Positions 1 through 64,000 of a DNA stretch of 64,000 nt are shown in pieces. Position numbers and translations under genes: made by a program. Source of the stretch: a marine gamma proteobacterium HTCC2080. Lineage in GTDB: Bacteria > Pseudomonadota > Gammaproteobacteria > Pseudomonadales > Halieaceae. Positions within the stretch are counted from its first letter, which is position 1. Every line of letters starts with the position of its first letter. The notes beneath the pieces are model-generated. The model was not told the DNA's origin. It was given only the letters and a program-made list of their open reading frames with translations, and did no database searches. The stretch is taken from contig AAVV01000001.1 of assembly GCA_000169115.1 (NCBI GenBank), positions 1 through 64,000 on the forward strand, read 5' to 3'.

Positions 1-523
1 GGGGGCAACTCAAACAGGTATCCGCTTTGCGCAGCGTCATGGCTTTGATTACGTCATTACTATGGACGCTGATGGCCAGCACCCGCCTGAGTGGGTGCCC
101 CAGCTAGTGAGGGCTATTGAAGCTGAAAGTTCGAATGTCATTATTGGCGCTTGCACCAGTCGAGGCTCAAGATCTCGACGGGTTGCCTGGTTTCTATTAA
201 GGCATTTATCTGGCGTGTGGATTGATGACTTAACGTCAGGGTTCAGAATTTACGACAGGAAGGCTATTCAACTACTAAGCGGCTGGCGTGCGAATTATCT
301 TGATTACCAAGACGTTGGCGTTCTCGCGCTGCTTATCAGCAAAGGATTAACGGTCAGTGATATTCAAGTGCCTATGCTGCCAAGGACCAACGGTGCCTCA
401 AAGATCTTCCGCTCCTGGATTGTGGTTGCCTATTATATGCTCCACACTGCGGTTTTGAGCCTGTCTAAACGCAATATGCTCGGCTTAAGTGGCGCGTTTT
501 CAGGCAAAGGGAGAAGTACATAA
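1..523 (+). CDS. Glycosyltransferase family 2, 5'-truncated by the window edge
   Basis: Open from the first bases of the window, so the N-terminus is missing. The visible part starts just before the nucleotide-sugar/metal-binding motif MDADGQHPP, the pattern of dolichyl-phosphate-mannose-synthase-like GT2 enzymes that use a nucleotide sugar at the cytoplasmic membrane face. The downstream stretch (DLTSGFRIYDRKAI, then a YLDYQD segment) is also typical of this GT2 group, which often builds undecaprenyl-phosphate-linked sugars. The C-terminus is basic and lacks the two transmembrane helices of some relatives. The TAA stop overlaps the next gene's ATG (TAATG), so the two are translationally coupled; the small DUF2304 membrane protein downstream is a frequent partner of such GT2 genes. 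Donor and acceptor cannot be told from the sequence. Confidence 0.85.
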   Translation, partial: GATQTGIRFAQRHGFDYVITMDADGQHPPEWVPQLVRAIEAESSNVIIGACTSRGSRSRRVAWFLLRHLSGVWIDDLTSGFRIYDRKAIQLLSGWRANYLDYQDVGVLALLISKGLTVSDIQVPMLPRTNGASKIFRSWIVVAYYMLHTAVLSLSKRNMLGLSGAFSGKGRST

Positions 524-909
524 TGGTCAGTGTGTTGACCGGCTTAATGGGGCTGGTGGTAGCCATCCTCATTTTGTTCCTCATTCGTCGTGATCGCCTA
601 CACGTGAGTTACGGGGCACTTTGGGTTGCCGTCGCTTTGGGTTTTGCGCTTTTGGGTTTTGTACCCAGTGTGTTCGATCGGTTAGCGCATTTTCTGGGTG
701 TGGGTTATCCCCCGGTTTTAGGTTTGAGTGTTGCCATTATCCTCTTGGTGATCAAAATACTGATGATGGATATTGAGCACTCCCAGGCGCGTGTGCGCCA
801 ACAGCGGTTGGCTCAGCGCTTGAGTTTTCTGGAGGAAGAGTTATTGGCCCTGCAGGCTGATAGCGGTCGCAGTCCTGAGAAAAAAGAGTCGATTAGCGAA
901 CATGAGTAG
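523..909 (+). CDS. DUF2304 family small membrane protein
   Basis: 128 residues. Three hydrophobic segments (about residues 3-20, 29-47 and 62-83) are followed by a charged, helical C-terminal tail rich in Gln, Arg and Glu (about 85-128) that looks like a short coiled coil. This size and layout match DUF2304 proteins, commonly encoded next to GT2 glycosyltransferases in surface polysaccharide loci and thought to help anchor them or assist lipid-linked sugar transfer; no activity is established. The ATG overlaps the upstream GT2 stop by one base. It is the last plus-strand gene before a convergent minus-strand glycan block, and its 3' end is followed by the heptamer array. Confidence 0.75.
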   Translation: MVSVLTGLMGLVVAILILFLIRRDRLHVSYGALWVAVALGFALLGFVPSVFDRLAHFLGVGYPPVLGLSVAIILLVIKILMMDIEHSQARVRQQRLAQRLSFLEEELLALQADSGRSPEKKESISEHE

Positions 910-1227
910 CCTCTGGTCGGCGAAGCGCTGGCCGCCGCATCACTAAACGAGCTTCGGTAGGTGTGCCAACAATGCCGAGCACTACTAAACACTCACTTTC
1001 CTGGTGGGGCACTTGGTTTACGGCTCGAAGTGGCCAACCCTGAACCCTGAACCCTGAACCCTGAACCCTGAACCCTGAACCCTGAACCCTGAACCCTGAA
1101 CCCTGAACCCTGAACCCTGAACCCTGAACCCTGAACCCTGAACCCTGAACCCTGAATCCTGAACCCTGAAGTCGGCTGCCGAGTTTTTTGCACCGCGCTC
1201 TGCTCATGTCGATCACTGACGCTACAG
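910..1227. other. Intergenic region between convergent genes, carrying a heptamer array
   Basis: 318 bp between the convergent ends of the DUF2304 gene and the GT4 gene. It holds the 7-bp tandem array at 1038-1170 and otherwise no gene, no clear hairpin terminator and no conserved motif that I can recognise. Minus-strand reading frames are open across it only because the TTCAGGG unit has no stop in any frame. Confidence 0.7.
1038..1170. repeat. Tandem array of 19 heptamers (CCCTGAA / TTCAGGG)
   Basis: The unit CCCTGAA (TTCAGGG on the minus strand) is repeated head to tail exactly 19 times without spacers, 133 bp in all. Only the 18th unit (1157-1163) differs, starting with T instead of C. 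Because 7 is not a multiple of 3, any minus-strand frame through it reads the same heptapeptide FRVQGSG, producing false-looking repetitive proteins. The array lies between two convergent genes. It resembles simple-sequence arrays that expand by slippage; no coding or regulatory role is visible. Confidence 0.97.
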
Positions 1228-2439
1228 TCAGCGCTTATCCAACGCTTCACTGGCTTGTTGATAAATAACGTTCAAGCGCTTGGCTTGATTTTCTAGGCTA
1301 AAAATCTCGGTGTTCTCCTCTGAACCACCGTCGTGCAGAACTTCAGGCGTCATGACGCGTTCAATTGCCAACGCTAGCGATTGCGCATCACTCGGCTGAG
1401 CCAGTGCAAAGCGGCGGTTTTTGGCGGCAACCCAGGGCACACCACTGTCGGGAATATCGCAAGCGACCACTGGCACATTAAAGTGCTGGGCCTCTAGCAG
1501 CACCATGCCGAAGGCTTCGGTTTTATCGGTGGAGGGAAGACAGAATACCTGACAGGCCCGGTATTGATCCCACAGCGCTTCGTCACTGAGGTTTCTTTTG
1601 AGGTTAACGCGTGCGCTCAAGCCAAGGCGCAAGATCTGGTCTTCGAGGGCGGCTATTTCGGCACTGTTGCCACTCACCACTAGAGTGAGCGTTGCGCTAG
1701 GCAAAAACTCTAGGGCTTTCAATAAATGATGAAAGCCTTTGTACGTGGCGATTCGGCCAACGGACAATATCCGTAGTGGAGCGTGGGATTTTTCTGATGC
1801 CTGAGCGGGCGTATCTTGAGTTTTATTCGGTGGTGGTAACCGTTGCCGATCTAAACCCAGAGGCAGCACCTCGCAGCGCGACTCCAGTGCAGTCAGAACT
1901 GGAGAACCCGAGCGGTAGGGCTCTGATGTAGCCAGTACTCGTTGAGTTCTGGCCAGTTGTGCGTATTGCAGCGGCCGGTAGAACCGGTAGCCCAGCTTTA
2001 TTGTAAAGGAGGCCTCAGGAGTCAGAATATCGGCATGCCAGGTCGCAACCCAGGGGAGCCGGCGGGCTGAGGGCAGCAGCAGTGCCCATACGCCGCTGGC
2101 GTTTGGATGGTGAATGTGCAGCACGGTGGGACGAAACTCTTTTATAGCCTTAGCCAAAGTCAGCGCGAAGAGTGGCGCGAAAGGTACAACTCCAACATTG
2201 AACCAACGTGCCGCACGATAAACGTAGGCAGCTCCGGCTGCGTCAGTGTCGCCCTCCTGACCCTCGTAACTGTCACGAATACCGGGCGAATGTTGATGGA
2301 CTACCGCGGCTACAGCCATACCCGACGCTTTCTGAACGTGCATCAAGTCAGATAGGTACGTCTCCATACCACCAAAACGCGGCGGAAAATATTTCCCGAT
2401 GTGCAGCACGCGATGCTCTTGAACACGGCGGTCCGTCAT
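1228..2439 (-). CDS. Glycosyltransferase family 4 (GT-B fold)
   Basis: 403 residues. The N-terminal Rossmann domain starts HIGKYFPPRFGGMETYL, the classic GT4 opening with a glycine-rich acceptor loop; HIHHPN and WHADI follow. The C-terminal donor domain contains LSVGRIATYKGFHHLL, the RNLSDEALWDQYRAC segment and the nucleotide-sugar-binding EAFGMVLLEAQ (E-x7-E type). It should transfer a sugar from a nucleotide donor to a lipid-linked or surface glycan acceptor at the inner membrane. It is the most distal of three minus-strand glycan genes (5160-8783, 2491-5100, then this one). The ATG at 2439 is preferred because it sits directly before the conserved first strand. Substrate unknown. Confidence 0.9.
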   Translation of the reverse strand: MTDRRVQEHRVLHIGKYFPPRFGGMETYLSDLMHVQKASGMAVAAVVHQHSPGIRDSYEGQEGDTDAAGAAYVYRAARWFNVGVVPFAPLFALTLAKAIKEFRPTVLHIHHPNASGVWALLLPSARRLPWVATWHADILTPEASFTIKLGYRFYRPLQYAQLARTQRVLATSEPYRSGSPVLTALESRCEVLPLGLDRQRLPPPNKTQDTPAQASEKSHAPLRILSVGRIATYKGFHHLLKALEFLPSATLTLVVSGNSAEIAALEDQILRLGLSARVNLKRNLSDEALWDQYRACQVFCLPSTDKTEAFGMVLLEAQHFNVPVVACDIPDSGVPWVAAKNRRFALAQPSDAQSLALAIERVMTPEVLHDGGSEENTEIFSLENQAKRLNVIYQQASEALDKR

Positions 2440-2490
2440 CTCGAAGCCTTTTTCGTGTTACCGCTACGCAAGGGTGTATCGGTCACTGAA

Positions 2491-5100
2491 TCACTCCCGG
2501 GCGCCGGCTTGTTTGGTCTGCTGAGAAGGGAGCCTGTCATTGCGTGAAGGGTAACCCGGACCCTGAAAGAGCATCCAATCCTCACCAGCTTGCAGGGGTT
2601 CGGCGTTACCGAGAGAGGAAGCTTGCAGGCGATTTAATGTGTTTGGCAAGTTAGCCGGGTTGTCGAGCAACAGGCCCAACCCGGGCCAGTCCTTGGGGAA
2701 TTTTGTGGTGCTTAAATCGAGCTCAGGCAGCACAGCATACGCGGGCAGCGGCAACAGGTCGTACGCGAGCCTTAGAGCCTGGAAAGACTGGGCTGGGCTC
2801 GCCGGGAAAATTAACAGCGGTGTCGCAGCTGGAATATGCGGTTTGAGACGCTGCGCTAATTCAAGGGGTTTGTCAGCGGGTGCGTAAACGCCGCTCGTGT
2901 TCATGGGGAGGCGGGCGGTATGGCCGTTCAAAGCTATCGCCTCGCCGAGCAAAAACAACCCCAGCAAAGCAGCGACACTCAGGCCCGCCAGCGGCCCATA
3001 ACCATTTAACGTTGCTGAGCGCGACGCCCTGAGTATCAGGAGCAGCCCCATAATCAACACCGCCGCCGCTATGACAGCACTGTTGGAAGACGGCCAAGTG
3101 TCTGCCGCATCTGTGCTAAGAAAATTAATGGACTGATAGTTGTGGGGTTTGGGCGCGAGCCAGCGACTCATTAAGGTGGCAACATCGGAAAATGACGCAG
3201 AGGTGAGTAGTGACACGTCATGAACGATTGGCAGGGGGGTGGGTTCTCCTCCCTGAACGAGCCCGTACTCAATCACGACGGAGCCACGCCAGGCAGAGCT
3301 CTGATGTAATGCCAGCAATGTCTGCTTCGCGGTGACAGGAAGGGTATGGAAGTCTCCGGGGGTATCTTGCCGCCGCCAGAAAAAGGATAGCGATTTTGGG
3401 GCTTGATTTAATACGATGCGCACATACGGGAAGTCTGCCGCCATTAAGACGTTGCCTCGTCGACCAGCGGCAGCAACCCCTTCACCGGTTGGTTTGAGTT
3501 GAAAGCCTCGCTCCAGCCAGCTTACCTGTCCGGCAAAGGCTTGCAGGTTACTTTGGTCAAATCGCTGGGTCGGTGTTTTGGTGCTGTCGGCGTTGACAAA
3601 AACCATCATGCAGACAACGCCAACAACGAGCACGCCCGCAAAACCAACCCCGACCAACCACGTGCGATAGCGATGAAGACCGTCGTCATGCTCTGCGCTC
3701 AACTGATGAAAGCCTGCACCGATGGTGACGGCCAGCGCTGGTAGCAGGTGCAAGAAAAGTCGGTTGATGGCTGTACCTGAGACAGCGAAGTCACCAAGCT
3801 GGGTAAAACGAAAAATGGCGTATTGTGAAAACCAAAATAGCGTTACTAACGAGAGGCTAGCGACTACCAGCGCGCCGTTGCGTTTGGCGAGAACGCAGCA
3901 ACTAAAGACCCAAAGCAGTATCAGAAGTTGCCAGTTACCTTGCGCAATGAAAGACGCTTGGTACGCACCCAAGACCGCTTGGTTGGAAAGCGCAAAGTTA
4001 CCCAGCGGCCCTAAAAACAGTTGTTGGTCTGAGATCCCCAGCTGCCCTAAAGGCCCAAGGGGCAATAACCCGTTTGAAAGCAAGAGACCCCCGATCCCGG
4101 TGACAATCAGTGCCGAGCACAATGCCGCGCGTATTGGGTAGTGACGAATTATTTCCCAGGCGGCGAGCCAAATCAGGGCGAGCCCAAGCCAAGGGACGCC
4201 CTCGCGCTTTATAAACGCCCCGAGCAACAGGAAGATGACACCGCACACCAACACATTGGTTTGGCGTTTGTGAGCCCAACCCAGGCAGCAGGCCAAGCCC
4301 AACCCTGTGGTTGCTGTCATCCAGGCATCTGCGTAGCCCGCCATGGCAAAGTGGATATGCAATAACGGCGCACTGAATAGGGCAAGCGCGGCGAACAGTG
4401 CGGCGGTACTTGAGATTTTTAACTCGCGACAGAGCCCAAAAACTCCGGCGGCTAGTGCAACGGCGCACAGGCCCCACGGAAGATTAACCCAATGATCAGA
4501 CCATTCGTTGGCAAGACTTGAGGGGTATAGGGCAATAAGAGAAATAAAAGCCGGATATTCGTGGGCCGCAATCGTACCCTGCGTTGGTCCCCCTTCAGAC
4601 AACCAGAGTGCGGGCGGTAAAAGCGGCGCTATTTCGCCATTAAAAAACCAGAGCTTGGTTCGATAGATCCACGTGGTCCAGGCGTCCCACGGATAGACAG
4701 ATCGCGTTAAATTTTCGGCAAGAATAAGCGCCAAATGCAGGCACAGCAGCCCGGCAAATATAACTCCCAACGCAGAGTAAGTGTTGTAAGCGGCGAGCCC
4801 TGTGTCGTCCCTCCAAAAATGCTCTTTACTCTTACTGCCGAGGTAAAAACAATACCAAGCGGCGCTCAGCGAGGCCGCGGCAACGCCAAGCGCTATTAGT
4901 CTGGGGTGCTCTGATCCGACCATGAAGGCGGCAGCGGTAACCGCAGCTCCCAAAACAAATCCCAAGCTTAGCTGCAAGGCTCGGTGGGGTGGGGCAATAG
5001 ACAGCCAATGCAGCAGCACCCGCAGCGGCAGCAGGCCCAGAAACACCCAGAGGCTCAGCGCCAGTATGATTAAGCCGGCGCTAAGAGCCATGATATGCAA
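2491..5100 (-). CDS. Large multi-pass membrane protein, probable GT-C-type glycosyltransferase
   Basis: 869 residues. The first ~500 hold many hydrophobic helices. An aromatic, acidic extramembrane loop (YPWDAWTTWIYRTKLWFF, about residues 136-153) looks like the acidic first loop of GT-C enzymes that use polyprenyl-phosphate sugars. Two soluble parts follow: a periplasmic-looking stretch of about residues 510-670, and, after further helices, a C-terminal soluble tail of about 110 residues. Family assignment is not firm; it could instead be a membrane protein of unknown function in glycan export. Being sandwiched between a GT4 gene and the sulfotransferase/GT fusion on the same strand argues for glycan assembly. 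An alternative start at the next Met (5091) is possible. Confidence 0.6.
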   Translation of the reverse strand: MHIMALSAGLIILALSLWVFLGLLPLRVLLHWLSIAPPHRALQLSLGFVLGAAVTAAAFMVGSEHPRLIALGVAAASLSAAWYCFYLGSKSKEHFWRDDTGLAAYNTYSALGVIFAGLLCLHLALILAENLTRSVYPWDAWTTWIYRTKLWFFNGEIAPLLPPALWLSEGGPTQGTIAAHEYPAFISLIALYPSSLANEWSDHWVNLPWGLCAVALAAGVFGLCRELKISSTAALFAALALFSAPLLHIHFAMAGYADAWMTATTGLGLACCLGWAHKRQTNVLVCGVIFLLLGAFIKREGVPWLGLALIWLAAWEIIRHYPIRAALCSALIVTGIGGLLLSNGLLPLGPLGQLGISDQQLFLGPLGNFALSNQAVLGAYQASFIAQGNWQLLILLWVFSCCVLAKRNGALVVASLSLVTLFWFSQYAIFRFTQLGDFAVSGTAINRLFLHLLPALAVTIGAGFHQLSAEHDDGLHRYRTWLVGVGFAGVLVVGVVCMMVFVNADSTKTPTQRFDQSNLQAFAGQVSWLERGFQLKPTGEGVAAAGRRGNVLMAADFPYVRIVLNQAPKSLSFFWRRQDTPGDFHTLPVTAKQTLLALHQSSAWRGSVVIEYGLVQGGEPTPLPIVHDVSLLTSASFSDVATLMSRWLAPKPHNYQSINFLSTDAADTWPSSNSAVIAAAVLIMGLLLILRASRSATLNGYGPLAGLSVAALLGLFLLGEAIALNGHTARLPMNTSGVYAPADKPLELAQRLKPHIPAATPLLIFPASPAQSFQALRLAYDLLPLPAYAVLPELDLSTTKFPKDWPGLGLLLDNPANLPNTLNRLQASSLGNAEPLQAGEDWMLFQGPGYPSRNDRLPSQQTKQAGARE

Positions 5101-5159
5101 CTGCGGTACTTACGGTGACCCCTATGCCACCCTGACTTGGCCAGTGACACCCTGAGGCT

Positions 5160-8100
5160 TTACGCAGAATCACGCGTTGTATCCAAGGCCTTAGCGGCGA
5201 GCCCCATAATGCTTTCAAGGGCTAAAGACGCGGCGGCGGGAGAAAAATGGGCGGCTATCCAGCTCTCTCTGGTCGAAGAGTTTTCGGCGGTTTGATCCAA
5301 CTGTTGTATCACCGCCTGGGCAAACATCTCTGGCTCATCGGCAATAGCCATAACGTGGTCAGCACTGGGTATTCCTTCGGCACCAATCTGTGTTGTGACC
5401 ATGGGTACCCCCATTTGAATAGCCTCCAGTACCTTGCCTTTAACACCAGCACCAAAACGCAGTGGCACCACAGCGCACTGAGCCTGGGCATAAAGCTCCT
5501 GCAGACGCGATTCGGTGACATAGCCATGAACCTCTATCTTGTCGTTTGCCAGTGCCAAAACCTCACTAGAGGGGTTAGACCCCACAATATTTAAATGCAC
5601 GTCAGGTCGCGCGGCGAGCACTAAGGGCAGTATCTCCCCCACTAGCCATTGGGCTGCGTCAATATTGGGTGGGTGATTGAAGCCAGCGACAAAAATGAGT
5701 GATGTCACGTCTGTGATTACGTGCTCGAGTTTGAGGTCTTCCAAAATAAACAAAGGTATCGAATTTACATGGGCACTGGGGACTAGCTGCTCCACTTCGG
5801 CCACCTCAGTGTCGGAAAAATATAAAGTGTTGTCAGTGGTTTCGATAACTGCGCGTTCGCGCTCGCGCCAAGCCGCGGCCTCGCGCTCAAGGGCGGGGTC
5901 GCCCTTCAGCAAAAACTCTCGTTGGGTTCTCAGAAAGTGAAGATCATGACCGACATAAGATATTTTGGGGCAGCAGGCGTGCTTTTTTAAGGTGGGCAGA
6001 AATTGCTCGGCAACATGAGGTCGATGCATAAAAATATGATCAAAGTAGGGTAAATTCTCTGCCAGCCAGGCATCGAGTCGCTGGGCAACAGCTTCCCCTA
6101 CGACAACCTCAACACCGAGTTGTTGCAGCTCATGCGTGTAGGGCTGGTGCGGGAAAAAGTTAGCGCCCATAAACGCAACGCGGTAGCCCATTGCGACCAT
6201 CTGCTTTAAATACATCCAGGTCGATTTTGAGCCGGCGTCCTTGTCGTAATGTGGCACGTAGTGATCAACAACCAGAACGGCGCGTTGCCCTTTTGTTTTT
6301 CCTCGGGCACACGGGACGTGCTCACCATTGGCAAAATTTTCGGCGGTGAGAACCGGTAACCACTTATCGTAAAAGCGTTGCTGATTGATTACCTGATATT
6401 GTTTTTGTCCGGTCTCGAGATCAGTGCCATTGGACATGCCTTCATAGTGAACAACGGTAGACGCCGGTTGGTATAGCACCTTGAAGCCGGCTTGGCGTGC
6501 TGTGAAACACAAGTCGGTGTCTTCGTAATAAGCCGGCACAAAGGCCTCATCAAAACCATCGACAGCTTGCCACAGTGATTGTCGAATCATGAGTGCGGCC
6601 CCGGAAACATAGTCGGTCTCGCGCACATAATTGTATTGGGGTCGGGAGGGCTCGTCGGCTCTTCCGTAGTTCCAGCCTGAGGCGTCATTCCAAATGATGC
6701 CCCCCGCTTCCTGCAATTTACCGTTGGGGAACAGCAGTTTTGGCCCGACAATGCCCACTGATTCGTTCTCAAATAGCGCCAGCAGCGGTGGCAGCCAGCC
6801 TGCGGTGACGGCGGTATCGTTGTTAAGCAGTAGGATAAATTCGCCTCGGGCTTGCGCTGCGGCAATGTTGCAGTTGCGTAAAAAGCGTTGGTTCTCTGCG
6901 TGACGAACGACATGAACGCCCTGTACGTAGGTGGCAATGTTCACGGTTTCATCCGTTGAACAATCGTCGGCGACAATTACTTCATACTCGCCTTCAGTGT
7001 GCTGCAAAATTGACCAGAGGCAGCGATGGGTAATAACCCATTCGTTGTAGACCGGGATTACTATAGACACAACGGGCTTTTTCGACGCGGGGAAAATTAA
7101 TGGCGCATCGGGTGCTGGCGCCACTTCGACAACAGTTGAAATGTCTTCCGCTTCAGGAAATCGCGCCGCGACCCAAGTCTCAAGGTCTTGGGCCTCTGTA
7201 GAGGTAATGGTTTTGAAAATTTTACGCACTCTTGGGAGGCTCATACTCCGCACAGAACTTACCGGGTGCTTCAGCGTGTATCGAGCCATCGCCAACACTT
7301 GTTGGCGCTTTCTGGGTGCAGGTTTGGGCGTTGTGAGGTTATGGTCAGAGAAAAAGGTAGCGGCAGCCGCTAGGGCATCGTCATAGGCCGTGCCGCGCCC
7401 TCTCTGGAGAGTTAATAACCGATAGCAGCGCCGGCTCAGCCGATGTATGCGACCCAGAAATGACGCGTCGTATTGCAGTAGTCGTCCGTAATCTATCTTG
7501 AGTAAAGCAAAAAGCCAGTTGGCTTTGCCTTCCATAGCGACCAGGTCATTTTGGGTGTTTTCCAAATCATTGCTGACGCTTCGCAAATCATTGGTCGTAT
7601 TCTCTAGGTCACTCTCCGTACGCTCTAGCTGACGGGCAAGCACTGCTTTCTCAGCAACCTCGGTTGACAGCGAATCGGCGAGTTGCTGGCTGGTCGATTT
7701 CTCAGCCTCAAGCGCAAGCGTGCCTTTTTCAACAACAGATTGGCTCACGACCAATTCGCTATGAATTTCGGCCTGACGCTCTATTAGCAGATCAATGTGC
7801 GCTTCTCGCTCAGCCTTCTGATTTGAGAGATCTTCGAGGTCGAAGCCATGCTGCGCATTTTGTTGCTGTAGTCGCGCCGCTTCCTCATTGGTGGCGTGCA
7901 GTTGAGCAAGGCGATCTGACAGTTGAAAGGCAAGCAACTCAGAAAAAGCGCCGATCTCGAGTTCTGCTCCAATGTCCCATGCACGGCCAGCGACCGATTG
8001 GTCATTACTGCGCTGTGCCAGTGCCTGTGATGCCCCTGCCAGCGCCGGTGAAGTAGCTGTGGTTTCCTGCAAATTTTCAAGGCGGTGCGCATGATGCTGC

Positions 8101-8783
8101 ATGTCTTCATCTAGAAAATCGTCAAGAAAATGCCGGGTGGTTTGTGCATCGCTTGGTCGTTCCAACCAGGTTGCAATACGACCTAGGGTCACGTCTGGGT
8201 GCTTCAAAAATTCGTCATAGCTCACCACAAAGCTATCGGGGTCAGTATCGGTCAGTAGTTGCGACCAATAGGCCTGAGTGAGCCCCAGGCCTATTGAGAG
8301 TGGTAAGTCGTTGCGCTGCTGCAGTGACGCTGCCACATCAAGCGGGTCTCTAAAGACCAGGCAGAGTCGCAGTGGGATATTAAGAGATTCGGCAACAGCC
8401 CGCCAAAAAGGAAGCAGCAGGCAAAGTCGGGGGTCTTTTATGGCCAGTCTGGGTTCGCGGGCGAGTTTGGCGGTGAGAAGTTTAACGCCGGCGTCTAAGT
8501 GTGTCGCATCCCAACTGAGTGGTCCCTGTCCCACAAACACCGGTGCATCCCAGTAGGAGCCGTTATCGCGCAGCAAGTTGTCGTTAAGATTGACGATATC
8601 TAGATCTTCAAAAAACCCCTTTGGGTTGTCGCTGCTGGGCGCCATGAGGGTCTCGCCAAGCCCATAACCGAAGCATTCGAAGCACTTGGTCACCAAGCTG
8701 GTGCCACTGCGGTGCATGCCACAAATTAGCAACAGTTCCTGTTGGTGCTTAGGCTTAAGTGAGTTCACGGTTACGTTGATCAA
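5160..8783 (-). CDS. Sulfotransferase / coiled-coil / GT2 / GT4 multidomain fusion
   Basis: 1207 residues with four parts. (1) About 15-230: a sulfotransferase-like domain with LLLICGMHRSGTSL, the 5'-phosphosulfate loop, and later AIKDPRLCLLLPFW and VFRDPLDVAAS for the 3'-phosphate. (2) About 275-425: a Gln/Glu-rich coiled coil with TNDLRSVSNDLENTQNDL-type repeats. (3) About 565-820: a GT2 domain with VSIVIPVYNEW, ADDCSTDE and LLLNNDTAVTAGW. (4) About 870-1195: a GT4-like domain ending in GFNHPPNIDAAQWLV, LRFGAGVKGKVLEAI. Such chains modify and extend surface polysaccharide from one polypeptide; sulfation plus two glycosyl transfers is inferred, not shown. The start is uncertain: TTG at 8783 gives the full length, GTG at 8768 is the alternative, and neither has a clear ribosome-binding site. 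Confidence 0.85.
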   Translation of the reverse strand: MINVTVNSLKPKHQQELLLICGMHRSGTSLVTKCFECFGYGLGETLMAPSSDNPKGFFEDLDIVNLNDNLLRDNGSYWDAPVFVGQGPLSWDATHLDAGVKLLTAKLAREPRLAIKDPRLCLLLPFWRAVAESLNIPLRLCLVFRDPLDVAASLQQRNDLPLSIGLGLTQAYWSQLLTDTDPDSFVVSYDEFLKHPDVTLGRIATWLERPSDAQTTRHFLDDFLDEDMQHHAHRLENLQETTATSPALAGASQALAQRSNDQSVAGRAWDIGAELEIGAFSELLAFQLSDRLAQLHATNEEAARLQQQNAQHGFDLEDLSNQKAEREAHIDLLIERQAEIHSELVVSQSVVEKGTLALEAEKSTSQQLADSLSTEVAEKAVLARQLERTESDLENTTNDLRSVSNDLENTQNDLVAMEGKANWLFALLKIDYGRLLQYDASFLGRIHRLSRRCYRLLTLQRGRGTAYDDALAAAATFFSDHNLTTPKPAPRKRQQVLAMARYTLKHPVSSVRSMSLPRVRKIFKTITSTEAQDLETWVAARFPEAEDISTVVEVAPAPDAPLIFPASKKPVVSIVIPVYNEWVITHRCLWSILQHTEGEYEVIVADDCSTDETVNIATYVQGVHVVRHAENQRFLRNCNIAAAQARGEFILLLNNDTAVTAGWLPPLLALFENESVGIVGPKLLFPNGKLQEAGGIIWNDASGWNYGRADEPSRPQYNYVRETDYVSGAALMIRQSLWQAVDGFDEAFVPAYYEDTDLCFTARQAGFKVLYQPASTVVHYEGMSNGTDLETGQKQYQVINQQRFYDKWLPVLTAENFANGEHVPCARGKTKGQRAVLVVDHYVPHYDKDAGSKSTWMYLKQMVAMGYRVAFMGANFFPHQPYTHELQQLGVEVVVGEAVAQRLDAWLAENLPYFDHIFMHRPHVAEQFLPTLKKHACCPKISYVGHDLHFLRTQREFLLKGDPALEREAAAWRERERAVIETTDNTLYFSDTEVAEVEQLVPSAHVNSIPLFILEDLKLEHVITDVTSLIFVAGFNHPPNIDAAQWLVGEILPLVLAARPDVHLNIVGSNPSSEVLALANDKIEVHGYVTESRLQELYAQAQCAVVPLRFGAGVKGKVLEAIQMGVPMVTTQIGAEGIPSADHVMAIADEPEMFAQAVIQQLDQTAENSSTRESWIAAHFSPAAASLALESIMGLAAKALDTTRDSA

Positions 8784-9155
8784 AGAGAGTAGGTAGCCAG
8801 TCTAAGAAGAGCGCCGAGCCAAGTCCAGAACAGTTAAGTCGGGAGGAGATGGGCCTGCCCGGTTGGGTTACTGCAGCGATACAAGAAAAACCTGTTTGCA
8901 ATGCGCGTGGACTGATTTTTAACAGCCTGGGATAGGATGCTGGTTCGTCTTGAGATTTAGTGGGCCGTTAAAACTCTGCTGCCAAGTGATTTTATGTCTT
9001 TTAATGATCGGGGATTACACCTCTTGGCAGCAATAAAACGTTGAGCCGTGTGTACATTCGGTACCACGCCTTGTTGGGGCGCTAGCTTCGTCGCATAAAT
9101 CCATGAATACTAACTGACAACAATTACGGTTTGTGGGTAACGTCGGAGTCATGAA
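8784..9155. promoter_or_regulatory. Divergent intergenic region with an inverted repeat
   Basis: 372 bp between the minus-strand glycan locus and amgK, so it should hold promoters for both. The only clear structure is a perfect 9-bp inverted repeat, GCTGCCAAG at 8978-8986 and CTTGGCAGC at 9023-9031, 36 bp apart and followed by AATAAAAC. It could form a stem or be an operator pair. I see no full -35/-10 pair and no small gene. Confidence 0.4.
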
Positions 9156-10256
9156 GTGAGAGAGCCTTCAGTATTAAGAGCCTGGGTATCTGCGCAATTA
9201 GTTCAAATGTCACAGCCTTCGCTGATTAATAGCAGCCAACCCTCGACGACTAAACTGCCAGAGCAAGACTTCAGCCTTGATTTAATTGCTGGAGATGCCA
9301 GTCCCCGCAAGTATTACCGGGTGGTAATGGGTCCAAAAGCCACAACACCTGCGCGAAGTTTAATCGCGGTAGACGCGCCAAGCTCGGAGAAGACCCCTGA
9401 ATTTCTTCATGTTCGACGGCTGCTAGAGGATGCGTTTCTTCGTGTGCCCGCCCTAATCGCCGCAGATGCCGAGGCGGGTTTCCTGCTACTGGAAGATCTT
9501 GGCGATGAGGTGTTGTTACCGGTTTTGAGTGATCATTCCGCGGGTGCCTGGTATGCCATGGCCCTCAATATGGCGGGTCTACTAGCCGCAATACCCAGCG
9601 CTACGACAGGGCTGGCAGCTTACGACGCCTCCAAGCTTCAGCAAGAGTTAGATTTGTTCCGAGATTGGTTTGTGCCCAAGCTGCTCGGTGTAGCCTGGAC
9701 GAATGAGCTGGAGCGGTGTTTTGGCGATCTCTCTGAGAGCCTCATTGATAACGCAATTCGACAACCCCAAGTGGTGGTACATCGCGATTTTCACAGCCGA
9801 AACCTAATGGTAGTCCGCAATGGGGAGCTTGCTGTTATCGATTTTCAGGATGCGGTAATGGGGCCCATCACTTACGATCCTGTGTCTCTACTCAAAGACT
9901 GTTACGTGCATTGGCCTAGGCAGCAGCAGCTGGCTTGGTTGCTTGATCACAAGCGGCTTATGACTGAGCAAGGGCGACTTGAACCTGTAGACGATGCCAC
10001 GTTTGTGGTTTGGTTTGATCTCATGGGTATGCAGCGCCACATTAAAGTGCTGGGTATCTTCGCCCGGCTCTTCTTGCGAGATGGCAAGCCCGGCTATCTT
10101 AATGATTTGCCCCTTGTTCTGGCTTACGTGTTACAGGTGACAGCCATTTATGCACCGTCAATGGATTCAGTGGCGGATTTCCAAAATCTCCTCACCCAGC
10201 AGATCGTTCCGGTTTGTCAAAAGCAAGCTTGGTACCGCTCGGTGACATTAACGTGA
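9156..10256 (+). CDS. amgK: N-acetylmuramate/N-acetylglucosamine kinase AmgK
   Basis: 366 residues, aminoglycoside-phosphotransferase fold. AmgK phosphorylates MurNAc (and GlcNAc) at C1 with ATP in the cytoplasm, feeding recovered cell-wall sugar back to UDP-MurNAc. Visible motifs: AGDASPRKYYRV near the N-terminus, LLLEDLGDEVLL (hinge), the catalytic loop HRDFHSRNL (about residue 209) and the metal-binding IDFQDA (about 228). The GTG at 9156 is chosen because it keeps the helix LRAWVSAQL, which relatives also have; ATG at 9207 would drop it. Its TGA overlaps the murU GTG start, the usual amgK-murU pairing. Confidence 0.88.
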   Translation: MREPSVLRAWVSAQLVQMSQPSLINSSQPSTTKLPEQDFSLDLIAGDASPRKYYRVVMGPKATTPARSLIAVDAPSSEKTPEFLHVRRLLEDAFLRVPALIAADAEAGFLLLEDLGDEVLLPVLSDHSAGAWYAMALNMAGLLAAIPSATTGLAAYDASKLQQELDLFRDWFVPKLLGVAWTNELERCFGDLSESLIDNAIRQPQVVVHRDFHSRNLMVVRNGELAVIDFQDAVMGPITYDPVSLLKDCYVHWPRQQQLAWLLDHKRLMTEQGRLEPVDDATFVVWFDLMGMQRHIKVLGIFARLFLRDGKPGYLNDLPLVLAYVLQVTAIYAPSMDSVADFQNLLTQQIVPVCQKQAWYRSVTLT

Positions 10257-10924
10257 AGGCTATGATACTGGCGGCGGGCATGGGGCGCCGCATGCTGCCG
10301 TTAACACAGGACACTCCCAAGCCGCTGCTGAAAGTGGCGGGCCAGTCGCTGCTGGAACACCATATTGTCAATTTAAAGACCGCGGGAATTACAGAGCTGG
10401 TTATCAATGCGGCGTATTTAGCGGACCAAATTGTGGACTTCTGTGGTGATGGCAGCCGCTGGGGTTTAAATATCCACGTGTCGGTTGAGTCAGAGCCTTT
10501 GGAGACTGCGGGGGGCATTATTAAAGCGCTGCCCGTCTTAGGTGACAGCCCCTTCCTCGTTGTTAACGGCGATATTTGGTGTCCTTACCCTTTTGAGCGG
10601 TTGATTAATGCTGCACCTCGCGCCACGGACGCGCATTTAGTGCTGGTGCCTAATCCACCCCATCATGCTGATGGCGATTTTAGTCTGGAACATGGGTGCC
10701 TTCTCCCCAAAGGTCAAATCTCCTTCACCTTTAGTGGTATTGCGGTTTATCGCCCGCAGTTCTTTCTGGGTCTCTCGCCCGTCAAACAGCCGCTCAAGCC
10801 GCTTTTAGATGCGGCGATCACAGCCAGTCAAGTTTCTGGCGAAGTCCATGTTGGCCCCTGGGTCGATGTGGGCACACCCGAGCGTCTGCAAGCTGTAGAT
10901 GAGGCCTGTAGGACGGCCTGGTAA
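10253..10924 (+). CDS. murU: N-acetylmuramate-1-phosphate uridylyltransferase MurU
   Basis: 223 residues from the GTG at 10253, which overlaps the amgK stop as GTGA. It joins MurNAc-1-phosphate and UTP to make UDP-MurNAc, bypassing de novo synthesis and the fosfomycin-sensitive MurA step. The nucleotidyltransferase signature is at the N-terminus: AMILAAGMGRRMLPLT then TPKPLLKVAG; VVNGDIWCPYPF carries the metal-binding Asp; WVDVGTPERL closes the fold. The length matches MurU rather than the longer GlmU/RmlA families. An upstream in-frame start at 10214 lies inside amgK and is not needed. Confidence 0.9.
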   Translation: MKAMILAAGMGRRMLPLTQDTPKPLLKVAGQSLLEHHIVNLKTAGITELVINAAYLADQIVDFCGDGSRWGLNIHVSVESEPLETAGGIIKALPVLGDSPFLVVNGDIWCPYPFERLINAAPRATDAHLVLVPNPPHHADGDFSLEHGCLLPKGQISFTFSGIAVYRPQFFLGLSPVKQPLKPLLDAAITASQVSGEVHVGPWVDVGTPERLQAVDEACRTAW

Positions 10925-11527
10925 TTCAATGTGGGGTAAACGGGGTTGCGAGTTCTAAGCTCTTGGTCTCGGTTCCCGGCCGTGATGCTTGCACCCCATC
11001 GTCTATATCGCCCCTTGGGAAACGTGAATTAATGCAAACAGAATCTTTGCCAAGCTTATGTCGCCCGAATCTTTATCAATTTGAGACGCATATCGCGATT
11101 TTAATAGCATAAAGGGAAATTTTTGCGATATCTTGACGCATGTGAGCTGTTAAGTTTGGCGAAATGAGCACACAGACTGGCGGGTACTGCACAGTTATCG
11201 GTCAAAGGTTGCCACAAACTAAGGACATGAAGTCGTTAGATCAACAACAAGGATTTGTTATGGAAGATTTGCGCCCTGAGCCAATGATGGCTTTTAAACA
11301 ATCATTTAACACCTTATCTCGTGGATCGAAATGTAATTCACGTGTTAATCAAATATTGCCTTTCTCGGCTTTGGATGCTCTGAAATTTTTATATTTGAGC
11401 ACCCAGCGTAGTTAAACCCGCATAACGGTCTGGGTTTACAAATGAAAACCAAATTTACAAAGCCCTATGCTGGAACGACAACAGTGTCGTTTAGATATCA
11501 GCAGGGGCATTAAAGGCAGGCTGACTT
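10925..11527. other. Long AT-rich intergenic region before the heme-protein cassettes
   Basis: 603 bp, clearly AT-richer than its surroundings (for example around 11080-11130 and 11380-11460). It ends with a plausible ribosome-binding AGGCAGG about 6 bp before the next ATG. A TTGACG at 11133 could be a -35 element, but no convincing -10 follows at normal distance. An 83-codon open stretch at 11164-11415 has no recognisable domain and no ribosome-binding site, so I do not call it a gene. Confidence 0.5.
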
Positions 11528-14500
11528 ATGAGACGCACACCAATTAAGAAACCTCTAGAGCTACCCCGGTTTGGCAAAGACGCCGTCACAATCAACGGCG
11601 TAATGCAGGCGTTTGCATGTTTGGTGGGGGCCTGCCTTCTAGCTTTTGGCGTTCCAGCCCAAGCCAACCCTAATGCCCCATTACTCGACAATACGCCGGT
11701 CAAGCGAACGCTGGCCGTGTCTGATTACGACTCTGTTGCAGGCCTGTCAGCCATTGAGGCGGATATAGACATCACTCAAAGCGAGATTCAAATTACCGAG
11801 GTCTATATTGGCCTGCAAGGAAGAGCCCCCGATCCCGGAGGGTTAGCCTACTGGGTAAACCAGCTTGACTCTGCAATCGCTGCAGGACAAGCCCGAAGTT
11901 TAGCGCTGAAGAAGCTGACGAACGATATTACGCTGAGTGAGGAGTGGTATTCGGGCATAGGCGCGAATGACGGGCTCACGCAATCAGGTGCCGAGGCGAT
12001 AGTCAGGGCTATGTACCTCAACCTCTTTGACCGACCAGCAACGGCCTCCGATGTGGCTTACTGGTCCGCTGACCTTACAACGGGTCGCGTTACCGAGTCA
12101 GAGATGGTGGTGTTGTTGATCTTGGGAGCGCAGTCCAAAGGCAACGCAGATAGTCAGGTGCTTGAGTTTAAGCGCCAAGCCGCCAGCTACTATTCGAGCA
12201 ACATTACGTCAGCGTCATTCATGAGAGAAGGTGCCACCGAAGCGGTCGCTGGTGTAACTGACGAGCAATCACTGCTGGCTTCAGTTGATTTTACTGATCA
12301 GCAATCACTTCTGGAATCGGCCGCTTGTGGATCCACTGCCAAGGCGTGCTATATCAGCGACGTTGAGCCCGTAGTCCAGCAGAGGTGCGTGGTCTGTCAT
12401 CAGCAAGGCTTAACCGCAGATCAGCAAGGTGCACGGCTGCTTTTTACCGACGATGCGGCCACCAATCACGCCGCCCTCGAGACCTTTGTAACCACCGACG
12501 GTGTGGGTGCCGATTGGTTGTTGGGCAAGATTGTCGGCGATTTGGGGCATGGCGGCGGTCCGGTATTGGTGCAGGGTAGCAATAGCTACTTTGCGTTTGC
12601 TGACTACCTCACCCTGCTTGTCGGAGCAAATACTGGTGGCGGTAGTGTTGAAGCCAGCTCGATTTGGTCGGGCACCGTGATGGAAAGTCCGGAAACAACT
12701 CTGCGCCGGGCGGGTATCCTTCTGGCAGGAAAGGTCCCCAGTGCTGCTGCAATCCGGCGTGCACAATCGCTCAAGCACGGGCTAAAGAGCGAATTGATTG
12801 CCCTAATGGAAGGTGAGGGCTTCCACGATTTCCTTACCACTGGAGCCAACGATAGGTTGTTAACAAATGGGCTGAATAATGGCATCGACTTCCAGTTTAA
12901 TACTTGGCGCTTTCCCACTTTCCAGCAGTTTGAGCGCAGCCTCCCCGAAGATCGCCCAGAGGAGTTTAATACTGAAGAATATTGGGACCGGCCTTTTCTG
13001 GATCGAGGAAGTGCAAATGGAGAGTTTAGGCAGGCATTGATCCGCGAGCCCCTTGAGCTGATTGCTTACATCGTTGAAAACGACCGATCCTATAAAGAAG
13101 TTGTGACCGCAGACTACACTATGGTCAACCAATTCTCGGCCATGGCTTATCGAGCAGATGTGACTTTTGATGAGCCCATGTATGACGATGATGGCTTCTA
13201 CGATCGATCGCGCTTAAACACCTTCAAGCCCGCAAAAAATAGCGGGCACATTCCCTCTATTAATGACAACGTTGTCGACCAAGACGCGGGGATCTATTCG
13301 ATCGCGGAGTACCACGATTGGCCCCATGCTGGGGTGTTGAGCACACCGGCCTGGCTTTCTCGGTACCCCTCTACCGATACGAATCGTAATCGCGCCCGAG
13401 CTCGCTGGACCTATTACCAGTTCCTGGGTGTGGACATTGAAAAATCGGCGCCCAGAACCACCGACCCTGTGGCATTAGCAGACACTAACAACCCCACCAT
13501 GAACAACCCAGCCTGCACGGTTTGTCATGAACGCATGGATCCCGTGGCGGGTGCTTATCAAAGCTTTGGTGATGGTGGCAACTATCTTGATCAATGGGGC
13601 GGGCTAGACTCCCTTCCTGACGGTTACAAACGACCTCAAACAGCCGCTGGAGACTTACACCAACTGGAGCATCTGGTTCCCAAAGAAGATACTCAGGTCC
13701 ATCAGATTTCAAAGGCGGTAACAACACGAGAAGGAGGAACATTCACCGTTAGTAATCCAGACCCTTGCATCCAAGACGAGCAAAATAGTACCGACGAGGA
13801 ATGGGTTGGCTGGTGCACTAATTTAGCTGTTGCAGACATTACTGTTTACGCCGACGGTTCTGAGGTACTGAAGCTAAGGGCCTCAGAGTTTGACAGATAT
13901 CTCGGCTTCACGATCTCTACTGGTGCAGATTCCGAAACAGGTGAGCGGTACAACCATGGGAATCTGAATTGGAACGGCGATCTTTATAATCTTTGGAATT
14001 ACTCTTGGATGGCTTTTGAATTGCCGCTGGACGAGGGTGATTACGAAGTGGTGGTGACGCTAGCAACAAGCCAACAGGAGGGGTATCCCGAAGACTTTGT
14101 CGTGGCAGGATTGCGATGGGCGGAGGGCCTAACATCGGCCGATACTTATCAATATGGTGATACCTGGTACCGTGATATGCGCAGCCCGGGTTTCAATGGC
14201 CAGGCGGCTACTAATGACAAAGATAGCCTTCAGTGGTTAGGGCAAAAAATTGCCGAAGACCCCAGGTTTTCAGAAGCCACGGTCAAGTTTTGGTGGCCCT
14301 CGGTATTTGGCAGTGAGGTGCTTGTGGCGCCAGTGGATCGAAGCCTGCCCCATTATGAGTCGCAGTTGCTGGCATTCAACGCTCAGGAAGCTCTGGTCGA
14401 TGAATTGGCGACAGCCTTTGCCGCTGGCGACTTTAACGTGAAGAGTCTTCTTGCCGATATGATGCTCTCCCCTTGGTTCCGCACCACTGCGATTGTGGGC

Positions 14501-15685
14501 AGCCTGTCAGAAACTCAGAAAACCGTTTTAGAGACGGTGGGTCGTGGCCGGCAGCTCACCCCCGAAGAGCTTGATCGGAAAAATCGCGCGGTTTTTGGCC
14601 GAACCTGGGGACAGCGGTCGGGTGATCAAGCACACGAATATAGACCGCAAACCAACTTCACAGGGCGGGGGAGTTATGCTGCCTTTTACGGGGGCATCGA
14701 TGGTGCATCGATAACGAAAAGGAATCGTGAACAGACGCCATTAATGTCAAATGTCATTGAGAGAATGGCCATAGATCTGGCTTGTCAGGCTGTCGTGGAC
14801 GATTTCTCCAAACCCCGTGAGCAGCGAATTATTTTCACTGAAATTCCGCGGTTGTCGGCCGCAGACTTACTGCTGGACGACTCCTTCGAGCTGCTAGGGC
14901 AGGTCCCCGTCACTGATCAATGGCCCGGTAACTGGATGGACCATCCGGTTGTGTCGGGGGTTGTCACGCTGGTTGGGGGGCAGACGGCACTCCGTATCTC
15001 TGATTTCACTCGCGACTCCTATCGCAGCATTGACGGTGAGCCCTCGAATGCGGACCTCATCATTCAACAGATTATCCTTCGGAGAATCTCTTCCGGCGAG
15101 AGTCTAGTAATTGATGGTGTGAATTTGCCGGAGATGACTGACGTTGTGTTTGATACTTACATCGACCATCAAGGCCAGGAGCGTCTCCGTGGTGACGTTA
15201 TCGATGCTGCGGGAGGCTTCTGGTTGCACGAAAATGCTTGGGTTGAACTCCTGCTGAACCTTCCTGCCGGTGAGTACGAGATTGATCTAACCCTTGCCAC
15301 GTCCTTGACTGAAAATCATGTTAACGAGGCTATGACGGTCGGTGTAACGGCACTGGCGATCGATAGCGGTGGGGACACCACGACAAGTCAGCAAATTAGA
15401 CGGCAAATGACACAGTTGTTGCACAATGCGACGACCCGCAAGCCCAGTGAGGCCGAGATTGACACACTCGTTGAAGCCCTAACCAACCACGCAGATTTGG
15501 CGAAGGGCTGGGGCAGTGACTTTAACAATGTTGAGGGCGGCTGCGACAATTGGCAAATCTGGCCTGACCAACAGCCATCAGCTGGGAAACAGCAACTCAG
15601 GTTCGAGGACGGGGATGGCATGATGCGGGCCTGGACGATGATTTTACATTCCTTAATGACCAGCTACCTCTATCTGCACGATTGA
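11528..15685 (+). CDS. Exported DUF4214 + DUF1592/DUF1588-like protein with two heme c motifs (cassette copy 1)
   Basis: 1385 residues. A signal peptide ends near residue 46 (FGVPAQA-NP). Residues about 85-215 form a DUF4214-like pair of repeats (YIGLQGRAPDPGGLAYW, YLNLFDRPATASDVAYW). A c-type heme site CVVCH is at 287-291 in a short cytochrome-like domain, and CTVCHERMDP at 663-667 sits in a DUF1588-like region; ENDRSYKEVVTADYTMVN is the DUF1592-like hallmark. Residues about 736-864 form a beta-rich module with two cysteines, and a degenerate cysteine-free relative lies near 1142-1280. It probably acts in the periplasm or at the cell surface, with heme for redox or electron transfer; substrate unknown. 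The stop is 13 bp before its DUF1501 partner, so the two form an operon. It is paralogous to 17425-21048. Confidence 0.8.
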   Translation: MRRTPIKKPLELPRFGKDAVTINGVMQAFACLVGACLLAFGVPAQANPNAPLLDNTPVKRTLAVSDYDSVAGLSAIEADIDITQSEIQITEVYIGLQGRAPDPGGLAYWVNQLDSAIAAGQARSLALKKLTNDITLSEEWYSGIGANDGLTQSGAEAIVRAMYLNLFDRPATASDVAYWSADLTTGRVTESEMVVLLILGAQSKGNADSQVLEFKRQAASYYSSNITSASFMREGATEAVAGVTDEQSLLASVDFTDQQSLLESAACGSTAKACYISDVEPVVQQRCVVCHQQGLTADQQGARLLFTDDAATNHAALETFVTTDGVGADWLLGKIVGDLGHGGGPVLVQGSNSYFAFADYLTLLVGANTGGGSVEASSIWSGTVMESPETTLRRAGILLAGKVPSAAAIRRAQSLKHGLKSELIALMEGEGFHDFLTTGANDRLLTNGLNNGIDFQFNTWRFPTFQQFERSLPEDRPEEFNTEEYWDRPFLDRGSANGEFRQALIREPLELIAYIVENDRSYKEVVTADYTMVNQFSAMAYRADVTFDEPMYDDDGFYDRSRLNTFKPAKNSGHIPSINDNVVDQDAGIYSIAEYHDWPHAGVLSTPAWLSRYPSTDTNRNRARARWTYYQFLGVDIEKSAPRTTDPVALADTNNPTMNNPACTVCHERMDPVAGAYQSFGDGGNYLDQWGGLDSLPDGYKRPQTAAGDLHQLEHLVPKEDTQVHQISKAVTTREGGTFTVSNPDPCIQDEQNSTDEEWVGWCTNLAVADITVYADGSEVLKLRASEFDRYLGFTISTGADSETGERYNHGNLNWNGDLYNLWNYSWMAFELPLDEGDYEVVVTLATSQQEGYPEDFVVAGLRWAEGLTSADTYQYGDTWYRDMRSPGFNGQAATNDKDSLQWLGQKIAEDPRFSEATVKFWWPSVFGSEVLVAPVDRSLPHYESQLLAFNAQEALVDELATAFAAGDFNVKSLLADMMLSPWFRTTAIVGSLSETQKTVLETVGRGRQLTPEELDRKNRAVFGRTWGQRSGDQAHEYRPQTNFTGRGSYAAFYGGIDGASITKRNREQTPLMSNVIERMAIDLACQAVVDDFSKPREQRIIFTEIPRLSAADLLLDDSFELLGQVPVTDQWPGNWMDHPVVSGVVTLVGGQTALRISDFTRDSYRSIDGEPSNADLIIQQIILRRISSGESLVIDGVNLPEMTDVVFDTYIDHQGQERLRGDVIDAAGGFWLHENAWVELLLNLPAGEYEIDLTLATSLTENHVNEAMTVGVTALAIDSGGDTTTSQQIRRQMTQLLHNATTRKPSEAEIDTLVEALTNHADLAKGWGSDFNNVEGGCDNWQIWPDQQPSAGKQQLRFEDGDGMMRAWTMILHSLMTSYLYLHD

Positions 15686-15698
15686 AGGGTGACGAAAA

Positions 15699-17045
15699 AT
15701 GCTTAAGCGTAAAACTGTAGCGACCAGCCGAAGAAGCTTTGTTAAATCCATGGCGCTAGGCGCCGGTGCTTTGGCGAGTACCACAGGCTTTAGAGTGATG
15801 GCGTCGGGTTTAACCCCGTACGCGGGGAAGTTGTTGGTGACCCTGGAGCTCAACGGCGGCGCTGATGCGACGCAGCTGTGTGACCCCAAAGTTAACACGC
15901 CCGGGGAGCTGAAAATTAACAACTGGGCCGATACGGCCGACCCCGGACAAGCTGGAAATATCTTATTTGCCCCCGTGGCCGATAATTTCAATTTCTTCAA
16001 CCGTTTTGGTGCCGACATGGTGGTGGTGAACGGGGTAGATGCCCAAACCAACTCCCACGAGACGGGCCGGCTTTTCAATTGGACGGGCAGCAATGCTGAA
16101 GGGCGACCCTCATTGTCAGCACTACATGCTGCAGCGAATTCACCTGACCAGCCCTTGGCGTACTCAGTTTATGGTGGCAATACCACCCGAACAGCGGGCC
16201 TGCTGTCTTATAACCGCTTTGATGACATAAGCATGCTGCGTAGCCTGGCGACGCCTCACCGTAATTGGTGGGGGGACGGAAGCTTCGCGCGTCCGGAGCC
16301 AGAAATTTTAGAGGCGCAGCGACTCACTAAGGAGTCTGTCTCAGTGCTTTTGGCCTCTGCTGACCTTTCGCCCCGTCAGCGTAAGAGTCTTACCACTTTT
16401 CAGTCTGCGCGAGCAGACCGCGAAGGTTTGGAAAGGCTAGCGGAGTTTTTGCCAAACCAAGATGAGCTCCAACAACGTGATGAGTTTCTGGCCGGCGACG
16501 ACATGTTTGGGTCAAATTTAAAGCAGCAAATGCAAGCGGCCCTGACCGTCATGCAGTCTGGTCTGGGCTCTAGTGCTGACTTAAGTTTGGGTGGATTCGA
16601 TTCTCACGAAAACCACGACGCTATCCATGACGCGCTTTATACCCACCTCGCCGATGCCATTACGTTCTTTTGGGATTACGCTGAAAAGCTGGGCTTGGCC
16701 GATCGAATTTTGCTGGTTGTGGGTTCGGATTTTGGCCGCACCAACATGTACAACGACGGCAATGGTAAAGACCACTGGCCCATTGGCTCTTACATGCTTA
16801 TGGAGCAGGGAGCCCGGTGGGGTAATCGCGTTGTGGGGGCGTCCGACGCGTTACATTTTCCCCGTAAAATCAACCCCAATTCCTTGGATGTCTCAGACGG
16901 CGGTATCATTGTCACGCCAGCCCACGTTCACCGCGCCGTGCAAAAGTATTTAGGTATCGATGATTTCGCCACACAAAAAGGCGTTGCTATTCAAAACGTG
17001 GAAGATATCCCCCTGTTCTCAGCCAGTTTGCAGACTGGGGTATGA
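15699..17045 (+). CDS. Tat-exported DUF1501 family protein (cassette copy 1)
   Basis: 448 residues. The N-terminus has a twin-arginine signal TSRRSFVKSMALG, so it is exported folded, probably with bound metal. DUF1501 belongs to the alkaline-phosphatase-like fold; matching features are ELNGGADATQLCDP near the N-terminus, HETGRLFNWTG, LGGFDSHENHD, VVGSDFGRTN and GKDHWPIGSYML, which carry Asp/His residues suited to metal binding. The enzymatic reaction of the family is not established. It directly follows the two-heme protein, a pairing (large cytochrome-domain protein plus DUF1501) well known in Planctomycetes and also found in marine Proteobacteria. Same length as the second copy at 21063-22409, with long identical stretches. 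Confidence 0.88.
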   Translation: MLKRKTVATSRRSFVKSMALGAGALASTTGFRVMASGLTPYAGKLLVTLELNGGADATQLCDPKVNTPGELKINNWADTADPGQAGNILFAPVADNFNFFNRFGADMVVVNGVDAQTNSHETGRLFNWTGSNAEGRPSLSALHAAANSPDQPLAYSVYGGNTTRTAGLLSYNRFDDISMLRSLATPHRNWWGDGSFARPEPEILEAQRLTKESVSVLLASADLSPRQRKSLTTFQSARADREGLERLAEFLPNQDELQQRDEFLAGDDMFGSNLKQQMQAALTVMQSGLGSSADLSLGGFDSHENHDAIHDALYTHLADAITFFWDYAEKLGLADRILLVVGSDFGRTNMYNDGNGKDHWPIGSYMLMEQGARWGNRVVGASDALHFPRKINPNSLDVSDGGIIVTPAHVHRAVQKYLGIDDFATQKGVAIQNVEDIPLFSASLQTGV

Positions 17046-17072
17046 AAACGAGGTGCTAGTTCAATGGCGTTG

Positions 17073-17102
17073 GCCCGCACTACCGGCTTCGGTGGTGCGG
17101 GC
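17073..17102 (+). terminator. Hairpin after the first DUF1501 gene, probable terminator
   Basis: A 13-bp stem (GCCCGCACTACCG pairing with CGGTGGTGCGGGC, one G-U wobble) closes a GCTT loop, 27 bp after the stop codon. No true T-run follows (TTGGCC), so it may act as a factor-dependent terminator or an mRNA 3'-end stabiliser. Confidence 0.6.
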
Positions 17103-17278
17103 TTGGCCAAACTTGTGATCCCGTTGCCCAAGAGCGTCGGATAAGCTAACGAGCCCCGTTAGTGGGGTGGCGTCGATCTCGGCTCTGGCGACCCCTGTTG
17201 CTTAGCAAGCCCACCTAATACATCGCGATGCCCCTAGTAGATTTTATTATTTGAAATCTGTAGCACTTTTTGTAAACT

Positions 17279-17311
17279 TTGACAGCGTGCGTAAAGCTGG
17301 CGGTGTATAAC
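17279..17311 (+). promoter_or_regulatory. Candidate promoter for cassette copy 2
   Basis: A perfect TTGACA (17279-17284) is followed by TATAAC (17306-17311). The 21-bp spacing is longer than the 16-18 bp sigma70 optimum, so this is only a candidate. It lies about 110 bp before the copy-2 start codon, in AT-rich DNA. Confidence 0.3.
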
Positions 17312-17424
17312 AGCTCAAAACAAAAGGCAACGAAAGCGGATAGGACGCCTTCGCCCAAAAACTCACGATTAGTTAAGGCACTAGCCAATCAAGAGCGTTA
17401 AAACGCTAGAGACTTTAAGTGTTT

Positions 17425-20400
17425 ATGAATTGCCTAACCGATAAGCAACACCGCTTCGCCCGCAAGCCTGCTGATGACAGTGGGTTTTTCACCAAGCTTG
17501 CGATCGCGTTGAGACTTCTCACTGTAATTCTTGCAATGGCACCTTTGGCTACGGTGAATGCCAATCCTCATGCCGCGTTTAGCGGTTTACTGGATACCGT
17601 GAGCGAAGTACGAGCAGGCTCCGAGATAGAGTCAGGCGATGGCGCCTCAGCGGAAGCTTGCGATACCTCTGCCAAGGCTTGCTATATCAGCGACGTGGAT
17701 CCTGTGGTGCAACAAAGTTGTGTGGTTTGTCATCAGGAAGGTTTGACCGCAGACCAGCAGGGTGCTCGGCTGCTGTTTACTGACGACGCATCGTCAAATC
17801 ACTCGGCCATGGAAGCGTTTGTGACCACCGATGGTGTAGGAGCTGACTGGTTACTCGATAAAATTGTGGGCGATCGTAGCCACGGCGGAGGGCCGGTGCT
17901 AACGCGAGGCAGTGGCGATTATCTGGCATTTGCGGATTACCTTACTTTACTCGTAGGCGCCAACACTGATGACGGTAGTGTCGATGCCAGTGCAATTTGG
18001 TCGGGCACTACAATCGAGAGCCGTGAAGCTACCTTGCGCCGAGCGGCGATTCTTCTGGCAGGGAATGTGCCCACAAACGCGGCGCTGGAGCGTGTTACAG
18101 CCTCTGATGAAGCCCTTAAGTGGGATTTAAAGCGGCTCATGAGTGGCGACGGTTTTCATAATTTTTTGGTGACCGCTGCCAACGATCGTTTGCTTACAGA
18201 CGGGCTCAACAATGGTATTGATTGGCAGTTTGATTTTCGTTGGCGGTTTCCCGCTTATTATGCCTTTGAGCGCAATCTCCCCGAGAGCATGCCAGAGGAG
18301 TTAGACACTGAGGAATACTGGGGAAAACCATTCCTCTCTCAAAACGACGCTAACATTGAACTTCGCATCGCTACCATCAGGGAGCCGGTAGAGCTCATTG
18401 CACACATTGTGGAAAACGATCGCTCCTATAAAGAGGTAGTAACCGCCGACTACACTATGGTGAACCAATTTACTGCAATGGCTTATCAGGCCGATGTGGA
18501 TTTTGATAACCCTATTACCGATGACAATGGCTTTTATAATCGAAGGCATCTCAACACATTCAAGCCTGCAAAGAATGTCGGTCATATTCCGTTCACAAAT
18601 GAGAACAACTTCGATCAGGAGTCTGGCGAATACACCGTTACCGAATACCACGAGTGGCCACACTCGGGCGTTCTAACCATGCCCGCGTGGTTGGGGCGCT
18701 ATCCTTCCACCGATACCAATCGCAATCGGGCTCGTGCTCGATGGACGTACTATCATTTTCTGGGTGTCGATATTGAAAAATCTGCCCCGAGGTCGACAGA
18801 CCCGGTTGCCCTAGCCGATACCAATAACCCCACCATGAACAACCCAGCTTGTACCGTATGTCACGAGCGGATGGATCCGGTGGCGGGTGCTTATCAGAGT
18901 TTTGGTGACCAGGGTCATTACCTTAATCAGCATGGTGGTTTGGATTCTTTGCCCGATTTTTATAAGAACCCACAAAGGGCAGACGGTGATCTTTATGAGC
19001 TACCCCATGATTCAGAAACGAACTTGGGGCGCTATGAATTTCATGAGGTGTCTCAGGTAGTAACGACAGTAAAAGGAGGCAGTTTTTCGATTAGTAACCC
19101 AGATTCCTGTATCGAGGATGTCGAAAGAAGTAGCCAGGAGGAATGGTTTGGGTGGTGCAGCCGGCTGGGTGTTTCCGATATTACCGTCTATGAAAACGGC
19201 TCACAGATTCTAAAGCTTCAGGCTCAGGAGTTTGAGGGTTATGCGGGCTTCTCTACCTCTACTTACACTGATTCCGAGACCGGTGAACAGCGGCCACAAG
19301 GTGACCTAAACGGTAACGTCTATCAGCTTCACTATGACGTCTGGATGGCCTTTGATTTTGACCTGCCCGAGGGCGATTATGAAATCGTCGTTACGCTTGC
19401 AACGCAACAAGATGAGGGATACCCCGAGCCCTTTGTGCTGGCAGGGTTGCTTTGGAGCGAGGGCCTTACCACAGGAACAAAGTATCAATACGGAGATACT
19501 TGGTACCGCGATATGCGAGCGCCCGGGTTTAATAGTAAGGCGTACAGAGGTGGGGAAGACAGTATTCAATGGCTAGGGCAGCAGATCGCCGAGGATCCTC
19601 GATTCCCCAGAGCTACGGTCAAATTTTGGTGGCCTTCGGTATTTGGCGCAGAGGTCCTTGCCGCGCCAGCTGATCGAAATCTCCCAGACTATGATGCACA
19701 GCTTTTGGCCTTTAATGCGCAAGAGAAGCTAGTCGATGAGTTGGCCGCAGCTTTTGTCGCGAGTGGCTACAAACTGAAGAGTCTTCTTGCCGAGATGGTG
19801 GTATCTCCTTGGTTCCGTACGACCGAAGTCAATCAAGAGCTGTCTGAGACGCAGCAAAAAGCGTTAATAACCGTGGGTCGAGGACGATTACTGACCCCAG
19901 AAGAGCTTGATCGTAAAAATAGAGCCGTTTTTGGTCGCACTTGGGGCGAAAGTTGGCAGGAAGATGGATATAGCTACAATAAACTGACCAACTTTTCATC
20001 TGCGTGGAGTGGCTACGCATCTTTTTATGGCGGAATTGATAGCGCGGCGGTAACTAAGCGTAACCGCGAAAAGACGCCACTCATGTCAAACGTAAGCGAG
20101 AAAATGGCGGTCGAGTTGGCCTGCCAGGTTGTTTTGGAGGATTTCGCTCGGCCGCAGGCAGAAAGAAGGGTCTTCACTGAAGTTGAAAAGACGACAAACC
20201 CTATGAGTCGAGGTGGGAGCACTTATTCTTTGGAGCACAGTAATCCGTCGGAAATCAAAAACGGTTTCTCACGTCAGGTTTATGAGTGGAGTATTGACTT
20301 TGACGTGGGAGATGGAGCTGTGGCTATTACGTTACAAGATCAAACCAACCCAGGTTGTGTGCAAGACGAAGAAAATAGTACGGAAGACGAGTGGCGGGGA

Positions 20401-21048
20401 TGGTGTAGAAATGTAGGGGTGTCCAGCGTTGATGTTTACAAATCTGGCCGCTTAGTAAAATCCTTGAGTGCCGATGAGTTTGAGAACAGTGATGTCTTCG
20501 TGCCACAAATGTGGACCGATAATGAGACCGGAGAAACGAATCGATCGGGTTGGTTTGAAGCCATTGATAGCGGCAAGACCAGCTTTTACCCGTGGAGTGG
20601 ATGGGGCTTTACCCTCAATTTTGATTTGAGCAAGGGTGATTACGAACTTAAAGTTGAGCTCGTATCGAGAGTTGATGATGGATATCCTGATTTTGACGCG
20701 CTAACAGCTGAGGCTTCTATCGTGTCTCGCAGCTTTGACGCTTCGAGTGCTAGTGCGCGTGCGGTAGGTCATCAGCTTGATGCTCTGTACCTGCGGGCCA
20801 CCGGCAATGTACTTAGTGATGAGGTTAGAAATCGCCTGCTCGAAGCTTTTGTAGATTATGCGAGCACTACAGTTAGCGAAGATGGCACTTGGTTTAACGG
20901 GCATTGTGCTGACTACCAAATTTGGGATACCTCACTGATAACCAATGAAGATAGACAGCGTATCAAGAGTGATTCTGTGGGCAGTTTACGGGCATGGACC
21001 TTAATGGTGCATGCCTTAATGACCAGCTATTCCTACTTACACGATTGA
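17425..21048 (+). CDS. Exported DUF1592/DUF1588-like protein with two heme c motifs (cassette copy 2)
   Basis: 1207 residues from the ATG at 17425; a GTG two codons upstream (17419) is possible. A long basic n-region precedes a hydrophobic stretch ending ATVNA-NP, a probable secretion signal. Heme motifs CVVCH (99-103) and CTVCHERMDP (476-480) match copy 1, as do the VVTADYTMVN and WYRDMRAPGF regions. Copy 2 lacks the DUF4214-like N-terminal domain. It carries the two-cysteine beta module twice: about residues 550-676 (NPDSCIEDVER, WFGWCSR) and about 966-1096 (NPGCVQDEEN, WRGWCRN). The C-terminus MTSYSYLHD equals that of copy 1. It is followed after 14 bp by its DUF1501 partner. Role unknown; a secreted heme protein acting with DUF1501 is inferred. 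Confidence 0.8.
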   Translation: MNCLTDKQHRFARKPADDSGFFTKLAIALRLLTVILAMAPLATVNANPHAAFSGLLDTVSEVRAGSEIESGDGASAEACDTSAKACYISDVDPVVQQSCVVCHQEGLTADQQGARLLFTDDASSNHSAMEAFVTTDGVGADWLLDKIVGDRSHGGGPVLTRGSGDYLAFADYLTLLVGANTDDGSVDASAIWSGTTIESREATLRRAAILLAGNVPTNAALERVTASDEALKWDLKRLMSGDGFHNFLVTAANDRLLTDGLNNGIDWQFDFRWRFPAYYAFERNLPESMPEELDTEEYWGKPFLSQNDANIELRIATIREPVELIAHIVENDRSYKEVVTADYTMVNQFTAMAYQADVDFDNPITDDNGFYNRRHLNTFKPAKNVGHIPFTNENNFDQESGEYTVTEYHEWPHSGVLTMPAWLGRYPSTDTNRNRARARWTYYHFLGVDIEKSAPRSTDPVALADTNNPTMNNPACTVCHERMDPVAGAYQSFGDQGHYLNQHGGLDSLPDFYKNPQRADGDLYELPHDSETNLGRYEFHEVSQVVTTVKGGSFSISNPDSCIEDVERSSQEEWFGWCSRLGVSDITVYENGSQILKLQAQEFEGYAGFSTSTYTDSETGEQRPQGDLNGNVYQLHYDVWMAFDFDLPEGDYEIVVTLATQQDEGYPEPFVLAGLLWSEGLTTGTKYQYGDTWYRDMRAPGFNSKAYRGGEDSIQWLGQQIAEDPRFPRATVKFWWPSVFGAEVLAAPADRNLPDYDAQLLAFNAQEKLVDELAAAFVASGYKLKSLLAEMVVSPWFRTTEVNQELSETQQKALITVGRGRLLTPEELDRKNRAVFGRTWGESWQEDGYSYNKLTNFSSAWSGYASFYGGIDSAAVTKRNREKTPLMSNVSEKMAVELACQVVLEDFARPQAERRVFTEVEKTTNPMSRGGSTYSLEHSNPSEIKNGFSRQVYEWSIDFDVGDGAVAITLQDQTNPGCVQDEENSTEDEWRGWCRNVGVSSVDVYKSGRLVKSLSADEFENSDVFVPQMWTDNETGETNRSGWFEAIDSGKTSFYPWSGWGFTLNFDLSKGDYELKVELVSRVDDGYPDFDALTAEASIVSRSFDASSASARAVGHQLDALYLRATGNVLSDEVRNRLLEAFVDYASTTVSEDGTWFNGHCADYQIWDTSLITNEDRQRIKSDSVGSLRAWTLMVHALMTSYSYLHD

Positions 21049-21062
21049 GCGAGTGAAAAGAG

Positions 21063-22409
21063 ATGCCTAATCGTAAAACGATATCAACCAACCGAAGACG
21101 CTTTATAAAGTCTATGGCGTTGGGCGCAGGGGCGTTAGCGAGTACCACCGGTTTTCGCGTGATGGGTTCGGGCTTAGCGCCTTACTCGGGTAAGTTGCTG
21201 GTAACTCTGCAGCTTAGCGGCGGAGCCGATGTTACCCAGTTGTGTGACCCAAAAGTTAACACACCAGGGGAATTAAAAATTAATCACTGGGCCGATGTCG
21301 CAGAGCCTGGCGAGGCCGGTAATATTCGATTTGCCCCGGTGGGTGATAATTTTAATTTTTTTAACCGTTTTGGTGCAGATATGGTGGTGGTCAATGGAGT
21401 TGACGCCCAAACAAATTCACACGAAACCGGGCGTCTTTTCAATTGGACCGGCAGCAACGCCGAAGGGCGGCCCTCGCTGACGGCGTTACACGCGGCGGCC
21501 AATGCGCCAGAGCAACCTCTGGCCTATTCGGTATTTGGTGGAGGCACCTCAAGAACGTCGGGCATTATTTCTTATAACCGCTTTCGAGACGTTTCACGTT
21601 TACGTGAGCTGGCTAAACCTACAGAAATGCCATGGGACACATCAAATCAGCTTCGTCCTGACTTGGAGATTAGTGAGGCACGGCGGCTAACTCGAGAGTC
21701 GGTAACCGAACTCTTCACCTCGACAAACCTCACGCCGCGTCAGCGCCGCAGCGTCACCCGTTACAAGCAGGCTCTAGATGGGAAGGAAGGCCTATTGCGT
21801 CTTGCTGAGGGGCTGCCCTCTCCCGATGATTACGAGGGAGATGAAACGTTCCAGGTTGGCGACAACAATTTTTGGTCTAATTTGAAGCAGCAAATGCAAG
21901 GCGCACTGCTCGTGTTTCAGTCAGGTTTGGGTTCGAGTGCAGATATCGCTCTGGATGGTTTTGATTCTCATGAAAACCACGATGACATTCATGACGCGCT
22001 TTATACCCACTTGGCCGATGCTATTTATTATTTTTGGGATTACGCGGAGCAACTCGGGCTTGCTGATCGTATTTTGTTGGTGGTGGGCTCAGATTTCGGG
22101 CGCACCAACATGTATAACGATGGCAACGGCAAGGACCACTGGAACATTGGCTCTTACATGCTTATGGAGCAGGGGGCACGGTGGGGTAATCGTGTAGTTG
22201 GCGCCTCTGACGAGCTGCATTTTGCCAGAAAAATTAACCCTAGTTCTTTGGAAACGTCTGAAAGTGGCATAGTTCTCACGCCAGCTCATGTTCACCGAGC
22301 CGTGCAAAAATACTTAGGTATTGACGACTTCGCGGCTACGAATGGCATTGCCCTGCCGGATGTCGAAGATATTGCCTTGTTTTCCACGAGTAAGCAGACG
22401 CGGGTATAA
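21063..22409 (+). CDS. Tat-exported DUF1501 family protein (cassette copy 2)
   Basis: 448 residues, the paralog of 15699-17045 with identical length and most blocks shared: twin-arginine signal TNRRRFIKSMALG, HETGRLFNWTG, GFDSHENHDDIHD, VVGSDFGRTNMYNDG, GKDHWNIGSYML. The middle part (about residues 195-280, between the NRF and SNLKQQMQ segments) differs most from copy 1 and may hold substrate or partner specificity. It is exported folded through Tat and probably binds metal like other alkaline-phosphatase-fold proteins; the reaction is unknown. It ends the cassette; rpe starts 211 bp later with its own likely promoter. Confidence 0.88.
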   Translation: MPNRKTISTNRRRFIKSMALGAGALASTTGFRVMGSGLAPYSGKLLVTLQLSGGADVTQLCDPKVNTPGELKINHWADVAEPGEAGNIRFAPVGDNFNFFNRFGADMVVVNGVDAQTNSHETGRLFNWTGSNAEGRPSLTALHAAANAPEQPLAYSVFGGGTSRTSGIISYNRFRDVSRLRELAKPTEMPWDTSNQLRPDLEISEARRLTRESVTELFTSTNLTPRQRRSVTRYKQALDGKEGLLRLAEGLPSPDDYEGDETFQVGDNNFWSNLKQQMQGALLVFQSGLGSSADIALDGFDSHENHDDIHDALYTHLADAIYYFWDYAEQLGLADRILLVVGSDFGRTNMYNDGNGKDHWNIGSYMLMEQGARWGNRVVGASDELHFARKINPSSLETSESGIVLTPAHVHRAVQKYLGIDDFAATNGIALPDVEDIALFSTSKQTRV

Positions 22410-22620
22410 ACCAAAGCCGGCCATTGCCCAGACCTTTTGGTCATCTGGCATTAGCAAAGTGGCACTGCAATGAGCTTCAGATTTTCGGCGCCATTAGCTA
22501 TAGGTTCATGTTGGCGTTGGGATGCTCTCAGAGCATTATCGGCAGAATAACCACTGGCTAAGCTCGCGACCACGGCAACTCTGAAGGTAAACTGTACGTC
22601 TTTCCGCTTCGGACTTCGTA

Positions 22621-23295
22621 ATGACCGATTTCAAAATTGCCCCCTCAATACTTTCCGCAGACTTTGCCCGCCTTGGGGAAGAGGTCGACACGGTCTTGGC
22701 CGCCGGTGCTGACATTGTCCATTTCGATGTCATGGACAATCACTACGTACCTAACCTAACGATTGGCCCTATGGTTTGTCAGGCGTTACGCAACCATGGA
22801 GTAGTGGCGCCTATCGACGTTCACCTTATGGTGCAGCCTGTCGATAATCTGATTAGTATGTTTGCCGATGCTGGGGCCACGTACATTACGTTTCACCCTG
22901 ACGCTTCTACCCACGTTGATCGCTCTTTGCAGTTGATTCGCGGTGCAGGCTGCAAATCGGGTTTGGTTTTCAATCCTGCCGCCTCTTTGGAGGCGCTCAA
23001 ATACGTCATGGATAAAGTCGACATGATTTTACTCATGTCGGTTAACCCCGGTTTCGGCGGGCAAAAGTTCATTCCAGCCACCCTCGATAAACTCCGTGAG
23101 GTGCGCGCCCTTATTGATGCCAGTGGGCTGGATATTCGCCTTGAGGTCGATGGCGGTGTGGGGCCCGGTAATATCGCCGAGATTGCCGCGGCAGGTGCCG
23201 ATACGTTTGTCGCCGGATCGGCTATTTTTAATCAGCCCGATTATCGCGCGGTGATCGATGAAATGAGACGCGAGCTCGCCAGCGTACACTCATAA
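22621..23295 (+). CDS. rpe: Ribulose-phosphate 3-epimerase
   Basis: 224 residues, the full family length. It interconverts ribulose-5-phosphate and xylulose-5-phosphate in the pentose phosphate pathway. TIM-barrel signatures are intact: [17 protein letters not shown], the metal/catalytic [37 protein letters not shown] and EVDGGVG. The TAA stop overlaps the trpE ATG by one base. In Pseudomonas a phosphoglycolate phosphatase gene (gph) usually sits between rpe and trpE; here it is absent. Confidence 0.96.
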
Positions 23296-24773
23296 TGGAT
23301 CAAAAGACCTTTGATTACTGGGTAACTCAGGGTTACAACCGGATTCCTGTTTCCAAAACGATTCTTGCCGATGTAGAAACCCCGCTTTCTGCCTATATGA
23401 AACTGGCGGCCGGTCCCTACTCTTTCTTGTTTGAGTCGGTTCAGGGCGGTGAAAAATGGGGCCGTTATTCGATTATTGGATTACCTGCTCGTCATCGTAT
23501 TCGCGTACGAGGAAAACGAGTCTCCCTAGAGCGTGATGGGGTTGCCACGACGGTCGTTGAAAGTGAAGACCCCTTGGCCGAGGTTGAAGCACAGCACGCT
23601 AAGTTTCGAAGTGCGCCCATCGAGGGCTTGCCGGTCTTTCACGGTGGTTTAGTAGGCTATTTTGGTTATGACGTGGTGCGCTATGTGGAGGCAAAGCTTG
23701 AACAGCATGATCAAACTGATGCCCTGAACACTCCGGATATACTGTTGCTGGTGGCCGAGGAAGTTCTGGTTTTTGATAATCTGGCGGGCACGCTGACGAT
23801 GGTTGTCACTGCCAATGCAGAAGAGCCTGACGCCCGCGTGGCAGCGCTTGCACGGCTTGAAGTCCTTGAACATCAGCTGCCGCAGCCTGGCCCCTCACTT
23901 GAGCCTATCAGTCTTGACGGTGCTGGATTGGAGGCCATTGAGGCAACGGCTCGATACCATACCGATCCCTCGCAATTTATGGGGTGGGTCGAGATGATTC
24001 GAAAATCTATTCTTGATGGCGATGTCATGCAGGTCGTGCCTTCCCAGCGTATGACCGTTGATTTTAGAAGTGCCCCCATTTCGCTGTATCGTGCGCTGAG
24101 AAATTTGAACCCCTCGCCTTATATGTATTTTTTAGATATGGGCGATTTCCAAATTGTGGGCTCCTCTCCAGAAATACTGGTGCGCGCTGAGCAGGGCGAG
24201 GTTACGGTTAGACCTATTGCCGGCACTCGCAAGCGCGGTCAAAATCCGGAGGAGGATCAGGCCCTCGCTGAAGAGTTATTAGCAGACCCCAAGGAAATGG
24301 CTGAACACCTGATGTTGATTGATTTGGGGCGCAATGATTTGGGTCGCATCGCTCAACCCGGCACGGTTGAAGTCACTGAGTCCATGCTTATCGAGCGCTA
24401 CTCTCACGTCATGCATATCGTTTCTAATGTAAAAGGGCGGGCGCAAGCTGATTTAACGGCCATGGACGCCCTGCGGGCAACCTTGCCCGCGGGCACATTG
24501 AGTGGTGCGCCGAAGGTGATGGCAATGCAAATTATCGATCGTTTAGAGTCGGTTAAGCGCGGCGTATATGGTGGTGCAGTGGGCTATATTTCTTGGGCGG
24601 GTGACATGGATACCGCCATCGCTATCCGCACCGCAGTGATCAAAGATGATGAAGTTCACATTCAGGCAGGCGCTGGCATCGTCGCAGATTCTGTGCCGGC
24701 TCTGGAGTGGGAAGAGACAATGAATAAGGCTAGAGGTATGTTAAGAGCTGTAGCTATGGCGCAGCCCAAATGA
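23295..24773 (+). CDS. trpE: Anthranilate synthase component I
   Basis: 492 residues. With TrpG it converts chorismate and glutamine to anthranilate, the first step of tryptophan synthesis. The N-terminal segment FLFESVQGGEKWGRYSIIG contributes the tryptophan feedback site. The chorismate-binding half contains LNPSPYMYFLDMGDFQIVG, PIAGTRKRG, DLGRNDLGRIA, GTLSGAPKVMAM and AGAGIVADSVPALEW, all complete. There is no ribosome-binding site of its own: the start is coupled to the rpe stop (TAATG). The trpE stop overlaps the next gene (ATGA), which is not trpG but a glycan-type gene; trpG follows only at 31617. Confidence 0.96.
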   Translation: MDQKTFDYWVTQGYNRIPVSKTILADVETPLSAYMKLAAGPYSFLFESVQGGEKWGRYSIIGLPARHRIRVRGKRVSLERDGVATTVVESEDPLAEVEAQHAKFRSAPIEGLPVFHGGLVGYFGYDVVRYVEAKLEQHDQTDALNTPDILLLVAEEVLVFDNLAGTLTMVVTANAEEPDARVAALARLEVLEHQLPQPGPSLEPISLDGAGLEAIEATARYHTDPSQFMGWVEMIRKSILDGDVMQVVPSQRMTVDFRSAPISLYRALRNLNPSPYMYFLDMGDFQIVGSSPEILVRAEQGEVTVRPIAGTRKRGQNPEEDQALAEELLADPKEMAEHLMLIDLGRNDLGRIAQPGTVEVTESMLIERYSHVMHIVSNVKGRAQADLTAMDALRATLPAGTLSGAPKVMAMQIIDRLESVKRGVYGGAVGYISWAGDMDTAIAIRTAVIKDDEVHIQAGAGIVADSVPALEWEETMNKARGMLRAVAMAQPK

Positions 24774-26548
24774 CTTCAGTGGAGACAGCAGCTAAAACGC
24801 TCGAACAGTTAGAAGCTGAGCTGGAGGTGGCGTTTCGAGAGGGGGACGTTGGTGAGGCTGCCTTGCTCGCTTGGGAATCTACGGCGCGATTTCCAGACAA
24901 AAGCTCAGTCGGGCGGATTTATATTAAAAAAATTCTTCGCGACCCCTATGTGGCTAACCTTCGTCTTGAAGACTTTCAAAAAAATGCCAAGGCCCTTCGT
25001 GAAGAGGAAGAGCTCGAGGAACTTGCCAGACTTTCAGCTTTGGGTTTGCTGCGCTTCCCGGCACAGCGTTATTTGTCGCTGTCTTTGTTAGAAGCTGCAG
25101 AGAAGCTGGATAAGAAGGAGTGGATGCAGCCCGTCATTGAACCTCTGGGGCAGCCCGAAGACGATGACGTCGTGCTTTTAAACGTTGTGGCTAGCCTCGC
25201 AAATGTTCTGGGCCATTACGAGCGTGCACAACAGTTTTTTGAAAAGCTGCTGTTACTAGAGCCCGAAAACGAAACTGTTATCCAAAATTACAGTGCCACC
25301 CTCACAGGTTTAGCGCAGTACAAAAGGGCCATTGACCTTTTGGAGAACCATCTTCCAAAGGCCACCAAGCCTAGGGAGTATGTTCACCGTCTTTTGCCTT
25401 TATATCGTTTGGCAGGTTTTGAGGCAGAGGATGAGCTTGATAAACTCGATCGACGTCTATTCGAAGGCTGCCAAAATCTTGAGGCTTCGCGGGTTCATGC
25501 CGATCTAAGGCTTTTTCTTCAGGATACCCCGGGCGTCATTTTTGGACTTGAGCAGTTACTAGGCCATCAATGGGACCCAGAAGCCGCCTTTGACCTTGCT
25601 GAAGCTAAATTGGGGAGCGGCGATATAACCGAAGGTTTGAGTCGATATGGGGTTAGGTTCGAGGCTTTTCCCAAGCTTGAATGGTATAAAACTAGTGCGC
25701 GAAAATATGTTGGCCAGCCCCTAAAGGACGAATGGCTTTTTATTTGGGGCGAGCAGGGTATTGGTGATGAAATTATGTTCACCATGTTCCTCGACGCGAT
25801 GGTGCCGCGGGTTAAGAATGCGGTCATCGCCCTCGATCAGCGCCTGATACCGGCTTTTGAGAACCGACACCCCCATTGGCGGTTTGTCGACCGACTTAAC
25901 TTGCCCGATGATTTGCCAACGTTTGACTATGCCTGCCCCATGGGTGATTTGATGACCTTGTTTTTGCCAGACCTGCTAGAGCAAGGTCAGACATTTGAAC
26001 AGCCCATGATCAATCCTGACACCAGCCGTTTCGAGCAAATCAGCCAGTTATTGGCCAATAAAACCAAGCCTCGAATTGCGATATCCTGGCGCGGAGGCTC
26101 CGATGCCAACGGCATAATTCGCTCCATGGAGCTTTCTGATCTGATGTCTGGATTGCCTTCAGAAACTCAGGTTGAAATTATTTCCTTGCAGTACGACGAG
26201 GGGCACGAACAAGAGGTGATTGCCCATGGAGACCGGCGCGTTGCGTTGAGTGGTCTCAACAATCGTTTCGATTTGGAGGGGGTATTTGCCTTGATCAGAT
26301 GTTGTGATGCCGTCATCACCATAGACAACGCGGTCGCGCACTTTGCCGCGGCTTTGGGCGTACCCGTGGCAGTATTGGTTCCTGCAGCCCAGACGCAGTA
26401 TCGCTGGAAGAACCAAAGTATTAAGGAACTGTTGTTTCCTTCGGCCCGCCTGTTTGTTCAGTACAAGCCGGGGGATTGGCCGGGGGCAGTAGAGGCCGCA
26501 TGGCGCTATGCTCTTGAGACCCCCGACGCCAAACCCTCAAGGAGTTGA
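24770..26548 (+). CDS. TPR-like protein with GT9/heptosyltransferase-like C-terminal domain
   Basis: 592 residues. The first ~290 are helical with tetratricopeptide-like spacing (for example HYERAQQFFEKLLLLEPEN, about residues 145-163). The C-terminal half starts LFIWGEQGIGDEIMFTMF (about residue 323) and ends with TIDNAVAHFAAALGVPVAV (about 518), both typical of TPR-GT9 proteins. It probably transfers a sugar to protein or surface glycan; donor unknown. Its start overlaps the trpE stop by four bases (ATGA), so it is translationally coupled to tryptophan biosynthesis, which is unusual for a glycan gene. The next gene starts at its stop. Confidence 0.72.
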   Translation: MTSVETAAKTLEQLEAELEVAFREGDVGEAALLAWESTARFPDKSSVGRIYIKKILRDPYVANLRLEDFQKNAKALREEEELEELARLSALGLLRFPAQRYLSLSLLEAAEKLDKKEWMQPVIEPLGQPEDDDVVLLNVVASLANVLGHYERAQQFFEKLLLLEPENETVIQNYSATLTGLAQYKRAIDLLENHLPKATKPREYVHRLLPLYRLAGFEAEDELDKLDRRLFEGCQNLEASRVHADLRLFLQDTPGVIFGLEQLLGHQWDPEAAFDLAEAKLGSGDITEGLSRYGVRFEAFPKLEWYKTSARKYVGQPLKDEWLFIWGEQGIGDEIMFTMFLDAMVPRVKNAVIALDQRLIPAFENRHPHWRFVDRLNLPDDLPTFDYACPMGDLMTLFLPDLLEQGQTFEQPMINPDTSRFEQISQLLANKTKPRIAISWRGGSDANGIIRSMELSDLMSGLPSETQVEIISLQYDEGHEQEVIAHGDRRVALSGLNNRFDLEGVFALIRCCDAVITIDNAVAHFAAALGVPVAVLVPAAQTQYRWKNQSIKELLFPSARLFVQYKPGDWPGAVEAAWRYALETPDAKPSRS

Positions 26549-27303
26549 TGCCAGTGTTGAAGGTTTTTGTAGGTTTCGACGAACGACAGCGAGTTTCATT
26601 TACTACACTTACAACATCTATTTTCGAGACGGCATCACGCCCTGTCTCGATAACCCCTCTGGTCTTACATACCTTACCAATAAGCCGCAGAGGGCTTACT
26701 CCCTTTACCTTTTCAAGGTTCTTGGTGCCCTGGCTATGTAATTTTGAAGGGGCCGCCGTTTTCATGGACGCCGATATGCTGTTAGCTTCGGATATCACGG
26801 AGCTAGAGCAGCTCATAAGTGATGATCTGGCCGTGTCAGTGGTGAGATCCCTTGAAACCTATGAGCAGACCTCGTTCATGCTTTTAAATTGCGCTCACCC
26901 ATCTCATCGTAAGCTAACGCCTGAATTCATACAGGAAACCGATATTGGGCTGCACGCGCTCGAATGGGTGGGTCGGGATGAGATCGGTTCATTGGACTCC
27001 AAGTGGAATCAGCTTGTTGGCTACCAAGACGTTGACTTCACTCAAGGCAACATTCACTACACTATGGGTGTCCCCGCATTTCCTGAAACATCCACGTCTC
27101 CCGGCGCCCAGTTGTGGCTCAAAAACGCCCAGCTGAGTATGTACACGGTACCTTGGGGTGAAATCATGGGTGAGTCGGTGCATTCGGTAAATATCGAGGG
27201 GGTAAGGTTACCTAAGTATGTCTGGGACTTTGAAACGAATCAGCCCAAGGCAGAGCACTTGGAGTTGGTAAAAAAGCTGGTTCTGGCCAGACGGGAAAAA
27301 TAA
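26548..27303 (+). CDS. Glycosyltransferase-like protein with a DxD motif (GT8-like)
   Basis: About 251 residues. It opens LKVFVGFDERQRVSF and holds AAVFMDADMLLASDI, a metal/nucleotide-sugar DxD motif in the GT-A context; YQDVDFTQGNIHYTMGVP and the later PWGEIMG are conserved in similar bacterial proteins. This suggests a sugar transferase, though donor and acceptor are unknown. Start choice: AAGGAG at 26539-26544 sits right before a TTG at 26545, an ATG at 26548 and a GTG at 26554. The GTG has the best spacing, while the ATG overlaps the upstream TGA; I list the ATG. It is the last gene of the plus-strand trpE unit before two convergent minus-strand genes. Confidence 0.7.
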   Translation: MPVLKVFVGFDERQRVSFTTLTTSIFETASRPVSITPLVLHTLPISRRGLTPFTFSRFLVPWLCNFEGAAVFMDADMLLASDITELEQLISDDLAVSVVRSLETYEQTSFMLLNCAHPSHRKLTPEFIQETDIGLHALEWVGRDEIGSLDSKWNQLVGYQDVDFTQGNIHYTMGVPAFPETSTSPGAQLWLKNAQLSMYTVPWGEIMGESVHSVNIEGVRLPKYVWDFETNQPKAEHLELVKKLVLARREK

Positions 27304-27314
27304 AAATAGCCGAG

Positions 27315-28298
27315 TCAGTGTAGAAGGGCGCGCCACTGTTTAGCGAGTTCTGGCAGTGTGAATGTGTGCAGATGATTTTGTTGGAAGGACTCGCTGCCTC
27401 CTCTCCCAACATCAAAACAGTTCAGGAACTGGTTTTCCTCCGGGGAGCCAATGGCTGCAAAATAATCACCGAATTCACTATAACTGGGGAGCGAGGTAGC
27501 AAGGGTTGGAAGTCCCAGTGCGAGGGCTGTAACCAACCGGTTGTTACTCGCATAGCGTTTGGGTGATTCGCAGTCGGATGGAATAATGCAATAGTCAGAG
27601 GCTTGTGCGGCCTGAGCCACTGCGGGCACGCTCCAGGCAAACGCAGTGATACGCACAGTGGGTGTTTGAGAAAATTTATAGCGCTGCAACATATCGAGTG
27701 TTTGCGACGAGGACACAAGGTTGATGGAATGCCCTTCCAATTCCTGTCGATGTGAGTCAATAAACTGGGCAAGAAATGTTGCGTTGGTGGGATGTCCAAA
27801 CCACAGTCCAACGGGTTTCGCGTTAACGAGTTTGTCCTTGGGCTTCACTGGCTCGTACTCGAGAAGGTCGGGCACCACCGCAATACGACTTTGAATTTCA
27901 AATTCCTCGGCCAGCGCAGATTGCAGGGCTTTTGTGGGGACACAAATGATATCGGCAAGTTCACAGGCGGCACGATAAAAGGCCGTCATAACTGAGTTAT
28001 TAGCGAGGTGATGGTCGGTGTAATCAAGGATAACCGGCACCCTGAGCCCCTTGCACCGCTCAATCATGGAAAGCCATTTGTGTTGCCGTTCTTCGATGTC
28101 GTTAGCGCCTATTTTTCCTACAATCAGCCGGTCCAGCCGCTCTGGGCACTGCTCGCCAATACTGACACTGTGGCCGAGCTCCTGCGCTGCCGTTGCAGCG
28201 ACTGCGAGTCTCAGTCGTGCCGAGGCTAGCGCAGAAGCACGCAACTCTGAGCCAGATCGATTGGGACCTCCGATCAATATATGGGTGGTAATAGTCAT
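27315..28298 (-). CDS. GT4-like glycosyltransferase
   Basis: 327 residues. Two Rossmann-like halves: ILIGGPNRSGSELRASAL at the N-terminus, VILDYTDHH in the middle of the first half, ADIICVPTKALQSAL at the domain junction, then VGLWFGHPTNATFLAQF and a C-terminal SDYCIIPSDCESPKRYASNN followed by RLVTALALGLPTLATSLP, which resembles the donor-binding end of GT4 enzymes. It is shorter than usual GT4 proteins and the first strand is atypical, so an unrelated GT-B family is possible. It starts two bases after the stop of the upstream methyltransferase gene, so the two are co-expressed on the minus strand. Confidence 0.65.
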   Translation of the reverse strand: MTITTHILIGGPNRSGSELRASALASARLRLAVAATAAQELGHSVSIGEQCPERLDRLIVGKIGANDIEERQHKWLSMIERCKGLRVPVILDYTDHHLANNSVMTAFYRAACELADIICVPTKALQSALAEEFEIQSRIAVVPDLLEYEPVKPKDKLVNAKPVGLWFGHPTNATFLAQFIDSHRQELEGHSINLVSSSQTLDMLQRYKFSQTPTVRITAFAWSVPAVAQAAQASDYCIIPSDCESPKRYASNNRLVTALALGLPTLATSLPSYSEFGDYFAAIGSPEENQFLNCFDVGRGGSESFQQNHLHTFTLPELAKQWRALLH

Positions 28299-28300
28299 AA

Positions 28301-28846
28301 TTATTGCGCGGGGGTAGCGTCGGCTTTGATGCCTGTGATGCGCATGTCCCGAGGCTCTCTGAGCTTAAACTGCGCGGGTTCTTGTTTGAGGTCGGTCAGT
28401 CCCGCTTGATGCATAACTAAACCTAGCGACCGGGGTGTATAGGCCCAGCGGTGCACCATAAGCGGGTCTTGCCAGCGCGGATCACCGTAGAGTACCCACA
28501 TGCTTCGCTGACCCTCTTGACCAGGGAGCGTAGCTTTATCGGGATCTTTAAGTACCTCCTGGCAGGCCGATATGAGGTTTGGGCACTCTAGAATCATTTT
28601 ACCGCCGGGCTTTAGCACGCGCATCCACTCCTGAATGATGGCCTGTACTTCCCATCGCCAGAAGTGCTCAACGACATGCACTGCTAAAATTTCATCGGCA
28701 TAGTTGTCCTCAAAGACGGTCAGCTGCCGGACATCGCAATTAATGTCGGGCTTATTTCCTGCACGCTCATCAACAATATCAACGTTGATGTAACCGTCGA
28801 GGATCTTGTCACCACAACCTAAATTAAGCCTGACAAACGTAGACAT
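28301..28846 (-). CDS. Class I SAM-dependent methyltransferase
   Basis: 181 residues. The AdoMet-binding motif I is RLNLGCGDKILDGYINVD with the acidic residue at the end of strand 2; the motif IV/V region is HVVEHFWRWE and the post-motif is RVLKPGGKMILECPN. This is the layout of small methyltransferases in O-antigen and other glycan clusters. A sugar or lipid-linked glycan acceptor is inferred from the neighbours. It is divergent from the acyltransferase gene at 28959 across a 112-bp AT-rich promoter region with a TATAAT at 28924-28929. Confidence 0.8.
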   Translation of the reverse strand: MSTFVRLNLGCGDKILDGYINVDIVDERAGNKPDINCDVRQLTVFEDNYADEILAVHVVEHFWRWEVQAIIQEWMRVLKPGGKMILECPNLISACQEVLKDPDKATLPGQEGQRSMWVLYGDPRWQDPLMVHRWAYTPRSLGLVMHQAGLTDLKQEPAQFKLREPRDMRITGIKADATPAQ

Positions 28847-28958
28847 TTCTATAAACTCACCGCGTACCCCAGTACAGTCTACTGAATGAGCTGCACGGCG
28901 GCTATATTGCTGCTCTTTATCTCTATAATTTCACTCTGCCTACAAAGTTCGCCCTAGC

Positions 28959-30875
28959 ATGATTGATAGACCGGAAGATAAAAAAACTCCCCACCCCGTG
29001 CTTTATAGACCCGATATTGACGGTCTGAGAGCGATCTCCGTTTTAGCTGTCATGCTGTATCACGCCGAATTTCAGGTTTTTTCGGGCGGCTTTATCGGTG
29101 TTGATGTTTTTTTTGTAATTTCGGGATACCTCATTACCCAAATGGTTCTGGGGGATTTTGAAAAGGGCTCTTTTAGCCTGTCTCACTTTTATGAGCGTCG
29201 GGTGCGAAGAATTCTCCCGGCCTTGCTGGTGATGTTGGCTGCCACGGTACCTTTGGCTTATGTTTTTCTCTCAGCGGATCCCCTTGCAGATTATTCTGCG
29301 GCTCTTTTGGGTGCAACTTGGTTCAGCTCGAACTTTGTATTCTGGAGTGAAGCGGGCTATTTCGATCGGGCTTCGGAATTTAAACCGCTACTGCACACTT
29401 GGAGCCTAGGGGTTGAGGAACAGTTTTATCTTTTTTTTCCTGCCTTCTTTTGGGTTTTGTACAAATTTAAATGGCTGATACCGGGTTTGAGTGCGGTGGT
29501 AGTCATTAGTTTTTTGATGGCGCAGTTTGGTTTGTCTAGAGACGCAGAATGGCCCTTTTATATGCTGGTTTCCAGAGCGTGGGAGCTTGGCTTGGGCGCC
29601 ATGTTGGCTGTGGTATTGGCGCATTCTCGACTGTCAGACGTTCGGGTCACAGGCCTTTTGGCAGAGCTGCTGGTGCTGTCAGGTTTGTTGGCGGTTATTG
29701 TGCCAGTGCTTATGTTCTCAGAGCTGACAGCAACACCGGGTCCATTGCTACTCGTTCCTACCCTAGGCGCATGCTTGTTGATTTGGTTGACCCCAGCCAC
29801 GAGCTATGTCCGTCGCTTGCTCTCTTTGAAATGGCTAGTGGGTTTGGGCTTGATCTCATATTCCTTGTATCTTTGGCATCAACCCGTATTAGTTTTTGGT
29901 CGTATCATCATCGGTGAGGCGCTTGGCTTTGAGTGGCGAATTGCTATGCTTCTTGGCACTTTTCCTTTAGCAATTCTCTCTTGGCGTTACATTGAGAGGC
30001 CGTTTCGTAACCCTGGCCAGATCGTCACACGGCACCTTATATTTTTAGTTTGCGCGATGATGATGATCACCACATTAAGCGCTGTGACCCTGCACCATTT
30101 TGCTTCGACCGATGAGAAAACCTCGACAGGAGTGGTGGGGGATATCGGCCACGGTCGTTACTATGAAGTTGTGGATCAGCGTTTTGATCGCTGTGAGGCA
30201 GAATACCTGCAGTACCGAATTGAACTGTGGGAGAACGTGCCTCGTTGCCACAAATCCAAACGCGCTGGCGCGCCTGGTATCGCGTTCTATGGGGATAGTC
30301 ATGCTGAGCAATTGTTTGTCGGCGCTGAGGCGCTTCTCAGCCAAGCCTCTATTTACCTCATTCGTGGCGGTATTCCTTTCCTAGGTAATGACAGGTTCAA
30401 GGGGCCGCTGAGGTATCTAGAAGAGCAGAAAGGCATTAACGTCGTGGTGTTCTCGGCTTATTGGCTGGAAAAAATTCAAATTCTAGGTGGGGACCAGTTT
30501 TCCGAACAGTTGTTTAACACCGTTAAGTGGATGGTTGGGCGGGGTTTTAAAGTCGTGCTTATGATGGACGCCCCTGATTTTGGGTTTGACCCCGCCCTGT
30601 GCGTTTATGAAACTACACTCAATGATGTGCGATGCGACATCTCCCTAGAACAACACAACGGCGATCAAGCGATTTACCGAGCGCTGTTTGTTGCAATTGC
30701 TAAACACCCCAATGTGGAGCTGGTCGATATTTCCGACGCAATTTGTAATAAAAATACATGCTCTATGCTGAGCGAGGGACGTCTTTTGTATCGAGACAAT
30801 GATCACCTAAACCTTATTGGCTCCCAGCTTGCCGGGGAGATCTTGATTCAGAAGTCAAAGTTTCTGTCACAATAA
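28959..30875 (+). CDS. Acyltransferase-3 / SGNH hydrolase fusion (OafA-like)
   Basis: 638 residues. Residues about 15-350 form a multi-helix acyltransferase-3 domain opening IDGLRAISVLAVMLYHAEF with GGFIGVDVFFVISGYLIT and ERRVRRILPALL, as in OafA-type O-antigen O-acetyltransferases. After residue ~390 comes a periplasmic SGNH domain: the nucleophile Ser447 in FYGDSHAEQLF, and DNDHLNLIG near the C-terminus carrying the Asp/His pair. It should move an acyl group, usually acetyl, across the inner membrane and onto a periplasmic glycan. No clear ribosome-binding site is seen before the ATG. It shares the insert between trpE and trpG with glycosyl- and methyltransferase genes. Confidence 0.88.
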   Translation: MIDRPEDKKTPHPVLYRPDIDGLRAISVLAVMLYHAEFQVFSGGFIGVDVFFVISGYLITQMVLGDFEKGSFSLSHFYERRVRRILPALLVMLAATVPLAYVFLSADPLADYSAALLGATWFSSNFVFWSEAGYFDRASEFKPLLHTWSLGVEEQFYLFFPAFFWVLYKFKWLIPGLSAVVVISFLMAQFGLSRDAEWPFYMLVSRAWELGLGAMLAVVLAHSRLSDVRVTGLLAELLVLSGLLAVIVPVLMFSELTATPGPLLLVPTLGACLLIWLTPATSYVRRLLSLKWLVGLGLISYSLYLWHQPVLVFGRIIIGEALGFEWRIAMLLGTFPLAILSWRYIERPFRNPGQIVTRHLIFLVCAMMMITTLSAVTLHHFASTDEKTSTGVVGDIGHGRYYEVVDQRFDRCEAEYLQYRIELWENVPRCHKSKRAGAPGIAFYGDSHAEQLFVGAEALLSQASIYLIRGGIPFLGNDRFKGPLRYLEEQKGINVVVFSAYWLEKIQILGGDQFSEQLFNTVKWMVGRGFKVVLMMDAPDFGFDPALCVYETTLNDVRCDISLEQHNGDQAIYRALFVAIAKHPNVELVDISDAICNKNTCSMLSEGRLLYRDNDHLNLIGSQLAGEILIQKSKFLSQ

Positions 30876-30911
30876 CCCCTCATGTAACGCTGATTTTGCT
30901 AAGGATCTAAA

Positions 30912-31598
30912 ATGCACCCTTCAGCCATGAATAATGCCGCACAATTTTTTGATGCGTATAGCGCCTCGATACCTATGGAAGGTCAGCCAAGGGTTATTGA
31001 TATCGGTGCTCAAGATGTCAACGGGAGCCTTAGGCAGGTGGCGCCACCGCAATTTGAGTATGTTGGCCTCGATTTCCAGAAAGCCAAAGGTGTCGATGTT
31101 TTATTGGAAGACCCTTACGTTTTGCCTTTGGATGACGCGTCTGTCGATATCGCTTTGTCCAGCTCATGTTTCGAACACAGTGAAATGTTTTGGGTTGTTT
31201 TTTTAGAAGTGATGCGGGTGTTAAAGCCCACGGGACTCTTTTACCTAAATGCACCATCAGCCGGTAGTTTTCATCGTTATCCGGTCGATTGCTGGCGCTT
31301 TTATCCCGATAGCGGTAGAGCACTGATTTCCTGGGGAAAAAGGAATGGTTTGAATGCTGAACTCTTAGAGTCTTTTACCCAGATTGGTGGGCGCTGGCAG
31401 GATTACATTGCTGTTTTTTTAAAAGATTCTGCAGAAATTGAACGATTTCCCGCGAGAATTTTGGACCGTAAAAAGGACTTCGAAAATGGGCAGCGATATG
31501 GCGCCCCCGAATTGCTCAACCAAACGCAAATTTGTCAGAATGACCGGAAGCTTGATGCGATTGGTTCTATTGCCGCAGAAAAGATGTTTGTTCGTTAA
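30912..31598 (+). CDS. SAM-dependent methyltransferase domain protein
   Basis: 228 residues. The AdoMet motif is PRVIDIGAQDVNGSLRQV, followed by YVGLDFQKAKGVDVLLED and the ALSSSCFEHSEMFWVVFLEV and RVLKPTGLFYLNAPS segments of class I methyltransferases. The C-terminal ~80 residues have a HRYPVDCWRFYPDSGRAL patch found in glycan-cluster methyltransferases. A good ribosome-binding site AAGGA lies six bases before the ATG. The stop is 18 bp before the trpG ATG, so it can be transcribed together with trpGDC. Acceptor unknown. Confidence 0.8.
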   Translation: MHPSAMNNAAQFFDAYSASIPMEGQPRVIDIGAQDVNGSLRQVAPPQFEYVGLDFQKAKGVDVLLEDPYVLPLDDASVDIALSSSCFEHSEMFWVVFLEVMRVLKPTGLFYLNAPSAGSFHRYPVDCWRFYPDSGRALISWGKRNGLNAELLESFTQIGGRWQDYIAVFLKDSAEIERFPARILDRKKDFENGQRYGAPELLNQTQICQNDRKLDAIGSIAAEKMFVR

Positions 31599-31616
31599 TT
31601 GGATCGATATAACCCG

Positions 31617-32198
31617 ATGATTTTAATGCTCGACAACTACGACTCCTTCACCTGGAATATTGTTCAGTACCTTTGGGAGCTGGGCGCCGAGGTTGAGGTG
31701 CACCGTAATGATGAAATCGATATCGAGGGTATTGAGCGGCTTGCCCCAGCTGGTATTTGTATTTCTCCTGGTCCTTGTTCGCCAAAAGAGGCGGGAATAT
31801 CTATGCAGGTTATTGAGCACTTTTCCGGGAAGTTGCCAATATTTGGGGTTTGCCTCGGGCAGCAGTCGATAGGCGCCGTTTTTGGCGGTGACGTTGTGCG
31901 CGCCGAAAAAGTCATGCACGGAAAAACCAGCGCGGTACATCACACAGGTCAAGGCGTTTTCAAAAATCTACCCAGCCCGTTCAATGCGACGCGTTACCAC
32001 AGCCTCGTGGTGGCAGAAGCGTCTTTGCCCGAGTGCCTTGAAATAACCGCATGGACTGAAACCCCCGATGGAGACAGAGAGGCCATTATGGGGTTACGTC
32101 ATCGTGAATTAGCGGTTGAAGGTGTACAGTTTCACCCGGAGTCGATTCTGTCCGAGCATGGTCACGCCCTGCTTCAGAACTTTTTAGACCGTTTATGA
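31617..32198 (+). CDS. trpG: Anthranilate synthase component II (glutamine amidotransferase)
   Basis: 193 residues from the ATG at 31617; an in-frame TTG at 31599 is rejected because the family starts directly at [14 protein letters not shown]. Class I glutamine amidotransferase supplying ammonia to TrpE. The catalytic Cys79 is in FGVCLGQQ, the oxyanion loop in [12 protein letters not shown] and the His/Glu pair in [14 protein letters not shown]. The usual partner trpE lies about 7 kb upstream, separated by accessory glycan genes on both strands. Confidence 0.96.
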
Positions 32199-32252
32199 AG
32201 CTGTGTTTGATTACGTAAAGAGCCCAATAAATTCAGGACCGAAATTGCAGTG

Positions 32253-33296
32253 ATGAATATTAAGCAAGCATTGCACCATCTAGCCGATGGGCAATCACTA
32301 ACAAGAGATGAAACGCGCGGGGTGATGACAGAGGTCATGACCGGCGCAGCGTCTCCGGCTCAAATTGGTGCGCTTTTGATCGCTTTGCGTATTCGAGGGG
32401 AGACGATTGACGAAATCGTCGGTGCTGCGGAGGTGATGCGTAGCCTTGTGACTCGGGTGCAGGTATCCCAAGAGCGTTTGGTAGACCTCGTTGGCACTGG
32501 GGGCGATGGTGCGAATCTGTTTAATGTTTCAACCGCGGCGAGTTTTGTTGTGGCCGCCGCAGGTGGTCGAGTGGCAAAACATGGCAATCGCTCTGTTTCA
32601 AGCTCGAGCGGCTCCTCCGATGTTTTGGAGACTCTGGGGGTGCCCCTTGATCTCTCCCCGGGCCACATCGCCAAAAGCATTGAGACGGTTGGTTTGGGTT
32701 TTATGTTTGCGCCGGCGCACCATGGGGCCATGAAGCATGCGATAGGTCCCAGAAAGGATCTAGGAATGCGAACCTTGTTCAATATCTTGGGGCCGTTGAC
32801 GAATCCGGCTCACGTTGAGCGTCAGGTTTTGGGGGTATTTTCCCCCCACCTTTGCCAAGCCATAGCGGAGTCGCTGAGTAAACTGGGCAGTAAGCACGCA
32901 CTGGTCCTCAGCAGTACCGATGGTCTCGATGAGATTTCTATTGCGGCGCCCACAGCAGTTTGGGAGATGCGCGGCGGAGTGGTTGAGCGCTTTCAGATTG
33001 ATCCCTCTGATTACGGGCATGGCCATAAAAGTCTTTTGGGTCTGGAGGTTGCCTCTGCGCAGGAATCTGCTGACTTGATCAAGTCTGCGCTTTCTCTTGC
33101 GCCGGATGAAGGAGCCCAGCGAGCGCGCTCTATGATTGCCCTGAATGCCGGTGCAGCAATCTATGTGTCGGGGGTTGCCGAGACATTGAAGGCAGGGATT
33201 GCCGCCGCCGACGACGTGATTACTTCTGGGGCAGCCTTAGATAAGCTTGACGCCTTTGTAGGCTTCACTAACCAGTTACGGGCTGAAGCATCATGA
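32253..33296 (+). CDS. trpD: Anthranilate phosphoribosyltransferase
   Basis: 347 residues from ATG 32253, with a GTG one codon earlier. It joins anthranilate and PRPP in tryptophan synthesis. Conserved glycine-rich PRPP loop [18 protein letters not shown], then [26 protein letters not shown] and [14 protein letters not shown]. An AGGACC lies upstream of the start. The 3' end overlaps trpC by four bases (ATGA). Confidence 0.96.
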
Positions 33297-34108
33297 GCGG
33301 CAAACTAGCGACCCCCACGGTTCTTAAGAAAATTATTGATCGGAAAGTTGAGGAAGTGAGTGATCGCAAGCGTCAGCGGGATTTAGCTGGGGTAAAACGT
33401 CTAGCTACCGAGGCTTCACCGACGCGGGGCTTCATCAGGGCGTTACAGCATCGAGTTGCTGAGGATAAGTCGGCGGTTATCGCCGAGGTAAAAAAGGCAA
33501 GCCCGAGCAAAGGTGTCATCCGCGCAGACTTCCGACCCGCAGACATTGCCGCGAGTTACGAGGCGGGTGGGGCGGCCTGTTTGTCTGTACTCACGGATAT
33601 CGATTTTTTTCAGGGTGCCGATATGTATTTATCAGAAGCCCGCAACGCAAGTTCACTTCCGGTGATTCGCAAGGATTTCACCATTGACCCCTATCAAGTT
33701 TGGGAAGCCCGGGCACTGGGGGCAGATGCAATTTTGTTGATTGTGTCTTGTCTTGAGTTCACTCAGTTACAAGAGCTATATGGGGTTGCTGAAGAGGCGG
33801 GGCTCGATGCCCTAATTGAGGTTCATGACCGATCAGAGCTTGAGGAGGCCCTGCGGCTAAAGCCTGAATTGATTGGCATTAATAATCGAGATTTGCACAC
33901 CTTTGAAACCGACTTGGCGACGACCCTTAATTTGCTGTCAGATATTCCCGAGTCTATTCAGGTGGTCACTGAGAGCGGTATACATATCAGCGAAGACGTA
34001 AATCGTATGCGAACTGCCGGTGTGAATACCTTTCTTGTTGGAGAGGCATTCATGCGGGCTACAGATCCCGGTGCAGAATTGCAGCGGCTGTTTAAGATTG
34101 ATTCGTGA
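33293..34108 (+). CDS. trpC: Indole-3-glycerol-phosphate synthase
   Basis: 271 residues, monofunctional (not fused to TrpF). It closes the indole ring in the fourth step of the pathway. TIM-barrel active-site segments are intact: [38 protein letters not shown] and [15 protein letters not shown], and [11 protein letters not shown] at the phosphate site. It overlaps trpD by ATGA and ends the trpGDC unit; a weak hairpin plus T-run follows at 34288. Confidence 0.96.
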
Positions 34109-34287
34109 GTCTCAGAGGGCGCTGATCGGTATTTGACGAGGCGCTGGGCTTTTTAAGCGTTACTTACTATAAATTACGGCATTGATTCGTTACCCCTTTT
34201 TAAACTCAAAGTGCATGTAAATGGCGCATCGTTGATGCCGTGAGTAATTCTCAGAATCCAGCGTACTTGAGACTGTGCTTACATTGA

Positions 34288-34311
34288 CGCAGGCCTCAAC
34301 TGCGGCTTTTT
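34288..34311 (+). terminator. Weak intrinsic terminator after trpGDC
   Basis: CGCAG and CTGCG form a 5-bp stem around a GCCTCAA loop, followed by GCTTTTT. It lies about 180 bp after the trpC stop and touches the convergent acyltransferase stop. The stem is short, so confidence is limited. Confidence 0.35.
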
Positions 34312-36205
34312 ACTGGAATTGAAAAAGATCGGGGCGCCTTAACTTTAAAGCGGCACCAAATTCTTTAGCGCCTAAGGTCGTAAAGTGAGAATTATCAAAG
34401 TACAAAAGCTCGCCAGTTTTGGACGACACAATATCGCACTGATGAAAACTTTCACCGCATTGCGCCTCTAACGTATCGACATAGTAGATGCCAAGGGCCG
34501 ATAGCGTTGCCTCGTCAAAAGCATTTTGTAGTTTCTGGCTGAGTTGTTTCCGTTCAGGGAAAAAGGCTTGCGTGATGGCATATTCATTTAAACCCTCAAG
34601 GCTATTGTGCTCATGGGCAATTTGCAGCACGCTTTTTTTGAAGGTCAATCGAGGCCCCAAAAGGTAGATAGGGGAGTCCGTGGTTGACCTCAAAGATTTG
34701 AAAAATTCAAAGAGGTCGGTTATCCATTCTCCGTTAAAATCCTCATGCAAATAGATTTTCTTGGCATCTTTGAGAAGCGGGCTGTCCAATAAGCTCCTTC
34801 GGTGTTCATCACACATCTCGTCATCACTGGGCAGTGTGCCGACACCAAAATTGAAGCATTTAAACGGTGTGATTATGACGCGAAGATTTCCGGGAAAATC
34901 ATTTTGCCTCAGAGCATAAACAAGATCTTGGGCATGAGAGTTGCCGATGACCAAGACATATGACGGGTCGTTGTTTATTTTTAGCTTGCTTTCATCATTG
35001 CGGCCAAACTGGCTCCAATAGCGCTTTCTTTCTTCGTAAAGGTCGTCTTGATTCATTTGTAACGCGCTGGAGAAGCGGTCGGGGTATCCATCGTGTGACA
35101 GTGTCATAGTGGAGACTGCTGTAAGCCCAGCAAGCGCTATTAACGCTGCGAGCATAAAAACTTTCGGTTGGTAGATGGTATTGGCGGGATTTCTAAAAGG
35201 GCCTTCTATAAGTCGATAAGAAACGTAGCCCAAGGTAATGGAGCTCACGAAGATTATCAGACGGCTTATCGATCCATCAGGCGCGTTTGTAGCTCGTTGA
35301 CTAAAAGCTATCAGGGGCCAGTGAATAAGGTAGATCGAATAAGACGCTAGCCCTATGTGTTTAAGAGGCATCCACGTTAAAAAGCTACTGAGAAATCTCG
35401 GTGGAGAGTTGAGCAGCAGCAAAGCTATGCCAAAAGTTGGGAGCAGTGACGTCAGTCCTGGAAAGGTTGTATTTTCATCGATCACAAAAAAAGAGCCTGC
35501 GATCAGTACGACTCCAACTGCAGCGAGTTTCCCTGAACCAATAGCATTGAGGCGTCGCTGTTGAGTGGCTCCAAGCTGGTAAGCCAAGCCGCCTATCAGG
35601 AATTCATGAAGTCGAAAGGGCAGTAGGTAAAAGGCTGCATCAGGTGCAGTCTTAGTTGCCCATATACTGCTGACGACTGACGTCACCAGTAGGATCAGCA
35701 ATGCCCAGCTACGCCCTCCTGGCGTTAGGCCTTTGATGAGCACGAGTAATAATAGAGGCCAAATGAGGTAGAACTGCTCCTCTACTGCTAGGGACCAAGT
35801 GTGCAACAAAATATTACTTTGAGAGATATCTGAAAAGTACCCGGCCGTACTCCAAAAATAGATGTTGGAGTAAAAGAATGCACTGGACAGGACTGACTTT
35901 GCGAGCAATACCAACTCGTAGGGCGGCAGCATATAAAAGCCAATAATCATGGACATTAGCAATATTGTGACAAGTGCCGGCAGAAGCCGTCGGGCCCTTC
36001 GGAGATAGAAGTTCAGTAATGAAAATTTGTTCTTTACAGCAAGCCGATTGATTTGACCTGTAATTAGAAACCCTGAAATAACGAAGAAAATATCCACTCC
36101 CAAAAACCCACCCTGAGCGCCAGGTACATGAAGGTGGAATAGCAGTATTGCTAAAACGGCAATAGCACGGAGTCCGTCGATATGGGGTAGGTACGGTGCG
36201 TTCAT
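34310..36205 (-). CDS. Acyltransferase-3 / SGNH hydrolase fusion (second OafA-like protein)
   Basis: 631 residues with the same two-part layout as 28959-30875. Residues about 5-345 are a membrane acyltransferase-3 domain (IDGLRAIAVLAILLFHLHV, GGFLGVDIFFVISGFLIT, RRARRLLPALVT). Residues about 400-628 are an SGNH domain with Ser423 in VIGNSHAQDLVYAL (GNSH rather than the commoner GDSH) and YFDNSHFTTLGAKEF for the Asp/His pair. It probably O-acylates a periplasmic glycan. It is the only gene between trpC and crp, and the DNA here is more AT-rich than the flanks, so it may have arrived by transfer. The two proteins share the fold but not close sequence, so this is not a recent duplicate. Confidence 0.87.
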   Translation of the reverse strand: MNAPYLPHIDGLRAIAVLAILLFHLHVPGAQGGFLGVDIFFVISGFLITGQINRLAVKNKFSLLNFYLRRARRLLPALVTILLMSMIIGFYMLPPYELVLLAKSVLSSAFFYSNIYFWSTAGYFSDISQSNILLHTWSLAVEEQFYLIWPLLLLVLIKGLTPGGRSWALLILLVTSVVSSIWATKTAPDAAFYLLPFRLHEFLIGGLAYQLGATQQRRLNAIGSGKLAAVGVVLIAGSFFVIDENTTFPGLTSLLPTFGIALLLLNSPPRFLSSFLTWMPLKHIGLASYSIYLIHWPLIAFSQRATNAPDGSISRLIIFVSSITLGYVSYRLIEGPFRNPANTIYQPKVFMLAALIALAGLTAVSTMTLSHDGYPDRFSSALQMNQDDLYEERKRYWSQFGRNDESKLKINNDPSYVLVIGNSHAQDLVYALRQNDFPGNLRVIITPFKCFNFGVGTLPSDDEMCDEHRRSLLDSPLLKDAKKIYLHEDFNGEWITDLFEFFKSLRSTTDSPIYLLGPRLTFKKSVLQIAHEHNSLEGLNEYAITQAFFPERKQLSQKLQNAFDEATLSALGIYYVDTLEAQCGESFHQCDIVSSKTGELLYFDNSHFTTLGAKEFGAALKLRRPDLFQFQ

Positions 36206-36472
36206 AGTTTAGGGTAGCGGCTCACCTTTATGTACCGATGTTCATTAGGGCTGCAGCTATTAATTGAGAGGTTAACGGGTTCATAGCGGTTGCAGTTCCC
36301 TGGCCGCTTCGATACTGATAATGCCTGTATGGAAGCTGACTGGCTAGCTGATAAGACGAGGGTCCTTATCAACGTCAGCGGGAGCGCGCTGAGGCACGCT
36401 TTTGTCAGAGGTTACGGGTCTGTGAGCTTGTCAGGCAGTAGGGGTGTCATTGCGTGTTTCGGGCCCGGCCTC
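36206..36472. other. Intergenic region between crp and the acyltransferase gene
   Basis: 267 bp between two minus-strand genes. It must carry the acyltransferase promoter. I see no hairpin, repeat or small gene that I can support. Confidence 0.4.
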
Positions 36473-37138
36473 CTAACCAATCTCACTCGGCATAGGTTCC
36501 TTAGGTTCTCTTAACACCACAATCGTTTTCCCTGCAACTTCAATGAGTCCGTCTTGGCGCAGAGCTTTAAGTACTCTGCCAGCCATTTCTCGGGAGCAGC
36601 CCACAATTTTGCCCAGCTCTTGGCGGGTGATGCGAATCTGCATGCCTTCAGGATGTGTCATCGCGTCAGGTTGCTTCGTCAGGTCGTTTAATGTCTGGGC
36701 GATCCGCCCTGCGACATCGACAAAAGCCAGGTCAGTCAGCTTACGGGTGGTGGTTCGCAGTCGATGTCCGATTTGTGTGGCCAACACGAACAGTATCTCG
36801 GGGTAACTGCTACGTACTTGGTGAAAACGATCATAACTAATTTTGGCGACTTCCACGGGTGCTCTGGCGACCAGATTAGCTGTGCGGACCTCTTCGCCAA
36901 ACAAACCCATTTCGCCAAAAAAATCTCCGGGATTAAGGTAGCTCACAACCATTTCTTGGTGAGCGTCATCGTCGTCGCCATCGATAATGACCGCGACCGA
37001 ACCCTCCAAAATTAGATAAATGGAATCGCTAGGATCGCCCTGTTTCACAATAGTCTGACGCTGCTTGAAGCTAAGCCGCTCACATTGCCGAAGGAAATTC
37101 TCAGCCTCAGGAATTTGGTGCAGGACTTCAGCTTTCAT
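36473..37138 (-). CDS. crp: cAMP receptor protein (CRP/Vfr family regulator)
   Basis: 221 residues. The N-terminal cyclic-nucleotide domain has the phosphate-binding cassette GEMGLFGEEVRTANLVAR, with Arg-Thr where E. coli CRP has Arg-Ser. The dimer helix carries RLRTTTRKLTDLAFVDVAGR, with Thr-Thr at the E. coli Thr127/Ser128 cAMP contacts. The DNA-reading helix is ITRQELGKIVGCSREMAGRVL. It should bind cAMP and activate or repress many promoters. The trpC, crp, osmC-like, coq7 order mirrors the vfr region of Pseudomonas. An acidic DGDDDDAHQ insert between strands is unusual. A near-perfect CRP site lies about 200 bp upstream of the start, suggesting self-regulation. Confidence 0.92.
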   Translation of the reverse strand: MKAEVLHQIPEAENFLRQCERLSFKQRQTIVKQGDPSDSIYLILEGSVAVIIDGDDDDAHQEMVVSYLNPGDFFGEMGLFGEEVRTANLVARAPVEVAKISYDRFHQVRSSYPEILFVLATQIGHRLRTTTRKLTDLAFVDVAGRIAQTLNDLTKQPDAMTHPEGMQIRITRQELGKIVGCSREMAGRVLKALRQDGLIEVAGKTIVVLREPKEPMPSEIG

Positions 37139-37331
37139 TATGGGATCTTCCTCACATTATCGCCTTGCCAGTCTGAGCCAATAATCACACCAGCTCAACG
37201 GCTAAGTTTAAATAAAATATATCCTGTCTACTCCATGATTAACAATTTTTAAATATTTTTAACTATAAATTCCTCATATTGTTCAAGAGAATGTTCAGCG
37301 TCTGGCAGCTGCCGTGAATCTCACGGATTGG

Positions 37332-37353
37332 TTTTGTGATATTGATCACGGTC
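37332..37353. promoter_or_regulatory. CRP-type operator between crp and the OsmC-family gene
   Basis: The core TGTGA-TATTGA-TCACG at 37335-37350 matches the E. coli CRP consensus TGTGA-N6-TCACA at 9 of 10 positions and is nearly palindromic. It lies in the 359-bp divergent region between crp (starts at 37138) and the OsmC-family gene (starts at 37498). The rest of this region (37160-37300) is AT-rich and probably holds both promoters. Confidence 0.7.
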
Positions 37354-37497
37354 AATCGTTTGCAGCTTGGGCTAATGACCCCCGCACCTCAACGGATGAT
37401 CGCGTCTTATGACGGCGCCTGCGGAAGTCGTTATCATGCCCTGCCAATTAGGGTAGACAGCGTTTTTTTTACGTTAGCGACGCGGAGTGTTAGGACG

Positions 37498-37935
37498 ATG
37501 AAGGGTACGGTGAAGTGGTTGGATGGTGCGATGTTTGTGGCCGAGTCAGGCAGTGGACACACTGTGGTTATGGATGGTCCTGAGGATCTAGGGGGGCGTA
37601 ATCAGTCTCTTAGGCCCCTAGAGATGCTGCTTTTGGGTACCGGCGGCTGTGCCATTTATGACGTCATTGCTATGCTCAAAAAGTCGAAGCAGCAGGTGAC
37701 TGATTGTCGCGTTGAGCTTCAGGCTGAGCGCGTTGATGCGGTACCAGCGGTCTTCGAGTCGATGAATTTACACTTTGTAGTGACTGGTCACGGCGTCAAG
37801 GAAAGTCAGGTCCGTCGAGCGGTTGAGCTATCGGCAGAAAAATATTGCTCAGCGTCCATTATGATGTCCAAGGCCGGTGTTCAGGTGTCTCACAGCTTTG
37901 CAGTGGAGGCGGCTGAAGAGCCTAAGTCTTCTTAG
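37498..37935 (+). CDS. OsmC family protein
   Basis: 145 residues from the ATG at 37498; an open frame reaches upstream to 37336, but only from here does the protein fit OsmC-family length, and TAGGACG precedes it. The two reactive-cysteine regions of the family are present: LLGTGGCAIYDVIAML and LSAEKYCSASIMM. Family members reduce organic peroxides or similar electrophiles with thiols, but many YhfA-like members such as this one have no proven substrate. Divergent from crp with a CRP site between them, as for the OsmC-like gene next to vfr in Pseudomonas. Expression may be cAMP-controlled. Confidence 0.88.
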   Translation: MKGTVKWLDGAMFVAESGSGHTVVMDGPEDLGGRNQSLRPLEMLLLGTGGCAIYDVIAMLKKSKQQVTDCRVELQAERVDAVPAVFESMNLHFVVTGHGVKESQVRRAVELSAEKYCSASIMMSKAGVQVSHSFAVEAAEEPKSS

Positions 37936-37951
37936 TGTAGTCAGGCGGGCG

Positions 37952-38596
37952 TCAAACCCAATAGGTGCTGCCGGTCATAAGTTTGGAAGCCTGAGTCATA
38001 ACACGCTTGATTGGCTGGGGGAGTTCCTGACCACCTGCTTTAAGCGCATTTGCACCGTGTCGCTCCTCGTCCTCGAGCATAGTTTGAAGAATGAGCTGCG
38101 ATTTGCGATCGGTTTCCGGTAAGGTTTTTAAGTGGCTGCGCAGGTGGCTTGCAACACGCTCTTCGGTGGCATGAACAAAGCCTAGGCTCACGCTGTCACC
38201 GACCAAGCCGGCAACGGCTCCCATAGCTAAAGATGCGCCATAAAATAGTGGGTTGAGTACGCTGGGTCGGGTGCCTAGCTCCTCCAAACGCTGTTCGCAC
38301 CAAACGAGGTGGTCGATCTCTTCCTGAGCCGCTTCCTGCATTTCGCTTCGGGTGCCGACTGACTTGGCAGTCATTGCCTGTCCCTGATACAGGGCCTGAG
38401 CACAAACTTCTCCCGTGTGATTCACACGCATAAGTCCCGCCGAGTGCTTTCGCTCTTTGTCTGAGAGCTTGCTGTCGCTATGACCTGCGGCAGGGGAGGG
38501 ACGCATCGCTGAGGCGCCCTTACGTGAAAGGGTTTTAAGCATCCCGTCGACTTCCACTAATAAGCGATCTACTGGGGTGAGTTCACGTTGGTTCAT
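37952..38596 (-). CDS. coq7: 5-demethoxyubiquinol hydroxylase Coq7
   Basis: 214 residues. This di-iron membrane-associated monooxygenase makes the penultimate intermediate of aerobic ubiquinone synthesis. The iron ligands are visible as two E-x(n)-E-x2-H sets: GEVCAQALYQGQ with EEIDHLVWCE, and HATEERVASHL with LEDEERHGANAL. The hydrophobic GASLAMGAVAGLVGD stretch is the membrane-contact helix. In Pseudomonas speD lies between the OsmC-like gene and coq7; it is absent here. Convergent with the OsmC-family gene, only 16 bp apart. Confidence 0.94.
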   Translation of the reverse strand: MNQRELTPVDRLLVEVDGMLKTLSRKGASAMRPSPAAGHSDSKLSDKERKHSAGLMRVNHTGEVCAQALYQGQAMTAKSVGTRSEMQEAAQEEIDHLVWCEQRLEELGTRPSVLNPLFYGASLAMGAVAGLVGDSVSLGFVHATEERVASHLRSHLKTLPETDRKSQLILQTMLEDEERHGANALKAGGQELPQPIKRVMTQASKLMTGSTYWV

Positions 38597-38627
38597 AACC
38601 CAATTCTCTTGAAATCCTGCTGCTACT

Positions 38628-39905
38628 TTAGCGATCTATGGCGCGCCAGCCAATATCACGTCGCAGGGTCTTACCGGGCCATTGAATTTTATCGGCCGCA
38701 ATATAGGCCGATGCTTGTGCGGCAAGCGTGTCGATGCCTAACGCAGTTACACACAAGACTCGGCCCCCGCTGGTGCAATACACCCCGTCTTTATTTTCCG
38801 TGCCGGCATGAAAGACTTTTACGTTATCCGAGTTAGCCTCGTTTAGGCCTTCGATGACAGATCCCTTCGAATAGTTCCCGGGATAGCCCTCGGCGGCGAG
38901 CACTACTCCTAGAGCGGCGCGATTATCCCAATCGGCGGTTGTTGTGGCCAAACTTCCCGCTAAGGCAGCACGGCACAACGTATCCAAATCGCTTTGCAGC
39001 CGCATCATGATGGGCTGTGTCTCCGGATCTCCAAAGCGGCAGTTAAATTCTATGACCCGAGGATTGCCCGCATCGTCGATCATTAGCCCGGCATATAAAA
39101 AGCCCGTATAGGGCATGCCATCTGCCGCCATTCCGGCCAATGTCGGGTTAATCACCTCACGCATAATGCGCTCGTGAATGGCTGGGGTCACAACCGGCGC
39201 TGGGGAGTAAGCTCCCATCCCTCCAGTATTGGGTCCCGTATCGCCCTCACCAATACGCTTATGGTCTTGACTGCTGGCCATGGGGAGGGCGTGCTGACCA
39301 TCGGCAATGACGATAAAGCTCGCCTCTTCACCGGCCAGAAATTCCTCGATCACCACTCGGCAGCCGGCCTCTCCAAAGGCGTTCCCCGATAGCATATCGG
39401 TAACAGCCTCCTCGGCCTGAGCTAGCGTTTCGGCAACAATAACCCCCTTCCCTGCAGCGAGGCCATCAGCTTTGACGACAATGGGTGCACCCTGGGCGCG
39501 CAAGTAAGCTAATGCGGGTTCAAGTTCGGTGAAGTTGGCGTATGTGCCGGTTGGGATATGGTGGCGGGCGAGAAAGTCCTTGGTAAAAGCCTTGGAACCT
39601 TCCAATTGTGCCGCTGCCTGACTGGGCCCGAAGCAGGCGAGGCCCCGAGTGGTAAAGTAGTCAACGACCCCGCCCACCAAGGGTGCTTCTGGGCCGATCA
39701 CGGTAAGCGCAACGTTATGGCTCTCTGCAAAGTCTGCCAAAGCAGTAAAGTCTAATACATCGATTGCGACGTTAGTCACCGCGGTCTCACCCGCTGTGCC
39801 AGCATTTCCAGGAGCGGCATAGACGTGATCAACGTGCGCCGCCTGGGCAAGTTTCCAGCACAGCGCGTGCTCGCGACCGCCGCTCCCCACAACAAGAATA
39901 TTCAT
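38628..39905 (-). CDS. purD: Phosphoribosylamine-glycine ligase
   Basis: 425 residues. It ligates phosphoribosylamine and glycine with ATP, step two of purine synthesis. It starts MNILVVGSGGREHALCWKL, and the ATP-grasp domain shows PIVVKADGLAAGKGVIVA, EEFLAGEEASFIVIADG, the SQDHKRIGEGDTGPNTGGM loop (split over two conserved blocks) and IEFNCRFGDPETQ. GAGGAGACTGAAG precedes the ATG. It lies 21 bp after purH on the same strand and is part of the fis-purH-purD group. Confidence 0.96.
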   Translation of the reverse strand: MNILVVGSGGREHALCWKLAQAAHVDHVYAAPGNAGTAGETAVTNVAIDVLDFTALADFAESHNVALTVIGPEAPLVGGVVDYFTTRGLACFGPSQAAAQLEGSKAFTKDFLARHHIPTGTYANFTELEPALAYLRAQGAPIVVKADGLAAGKGVIVAETLAQAEEAVTDMLSGNAFGEAGCRVVIEEFLAGEEASFIVIADGQHALPMASSQDHKRIGEGDTGPNTGGMGAYSPAPVVTPAIHERIMREVINPTLAGMAADGMPYTGFLYAGLMIDDAGNPRVIEFNCRFGDPETQPIMMRLQSDLDTLCRAALAGSLATTTADWDNRAALGVVLAAEGYPGNYSKGSVIEGLNEANSDNVKVFHAGTENKDGVYCTSGGRVLCVTALGIDTLAAQASAYIAADKIQWPGKTLRRDIGWRAIDR

Positions 39906-39926
39906 CTTCAGTCTCCTCGTTGCTTG

Positions 39927-41501
39927 TTAGTGACGGAAATGTCGCATGCCTGTAAATACCATGGCCATCCCTGCTTCATCGGCAGCCGCAATTATTTCGT
40001 CATCTCGAATTGAGCCGCCAGGCTGGATTACCGCAGCAATGCCACGCTCGGCGGCATTGTCGATACCATCGCGAAAGGGGAAAAATGCATCCGAAGCCAT
40101 GATCGCACCCCGAACTTCAAGCTTGGCATGCTCTGCTTTAATCGCAGCAATCCGCGCAGAATTGACCCGGGACATTTGTCCTGCACCCACGCCAATTGTC
40201 CGGTTATTGGCCGCATAAATGATGGCGTTGGACTTCACAAATTTGGCGACTTTCCAAGCGAAAAGTAAATCGAGCCACTCTTGTTCGGTGGGCTGGCGTT
40301 GGCTGACCACTTTCAGGTCGTCCCGATTAATCATCCCGTCGTCCCGATCTTGTACTAGCAAGCCACCATTGACCCGCTTAAAGTCTTGGGCGCCGACTGG
40401 CGCGCTCCACTCACCGGTTTTGAGAACGCGTATATTTTTCTTTGCTGCAATCACAGATAACGCCGCGGCATTGACCTCTGGAGCGATAATCACCTCAACA
40501 AATTGCCGGTCAACAATTGTCTGGGCGGTAGCGGCGTCCAATTCGCGGTTAAACGCAATAATGCCACCGAAGGCCGATTCGGGATCGGTGTGAAACGCGA
40601 GATCGTAGGCATCACCTAGAGAGTCTGAGACGGCAACGCCACAAGGGTTTGCGTGCTTCACAATGACGCAAGCGGGCTCGTGGAAATTTTTAACGCACTC
40701 CAATGCAGCATCGGTATCAGCAACATTATTGTAAGACAGAGCTTTCCCTTGCAGCTGCGTCGCGGTTGCGATGCCAACTTCTTTTGGGGAGTGCTCTTTG
40801 TAAAAAGCCGCTTGCTGATGGGGGTTTTCGCCGTAGCGCATGGTTTCAGCTTTGACGAGTTGTAGGTTAAGCGTGCGAGGGAAACCCTCGCTACCACTAC
40901 CTAGCTGCTGGCCAAAATAGTTGGCAATAGCGCCGTCATAATGTGCCGTATGTTCAAAGGCTTTTATAGCGAGATCGAAGCGGGTTTCGTGTCTGATGGC
41001 ATTGTCGTGGGCGTCGAGTTCTTCAATAAGACACGCATAGTCCCCTGCGTCGACAACAATGGTCACGTCGCGGTGGTTCTTTGCCGCGGCACGGACCATG
41101 GTGGGTCCGCCGATATCGATATTCTCAATCGCATCCTCGAGACTGCAGTCCGGGCGAGCAACGGTGGCCTCAAAGGGATACAGATTGACTACGACCATGT
41201 CGATAGGGGCAATGTCATGGCTAGCCATCACGCCATCGTCGGTACCGCGACGACCTAAAATACCGCCATGAATAGTGGGGTGAAGTGTTTTAACACGCCC
41301 GTCCATCATTTCCGGAAAGCCGGTATGGTCAGAAACTTCGGTAACAGGCAGCCCCGCTTCACGGAGCAACTTGCAGGTCCCTCCAGTAGACAGTAACGCG
41401 ACGTTACGATCGACCAGTGCCTTCGCAAAATCGACGATGCCGGTTTTGTCAGAGACACTGATTAGGGCGCGGCGTACAGGGGCAAGGTGTGACTCAGTCA
41501 T
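39927..41501 (-). CDS. purH: Bifunctional AICAR transformylase/IMP cyclohydrolase
   Basis: 524 residues, the full family length. The N-terminal methylglyoxal-synthase-like cyclohydrolase domain begins [20 protein letters not shown] with [14 protein letters not shown]. The C-terminal transformylase has LRYGENPHQ-like [45 protein letters not shown] and [16 protein letters not shown]. It performs the last two steps to IMP. It follows fis by 37 bp on the same strand; Fis-purH linkage is common in gammaproteobacteria. Confidence 0.97.
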
Positions 41502-41537
41502 GGTGTGAGGGGTCCTAAAGAGCGAGGTGGGTAAGTG

Positions 41538-41792
41538 TTAAATAAGATGGTACTGACGTAGCTTTTTACGCAGCGTGCCTCGGTTGAGGCCTAGTATCGC
41601 GGCGGCTTTACTTTGGTTGCCGCACGTTTCTTGCATAACCGCTCGAAACAGGGGCTCTTCAACTTGAGCAAGGACTAGTGCGTGGAGATCGGTGCAGGTG
41701 GCGCCATCAAGTTGTTCAAAAAAATGTGTAATGCTCTCCTTGGCACTTTCGCGAAGGGGGCGGGGTTGGACAGGGTTTTTTTCTGTGGTCAC
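41538..41792 (-). CDS. fis: DNA-binding protein Fis
   Basis: 84 residues. This nucleoid-associated protein bends DNA and controls growth-phase-dependent transcription. Helices A-B are the PLFRAVMQETCGNQ region and the C-terminal helix-turn-helix is QSKAAAILGLNRGTLRKKLRQY. It overlaps the dusB stop by four bases (ATGA), the classic dusB-fis operon. Confidence 0.95.
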   Translation of the reverse strand: MTTEKNPVQPRPLRESAKESITHFFEQLDGATCTDLHALVLAQVEEPLFRAVMQETCGNQSKAAAILGLNRGTLRKKLRQYHLI

Positions 41793-42886
41793 GCCGCGAG
41801 CTCGTTATTGCGAAGAGCAGAGGGGTTATCAGTACATCTTAGTTCAAGGGTTTGTAGCAGCGTCTGCTGGGCATCGGCATCTTGCAACGCGTTGAAGTGG
41901 CGTTTCCATTCTGTGAAAGAGCTGGCTACGTCATTTTCAATCGCGTCTATAAACCAGCCCACGTGTTTCCGGGCAATACGAACGCCCATGAAATCACCAT
42001 GAAAGTCATGGAGCGCGGTCAGGTGGCAGCGCATCTGTAAAAAACGTTCAGCTAATGAGGGCAGAGGTGTTCGCAGGCCGGCTAATGATTGCGCGATAGC
42101 GCCGGGCAGCCAGGGGCGCCCAAGGGCTGCGCGGCCGATCATGATGCCTGCCGCACCGGTTTTCTGCAGAACCGCCAGAGCCTGCGCTGGCGTCGTGATG
42201 TCACCATTGGCCAGAACCGGAATACTGACGGCATCGACGATACGCTCGATCGTATGATACTCGGCTTCTCCTTTAAAACGGTCTGCTCTCGTTCTACCGT
42301 GCACCGTCAGCAATTGTATGCCGGCGTCTTCGGCAATTTTGGCAATGGCCACACCATTGCGCTGTTGGGGGGAGACTCCCGTGCGAATCTTCAGCGTTAC
42401 CGGCACGTCGACCGCCGACACCACCGCTTTTAAAATTTCAGCAACTCGATCTTCATCGGCTAGAAGTGCTGAGCCTGCTGCCTTCTTACATACCTTTTTA
42501 GCCGGGCAGCCCATATTGATATCAATAACGTCGGCGCCGTCATCGGCGTTGAGTCGCGCAGCGTTGGCCAACTGCTGAGGCTCACTGCCAACAATTTGCA
42601 CCGATCGGAGACCGCCTTTGGCACTGTGACGGCGGCGTAAAGAAGATTTGCGTGACGCAAGTAGTTTGGGGTCAGAGGTAAGCATTTCAGCAACGGCCAT
42701 GCCTGCACCCAGCTCCACGCACAGCTCTCGCATGGGCAAGTCAGTGACCCCAGCCATTGGTGCAAGAGCCACGGGGTTAGCCAGCTTAAAGCCACCAATC
42801 TTTAAACATGTTGGGATAACCCTTTCTGTCTCTGCCGAGTAGTGCAAAGACGAGAGGACTTCTTTTGGGGTTGGTGTTTCAGTCAC
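41789..42886 (-). CDS. dusB: tRNA-dihydrouridine synthase B
   Basis: 365 residues. This FMN-dependent enzyme reduces uridines in the tRNA D-loop. Conserved: VALAPMAGVTDLPMREL, IDINMGCPAKKVCKKAAGSAL with the catalytic Cys, LLTVHGRTRADRFKG, PVLANGDI and GAAGIMIGRAALGRPWL. The N-terminus is about 27 residues longer than E. coli DusB before the first strand, so a downstream start is possible, but no better-placed start with a ribosome-binding site is obvious. It is first in the dusB-fis operon. Confidence 0.94.
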   Translation of the reverse strand: MTETPTPKEVLSSLHYSAETERVIPTCLKIGGFKLANPVALAPMAGVTDLPMRELCVELGAGMAVAEMLTSDPKLLASRKSSLRRRHSAKGGLRSVQIVGSEPQQLANAARLNADDGADVIDINMGCPAKKVCKKAAGSALLADEDRVAEILKAVVSAVDVPVTLKIRTGVSPQQRNGVAIAKIAEDAGIQLLTVHGRTRADRFKGEAEYHTIERIVDAVSIPVLANGDITTPAQALAVLQKTGAAGIMIGRAALGRPWLPGAIAQSLAGLRTPLPSLAERFLQMRCHLTALHDFHGDFMGVRIARKHVGWFIDAIENDVASSFTEWKRHFNALQDADAQQTLLQTLELRCTDNPSALRNNELAA

Positions 42887-43122
42887 TAAGACTTACCAGG
42901 GTGCGAACTGGGGCTGCAAAGCATACAGCGCAATGGCGATAGGATGAAGCGGAAAGGTTAAATTTTAACCAGTTGCCGGCCATGTTAGCGCTAACTCTGC
43001 CATGATTTTTCGCGCACAAGGTGCTACTAGTTTGCGCCAATCCATTAGACAGCTCGAAACGTATGGTTCAGAATGTTCCGAAAATTAATATAACTGACGT
43101 GAACTAGCAGCGAACTGTCGAG

Positions 43123-43578
43123 ATGTCTGATATTTTGTTAATCAATGGACCCAACCTTAATTTGTTGGGGTCACGAGAGCCCGATCGTTACGGGAGCGAA
43201 TCTCTTGAGGCGATAACGTCTCGGCTGTGTGCAGAGGCAGAGCGCGCAGGGATTTCCATCTCCTGCGTCCAAAGCAATGCAGAGCATGAGTTAATAGATG
43301 CCATCCATAGCGCTCCTTCAGGCAGTACGCAATTCATCATCATTAATCCTGCCGCATTGACCCACACCAGCATTGCTTTGCGCGATGCCCTGTTGGCGGT
43401 GGCCATCCCGTTTATTGAGGTGCATATATCCAACCCTCATGCCCGGGAAGCTTTTCGCCAGCACAGCTATTTATCCGATATTGCCGAGGGCGTTATTTGT
43501 GGCCTAGGCAGTTTCGGTTACGACTGCGCCCTCGCCGGTGCATTGAAAAAACTTACTCCAAATTTTAAGCCTGCCTGA
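43123..43578 (+). CDS. aroQ: Type II 3-dehydroquinate dehydratase
   Basis: 151 residues. It removes water from 3-dehydroquinate in the shikimate pathway. The type II signature [21 protein letters not shown], the [13 protein letters not shown] segment, [14 protein letters not shown] and [18 protein letters not shown] (here [15 protein letters not shown]) are intact. It is first in the aroQ-accB-accC-prmA plus-strand group; accB starts 12 bp after its stop. Confidence 0.96.
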
Positions 43579-43589
43579 GGGTCGACACT

Positions 43590-44051
43590 ATGGATATTCG
43601 CAAAGTCAAAAAGTTGATTGAGCTCTTGGAAGAGTCAAATATTGACGAAATTGAAATCATCGAGGGGGAGGAGTCAGTTCGCATTAGCCGCAACAGCTAT
43701 GCTGCCCAAGCGGCCGTAAATTATGCACCGCCTGCTGTTCCCGCACCTGTGGCCGCTGCACCAGCGCCCGTAGCTGCTCCCGCCGCAGCAGAGCCAGTGG
43801 CAGAGACGATCTCAACAGACAATGCGGTGCTTTCTCCCATGGTGGGTACGTTCTACCGCTCACCCAGCCCAGAGGCTGGCGCTTTTGTTGAGGTGGGGCA
43901 AGTAGTGCGAGTTGGCGATGTTCTGTGCATTGTTGAAGCCATGAAGATGATGAATCAGATTGAAGCCGATCGGGCTGGTACTGTGACGGCGATTCACGTG
44001 ACAGATGGCGAGCCCGTAGAGTTTGACCAACCCCTCATCACCATTGCCTGA
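43590..44051 (+). CDS. accB: Biotin carboxyl carrier protein of acetyl-CoA carboxylase
   Basis: 153 residues. It carries the biotin that shuttles carboxyl groups in the first step of fatty-acid synthesis. The N-terminal [19 protein letters not shown] helix is followed by a long Ala/Pro linker (about residues 46-72) and the biotinyl domain with Lys in [13 protein letters not shown]. It is in the standard accB-accC pair. Confidence 0.97.
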
Positions 44052-44096
44052 GCCTGTAGGTAGCTCATTGCGCTATCGACCAAGAGGAATCATTTG

Positions 44097-45443
44097 ATGT
44101 TAGATAGAGTTTTGATCGCCAACCGAGGCGAAATTGCCCTGAGGATTTTGCGCGCTTGCCGAGAGTTAGGCATTGAGACGGTTGCGGTTCATTCAACGGC
44201 AGATCGTGAATTGAAGCATGTCCGCCTTGCTGATCAGGCCGTTTGTATTGGACCGCCAAATTCAACGCTGAGTTATTTGAATGTGCCTGCGATTATTAGT
44301 GTGGCTGAGGTGACAAATACTGACGCCATCCACCCGGGCTATGGATTCTTGTCCGAAAATGCCGATTTCGCCGAGCAGGTCGAGAAGAGTGGCTTTGTAT
44401 TTATTGGTCCCACTGCAGAAACCATTCGCCTGATGGGTGACAAAGTGTCGGCAAAGCACCAAATGCAACGCTCTGGTGTGCCAACGGTGCCGGGTTCAGA
44501 GGGGGCTGTTCCCGAGGACCCCGACGAAGTTTTACGTATTGCTCGAGATATTGGCTACCCCGTTATTGTGAAGGCTGCAGCGGGTGGAGGCGGGCGTGGT
44601 ATGCGTGTAGTGCACAACGAGGAAGTGCTGCTCAGCTCGATTCAGGTGACGCAGTCTGAGGCTAAGGCAGCTTTTGGATCACCGGTGGTTTATATCGAGA
44701 AGTTCCTCCAACGGCCGCGTCACGTAGAGATTCAGATTCTTGCCGACGGTCAGGGCAACGCCATTCACTTGGGTGATCGCGACTGCTCGCTGCAGCGGCG
44801 TCACCAGAAAGTTATTGAAGAGGCGCCGGCACCCGGTATTGATGAGAAGCTGCGCGCTGAAATCGGCGATGCCTGCGTCAAAGCCTGTATCGACATTGGT
44901 TATCGCGGCGCCGGTACGTTTGAGTTTTTGTACGAAGACGGCGGTTTTTATTTCATTGAGATGAATACGCGGGTTCAGGTAGAGCATCCGGTAACCGAGA
45001 TGATTACTGGCGTGGATATTGTCCGAGAGCAATTACTGATTGCCTCAGGTGAAAAGCTCTCGATTCGTCAGGAAGATGTGGTGTTCAAAGGGCACGCTTT
45101 AGAGTGTCGAATCAATGCCGAAGACCCCCGAAACTTCTTACCTTCTCCTGGCAGGATCAACACCTTTCATGCGCCGGGTGGCCCTGGGGTTCGTGTTGAT
45201 TCACACGTTTACAGTGGTTACACCGTGCCTCCCCATTACGACAGCCTGATCGGCAAGCTGATCACCCATGGGGATACCCGTGCTGGGGCGCTGGTTAAAA
45301 TGCGTCAGGCCCTTGATGAGCTGGTCGTCGAGGGTATCCGAACTAACTCAGCGCTTCACCGACAGTTGGTTGTTGACCCTTCATTTATGGCGGGTGGTGT
45401 CAGCATTCACTACCTCGAGAGTAAGCTGGAACACGAGAATTGA
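44097..45443 (+). CDS. accC: Biotin carboxylase subunit of acetyl-CoA carboxylase
   Basis: 448 residues from ATG 44097; AAGAGGA lies 8 bases upstream, which favours it over a TTG one codon earlier. It carboxylates biotin on AccB with ATP and bicarbonate. The ATP-grasp elements are present: [64 protein letters not shown] and [17 protein letters not shown]. Its stop overlaps the prmA TTG start (TTGA). Confidence 0.97.
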
Positions 45444-46342
45444 CCGACACGGGTTGGCAAGAGCTGCGCTTCAGTACAGTCCCTGATCACCTCGATAGCC
45501 TGGAGTCATGGTTGTTTGATCAGGGAGCCCTTGCGGTGACGCTTGAAGACAATGCTGACGAACCACTTTTAGAGCCAGGACCTGGTGAGACGCCGCTTTG
45601 GCAAAACATCAAGCTGGTCGCCTTGTTTGAAACGGGGCGCGACCTGTCTCCAATTCTGGCGGATGTGCCATCACAGTGGGTGACCGCATCTGCAGCGGAG
45701 GCCAGTTTTGTTCCGGACCAAGACTGGGAACGTGCTTGGATGGCAGATTTTCAGCCATTGAAAATGGGTCGTCGGCTTTGGATTTGCCCCAGCTGGTGCG
45801 AGCCGCCGGATCCAGATGCCGTCAATATTCATCTGGATCCCGGCCTTGCCTTTGGGACGGGGACACATCCCACCACTGCGATGTGCCTAGCTGAGCTCGA
45901 CGCCAGCATTCGGCCCGGTACGAACCTCATCGACTATGGCTGTGGCTCTGGCATTTTGGCTATTGCCGGTTTAAAGCTGGGCGCATCTAAAGCCTTTGCA
46001 GTCGACAATGATCCGCAGGCTGTGACCGCCACACTCGATAACGCTCAGCGCAACGCGGTTACTCAGGAGGACCTAGATGTTTTTTTGGTTTCTCAAGCAG
46101 ATACTCAGGCACGGTTGCGGCCTGTTGATCTGGTAATAGCCAATATACTTGCAGGCCCCTTGGAGGCGCTGGCGCCGACATTAGTAAATTTAATGAATCC
46201 CGGTGGCCGTTTGATTTTGGCAGGTCTGCTCAATGAGCAGGCAGCGGGCCTAATAGCCACCTATCAGCCTTGGGTAGCTCTGACTGCGGTACAAGAAAAG
46301 GATGGCTGGACGCTGCTAGCTGGTGAAAAGCTTCCAGAGTAA
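45440..46342 (+). CDS. prmA: Ribosomal protein L11 methyltransferase
   Basis: 300 residues. It trimethylates ribosomal protein L11. The N-terminal substrate-recognition domain ([21 protein letters not shown]) is followed by the methyltransferase domain: [37 protein letters not shown] and [13 protein letters not shown]. The start is TTG at 45440, overlapping the accC stop; no ATG or GTG nearby would keep the conserved N-terminus. accC-prmA linkage is typical. Confidence 0.95.
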
Positions 46343-46348
46343 TTCCCC

Positions 46349-46366
46349 GAAAGGTTCGCCTTTTTC
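46349..46366 (+). terminator. Short hairpin with T-run after prmA
   Basis: AAAGG and CCTTT pair around a stable TTCG tetraloop, and the right arm runs into TTTTT. It lies seven bases after the prmA stop. The stem is only five to six base pairs long. Confidence 0.4.
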
Positions 46367-46468
46367 GTCGATCGATCCAACCCCCAGAGCCCCAAACACT
46401 TGGCCTAGTGACTGCGCGTTGTAGAGAGCTGGCCCTGTTGCGAGCCTTGGGTGACCAATTTCTGACAG

Positions 46469-47533
46469 TTAGCCCTGAGCCAACAACTCTCGCAGGTCAA
46501 TTAGGGCGGCGTTTGCCCGTGAAATATAGTTAGCCATGACCAACGAGTGATTGGCCCATAAGCCAAAGCCAGAACCGTTGAGAATTATTGGACTCCAGAC
46601 AATGCCCTGCGTTGCCTCCAACTCTCTAATGATCTGCTGCAAACTGACCCGGGCATTCTTTTTTTCTAAAACGCCGGCGAAGTCTATTTCTGCACCCTTT
46701 AGAAGGTGAATTAAAGCCCAGGCGGCCCCACGACTTTCATAAAATACATCGTCAATCTCGGACCAGGGCGTTTTGATTTCTTGTTCTTCGGGGTCAATGG
46801 TTGCAGCCGATGCCGTGGGGTCCCCCGCTAGGTCAGTATTTAACCTTCGTTGTCCAACACTTGCCGATAAACGCTGGGACAGACTGCCCAAACGTTTTTC
46901 AATCATTCCCAACCAAAAGCCTAAATTGTCGGCTCGCGCATAAAATCGCGCGCCTTCAGGGCCCTTCTCAGGTAGCCGCGCTAAGTAGGCCTTAAGGTAC
47001 TTATTGGCGCTGCGGTATTCTCGTTCAGAAGCGGGCAGTATCCAGCTGTCTGATTGAAAGTTGATCCTTGGCTCGGCCAGGGTTAGGTCTACATCTTCAC
47101 GAGATTGGCTTTGTGAACGACTTAAAACCTCGCGTAGTGCTCTGGCAAGATCTCGTGACTGCACGAGTACGCCGTATTCCCAGTTGGGCATGTTGTCTAT
47201 AAATAAACCCGGCGGTAGCAGGTCGTTATGAGTGTAGCCCCCGTCCTTTTCGAGCAAGGTATCGATCACTTCGATCAGTGCAAGAGTGGTGGCACTGCCA
47301 GGCACCAGCGGCTGTCCACTGGCAGTCGAGTAGTCCTGAGTTTTGGTGGTCATGTCAAAAGCGGGGGGAGCCGCACTCCACCAGATGGCAAGAACAATCA
47401 TCACAATTAGATACAGGGCACCTACGCCGGCGACAATCTTGCCCATGGGGCCGTCTGTCTTGGCGAACCCCGATAAAACTAAAGAGTCTCTCGCTTGCTG
47501 AAAGAAAGTACGAACTCGGGTGGCTACAGACAT
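46469..47533 (-). CDS. DUF2333 family membrane-anchored protein
   Basis: 354 residues. A single transmembrane helix near residues 32-53 (VAGVGALYLIVMIVLAIWWSA) anchors a soluble, probably periplasmic domain. FIDNMPNWEYGVLVQSRDLARALREVL and VFYESRGAAWALIHLLKGAEIDF are characteristic of DUF2333 proteins found across Pseudomonas-like bacteria. Function is unknown in the family. It starts 13 bp after the copper-chaperone gene on the same strand, so it may be the last gene of the dsbD transcription unit. Confidence 0.75.
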   Translation of the reverse strand: MSVATRVRTFFQQARDSLVLSGFAKTDGPMGKIVAGVGALYLIVMIVLAIWWSAAPPAFDMTTKTQDYSTASGQPLVPGSATTLALIEVIDTLLEKDGGYTHNDLLPPGLFIDNMPNWEYGVLVQSRDLARALREVLSRSQSQSREDVDLTLAEPRINFQSDSWILPASEREYRSANKYLKAYLARLPEKGPEGARFYARADNLGFWLGMIEKRLGSLSQRLSASVGQRRLNTDLAGDPTASAATIDPEEQEIKTPWSEIDDVFYESRGAAWALIHLLKGAEIDFAGVLEKKNARVSLQQIIRELEATQGIVWSPIILNGSGFGLWANHSLVMANYISRANAALIDLRELLAQG

Positions 47534-47546
47534 CAGGCTGAATTCC

Positions 47547-48041
47547 TCAATGGTGGTGATGATTCATGCTGTCGGCATCCCGTTGCACGATGGCGGTTGC
47601 ACAGGTTTTATCCTCTGCGCTGAGCAGACAAATCTCCACCTCTGAGCCGGTGGCTGGCATCGCATTAATACCTGTGAGCATTAAGTGTAAACCAGCGGGT
47701 TTGAATTCAACGACTTCACCTGGTGCCAAGGTAAGGTCGGTCACAGGGACCATTCTCATTCGATCACCGGTTTGCACGCTTTCGTGCAGCGTTGTGTCCG
47801 CTGCAAGACTCGAGCTAGCCCCGGTAATGGTTAACGGTGTATTGCCTTGGTTAGACAGTTGGCCATAGGCGGCCGTCATCGATTGTGTCGGGGGCATTGC
47901 TCGCACCCAGAGTTGTTCCAGCTCTAATTCAGCGGCGGCCATTGGGCTGACACCGACACTCAGAAATATCACAAGCCACCCGGCTTTAACGTGGCGCCGC
48001 GAAGAAAGGGCGCTCGGGCCCAGTGAAGTACCTGGGGTCAT
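47547..48041 (-). CDS. Periplasmic copper chaperone PCu(A)C
   Basis: 164 residues. A signal peptide ends near residue 36 (SPMAAA-EL). The copper-binding Met/His pattern of the family is visible: MPPTQSMTAAYG, the TLHES and RMRMV pair and AGLHLMLTGI. The C-terminus ends in MNHHHH, a second likely metal-binding site. PCu(A)C proteins load Cu(I) into cytochrome oxidase CuA or CuB centres. Its start overlaps the dsbD stop by four bases (ATGA), linking copper delivery with a thiol-reduction system. Confidence 0.86.
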   Translation of the reverse strand: MTPGTSLGPSALSSRRHVKAGWLVIFLSVGVSPMAAAELELEQLWVRAMPPTQSMTAAYGQLSNQGNTPLTITGASSSLAADTTLHESVQTGDRMRMVPVTDLTLAPGEVVEFKPAGLHLMLTGINAMPATGSEVEICLLSAEDKTCATAIVQRDADSMNHHHH

Positions 48042-49855
48042 TTTGCAGGTCCTATGCTCGAGACGCGATCAAGCGCGCCAAGTACAATTCCGGGGGTGAG
48101 CAGTTGGGGCAGTATAAAAGGGTCGCCCTTTGGCGGGTACATAACATACAGCGGAATACCACTGCGACCGTGACTGGTTACAAAAGTGCCAATCACCGGA
48201 TCATATTGAGTCCAGTCGGCGACCATGTAGACAACGCCTCTTTCGGCAAAAGCTGCGGTCATTGCGTCTGTAAATAAGACCGCTTGCTCGTTCGCAAGGC
48301 AGGTAATACACCAGTCGGCAGTAACGTCGACAAACACGGGAACACCCTCGTCACGCAGGCCTTGGAGTGTTGTCTCTGACCAGGTAATCGTACCCTCGCG
48401 CTGGGTTTCAGTGCCAGTGCCGGGTGTAGGTCCTCGCAAAGTCGCGAGAAACAGCGCGAGGCCAATACATGCCAATGCGATAAAGCGGCGAAGGTGGCTG
48501 CCACGATAAAGCCATAAGCCCAAAGCGAGCATGACGAGGCCAGCCAATGCTGTAGCCATGGTATCAACTCCGGCTTGCTTACCCGCTACCCAGAGAAGCC
48601 AGACTGCTGTGGCGTAGAGAGGAAAGGCCAGAAGCTCCTTCAGTGTCTCCATCCAAGCGCCGGGTTTGGGCAGGACTCGACGCGCCAGTGCACTGTAGCT
48701 GAGAAGTACCATAGGGCTTGCCATACCCACTCCCAAGGCGGCGAATACCGACAGGGCAATAGGTGCGGGCTGAGTCAGCGCGAAGCCCAAAGCTGAACCC
48801 ATAAAAGGGGCGGTGCAAGGACTGGCGACGACGACGGCAAGAACCCCTGTGAAAAAGCTGCCGCGGTTACCGCCCTGACTGGCTAAATTACCACCGAGGT
48901 TCATGAGACTGCCGCCAAACTGCACCATGCCCGAGAGCGATAAGCCCATAGCCGTAAATAAATAGGCGAGGGCAATGACGAAGCCGGGTGATTGCAGTTG
49001 AAATCCCCACCCAATTGCTGACCCCATACCTTGTAAGGTCATTAAGACACTGGCGACGGCCACGAAGCTGACAACCACACCGATCAAGTACCACCACGTG
49101 TGGCGATGGTGGGTGCTCGGGTCACCGGTAGCGAACCCCAGAACCTTGAGTGACAGAATTGGGAAAACACAGGGCATGGCATTGAGAATAACGCCGCCCA
49201 GAAACGCGAAAACCAGTGCTAGCCAAAGAGAGGGGCCTGCAGTGTCGCTTTGCTGCGCTTGGGAAGTAGGCGTTCCACCGGCGACTTTCGTTCCCAAGGT
49301 GCCGCTGCCGTCATCCTTCGTAACGCTTCCAGTTTGTCCATTGACGATAAAATTTTCGGTGTAAGGCGGGTAGCAAAGTCCGGCATCAGCGCAGCCCTGT
49401 GACGTGATCGATAACCTTGCCTCGGAAAAATCTTGGTCACTTAGCAGTCGGATATCTGCATAGGTGTAGTAGACACTGACATCACCAAAAAATTCGTCGT
49501 TCTTGTCTAAGGCGGGAGAAAATTCAAAGGTAGTGTTAATGAGCCCTTGTTCGTTCTCTAATTTGGCCTTGAATCGGTGCTGATAAAGATAGTAATCATC
49601 CTCGATCTGCCAATAAAGGCGGATTTCTTGCCCTGATACTATTTCTACCTCTAACTGGTATGCCTCGTTAACTGGCAGGAACTCGTCAGACTGCCCAACG
49701 AGATCGCTCAAACCCTGACCTTGAGTCAGCAGCGGTATGCAAAGGAACAGTCCTAGAAAAAATGACCGAAGCCCCAGAGATCGAAGCCTAGATGATCGAG
49801 ACCCCGGTGATCGAGATATAGCCACTGCCATAGCTGATTCAGCTCTTTTGTTCAT
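48038..49855 (-). CDS. dsbD: Thiol:disulfide interchange protein DsbD
   Basis: 605 residues. It carries electrons from cytoplasmic thioredoxin to the periplasm. After a signal sequence, the alpha domain has GCADAGLCYPPYTENF with its cysteine pair. The eight-helix core has NAMPCVFPILSLKVLGF and VVASPCTAPFMGSALGFAL, each with a redox Cys. The C-terminal thioredoxin-like domain has ADWCITCLANEQ (about residue 515). The start at 49855 overlaps the pentapeptide gene's end by 17 bp; an internal Met at 49831 could also start it. The n-region of the signal is encoded by a 15-bp imperfect tandem repeat. Confidence 0.93.
   Translation of the reverse strand: MNKRAESAMAVAISRSPGSRSSRLRSLGLRSFFLGLFLCIPLLTQGQGLSDLVGQSDEFLPVNEAYQLEVEIVSGQEIRLYWQIEDDYYLYQHRFKAKLENEQGLINTTFEFSPALDKNDEFFGDVSVYYTYADIRLLSDQDFSEARLSITSQGCADAGLCYPPYTENFIVNGQTGSVTKDDGSGTLGTKVAGGTPTSQAQQSDTAGPSLWLALVFAFLGGVILNAMPCVFPILSLKVLGFATGDPSTHHRHTWWYLIGVVVSFVAVASVLMTLQGMGSAIGWGFQLQSPGFVIALAYLFTAMGLSLSGMVQFGGSLMNLGGNLASQGGNRGSFFTGVLAVVVASPCTAPFMGSALGFALTQPAPIALSVFAALGVGMASPMVLLSYSALARRVLPKPGAWMETLKELLAFPLYATAVWLLWVAGKQAGVDTMATALAGLVMLALGLWLYRGSHLRRFIALACIGLALFLATLRGPTPGTGTETQREGTITWSETTLQGLRDEGVPVFVDVTADWCITCLANEQAVLFTDAMTAAFAERGVVYMVADWTQYDPVIGTFVTSHGRSGIPLYVMYPPKGDPFILPQLLTPGIVLGALDRVSSIGPAK
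49757..49816 (-). repeat. Four 15-bp imperfect tandem repeats inside dsbD
   Basis: On the plus strand, units at 49772-49786, 49787-49801 and 49802-49816 are variants of CCCCgGtGATCGAGA, with a degenerate copy at 49757-49771. They encode an in-frame five-residue period (SRSPG, SRSSR, LRSLG, LRSFF) that adds positive charge before the signal-peptide hydrophobic core. Confidence 0.7.
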
Positions 49856-50219
49856 AGCGGAGACGGGTACCCGTGTTCAGGGACAGTCGAATTTCCTCGG
49901 GGCTCAGCTCTGATGGGAAATAAACTCCGGATACCTTGGCATCCATCAGGCTTGCTCCTCGCAGATTGGTCTCACGAAAATCTATACCCGAGAGGTCGGC
50001 ATTTCGAAAATATGCGTTGGAGAAATCTAACCCTGCCGCGTTTAGCTTACGCAAATCCCGACCTCGGTAGTCCCCACTTTTTAAATGGCTGGTATCCATT
50101 GTGTCGCGACTCGCGTTAAAGGCGTCAACATCTTCGTGCCTCAACATCTGATACAGCGGATCGGGTTTAATTGCGGGCTTAGTCGTCTGCTCAGTCATGA
50201 TTTCGATCTCATCCTTCAA
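49839..50219 (-). CDS. Pentapeptide-repeat protein
   Basis: 126 residues. The central part follows the A(D/N)Lxx five-residue pattern: YRGRDLRKLNAAGLDFSNAY, FRNADLSGIDFRETNLRGAS, LMDAKVSGVYFP, which folds as a right-handed beta-helix. The N-terminal ~45 residues look disordered or linker-like. Some pentapeptide proteins protect DNA gyrase; the function here is unknown. Its end overlaps the dsbD start on the same strand. Confidence 0.82.
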   Translation of the reverse strand: MKDEIEIMTEQTTKPAIKPDPLYQMLRHEDVDAFNASRDTMDTSHLKSGDYRGRDLRKLNAAGLDFSNAYFRNADLSGIDFRETNLRGASLMDAKVSGVYFPSELSPEEIRLSLNTGTRLRYEQKS

Positions 50220-50255
50220 TCTGCTGCGTTACTTTTTACATAAGGCAGCGGCTAT

Positions 50256-51257
50256 TTAATCACCAAAAAATTCACGGCGCAGCGCAGGGTAGCCCTCGGC
50301 TTGCAAGCGTGGTCCAAAATATTTTACGACTTCGCCCGCAGCGCGGACTGCAAATTCTGCAGCTCGCCCATAATCCTCGCCCCGTGAGATCGCATATAAA
50401 AAAGCACCGGCGAACATATCGCCAGCGCCATTGGTGTTGAGGGCGTCGACAGTGTGGGCATCAACTTCGAAGAGCTGGCTACCATCAAAGGCTATCGCGC
50501 CTTTGGCTCCCAAGGTCACAACAAAGCTCTTGGCGACCTTTTTGATGGCTTCCATGGCTACGTCCAGGCGGTCAGTATTACCCCACTCGAGGGCCTCTGC
50601 TTCATTGCAAAAGACCAGATCGACACCGTCCCCAACCAGCTGCTCCATATTGTCGCGAAAGTACATAACCATACCGGGATCAGAAAAACTAATAGCGGTT
50701 TTAACGTTATTGGCTTCGGCAACCTGGCGTGTATGCAGCGCAGCGTCATGTCCGGTGGGTGACGTAACTAGGTAGCCCTCGAGGTAAACCCAGTCGGAGG
50801 TGGCAATAGCCTGATCATCGACCTCCGCAGTGGATAAGGTCTCAGACACGCCCAAAAACGTGTTCATACTGCGTTCAGCATCGGGGGTAATAAGCACCAG
50901 GCATTTGCCCGTTGTACCGCTTCCCCGCTTATCGGTCAGGCTGTGGGCCACCCCCGACGCTTCGAGATCAGCGAGGTAGATGTCGCCATCAGCATCGTCG
51001 GCTACCTTGCAGCTCATAAACGTGGGGGCGCCAAATAAGGCAGTGGCGATCATGCTGTTGCCAGCGCTGCCCCCTGAAGCGTGACTCGCGCCAACCAAGT
51101 GACCTTGAAGGTGACCCATTAGCTCCGCTTGACGGCCCTCATCGACTAAGGTCATGACGCCTTTTTCAACGGCCATCGCTACTAACTCGCTGTCATTCAC
51201 TTGAATTTCGGTGTCGACCAATGCTGCCCCAATGGCGTAAACAGAATACTGCGTCAC
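50256..51257 (-). CDS. Adenosine kinase (PfkB family)
   Basis: 333 residues from the GTG at 51257, preferred because AAGGA lies before it and the family starts VYAIGAALVDTEI; the open frame continues upstream without conserved sequence. PfkB signature 2, NTNGAGDMFAGAFLYAISR, and the GGSAGNSMIATALFG motif are clear. It phosphorylates adenosine or a related nucleoside to the 5'-monophosphate for purine salvage; the substrate is inferred from the closest subfamily, which resembles bacterial adenosine kinases near fis/pur genes. Confidence 0.85.
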   Translation of the reverse strand: MTQYSVYAIGAALVDTEIQVNDSELVAMAVEKGVMTLVDEGRQAELMGHLQGHLVGASHASGGSAGNSMIATALFGAPTFMSCKVADDADGDIYLADLEASGVAHSLTDKRGSGTTGKCLVLITPDAERSMNTFLGVSETLSTAEVDDQAIATSDWVYLEGYLVTSPTGHDAALHTRQVAEANNVKTAISFSDPGMVMYFRDNMEQLVGDGVDLVFCNEAEALEWGNTDRLDVAMEAIKKVAKSFVVTLGAKGAIAFDGSQLFEVDAHTVDALNTNGAGDMFAGAFLYAISRGEDYGRAAEFAVRAAGEVVKYFGPRLQAEGYPALRREFFGD

Positions 51258-51475
51258 TTGTGCTGTCCTTAAATGTGAAATTAAGGCTCGATGATAACCG
51301 ATGTCGCTGCGTAAGGCCCCGTAGCAAGTCCGCAATGCTGTCATCTTTACATTCCCAGCCTCGGCAGCGCAGAACTTTCAAGGTGTGTAAACTTAACGGC
51401 AAATATTCCAGAAGTTCTAAAGATGTTGAATGAACTTGCACTGCCCCGCTTAAATGTCGAGAGATAAGGGTCACG

Positions 51476-52054
51476 ATGGTCTTTAACCAGCTTATGCCTC
51501 GTCTGCAGCGTTATGAAAAACCAGATCGTGCCTACGGTGAGGTGACGCGACGCGCTGCGGTTGCGATTGTCTTACACGAGGCTCAAGGCGAGCTTTGCCT
51601 TCTTATGATTCGTCGCGCCCAGCGCGAGGGAGATCCCTGGTCAGGGCACATGGCCTTTCCCGGAGGCCGGCGAGATCCCGATGACATCGACGACCGGTTT
51701 TGCGCTATTCGAGAAACTCGCGAGGAAATAGCCCTAGACCTTGATGCGTTGGGGCGTGAAGTCTGTGCACTGGGTGAAGTTAATACCGGATGGCGGGCAG
51801 ACCGCCCCGAAATGCTGGTTGCCCCATTTATTTATAGGGTCGAACAACTACCCGAACTCGATTTGAACTACGAAGTCGACGCTGTCGTGTCAGTGCCCTT
51901 GAGGTTTTTAATGGATCGCAGCAACCGTGTGCCGCTGGCGTGGGAGTGGCGGGGTACTCAAGTTGAGTCTGACTCGTACCTTTATCGGGACAACCGCATT
52001 TGGGGATTGTCTCTTATGATGATCGATGAGTTGATTGAAGCAGCTGAGCGGTAG
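51476..52054 (+). CDS. NUDIX hydrolase, probable CoA pyrophosphatase
   Basis: 192 residues. The NUDIX box is complete, GGRRDPDDIDDRFCAIRETR followed by EEIALDL, preceded by SGHMAFPGG as in CoA-diphosphatase-type enzymes (the UPF0035-like group). It would hydrolyse CoA or a CoA derivative to phosphopantetheine and 3',5'-ADP as housekeeping. Convergent with 52055-52822, its stop abuts that gene's end. Confidence 0.85.
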   Translation: MVFNQLMPRLQRYEKPDRAYGEVTRRAAVAIVLHEAQGELCLLMIRRAQREGDPWSGHMAFPGGRRDPDDIDDRFCAIRETREEIALDLDALGREVCALGEVNTGWRADRPEMLVAPFIYRVEQLPELDLNYEVDAVVSVPLRFLMDRSNRVPLAWEWRGTQVESDSYLYRDNRIWGLSLMMIDELIEAAER

Positions 52055-55083
<3,029 letters not shown>

Positions 55084-55154
55084 AACAACTCAGCTTTGTT
55101 GACATTAACAGCGGGACATTATTGCAGGGCTGGACTCGTGCAGAAAGTCCTGAA

Positions 55155-55574
55155 TTAAAACGGGCGCAGGTAAACGAGGCCAACAATAGCGAATAACACT
55201 AAAACTGGGGCTTCATTGAAAAACCGATAGAAAACGTGTGACTTATTGTTCTCACCCCGGTTGATGCGGCCCATGTAGATGCCACATTGCACATGGTAGG
55301 CGATTAAAAAGGCCACGCCGCCCAGCTTAAATTGCATCCAGCTGGCGCTGATGTAGTACTCCCACTGATAACTGAGTCGCCAAAGTCCGAAGATAACGGT
55401 CAAGACCATGAAAGGCGTAACAAACTTGAAGAGTTTACGTGCCATGGTCGCAAGGGTGCGTTGGGTGTCGATATCGTCGGCTTGTGCGTAGTACACAAAA
55501 ATTCGTGGCAGGTAGAAGAGGCCAGCGAACCAGCAGACCATAAAAATTACATGTAAGGCCTGAACCCAGAGCAT
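55155..55574 (-). CDS. hemJ: Protoporphyrinogen IX oxidase HemJ (CopD/UPF0093 family)
   Basis: 139 residues with four membrane helices. It opens [28 protein letters not shown]; here the invariant His (residue 8) and the [11 protein letters not shown]-type helix of HemJ are visible, then [41 protein letters not shown] with a conserved Lys/His, and [18 protein letters not shown]. HemJ oxidises protoporphyrinogen IX in the inner membrane. It is near hemL and hemB on the same strand and divergent from argC. Confidence 0.85.
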
Positions 55575-55636
55575 GGCATCCTCGACGTATAATCTCCGTT
55601 ACTATGCGCACTACCATATCAGAACACGAGGATCTC

Positions 55637-56659
55637 ATGGTCAAGGTAGGAATAATTGGAGCAACAGGCTACACCGGAGTCGAGCTGCTGCGACTGTTGC
55701 TGAGGCATTCAGATGTGACCGTGCAGGTGGTCACCTCGCGAACTGAAGTAGGTCGACGCCTTGATGCGCTTTTCCCGACACTTCGAGGCCACACAGAGCT
55801 GGTTTTTACAGATCCTGACTCTACCGAGCTAATGGGGTGCGACCTGGTATTTTTCGCAACGCCCCATAATGTAGCCATGCGTAGCGTGCCTCGGTTACTG
55901 GAAGCGGGGGTTCGCGTCATCGACTTGTCAGCCGATTACCGACTGCAAGACTCAAAGGTTTGGTCACAGTGGTATGGAGAAGATCATGTCAGCCCAGATT
56001 TATGTGCCGGTGCTGTTTATGGGCTGCCAGAGGTAAATAGAGCCGCTATCGCTGATGCCAGCTTGGTGGCTTGCCCGGGTTGTTATCCCACAGCAGTGCA
56101 ACTGGGTTTCCTGCCACTTCTAAAGGCAGGCGCGGTGGAGCTGCAGCAATTAATAGCGAGCTGTGCTTCGGGTGTTAGCGGTGCGGGCCGTCAAGGCAAA
56201 ATTCCCAGCCTTCTGACAGAGGCCAGTGAGAGCTTTAGAGCCTACGGCGTTATGGGTCACCGGCATCTGCCCGAAATTGAGCAGGGCCTCACACAAATGG
56301 CCGATATACCGGTGCAGCTGACCTTTGTGCCGCATTTGGCTCCGATGATCGAGGTATTCTGCGACATTATTTGCGCAGTAAAAGAAGATGCTGAGATGTC
56401 AGGCGCTGTCGAATCCACTACGCGAATGAACATTCGTCGATGTTTTGCCGGCAGGTGAGCAACTGATACTCGCTATGTGCGGGGCAATAACCGCTGTCAG
56501 CTGTCTGTGGCTGTCCCTCAGGGCCGCAGAACGGTGGTGGTGACGGCAGCAATAGACAATCTCACCAAAGGTGCTTCGGGCCAGGCGGTGCAGGCCATGA
56601 ATATCATGCTCGGGCTCCCAGAATTACGCGGCCTTGAACTCATCTCGGTCACCCCTTGA
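55637..56659 (+). pseudogene. argC: N-acetyl-gamma-glutamyl-phosphate reductase, frame broken in one 113-bp stretch
   Basis: Third step of arginine synthesis. Start is ATG 55637 after GAGGATC; the frame reads [20 protein letters not shown], the nucleophile in [21 protein letters not shown] and GHRHLPEI. At 56350-56462 it breaks and a stop appears at 56456. The expected ArgC sequence is fully present here if one base is added at each of six short runs (near 350, 361, 378, 416, 433 and 462 of 56xxx), giving [30 protein letters not shown] and [10 protein letters not shown]. After 56462 the original frame resumes to 56659. Restored length is 342 residues, the normal size. The six losses look like sequence or assembly error, or a very young pseudogene. 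Confidence 0.88.
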
Positions 56660-56672
56660 GGGATAAAAGCTA

Positions 56673-57368
56673 GTGGCGCGACATCACCCCCGTACCATCA
56701 TTCGACGTGATCATCCGCGTCGCGCGCTCGTCGTGCGCGCTCTCTTTATCGTGGTGCTGGCCGGGCTGCTCGTTAGCGCTTTTTTGTTGGGCCATCGCAC
56801 GGGTTTGATCACTCATGTTCCAATCAATGATGGCAGTGACGATTTCAGAGCCCGTGTTATCGAGCTCGAAACTCGAGCCGAGCTCGATAAGCGGGCGCTG
56901 ATTACCTTGATGGAGTCTTTGGCTAACAGCCGGGGCGTCGTTACAGAGCTCGAAGGGGAGCTCGCGTTTTACCGTGAGGTGATGGCCCCCGAGGAACTTG
57001 CTGAAGGGGTGCGTTTACGAATGCCTCGATTTATCGCTACGGCAGATCCTTTGCGATGGCGTTATGAGTTGGTTGTGCAGCAAGGAAGGCCAGCAGAGAA
57101 CCGTTTTATCGGTGAGCTGAGGCTGCGACTCCAAGGCACGGTACTTGAACAGCTTGAGGTCTTAAACCTTACAGACCTCGATGAGCGGCTTGCCCGCGAG
57201 CCCTTACCTATCAATTTCCGCTATTTCCAACGGTTTGAGGGAGAGATTCTTTTGCCGCCGGGGTTTACCCCAGAGCGCGTTGAAGTTGATGTTGTGTTGC
57301 GCAAGCCCAAGCAAAAGAGCGTATCGGTAGCCCATGACTGGAGCGAAGTAATGGTGTATACCTCTTAA
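56673..57368 (+). CDS. DUF6776 family protein with one transmembrane helix
   Basis: 231 residues. A basic N-terminus (RHHPRTIIRRDHPRRAL) leads into one helix (about 23-43), then a coiled-coil-like helix (about 55-100, VIELETRAELDKRALITLM) and a beta-rich C-terminal domain (RWRYELVVQQGRPAENRFIG, FRYFQRFEGEILLPPGFTPE). This layout and the bactofilin gene next door match the DUF6776 family of gammaproteobacteria. Role unknown; a link with bactofilin polymers at the membrane is inferred. It starts 13 bp after argC. Confidence 0.75.
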   Translation: MARHHPRTIIRRDHPRRALVVRALFIVVLAGLLVSAFLLGHRTGLITHVPINDGSDDFRARVIELETRAELDKRALITLMESLANSRGVVTELEGELAFYREVMAPEELAEGVRLRMPRFIATADPLRWRYELVVQQGRPAENRFIGELRLRLQGTVLEQLEVLNLTDLDERLAREPLPINFRYFQRFEGEILLPPGFTPERVEVDVVLRKPKQKSVSVAHDWSEVMVYTS

Positions 57369-57398
57369 TGTGAAAAACACCAGATACAGGAGATAACT

Positions 57399-57824
57399 AT
57401 GATGGGCCGTAAAGAAAGCCGACCTCTAACCAGCGTTCAAGGTTCAACTACCCTGATTGCATCAGATGCAGTGGTGACAGGTGATATCAGTTTCTCGGGA
57501 AATTTAGATGTTGAAGGGCGAGTGGTGGGCTCGATTACGTCAGCCGAGGGTAAAGAGTCTATGCTGCGAGTCATGGAGGGTGGGCATGTTGAAGGTTCCA
57601 TTCATGTGCCTTCAGCGATGGTCAATGGCGCGGTCAAGGGCGATATCCACAGTGCAGAGCGCTTGGAGTTGTCAGACAAAGCCGAAGTCGATGGCGATGT
57701 TTACTACAATCTCATAGAGATGGCCGTTGGCTGTAAGGTGAACGGGGGACTGCGCCACGTCAGTGCGCGTGTTGAAGACTTAGCGGTGCAGCGAGAGAAA
57801 CGCGCTGCAGAAGAGGGTCAGTAA
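57399..57824 (+). CDS. Bactofilin (polymer-forming cytoskeletal protein)
   Basis: 141 residues. The central segment TLIASDAVVTGDISFSGNLD, VEGRVVGSI, GHVEGSIHVPSAMVNGAVKG, DIHSAERLELSDKAEVDGDV shows the regular glycine- and valine-spaced turns of the bactofilin right-handed beta-helix (DUF583), with a short charged N- and C-terminal tail. It self-assembles into cytoplasmic filaments that localise cell-wall enzymes. AGGAGA precedes two adjacent ATG codons (57399 and 57402), both possible. It follows the DUF6776 gene by 30 bp. Confidence 0.9.
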   Translation: MMGRKESRPLTSVQGSTTLIASDAVVTGDISFSGNLDVEGRVVGSITSAEGKESMLRVMEGGHVEGSIHVPSAMVNGAVKGDIHSAERLELSDKAEVDGDVYYNLIEMAVGCKVNGGLRHVSARVEDLAVQREKRAAEEGQ

Positions 57825-57929
57825 GCCCTCGATCTTGGTTGTGGTATGACCTTCCCGAAACAGTCAGGCGATCGTCGTATTTTGTCGGGGCCTGTCTTGA
57901 GGTAAACTTTACCTTGTTTTGATAATCCG

Positions 57930-58292
57930 GTGAGCCTTGTGAGTGTTGTAGAAGCGTTTGACCCCAATGAAATCCGCCTTAGCGAAAACGCTGTTCGCAA
58001 GGTTTCAGACTTGGTCACCGACGAAGGTAACCCGGCACTGCAGCTGCGTGTGTATATCACAGGCGGCGGCTGTTCGGGTTTTCAATACGGTTTTACCTTT
58101 GATGAGGTTCGTGCCGAGGACGACTGGGTAATTGAGCGAGACGGCGTTGTGGCGGTGGTTGACGCAATGTCTTATCAATACCTGGTGGGCTCTGAGGTCG
58201 ATTACACCGAGGGGCTTGAGGGTGCGCGTTTTGTGGTCAACAACCCCAATGCGGTCACGACCTGCGGCTGTGGCGCCTCTTTTTCAATTTAA
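57930..58292 (+). CDS. erpA: Iron-sulfur cluster insertion protein ErpA
   Basis: 120 residues from GTG 57930 (GTG 57939 is also possible). This A-type carrier delivers Fe-S clusters to target proteins. The three conserved cysteines are present: one in [14 protein letters not shown] and two in [34 protein letters not shown] is the characteristic central segment. ErpA is usually near argC and anmK in Pseudomonas-like genomes, as here. Convergent with anmK. Confidence 0.9.
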
Positions 58293-58360
58293 AGACCCAG
58301 CCTTGTGGCGCTTTGATACACCCTTGGACGTTCTCGCAATACCCCAGCTCTTACGCGGTC

Positions 58361-59467
58361 TTAGCCTGGAAAAATCGCTCCTAGAACACGATAGCCGGTT
58401 GCGCCCGTGACCGATGGTTCGTTACCGGGAAGGTTATCTACCGTTCTCGAGGCGAGCCAAGCGAAGGCAGCCGCTTCCACCCAATCAGGATCAATTCCCA
58501 GCGCTTGTGTTGTGATCACTTGAGTGGGGTAAAGAAGCTCGCCGAGGCGGATCATTAAAGGGGTATTTTTGGCACCGCCACCACACACTGCGAGCTGGGC
58601 GATGGATTCATTGTCTAATGTAGCGGCGATACTTCTGGCGGTGAGCTCCAGCAACGTCCGCTGCACGTCTTCGGATCGGATTGGTTCGGCCAGCATGTCC
58701 AGTCGTTCTTCCAACCATGCTGGATTGAAATATTCTGGCCCCGTGCTCTTGGGCGCTGGAGCAGAGAAATAGGGATCATCAAGACATCGTTCTAACAGAT
58801 CTTCATCGACCTCGCCGCTATCGGCCCAGCCACCGTTTTGATCGAATGCCTGATCAAGGTGTTTGCGAACCCATGCATCCATAAGCGTATTGCCGGGACC
58901 ACTATCGAATCCCACGAGGCTGTCGCCATCGTCAAATAGGGTGATATTAGAAATGCCTCCAATGTTAACCACAGCGGTGGCATTGCCACTAATGCCAAAG
59001 GCGACGCGGTGAAAGGCAGGGGTCAAGGGAGCACCTTGCCCCCCCGCGGCGACATCTCGTCTGCGAAAGTCTGCAATGGTGGTGATTCCTGTCAATTCAG
59101 CGATTCGATTGGCATCACCAATCTGTAAAGTGAAGGTCCTGTCTCCGGAGGGGCGATGTCGAATGGTTTGCCCGTGACTGCCGATGGCCGCGATATCGCT
59201 GACCTTTAGTCCGGCCTTGCCAATGACCGCGAGGGCTGCTTTGGCAAAGCTATCGGCGACGTCTCGGTCAACGATACCCAGGCGATCTATTTCATTAATG
59301 CCCGGGTGACAAAGGCTGAGAACCGCTAGCCGCAGCGTTTCGGGATAGGGTTCATCATGGCAGGCAATGATTTCAAGCTGATTATTTCTAAGGGCTAAAA
59401 CGACGGCGTCTATTCCATCAACGCTAGTCCCTGATATCAGGCCGACAAAAAAACGCTGCTCACTCAC
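58361..59467 (-). CDS. anmK: Anhydro-N-acetylmuramic acid kinase
   Basis: 368 residues. It splits and phosphorylates 1,6-anhydroMurNAc from cell-wall turnover to MurNAc-6-phosphate. The sugar-kinase signature is FVGLISGTSVDGIDAVVLAL at the N-terminus, with GSHGQTIRH, ADFRRRDVAAGGQGAPLTP, VVNIGGISNITLF, GFDSGPGNTLMDAW and VCGGGAKNTPLMIRL. Its start overlaps the M23 peptidase stop by four bases (ATGA), coupling wall cutting to sugar recovery. Confidence 0.94.
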   Translation of the reverse strand: MSEQRFFVGLISGTSVDGIDAVVLALRNNQLEIIACHDEPYPETLRLAVLSLCHPGINEIDRLGIVDRDVADSFAKAALAVIGKAGLKVSDIAAIGSHGQTIRHRPSGDRTFTLQIGDANRIAELTGITTIADFRRRDVAAGGQGAPLTPAFHRVAFGISGNATAVVNIGGISNITLFDDGDSLVGFDSGPGNTLMDAWVRKHLDQAFDQNGGWADSGEVDEDLLERCLDDPYFSAPAPKSTGPEYFNPAWLEERLDMLAEPIRSEDVQRTLLELTARSIAATLDNESIAQLAVCGGGAKNTPLMIRLGELLYPTQVITTQALGIDPDWVEAAAFAWLASRTVDNLPGNEPSVTGATGYRVLGAIFPG

Positions 59468-60843
59468 TCGCCACCGGAACTACTACTTGTGGTCTGACCC
59501 ATCGCCAACCGATTGTCTTGATACAAGGCCGCTAGCTGCTGCAGGGGCGCTTGAACTGTCGATTTAAAGCGCGCCATTTCGCTATCGGGTAGCGACTTCG
59601 CTTTGGGTAGGGATTTGTGCACCCGTCGGGGGTTTTTGTGCACACCTCTCACCAGAAATTCGTAGTGAAGGTGCGGACCCGTTGCGGCGCCGGTAGAGCC
59701 GACGGTGCCAATAATATCGCCCTGGGTTACGCGTTGGCCCTGCTTTACTTTACGTTTGTCTAGGTGAAGGTAGTGGGTTTTGTAGTTTTCGCCGTGCTGG
59801 ATGAAGACATAGTTGCCGTTGGCCCGGGTATAACCCGCCTCTAAAATACGACCGTCTCCCGCGGCGTAAACGGGTGTGCCTCTGGGGGCGGCGTAGTCAG
59901 TGCCCCTGTGTGGCCGTTTGGTTTTGTAAATTGGGTGAAGTCGATTGGGATTAAAGTTGGAGCTAACGCGGGTAAAATCTAACGGCGCCTTGAGAAACGC
60001 CTTACGCATGCTCACGCCTTCGCCGTTGTAATAGCTCATATCACCTTGGCTATCGGTGTATCGGAAAGCATCGAAGGTGGTGCCTCTATTGGTAAATGCT
60101 GCCGCGACAATGGCGCCATCGGAGTACTTCTCACCATCGAGCCACTGCGCTTCGTAAACGAGCTCAATGGTGTCCCCAACCCTTGGGTCTAGCGCAAAAT
60201 CAATAACACCCCCAAAGACATCAGCAAGCCCCATGATGACTCGACTAGACAGTCCTGCTCGTTGTCCAGCTAAAAAAAGTGAAGACTGAATGCGCAAAAT
60301 GGCACTCTCTTGGCGTAGCTCAGTACTGCGTTTGGTGACGCGGCTTTTAAAGTCATTGCCGTCCCGAGTGAACACGGTCCACTTCAGCTTAGATTCAATG
60401 TGCTTGACCTTGTCGAGTTCGCCATTGGCTGCAGTCATGAAGGCGATGGTCTGTCCGGGATAAATTTTACGCAGCCCTTGCCCTCCATTTGTGCGACTGA
60501 CCTCGTAAACATCCCGCTCCGAAAAGCCCGCTCTGGAAAAAATTAATGACAGGTTGTCGCCTTCGCGGACAGTTTCTTCATGCCATGGTGGTGGTGTAGG
60601 GAGAGCCGCTGCGTCAACAACGATAAATTCTAGGGTGGGTTGGGCAGTCTTTTCAGTGTTAGCGGCCACTGAGCTTTCGGTCAAAGTGGGGGCGTTATCA
60701 GAATCAGGGATCGCAAAAGCCACCAACATCACACCCACAATAGCGCCTGCCACCCAACCCCAAGGGAGCGACCGGGTAGGCGCGCGGCTTGGCGCTGTTA
60801 GTGGTGTAGCGCCTCTGCGTTTGGGTTTCCGGCGTTCGAACAA
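59464..60843 (-). CDS. M23 family murein endopeptidase
   Basis: 459 residues. A basic N-terminus and one signal-anchor helix (about 28-46) place it in the periplasm. A LysM/OapA-like segment (TVREGDNLSLIFSRAGFSERD) precedes the M23 domain: RLHPIYKTKRPHRGTDYAAP with the first zinc His and Asp, and GPHLHYEFLVRG with HxH. It cuts peptidoglycan cross-links like MepM. Start is TTG 60843, with GGAG about 10 bases upstream; no ATG is available. It is transcribed ahead of anmK. Confidence 0.88.
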   Translation of the reverse strand: MFERRKPKRRGATPLTAPSRAPTRSLPWGWVAGAIVGVMLVAFAIPDSDNAPTLTESSVAANTEKTAQPTLEFIVVDAAALPTPPPWHEETVREGDNLSLIFSRAGFSERDVYEVSRTNGGQGLRKIYPGQTIAFMTAANGELDKVKHIESKLKWTVFTRDGNDFKSRVTKRSTELRQESAILRIQSSLFLAGQRAGLSSRVIMGLADVFGGVIDFALDPRVGDTIELVYEAQWLDGEKYSDGAIVAAAFTNRGTTFDAFRYTDSQGDMSYYNGEGVSMRKAFLKAPLDFTRVSSNFNPNRLHPIYKTKRPHRGTDYAAPRGTPVYAAGDGRILEAGYTRANGNYVFIQHGENYKTHYLHLDKRKVKQGQRVTQGDIIGTVGSTGAATGPHLHYEFLVRGVHKNPRRVHKSLPKAKSLPDSEMARFKSTVQAPLQQLAALYQDNRLAMGQTTSSSSGGE

Positions 60844-60985
60844 CCTAGGGTTACTCCAATTTGCTTGTCAGCAAAGTATACGCGAGTTCACCAGCCGTCT
60901 AAAAGTGTAGACCGAGTGCCCGGACACAGTTCATGGGCGAAAATGTGGGATAATGCACAATCACTTTGCAACCAGACTTTTCGCT

Positions 60986-62278
60986 ATGTCCAGCGCACTA
61001 CTTTCTGACCTGCGCGCCCGAGGTCTTATATTTCAAATTGCCGGGGAAGACACCCTGGCCGAGTGGCTTGATGCTGAGCCCCGCACGCTCTATTGCGGCT
61101 TTGATCCAACGGCTGACAGCCTACATATTGGGTCGCTGGTACCTTTACTCATGCTGCGGCGCTTCCAGCTTGCGGGGCATCGCCCTCTTGCTTTGGTGGG
61201 GGGCGCGACAGGATTGATTGGTGATCCTAGTTTTAAGGCCGCGGAACGAAACCTGAATACTCCCGATGTGGTCGCAAACTGGGTCAGTAAGTTGCAGAAG
61301 CAGGTCAGTCAGTTTATCGATTTTTCCGGTAAAAATAGTGCCAAGGTGGTGAATAACCTCGATTGGACCGCCGGGATGGATGTCCTCACATTTCTTCGCG
61401 ATGTGGGTAAATATTTTTCAATTAATAATATGATTCAAAAAGAATCGGTAAAACAGCGAATCGAGCGTGAAGGTTCGGGGATAAGCTTTACTGAGTTTAC
61501 CTACATGATTCTCCAATCCTATGATTTTTCCGAGCTGTATAGACAACACCAGTGTGGTTTGCAGATTGGCGGCTCTGATCAGTGGGGCAATATTACAGGC
61601 GGTATTGATCTGACGCGGCGGTTACATGGCGGGCAGGCCTTCGGTCTGACGATGCCGCTGGTAGAAAAAGCTGACGGCACCAAGTTTGGTAAAACCGAGA
61701 GCGGCACTATTTGGTTAGATGCACACAAAACGTCGCCCTACAGTTTCTACCAGTTTTGGCTCAATACATCGGACACAGATGTTTATAAATTTTTACGCTA
61801 CTTCACCTTTTTGTCCGTCGAGGACATCGCGGCTATTGAAGCGGCCGATGCCACTCGAGAAGGGCGGCCTCAGGGTCAACAGATATTGGCGGACGAGGTC
61901 ACCAAACTCGTGCATGGCGAAGAGGGGCTGGCGGCGGCCCAGCGTATTACTCAAGCGTTATTCGTGGGAGAGGCTTACACACTGGGTCCCGATGACTTAG
62001 AGCAGTTAGCCCTTGATGGTTTGCCAACGACCGCGCTCAACGCGGAGTCGCTAGCACCTACACTTACTCAGTTACTTTGCGATGTTGGTATGGTGACCTC
62101 GGGCAAGCAGGTGAAAGATGCCTTGAAAAACAAAGCGGTGTTTATAAACGGGGTGCCGGTAGATGGCGCACCGCCCATCGACACAGCAGTCTGTTTTCAG
62201 TCTGATAATGCCCTGCATGGTCAGTATTGGATTGTGCGCTTGGGAAAGAAAAAATATCACCTTTTTACGGCGGCCTAA
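60986..62278 (+). CDS. tyrS: Tyrosyl-tRNA synthetase
   Basis: 430 residues from the ATG at 60986; the frame extends upstream to 60953 but the family starts near SSALLSDLRARGLIFQ. It charges tRNA-Tyr. HIGH motif is HIGSLVPLLMLRRFQ, the KMSKS equivalent is KFGKTESGT, and the tyrosine pocket YCGFDPTADSLH and QIGGSDQWGNI are conserved. The C-terminal ~80 residues form the S4 RNA-binding domain (SGKQVKDALKNKAVFINGV). Confidence 0.97.
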   Translation: MSSALLSDLRARGLIFQIAGEDTLAEWLDAEPRTLYCGFDPTADSLHIGSLVPLLMLRRFQLAGHRPLALVGGATGLIGDPSFKAAERNLNTPDVVANWVSKLQKQVSQFIDFSGKNSAKVVNNLDWTAGMDVLTFLRDVGKYFSINNMIQKESVKQRIEREGSGISFTEFTYMILQSYDFSELYRQHQCGLQIGGSDQWGNITGGIDLTRRLHGGQAFGLTMPLVEKADGTKFGKTESGTIWLDAHKTSPYSFYQFWLNTSDTDVYKFLRYFTFLSVEDIAAIEAADATREGRPQGQQILADEVTKLVHGEEGLAAAQRITQALFVGEAYTLGPDDLEQLALDGLPTTALNAESLAPTLTQLLCDVGMVTSGKQVKDALKNKAVFINGVPVDGAPPIDTAVCFQSDNALHGQYWIVRLGKKKYHLFTAA

Positions 62279-62463
62279 TTGGGTGTTTGTTTTAAAGGCC
62301 AATTCATGAGCAGGGGCTGGGATTGTTGGTTTCCGCCCCATATGGACGGTGAGTCTATCCCGTTAGTTGCGGGGGTAGAGTGCTTGTGGGCTCGTTTAGG
62401 CGCGTGCTCATTGCTCTATATTTACCCTGACTACGCCGGCAATTTGGCGAGGGTTTACCGCTA

Positions 62464-63483
62464 ATGCTGCCGGCCATTTTTGGTTTGTCGGGCCTCATAC
62501 TTACCCCTGAAGAGGAGCACCTGATTCGGCGGGTAGATCCTCTGGGCTTTATTTTATTTGCGCGCAATATCGAAAGCCCTAGGCAGGTTAAATTACTAAC
62601 AAATTCGTTAAAAAGTCTGACAGGACGGGAAGACTTACCCATTCTCATTGATCAGGAGGGCGGACGGGTCGCTAGGCTTGTACCGCCTCACTGGCAAGCC
62701 TGGCCCCCCGCTTTGGACTTTGCCCATGCCTACGCAAAGTGCCCCGAGCGAGGAAGAGCAGCGGTGGTGTGCAATTATCAGGCGTTGGCCCTCGATCTTG
62801 TCGCACTGGGGATTTCCGTAAACTGCGCGCCGGTCCTTGATGTGCCTGCAGTTGGTGCCCATGACATTATTGGCAATCGTGCTTTTGGCGCTGAGCCCGA
62901 GGTTGTTGCTGAACTCGGTGCGGCGCTGCTTGAGGGGTTTGCAAATGCAGGTATCGTGGGTGTTATTAAGCATATTCCAGGGCACGGCCGCGCCCTTGCA
63001 GATAGTCATGAGGCGCTGCCTAAGGTGACGGCGTCGATTGACGCTTTGAATCGGGATATTGCGCCTTTTAAGGCCCTCTCGTACGCTCCAATGGCAATGA
63101 CCGCTCACATTGTTTACGACGCCTGGGATGAGCAGCAGTGCGCCACCCTGTCAAAGCGTGTTATCGACGAAGTGATTCGTGGACAGATCGGGTTTGATGG
63201 GCTTTTGATGACCGATGACCTCGACATGAAGGCGCTTAACGGTCCTATTCCATTGTTGGGCCGACAATCTTTGGAGGCTGGCTGCGATGTTGTCTTAAAT
63301 TGCTGGGGTCGAATGTCAGATATGCGTGGACTGGCAGAGCAGCTACCTGAAGCCCCGCCAGCCTGTCAAAAGCGTTTATCCGATGCCATGATGATCTGGC
63401 GCTCACCGCCACCGGCAACTGAAATAGCCGAACAGCAGGCCGACCTCGTGGCACAGCGTGACCAGTTAATGCAGAGCATTTGA
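62464..63483 (+). CDS. nagZ: Beta-N-acetylhexosaminidase NagZ
   Basis: 339 residues. This GH3 enzyme removes GlcNAc from recycled cytoplasmic muropeptides. Conserved GFILFARNIESPRQV, LPILIDQEGGRVARL, the catalytic IKHIPGHGRALADSHEALPK loop with His/Asp, and DGLLMTDDLDMKAL with the nucleophile Asp. It works with AnmK upstream and AmgK/MurU at the other end of the window in peptidoglycan recycling. Confidence 0.95.
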   Translation: MLPAIFGLSGLILTPEEEHLIRRVDPLGFILFARNIESPRQVKLLTNSLKSLTGREDLPILIDQEGGRVARLVPPHWQAWPPALDFAHAYAKCPERGRAAVVCNYQALALDLVALGISVNCAPVLDVPAVGAHDIIGNRAFGAEPEVVAELGAALLEGFANAGIVGVIKHIPGHGRALADSHEALPKVTASIDALNRDIAPFKALSYAPMAMTAHIVYDAWDEQQCATLSKRVIDEVIRGQIGFDGLLMTDDLDMKALNGPIPLLGRQSLEAGCDVVLNCWGRMSDMRGLAEQLPEAPPACQKRLSDAMMIWRSPPPATEIAEQQADLVAQRDQLMQSI

Positions 63484-63652
63484 GAATTTAGTAAAGCGCC
63501 ACTGGAAAGGTCTCGTCGTCATGGACAGGCTCCGTGGTAGGGTGGCAAGTGCTGGGATTTGCGGCGTGCATCTGATGAGCCGCCTGATTATTATCCTAGG
63601 ATGAGCGTCCCGAGGGCGCTGTATAACTCAGTCGTTTTAAGGAAAGAGAGTC

Positions 63653-63940
63653 ATGATGCGTGTTGTACTGCCCCTGTTTTTGGTGAGTGTCCTTGTGAGC
63701 TGTGCACCGATGTCGGGAACTGGGGTGTCCAAAGACGATAATTCCAAAGATGCTTCTGAATTAGGACATCCTGCAAGCACTCAGTGTCGCGACCCGCGGC
63801 CTATGGTTTGCACCATGGAGTATCGCCCGGTTTGTGCCACTTTGGTGTCGGGAGGCACAGCAACCTACCCGTCGGGGTGCAATGCTTGCGCCGATATTGT
63901 GGTTGATAGCTGGACCGGTGGTCCTTGTGAGGAAATGTAA
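63653..63940 (+). CDS. Small lipoprotein with Kazal-like domain
   Basis: 95 residues. A lipobox (LVSC, Cys17) marks it as a lipoprotein. The mature part has six cysteines spaced as in Kazal protease-inhibitor domains: C-x7-C in MVCTMEYRPVC, then C-x14-C-x2-C through YPSGCNAC and the last Cys in TGGPC. It may inhibit proteases at the cell surface; this is inferred from the pattern only. AAGGAAAG precedes the ATG. The following gene starts directly at its stop. Confidence 0.75.
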   Translation: MMRVVLPLFLVSVLVSCAPMSGTGVSKDDNSKDASELGHPASTQCRDPRPMVCTMEYRPVCATLVSGGTATYPSGCNACADIVVDSWTGGPCEEM

Positions 63941-64000
63941 ATGTCGCTGACGAATCGAATCTTAACGGCCATGGCTGCCGGCATCGTGCTGGGGTCGGGC
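63941..64000 (+). CDS. Transporter, probable dicarboxylate/amino acid:cation symporter, 3'-truncated by the window edge
   Basis: Only 20 residues are visible. The opening MSLTNRILTAMAAGIVLGSG has a hydrophobic first helix with the AGIVLGSG pattern seen at the N-terminus of DAACS-type symporters. The start ATG follows the Kazal-like gene's TAA without a gap. Assignment is tentative because almost all of the gene lies outside the window. Confidence 0.5.
   Translation, partial: MSLTNRILTAMAAGIVLGSG

Follow-up and report, generated by a model that had tools for sequence, protein, structure and literature searches.

Tandem cassettes of a divergent PSCyt3 protein with two heme c motifs and a twin-arginine DUF1501 protein in the marine gammaproteobacterium HTCC2080

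Two tandem cassettes in the HTCC2080 window

The sequence analysed in this work (hereafter the window) is a 64,000 nucleotide stretch from the marine gamma proteobacterium HTCC2080 (contig AAVV01000001.1), and two tandem cassettes occupy its positions 11528-22409. All of the window features described below lie on the + strand. Each cassette consists of a gene for a large export-type protein (L) containing two CxxCH motifs, followed by a gene for a 448 amino acid (aa) twin-arginine DUF1501 protein (D). In the first cassette, L1 (11528..15685; 1385 aa from an ATG start, with an N-terminus that appears by eye to be of Sec type) is separated by a gap of 13 bp from D1 (15699..17045), and in the second, 14 bp lie between L2 (17419..21048; 1209 aa from a GTG start) and D2 (21063..22409). 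An in-frame ATG at 17425 may be the true start of L2. This arrangement had been described in the original prediction and is confirmed here, every coordinate having proved correct when it was re-checked.

L1 and L2 share 57% identity across 1146 aligned columns and D1 and D2 share 75% across 448, with the two L sequences diverging strongly beyond about residue 1100 of L1. When direct-repeat families with a length of at least 30 nt were counted, 10 of the 11 linked one cassette to the other over a nearly constant distance (5333-5364 bp), and the remaining family comprised one such cassette pair plus a third copy. The two cassettes are therefore a tandem duplication rather than a product of chance. 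A third, more distant L-D pair is present on contig 22 of the HTCC2080 genome, and the closest named relatives of the cassettes are found in metagenome-assembled genomes of Luminiphilus (Halieaceae). Contig 18 carries a further DUF1501 neighbourhood, whose large protein we take to be of DUF1800 type. This DUF1800-DUF1501 pair resembles the cassettes in having the same twin-arginine DUF1501 partner, and DUF1800 matches L weakly, but the 633 aa neighbour of the contig 18 DUF1501 gene is devoid of CxxCH, unlike L.

Family membership, conserved motifs and pairing of the two proteins

The L proteins had been predicted to belong to the DUF1592/DUF1588 family, and both the Pfam results and a match to the canonical profile support this assignment, albeit as a divergent branch. 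The PSCyt3/DUF1588 matches of L1 (13328..13585) and L2 (18664..18924) score 27.5 and 27.8 bits, barely over the curated Pfam cut-off of 27 bits, and PSCyt3 is matched in all 28 of the L homologs with an E value of 0.01 or better. DUF1592, DUF1553 and DUF1800 match L only below the Pfam cut-off, DUF1585 is matched in L2 only (E 0.16), and no Pfam match to DUF1587 or DUF1595 is listed for the window L proteins. The weak DUF1800, DUF1553 and DUF1585 matches all fall on a single shared part of L. Because the canonical set (viz. DUF1587, DUF1595, DUF1592, and DUF1585) is thus not found over the Pfam cut-off in L, we have placed these proteins in a divergent branch rather than among the canonical members. 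The canonical PSCyt3 profile matches the window L family with an E value of 1e-14, CxxCH being aligned on CxxCH.

The first heme c motif, CVVCH, is located at 12386..12400 in L1 (from residue 287) and at 17719..17733 in L2 (from residue 101), and it is present in 24 of the 24-25 aligned rows that cover this region. The second, CTVCH, which lies within the DUF1588 core, is located at 13514..13528 in L1 (from residue 663) and at 18850..18864 in L2 (from residue 478), and its residues (C478, C481, and H482) are found in all 26 aligned rows. Both motifs are conserved at identities down to 31%, the histidine of an HGGG motif is likewise conserved in the L family, and most Halieaceae L proteins contain just two CxxCH. 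Near its N-terminus L1 also carries two DUF4214 stretches, the best at 11999..12118 (residues 158-197); by Pfam, DUF4214 is not found in L2 and occurs in 1 of the 28 homologs.

The DUF1501 matches of D1 and D2 score 79.3 and 76 bits (cut-off 27). The twin-arginine motifs, SRRSFVK in D1 (15726..15746) and NRRRFIK in D2 (21090..21110), contain R11 and R12, which are invariant in 30 aligned DUF1501 proteins. Other invariant residues of D2 are candidate metal ligands, viz. D56 in the GGAD motif (21219..21230), D301 and H303 in GFDSH (21957..21971), and D358 and H359 in KDHW (22131..22142). D344, also invariant, belongs to an SDFGRT motif (22089..22106) that aligns with the SDHG motif of ENPP7, a member of the alkaline phosphatase superfamily and the sole PDB match of a diverse DUF1501 profile; this match is weak (E 0.15), and DUF1501 differs from that superfamily in that its NSH is without a conserved serine nucleophile.

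The pairing of a PSCyt3-type L with DUF1501 is known already but little understood. Among 120 genomes of the family, D adjoins 25 of the 26 large L loci on the same strand and within 1 kb, and the single locus without D sits at a contig edge. The expectation of a fixed pair is therefore borne out, and the opposite outcome, homologs mostly lacking a DUF1501 neighbour, was not observed. In the sample drawn at class level, 12 of the 13 PSCyt3 matches adjoin a twin-arginine gene (DUF1501 in 7, DUF1552 in 5), the thirteenth match being weak and located in a short frame. Here the predicted association of DUF1592/DUF1588 with DUF1501 stands for the low-scoring PSCyt3 proteins (21-39 bits), the group to which the window L proteins belong, but not for the high-scoring ones (49-120 bits), which adjoin DUF1552. 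Planctomycete-type PSCyt3/PSD proteins (DUF1587-DUF1595-DUF1592-DUF1588-DUF1585) share with the window L the CxxCH, the DUF1592/DUF1588 core and a twin-arginine neighbour; the window L differs from them in its divergent core (27-28 bits for DUF1588, with other core domains sub-threshold), in its DUF1501 rather than DUF1552 partner, and in a C-terminal extension with CBM60-like modules.

Jelly-roll modules and distant homologs

Each window L protein contains two jelly-roll modules with approximate limits, module A at 13652..14125 in L1 and 18988..19458 in L2, and module B at 14840..15370 in L1 and 20206..20727 in L2. CBM60 is a calcium-dependent xylan-binding module. None of the four window modules passes the CBM60 Pfam model, which is exceeded only in relatives, within module B of 3 of the 28 homologs (L066, L067, and L072); hence we refer to the window modules as CBM60-like. 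They occupy the same place in L as the CBM60 modules of these relatives, and window-type modules match the profile of the L066/L067/L072 clade with hhalign values of 1.7e-13 and 3.6e-15, this profile consisting of four rows, one of which (L076) is without CBM60 in the whole-protein scan. The jelly-roll modules of L are thus homologous to the CBM60 modules of relatives, from which they differ in the replacement of the DRNL stretch of L066, L067 and L072. The history of the modules is discordant: they were duplicated within L and exchanged later, and as a result the C-terminal module is not the same in the two tandem copies, the B modules of L1 and L2 belonging to different clades. Both this homology and the duplication and exchange are new here. 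The presence in copy 1 of a module B from another clade probably changes what this copy binds, and this difference in the C-terminal module lends indirect support to the earlier suggestion that the cassettes may serve two related substrates.

Four of the 8 distant PSCyt3 proteins scanned are fused to CBM or PA14 modules, viz. CBM2 (three modules in each of two proteins), CBM26 (four modules, together with GSDH, in one) and PA14 (seven modules in one). L079, L080 and L084 are followed by a gene for an FCSD (flavocytochrome)-type flavoprotein, and at two of these loci, L079 and L080, the large protein itself includes a cytochrome domain of FCSD type. These fusions and flavoprotein neighbours are also new here. 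Carbohydrate-binding modules are likewise described for some Verrucomicrobia PSCyt genes (PMC5615132). The best PDB matches of a distant-PSCyt3 profile are X183 domains of T. turnerae (8q1v, 6.7e-13; 8q1w, 9.8e-10), and the same profile matches the Cbp2D X183 domain 7b21 (E 2e-6). Cbp2D has been described as containing X183 and DUF1587 and, at its C-terminus, an X132 domain with a CxxCH (PMC8981238), and an important part in growth on cellulose is reported for Cbp2D/E (PMC12542752; PMC10916295). L079 and L080 agree with Cbp2D in domain order, CxxCH and length, X132 being taken by its description. From domain order, length and profile matches, we infer that the core of PSCyt3 and X132, the uncharacterised CAZy domain of Cellvibrio Cbp2D, are probably one and the same, an identity proposed here for the first time. 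Cellvibrio japonicus Cbp2D and Teredinibacter TERTU_2913 and TERTU_3803 would then share the PSCyt3 core, as judged by domain order and length, and like L they are modular, carry CxxCH, are exported and have a link to carbohydrates; they differ from L in their other modules (CBM2, X158, and X122), and Cbp2D has DUF1587, for which the window L shows no Pfam match. LPMO_10 is absent from the HTCC2080 genome.

Proposed function and its alternatives

We propose, with about even confidence, that each cassette encodes two exported proteins which form one complex and, outside the cytoplasm, carry out redox/hydrolase chemistry on a polysaccharide. L would exit via Sec and Ccm would attach c-type heme at CVVCH, in a small N-terminal cytochrome-like domain, and at CTVCH, in the DUF1588 core, while the CBM60-like jelly rolls would keep L on the sugar polymer. 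D would be metal-dependent and similar to the alkaline phosphatase superfamily, and it would fold in the cell, exit via Tat and dock onto L; CcmF and TatC are both found in the HTCC2080 genome. Most likely, the L core would perform or relay oxidation of the bound polymer and D would act on its ester or other substituents. Redox/hydrolase chemistry is plausible from the sequence features, and a polysaccharide is favoured as the target because modules of CBM type occur in close relatives and in distant homologs.

The pair could instead serve in the synthesis, modification or export of a surface polysaccharide of the cell itself, with L holding the chain as it grows or is exported and D editing its substituents. 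Glycosyltransferase genes lie directly upstream of the window cassettes, relatives of two upstream window genes occupy the same side of the cassette in L060, and bacterial chitin synthases are described as co-located with DUF1800-DUF1501 pairs (PMC5122149). We nevertheless consider this role unlikely, as other relatives of the cassettes have unrelated neighbour genes, the CBM2 and CBM26 fusions suit a foreign cellulose- or starch-like polymer (substrates taken by family name only), and Cbp2D is tied to growth on cellulose (PMC12542752).

L might also be an electron conduit, its hemes linking the respiratory chain, or an extracellular enzyme, to a donor or acceptor outside; D would then assist in maturation or docking, and the binding of sugar would do no more than anchor L. 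The two conserved CxxCH and the HGGG histidine would suit such a role, as would the FCSD-type flavoproteins and cytochrome domains of the distant homologs and the description of X183 domains as probable electron-transfer domains (PMC10916295); yet the two CxxCH of most Halieaceae L proteins are few for a long conduit, the invariant Asp/His set of D looks enzyme-like, and no flavoprotein was seen beside the few family cassettes typed, leaving this role doubtful. Quite unlikely, in our view, is a purely hydrolytic system in which the CxxCH heme is merely structural or absent, L is a scaffold and D the enzyme: the contig 18 pair indicates that a heme-free partnership with DUF1501 is possible and the candidate metal ligands of D are invariant, but both CxxCH are almost fully conserved across the L family and distant homologs have redox partners and FCSD domains, which argues against it.

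Extending the preferred model of a polysaccharide-directed complex beyond HTCC2080, we tentatively suggest, at low confidence, that a PSCyt3/X132 core and a Tat-exported DUF1501/DUF1552 protein constitute a single two-protein machine, widespread yet unrecognised, which attacks polysaccharides oxidatively, is retargeted by the copying and exchange of binding modules and in some lineages gives electrons to, or takes them from, an FCSD-like flavoprotein. If true, one machine would unite the planctomycete "PSCyt" genes with the Cbp2D-type proteins for growth on cellulose. X132 is an orphan heme-motif domain of the carbohydrate field, found in a protein important for cellulose growth; if the PSCyt3 core is X132, the PSCyt family would gain a knockout phenotype and X132 proteins a regular partner gene, DUF1501/DUF1552. 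The window itself represents a natural experiment, in which the tandem copies differ most in an exchanged binding-like module and in an extra N-terminal region.

The tandem cassettes and the pairing of L with D

The window opens contig 25 of a genome of 3.58 Mb (25 contigs, 99.44% complete); among named relatives, Luminiphilus and Halieaceae MAGs are closest, with full-length D2 identities of up to 94%. The coordinates, spacing and motifs originally predicted for both cassettes were all correct on re-examination. The genes for the large two-CxxCH proteins (L1 and L2) and their twin-arginine partners (D1 and D2) lie on the + strand in the order L1-D1-L2-D2; in pairwise alignments L1 and L2 are 57% identical and D1 and D2 75%, and the two cassettes are paired by DNA repeats with a spacing of 5333-5364 bp. 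They are bounded on one side by an APH-family kinase/NTP-transferase gene pair (9156-10924), which we take to be amgK-murU, and on the other by ribulose-phosphate epimerase and anthranilate synthase genes (22621-24773). Glycosyltransferase genes are located upstream (1231-8783). Two upstream proteins (869 and 1207 aa) have relatives on the same side in the homologous locus L060, and the longer has an N-terminus that looks sulfotransferase-like by eye, with no such Pfam match at E 0.001.

The fixed association of the large protein with a DUF1501 protein, part of the original prediction, was upheld by a survey of 120 family genomes, in which L matches were found in 24 and D matches in 20. Four of these 24 genomes (G094, G105, G107, and G110) contain only a small single-heme relative of L; the remaining 20 carry 26 large L loci, 25 of which are accompanied on the same strand by a D no more than 1 kb away (23 downstream and 2 upstream), while the 26th, without a paired D, runs to a contig edge. 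Likewise, 25 of the 26 D matches are paired with a large L, and the remaining one starts at a contig edge. In a class sample of 276 genomes, PSCyt3 (DUF1588) gave 13 matches in 10 genomes and DUF1501 was matched in 53 genomes. Inspection of all 13 PSCyt3 loci (the window, L026, and L077-L086) identified an adjacent twin-arginine partner in 12, viz. DUF1501 in seven (three in the window genome, L082, L083, L084, and L085; those of L082 and L083 were typed from the match positions of the DUF1501 search) and DUF1552 in five (L077-L081). The remaining locus, L086, matches below the cut-off and in a frame of 204 residues. PSCyt3 scores are 49-120 bits for the DUF1552-paired (n = 5) and 21-39 bits for the DUF1501-paired proteins.

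Several cassettes, the window's not among them, adjoin genes for small proteins with one CxxCH that group with L and in some cases carry Big_7 or fn3 domains (L062:728-1633, L063:6159-8177, L012:4578-5549, L014:4463-5560, L073:5882-6883, L074:10877-11881). Homologs of L and/or D are split into two frames at L014:6215-9868, L012:5918-8966 and L083:1738-4047, due to either sequencing error or decay. A TonB-dependent receptor gene follows the cassette of a Halieaceae MAG (L011:5438-8635). In genome G098 the cassette has an integrase gene nearby (L063:14189-15163), relatives of which lie near the L012, L014 and L062 cassettes and which may have to do with cassette mobility.

Affiliation of L and D and the probable Cbp2D connection

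In Pfam scans D1 and D2 are clear DUF1501 proteins with twin arginines. The large proteins had been considered DUF1592/DUF1588-type, which is supported with the two as a divergent branch: both L1 and L2 are narrowly over the PSCyt3 cut-off, and the matches to DUF1592, DUF1553 and DUF1800 are sub-cut-off. PSCyt3 is matched at E 0.01 or better in all 28 proteins of A3 (the alignment of L homologs), and a five-protein canonical PSCyt3 profile aligns with the window family over 317 columns (E 1e-14), the second CxxCH falling on the canonical one. These three lines of sequence evidence indicate that L is a divergent PSCyt3 protein. Among the 26 large L homologs the second CxxCH is conserved in all, the first in 24 of the 24-25 rows covering it, and the HGGG-motif His (H155 of L2) in 25/25.

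Six residues (D56, D301, H303, D344, D358, and H359) are invariant in 30 diverse DUF1501 members, and the single PDB match of the DUF1501 profile is a weak one to ENPP7 at its SDHG motif (E 0.15). Given this Asp/His set and the ENPP7 match, D would fit, short of proof, a metal-dependent hydrolase of the alkaline phosphatase superfamily, to which DUF1501 presumably belongs by its Pfam clan. The DUF1501 profile also aligns with a five-row DUF1552 profile over 313 columns, Tat signal included (probability 92.6, E 4.4e-7).

Eight distant PSCyt3 proteins (L077-L082, L084, and L085) were scanned for domains. Three CBM2 were found in each of L079 and L080, four CBM26 and a glucose/sorbosone-dehydrogenase domain in L078 (2232 aa; L078:7462-14157, adjoining DUF1552), and seven PA14 in L084; no carbohydrate-binding module is listed for the other four. 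Excerpted text of He et al. (PMC5615132) describes some Verrucomicrobia PSCyt genes with CBMs and sulfatases nearby, the proteins being predicted to remain periplasmic or cytoplasmic. At three gammaproteobacterial PSCyt3 loci (L079:5962-12617, L080:4241-10595, L084:4600-16829) the next gene after DUF1552/DUF1501 encodes a twin-arginine flavoprotein of the FCSD (flavocytochrome c sulfide dehydrogenase) type, and the large proteins of L079 and L080 have an FCSD-like cytochrome domain (3vrd match, 1.3e-31 and 1.6e-25).

Searched against the PDB, profile A10, which covers the cytochrome domain, DUF1587 and the PSCyt3 core in five proteins, gives its top three matches to 8q1v and 8q1w ('putative lipoprotein'), which we regard as X183 domains of T. 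turnerae, and to 7b21, an entry that names cbp2D. Excerpts of Branch et al. (PMC8981238) assign to Cbp2D the domains X183, DUF1587 and, at the C-terminus, X132, which has its own CxxCH and lacks an assigned function; the X183 construct extends to base 1674 of cbp2D. With the 1,122 residues given for Cbp2D, ~564 follow X183; ~521 in L079 and ~511 in L080 follow the cytochrome domain, after which come DUF1587, DUF1595, DUF1592, DUF1588 with CxxCH, and DUF1585, to the protein end. From the A10 matches, this domain order, the comparable lengths and the CxxCH, we infer that DUF1587-X132 of Cbp2D is likely the PSCyt3 core. Cbp2D and Cbp2E are described, in excerpts of two reports, as important for growth on insoluble cellulose (PMC12542752; PMC10916295).

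Jelly-roll modules and the history of the duplication

The structure model of L2 (mean pLDDT 51; L2 residue number = model residue + 45) contains two confident jelly rolls with identical strand order, module A (~524-680) and module B (~930-1103). Module B is present in 16 of the 26 large L homologs and cut in one; module A is restricted within this set to the two window proteins and occurs outside it in L013 and partly in L005. Whole-protein scans detected CBM60 in 3/28 homologs (L066, L067, and L072), each over the cut-off and inside module B. Scanned singly, 4 of 17 modules matched CBM60 (best 6.9e-11), the four window modules giving no match. The window-type modules match the profile of the CBM60-recognised clade at 1.7e-13 (profile A7) and 3.6e-15 (A8), and the two window types match each other at 1.5e-25; we name them CBM60-like. 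Against the PDB, the 17-module profile scores best with the cellulase B module of 1uxz (E 0.028), presumably CBM6, and next with an unrelated-looking chain (0.035).

In a tree of 16 D proteins, the copy-1 group (W1D of the window, L008, and L013) is sister to the copy-2 group (W2D of the window, L005, L006, and L007; 100/99), and L010, L009 and L060 split off before this division. Each of these last three loci carries just one cassette, preceded by the same two genes as in the window and, in L009 and L060, followed by the same epimerase gene; L010 ends in D. The branching order and these single cassettes indicate that one cassette became two in the window lineage. At L008:1486-2832, in a Luminiphilus MAG, a copy-1-type D precedes genes other than a second cassette; either copy 1 has no tandem neighbour on that side there or the MAG is a mixture.

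The three A modules group together (96/94) in a phylogeny of 23 modules, with the L2-type B modules as their neighbours; support for the 11 together is 100/99, and this position indicates that module A is a copy from the L2-type B lineage. Read literally, this tree has A copied before L058-L060, which lack it, split off; loss of A, or its faster change after copying, must then be assumed. Between residues 266 and 1100, module A excepted, L1 and its counterpart L013 share 78-97% identity per sequence window, and over module B the identity falls to 17-21%; module B of L1 is 28-43% identical to L011, L012 and L061-L064. Module A of L1 is 56% identical to L2 and 43% to L013, the neighbouring core 66% and 83%, respectively. 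This discordant pattern points to exchange or conversion of modules between paralogs, most clearly for module B of L1. L013 is cut at the position of the L1 DUF4214 region.

Proposed function and significance

CcmF and TatC are encoded in the genome, and heme attachment and Tat export are thus possible. We favour a reading in which L would be bound to a polymer and would oxidise or relay electrons, with D as its metal-dependent partner enzyme. Counting against polymer-bound, oxidising L are the lack of LPMO_10 in the genome, the lack of glycoside hydrolases among the nine flanking genes typed, and the absence of module B from 9/26 L homologs. Alternatively, the L-D pair may serve surface-polymer export, L may be an electron conduit, or the pair may be purely hydrolytic. 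The 12 sulfatase-family matches in the genome make use of sulfated polysaccharides possible, without a tie to the cassettes.

The paired-cassette finding is real, and the L-D family is known but uncharacterised. The novelty lies in the evidence that CBM60-like modules were duplicated within L and exchanged around the tandem duplication, and in X132 and the PSCyt3 core being likely one and the same, which opens the function to testing. Bacteria lack a known counterpart of cellobiose dehydrogenase, and a cellulose-bound flavocytochrome like that of L079/L080 would be a candidate for this role.
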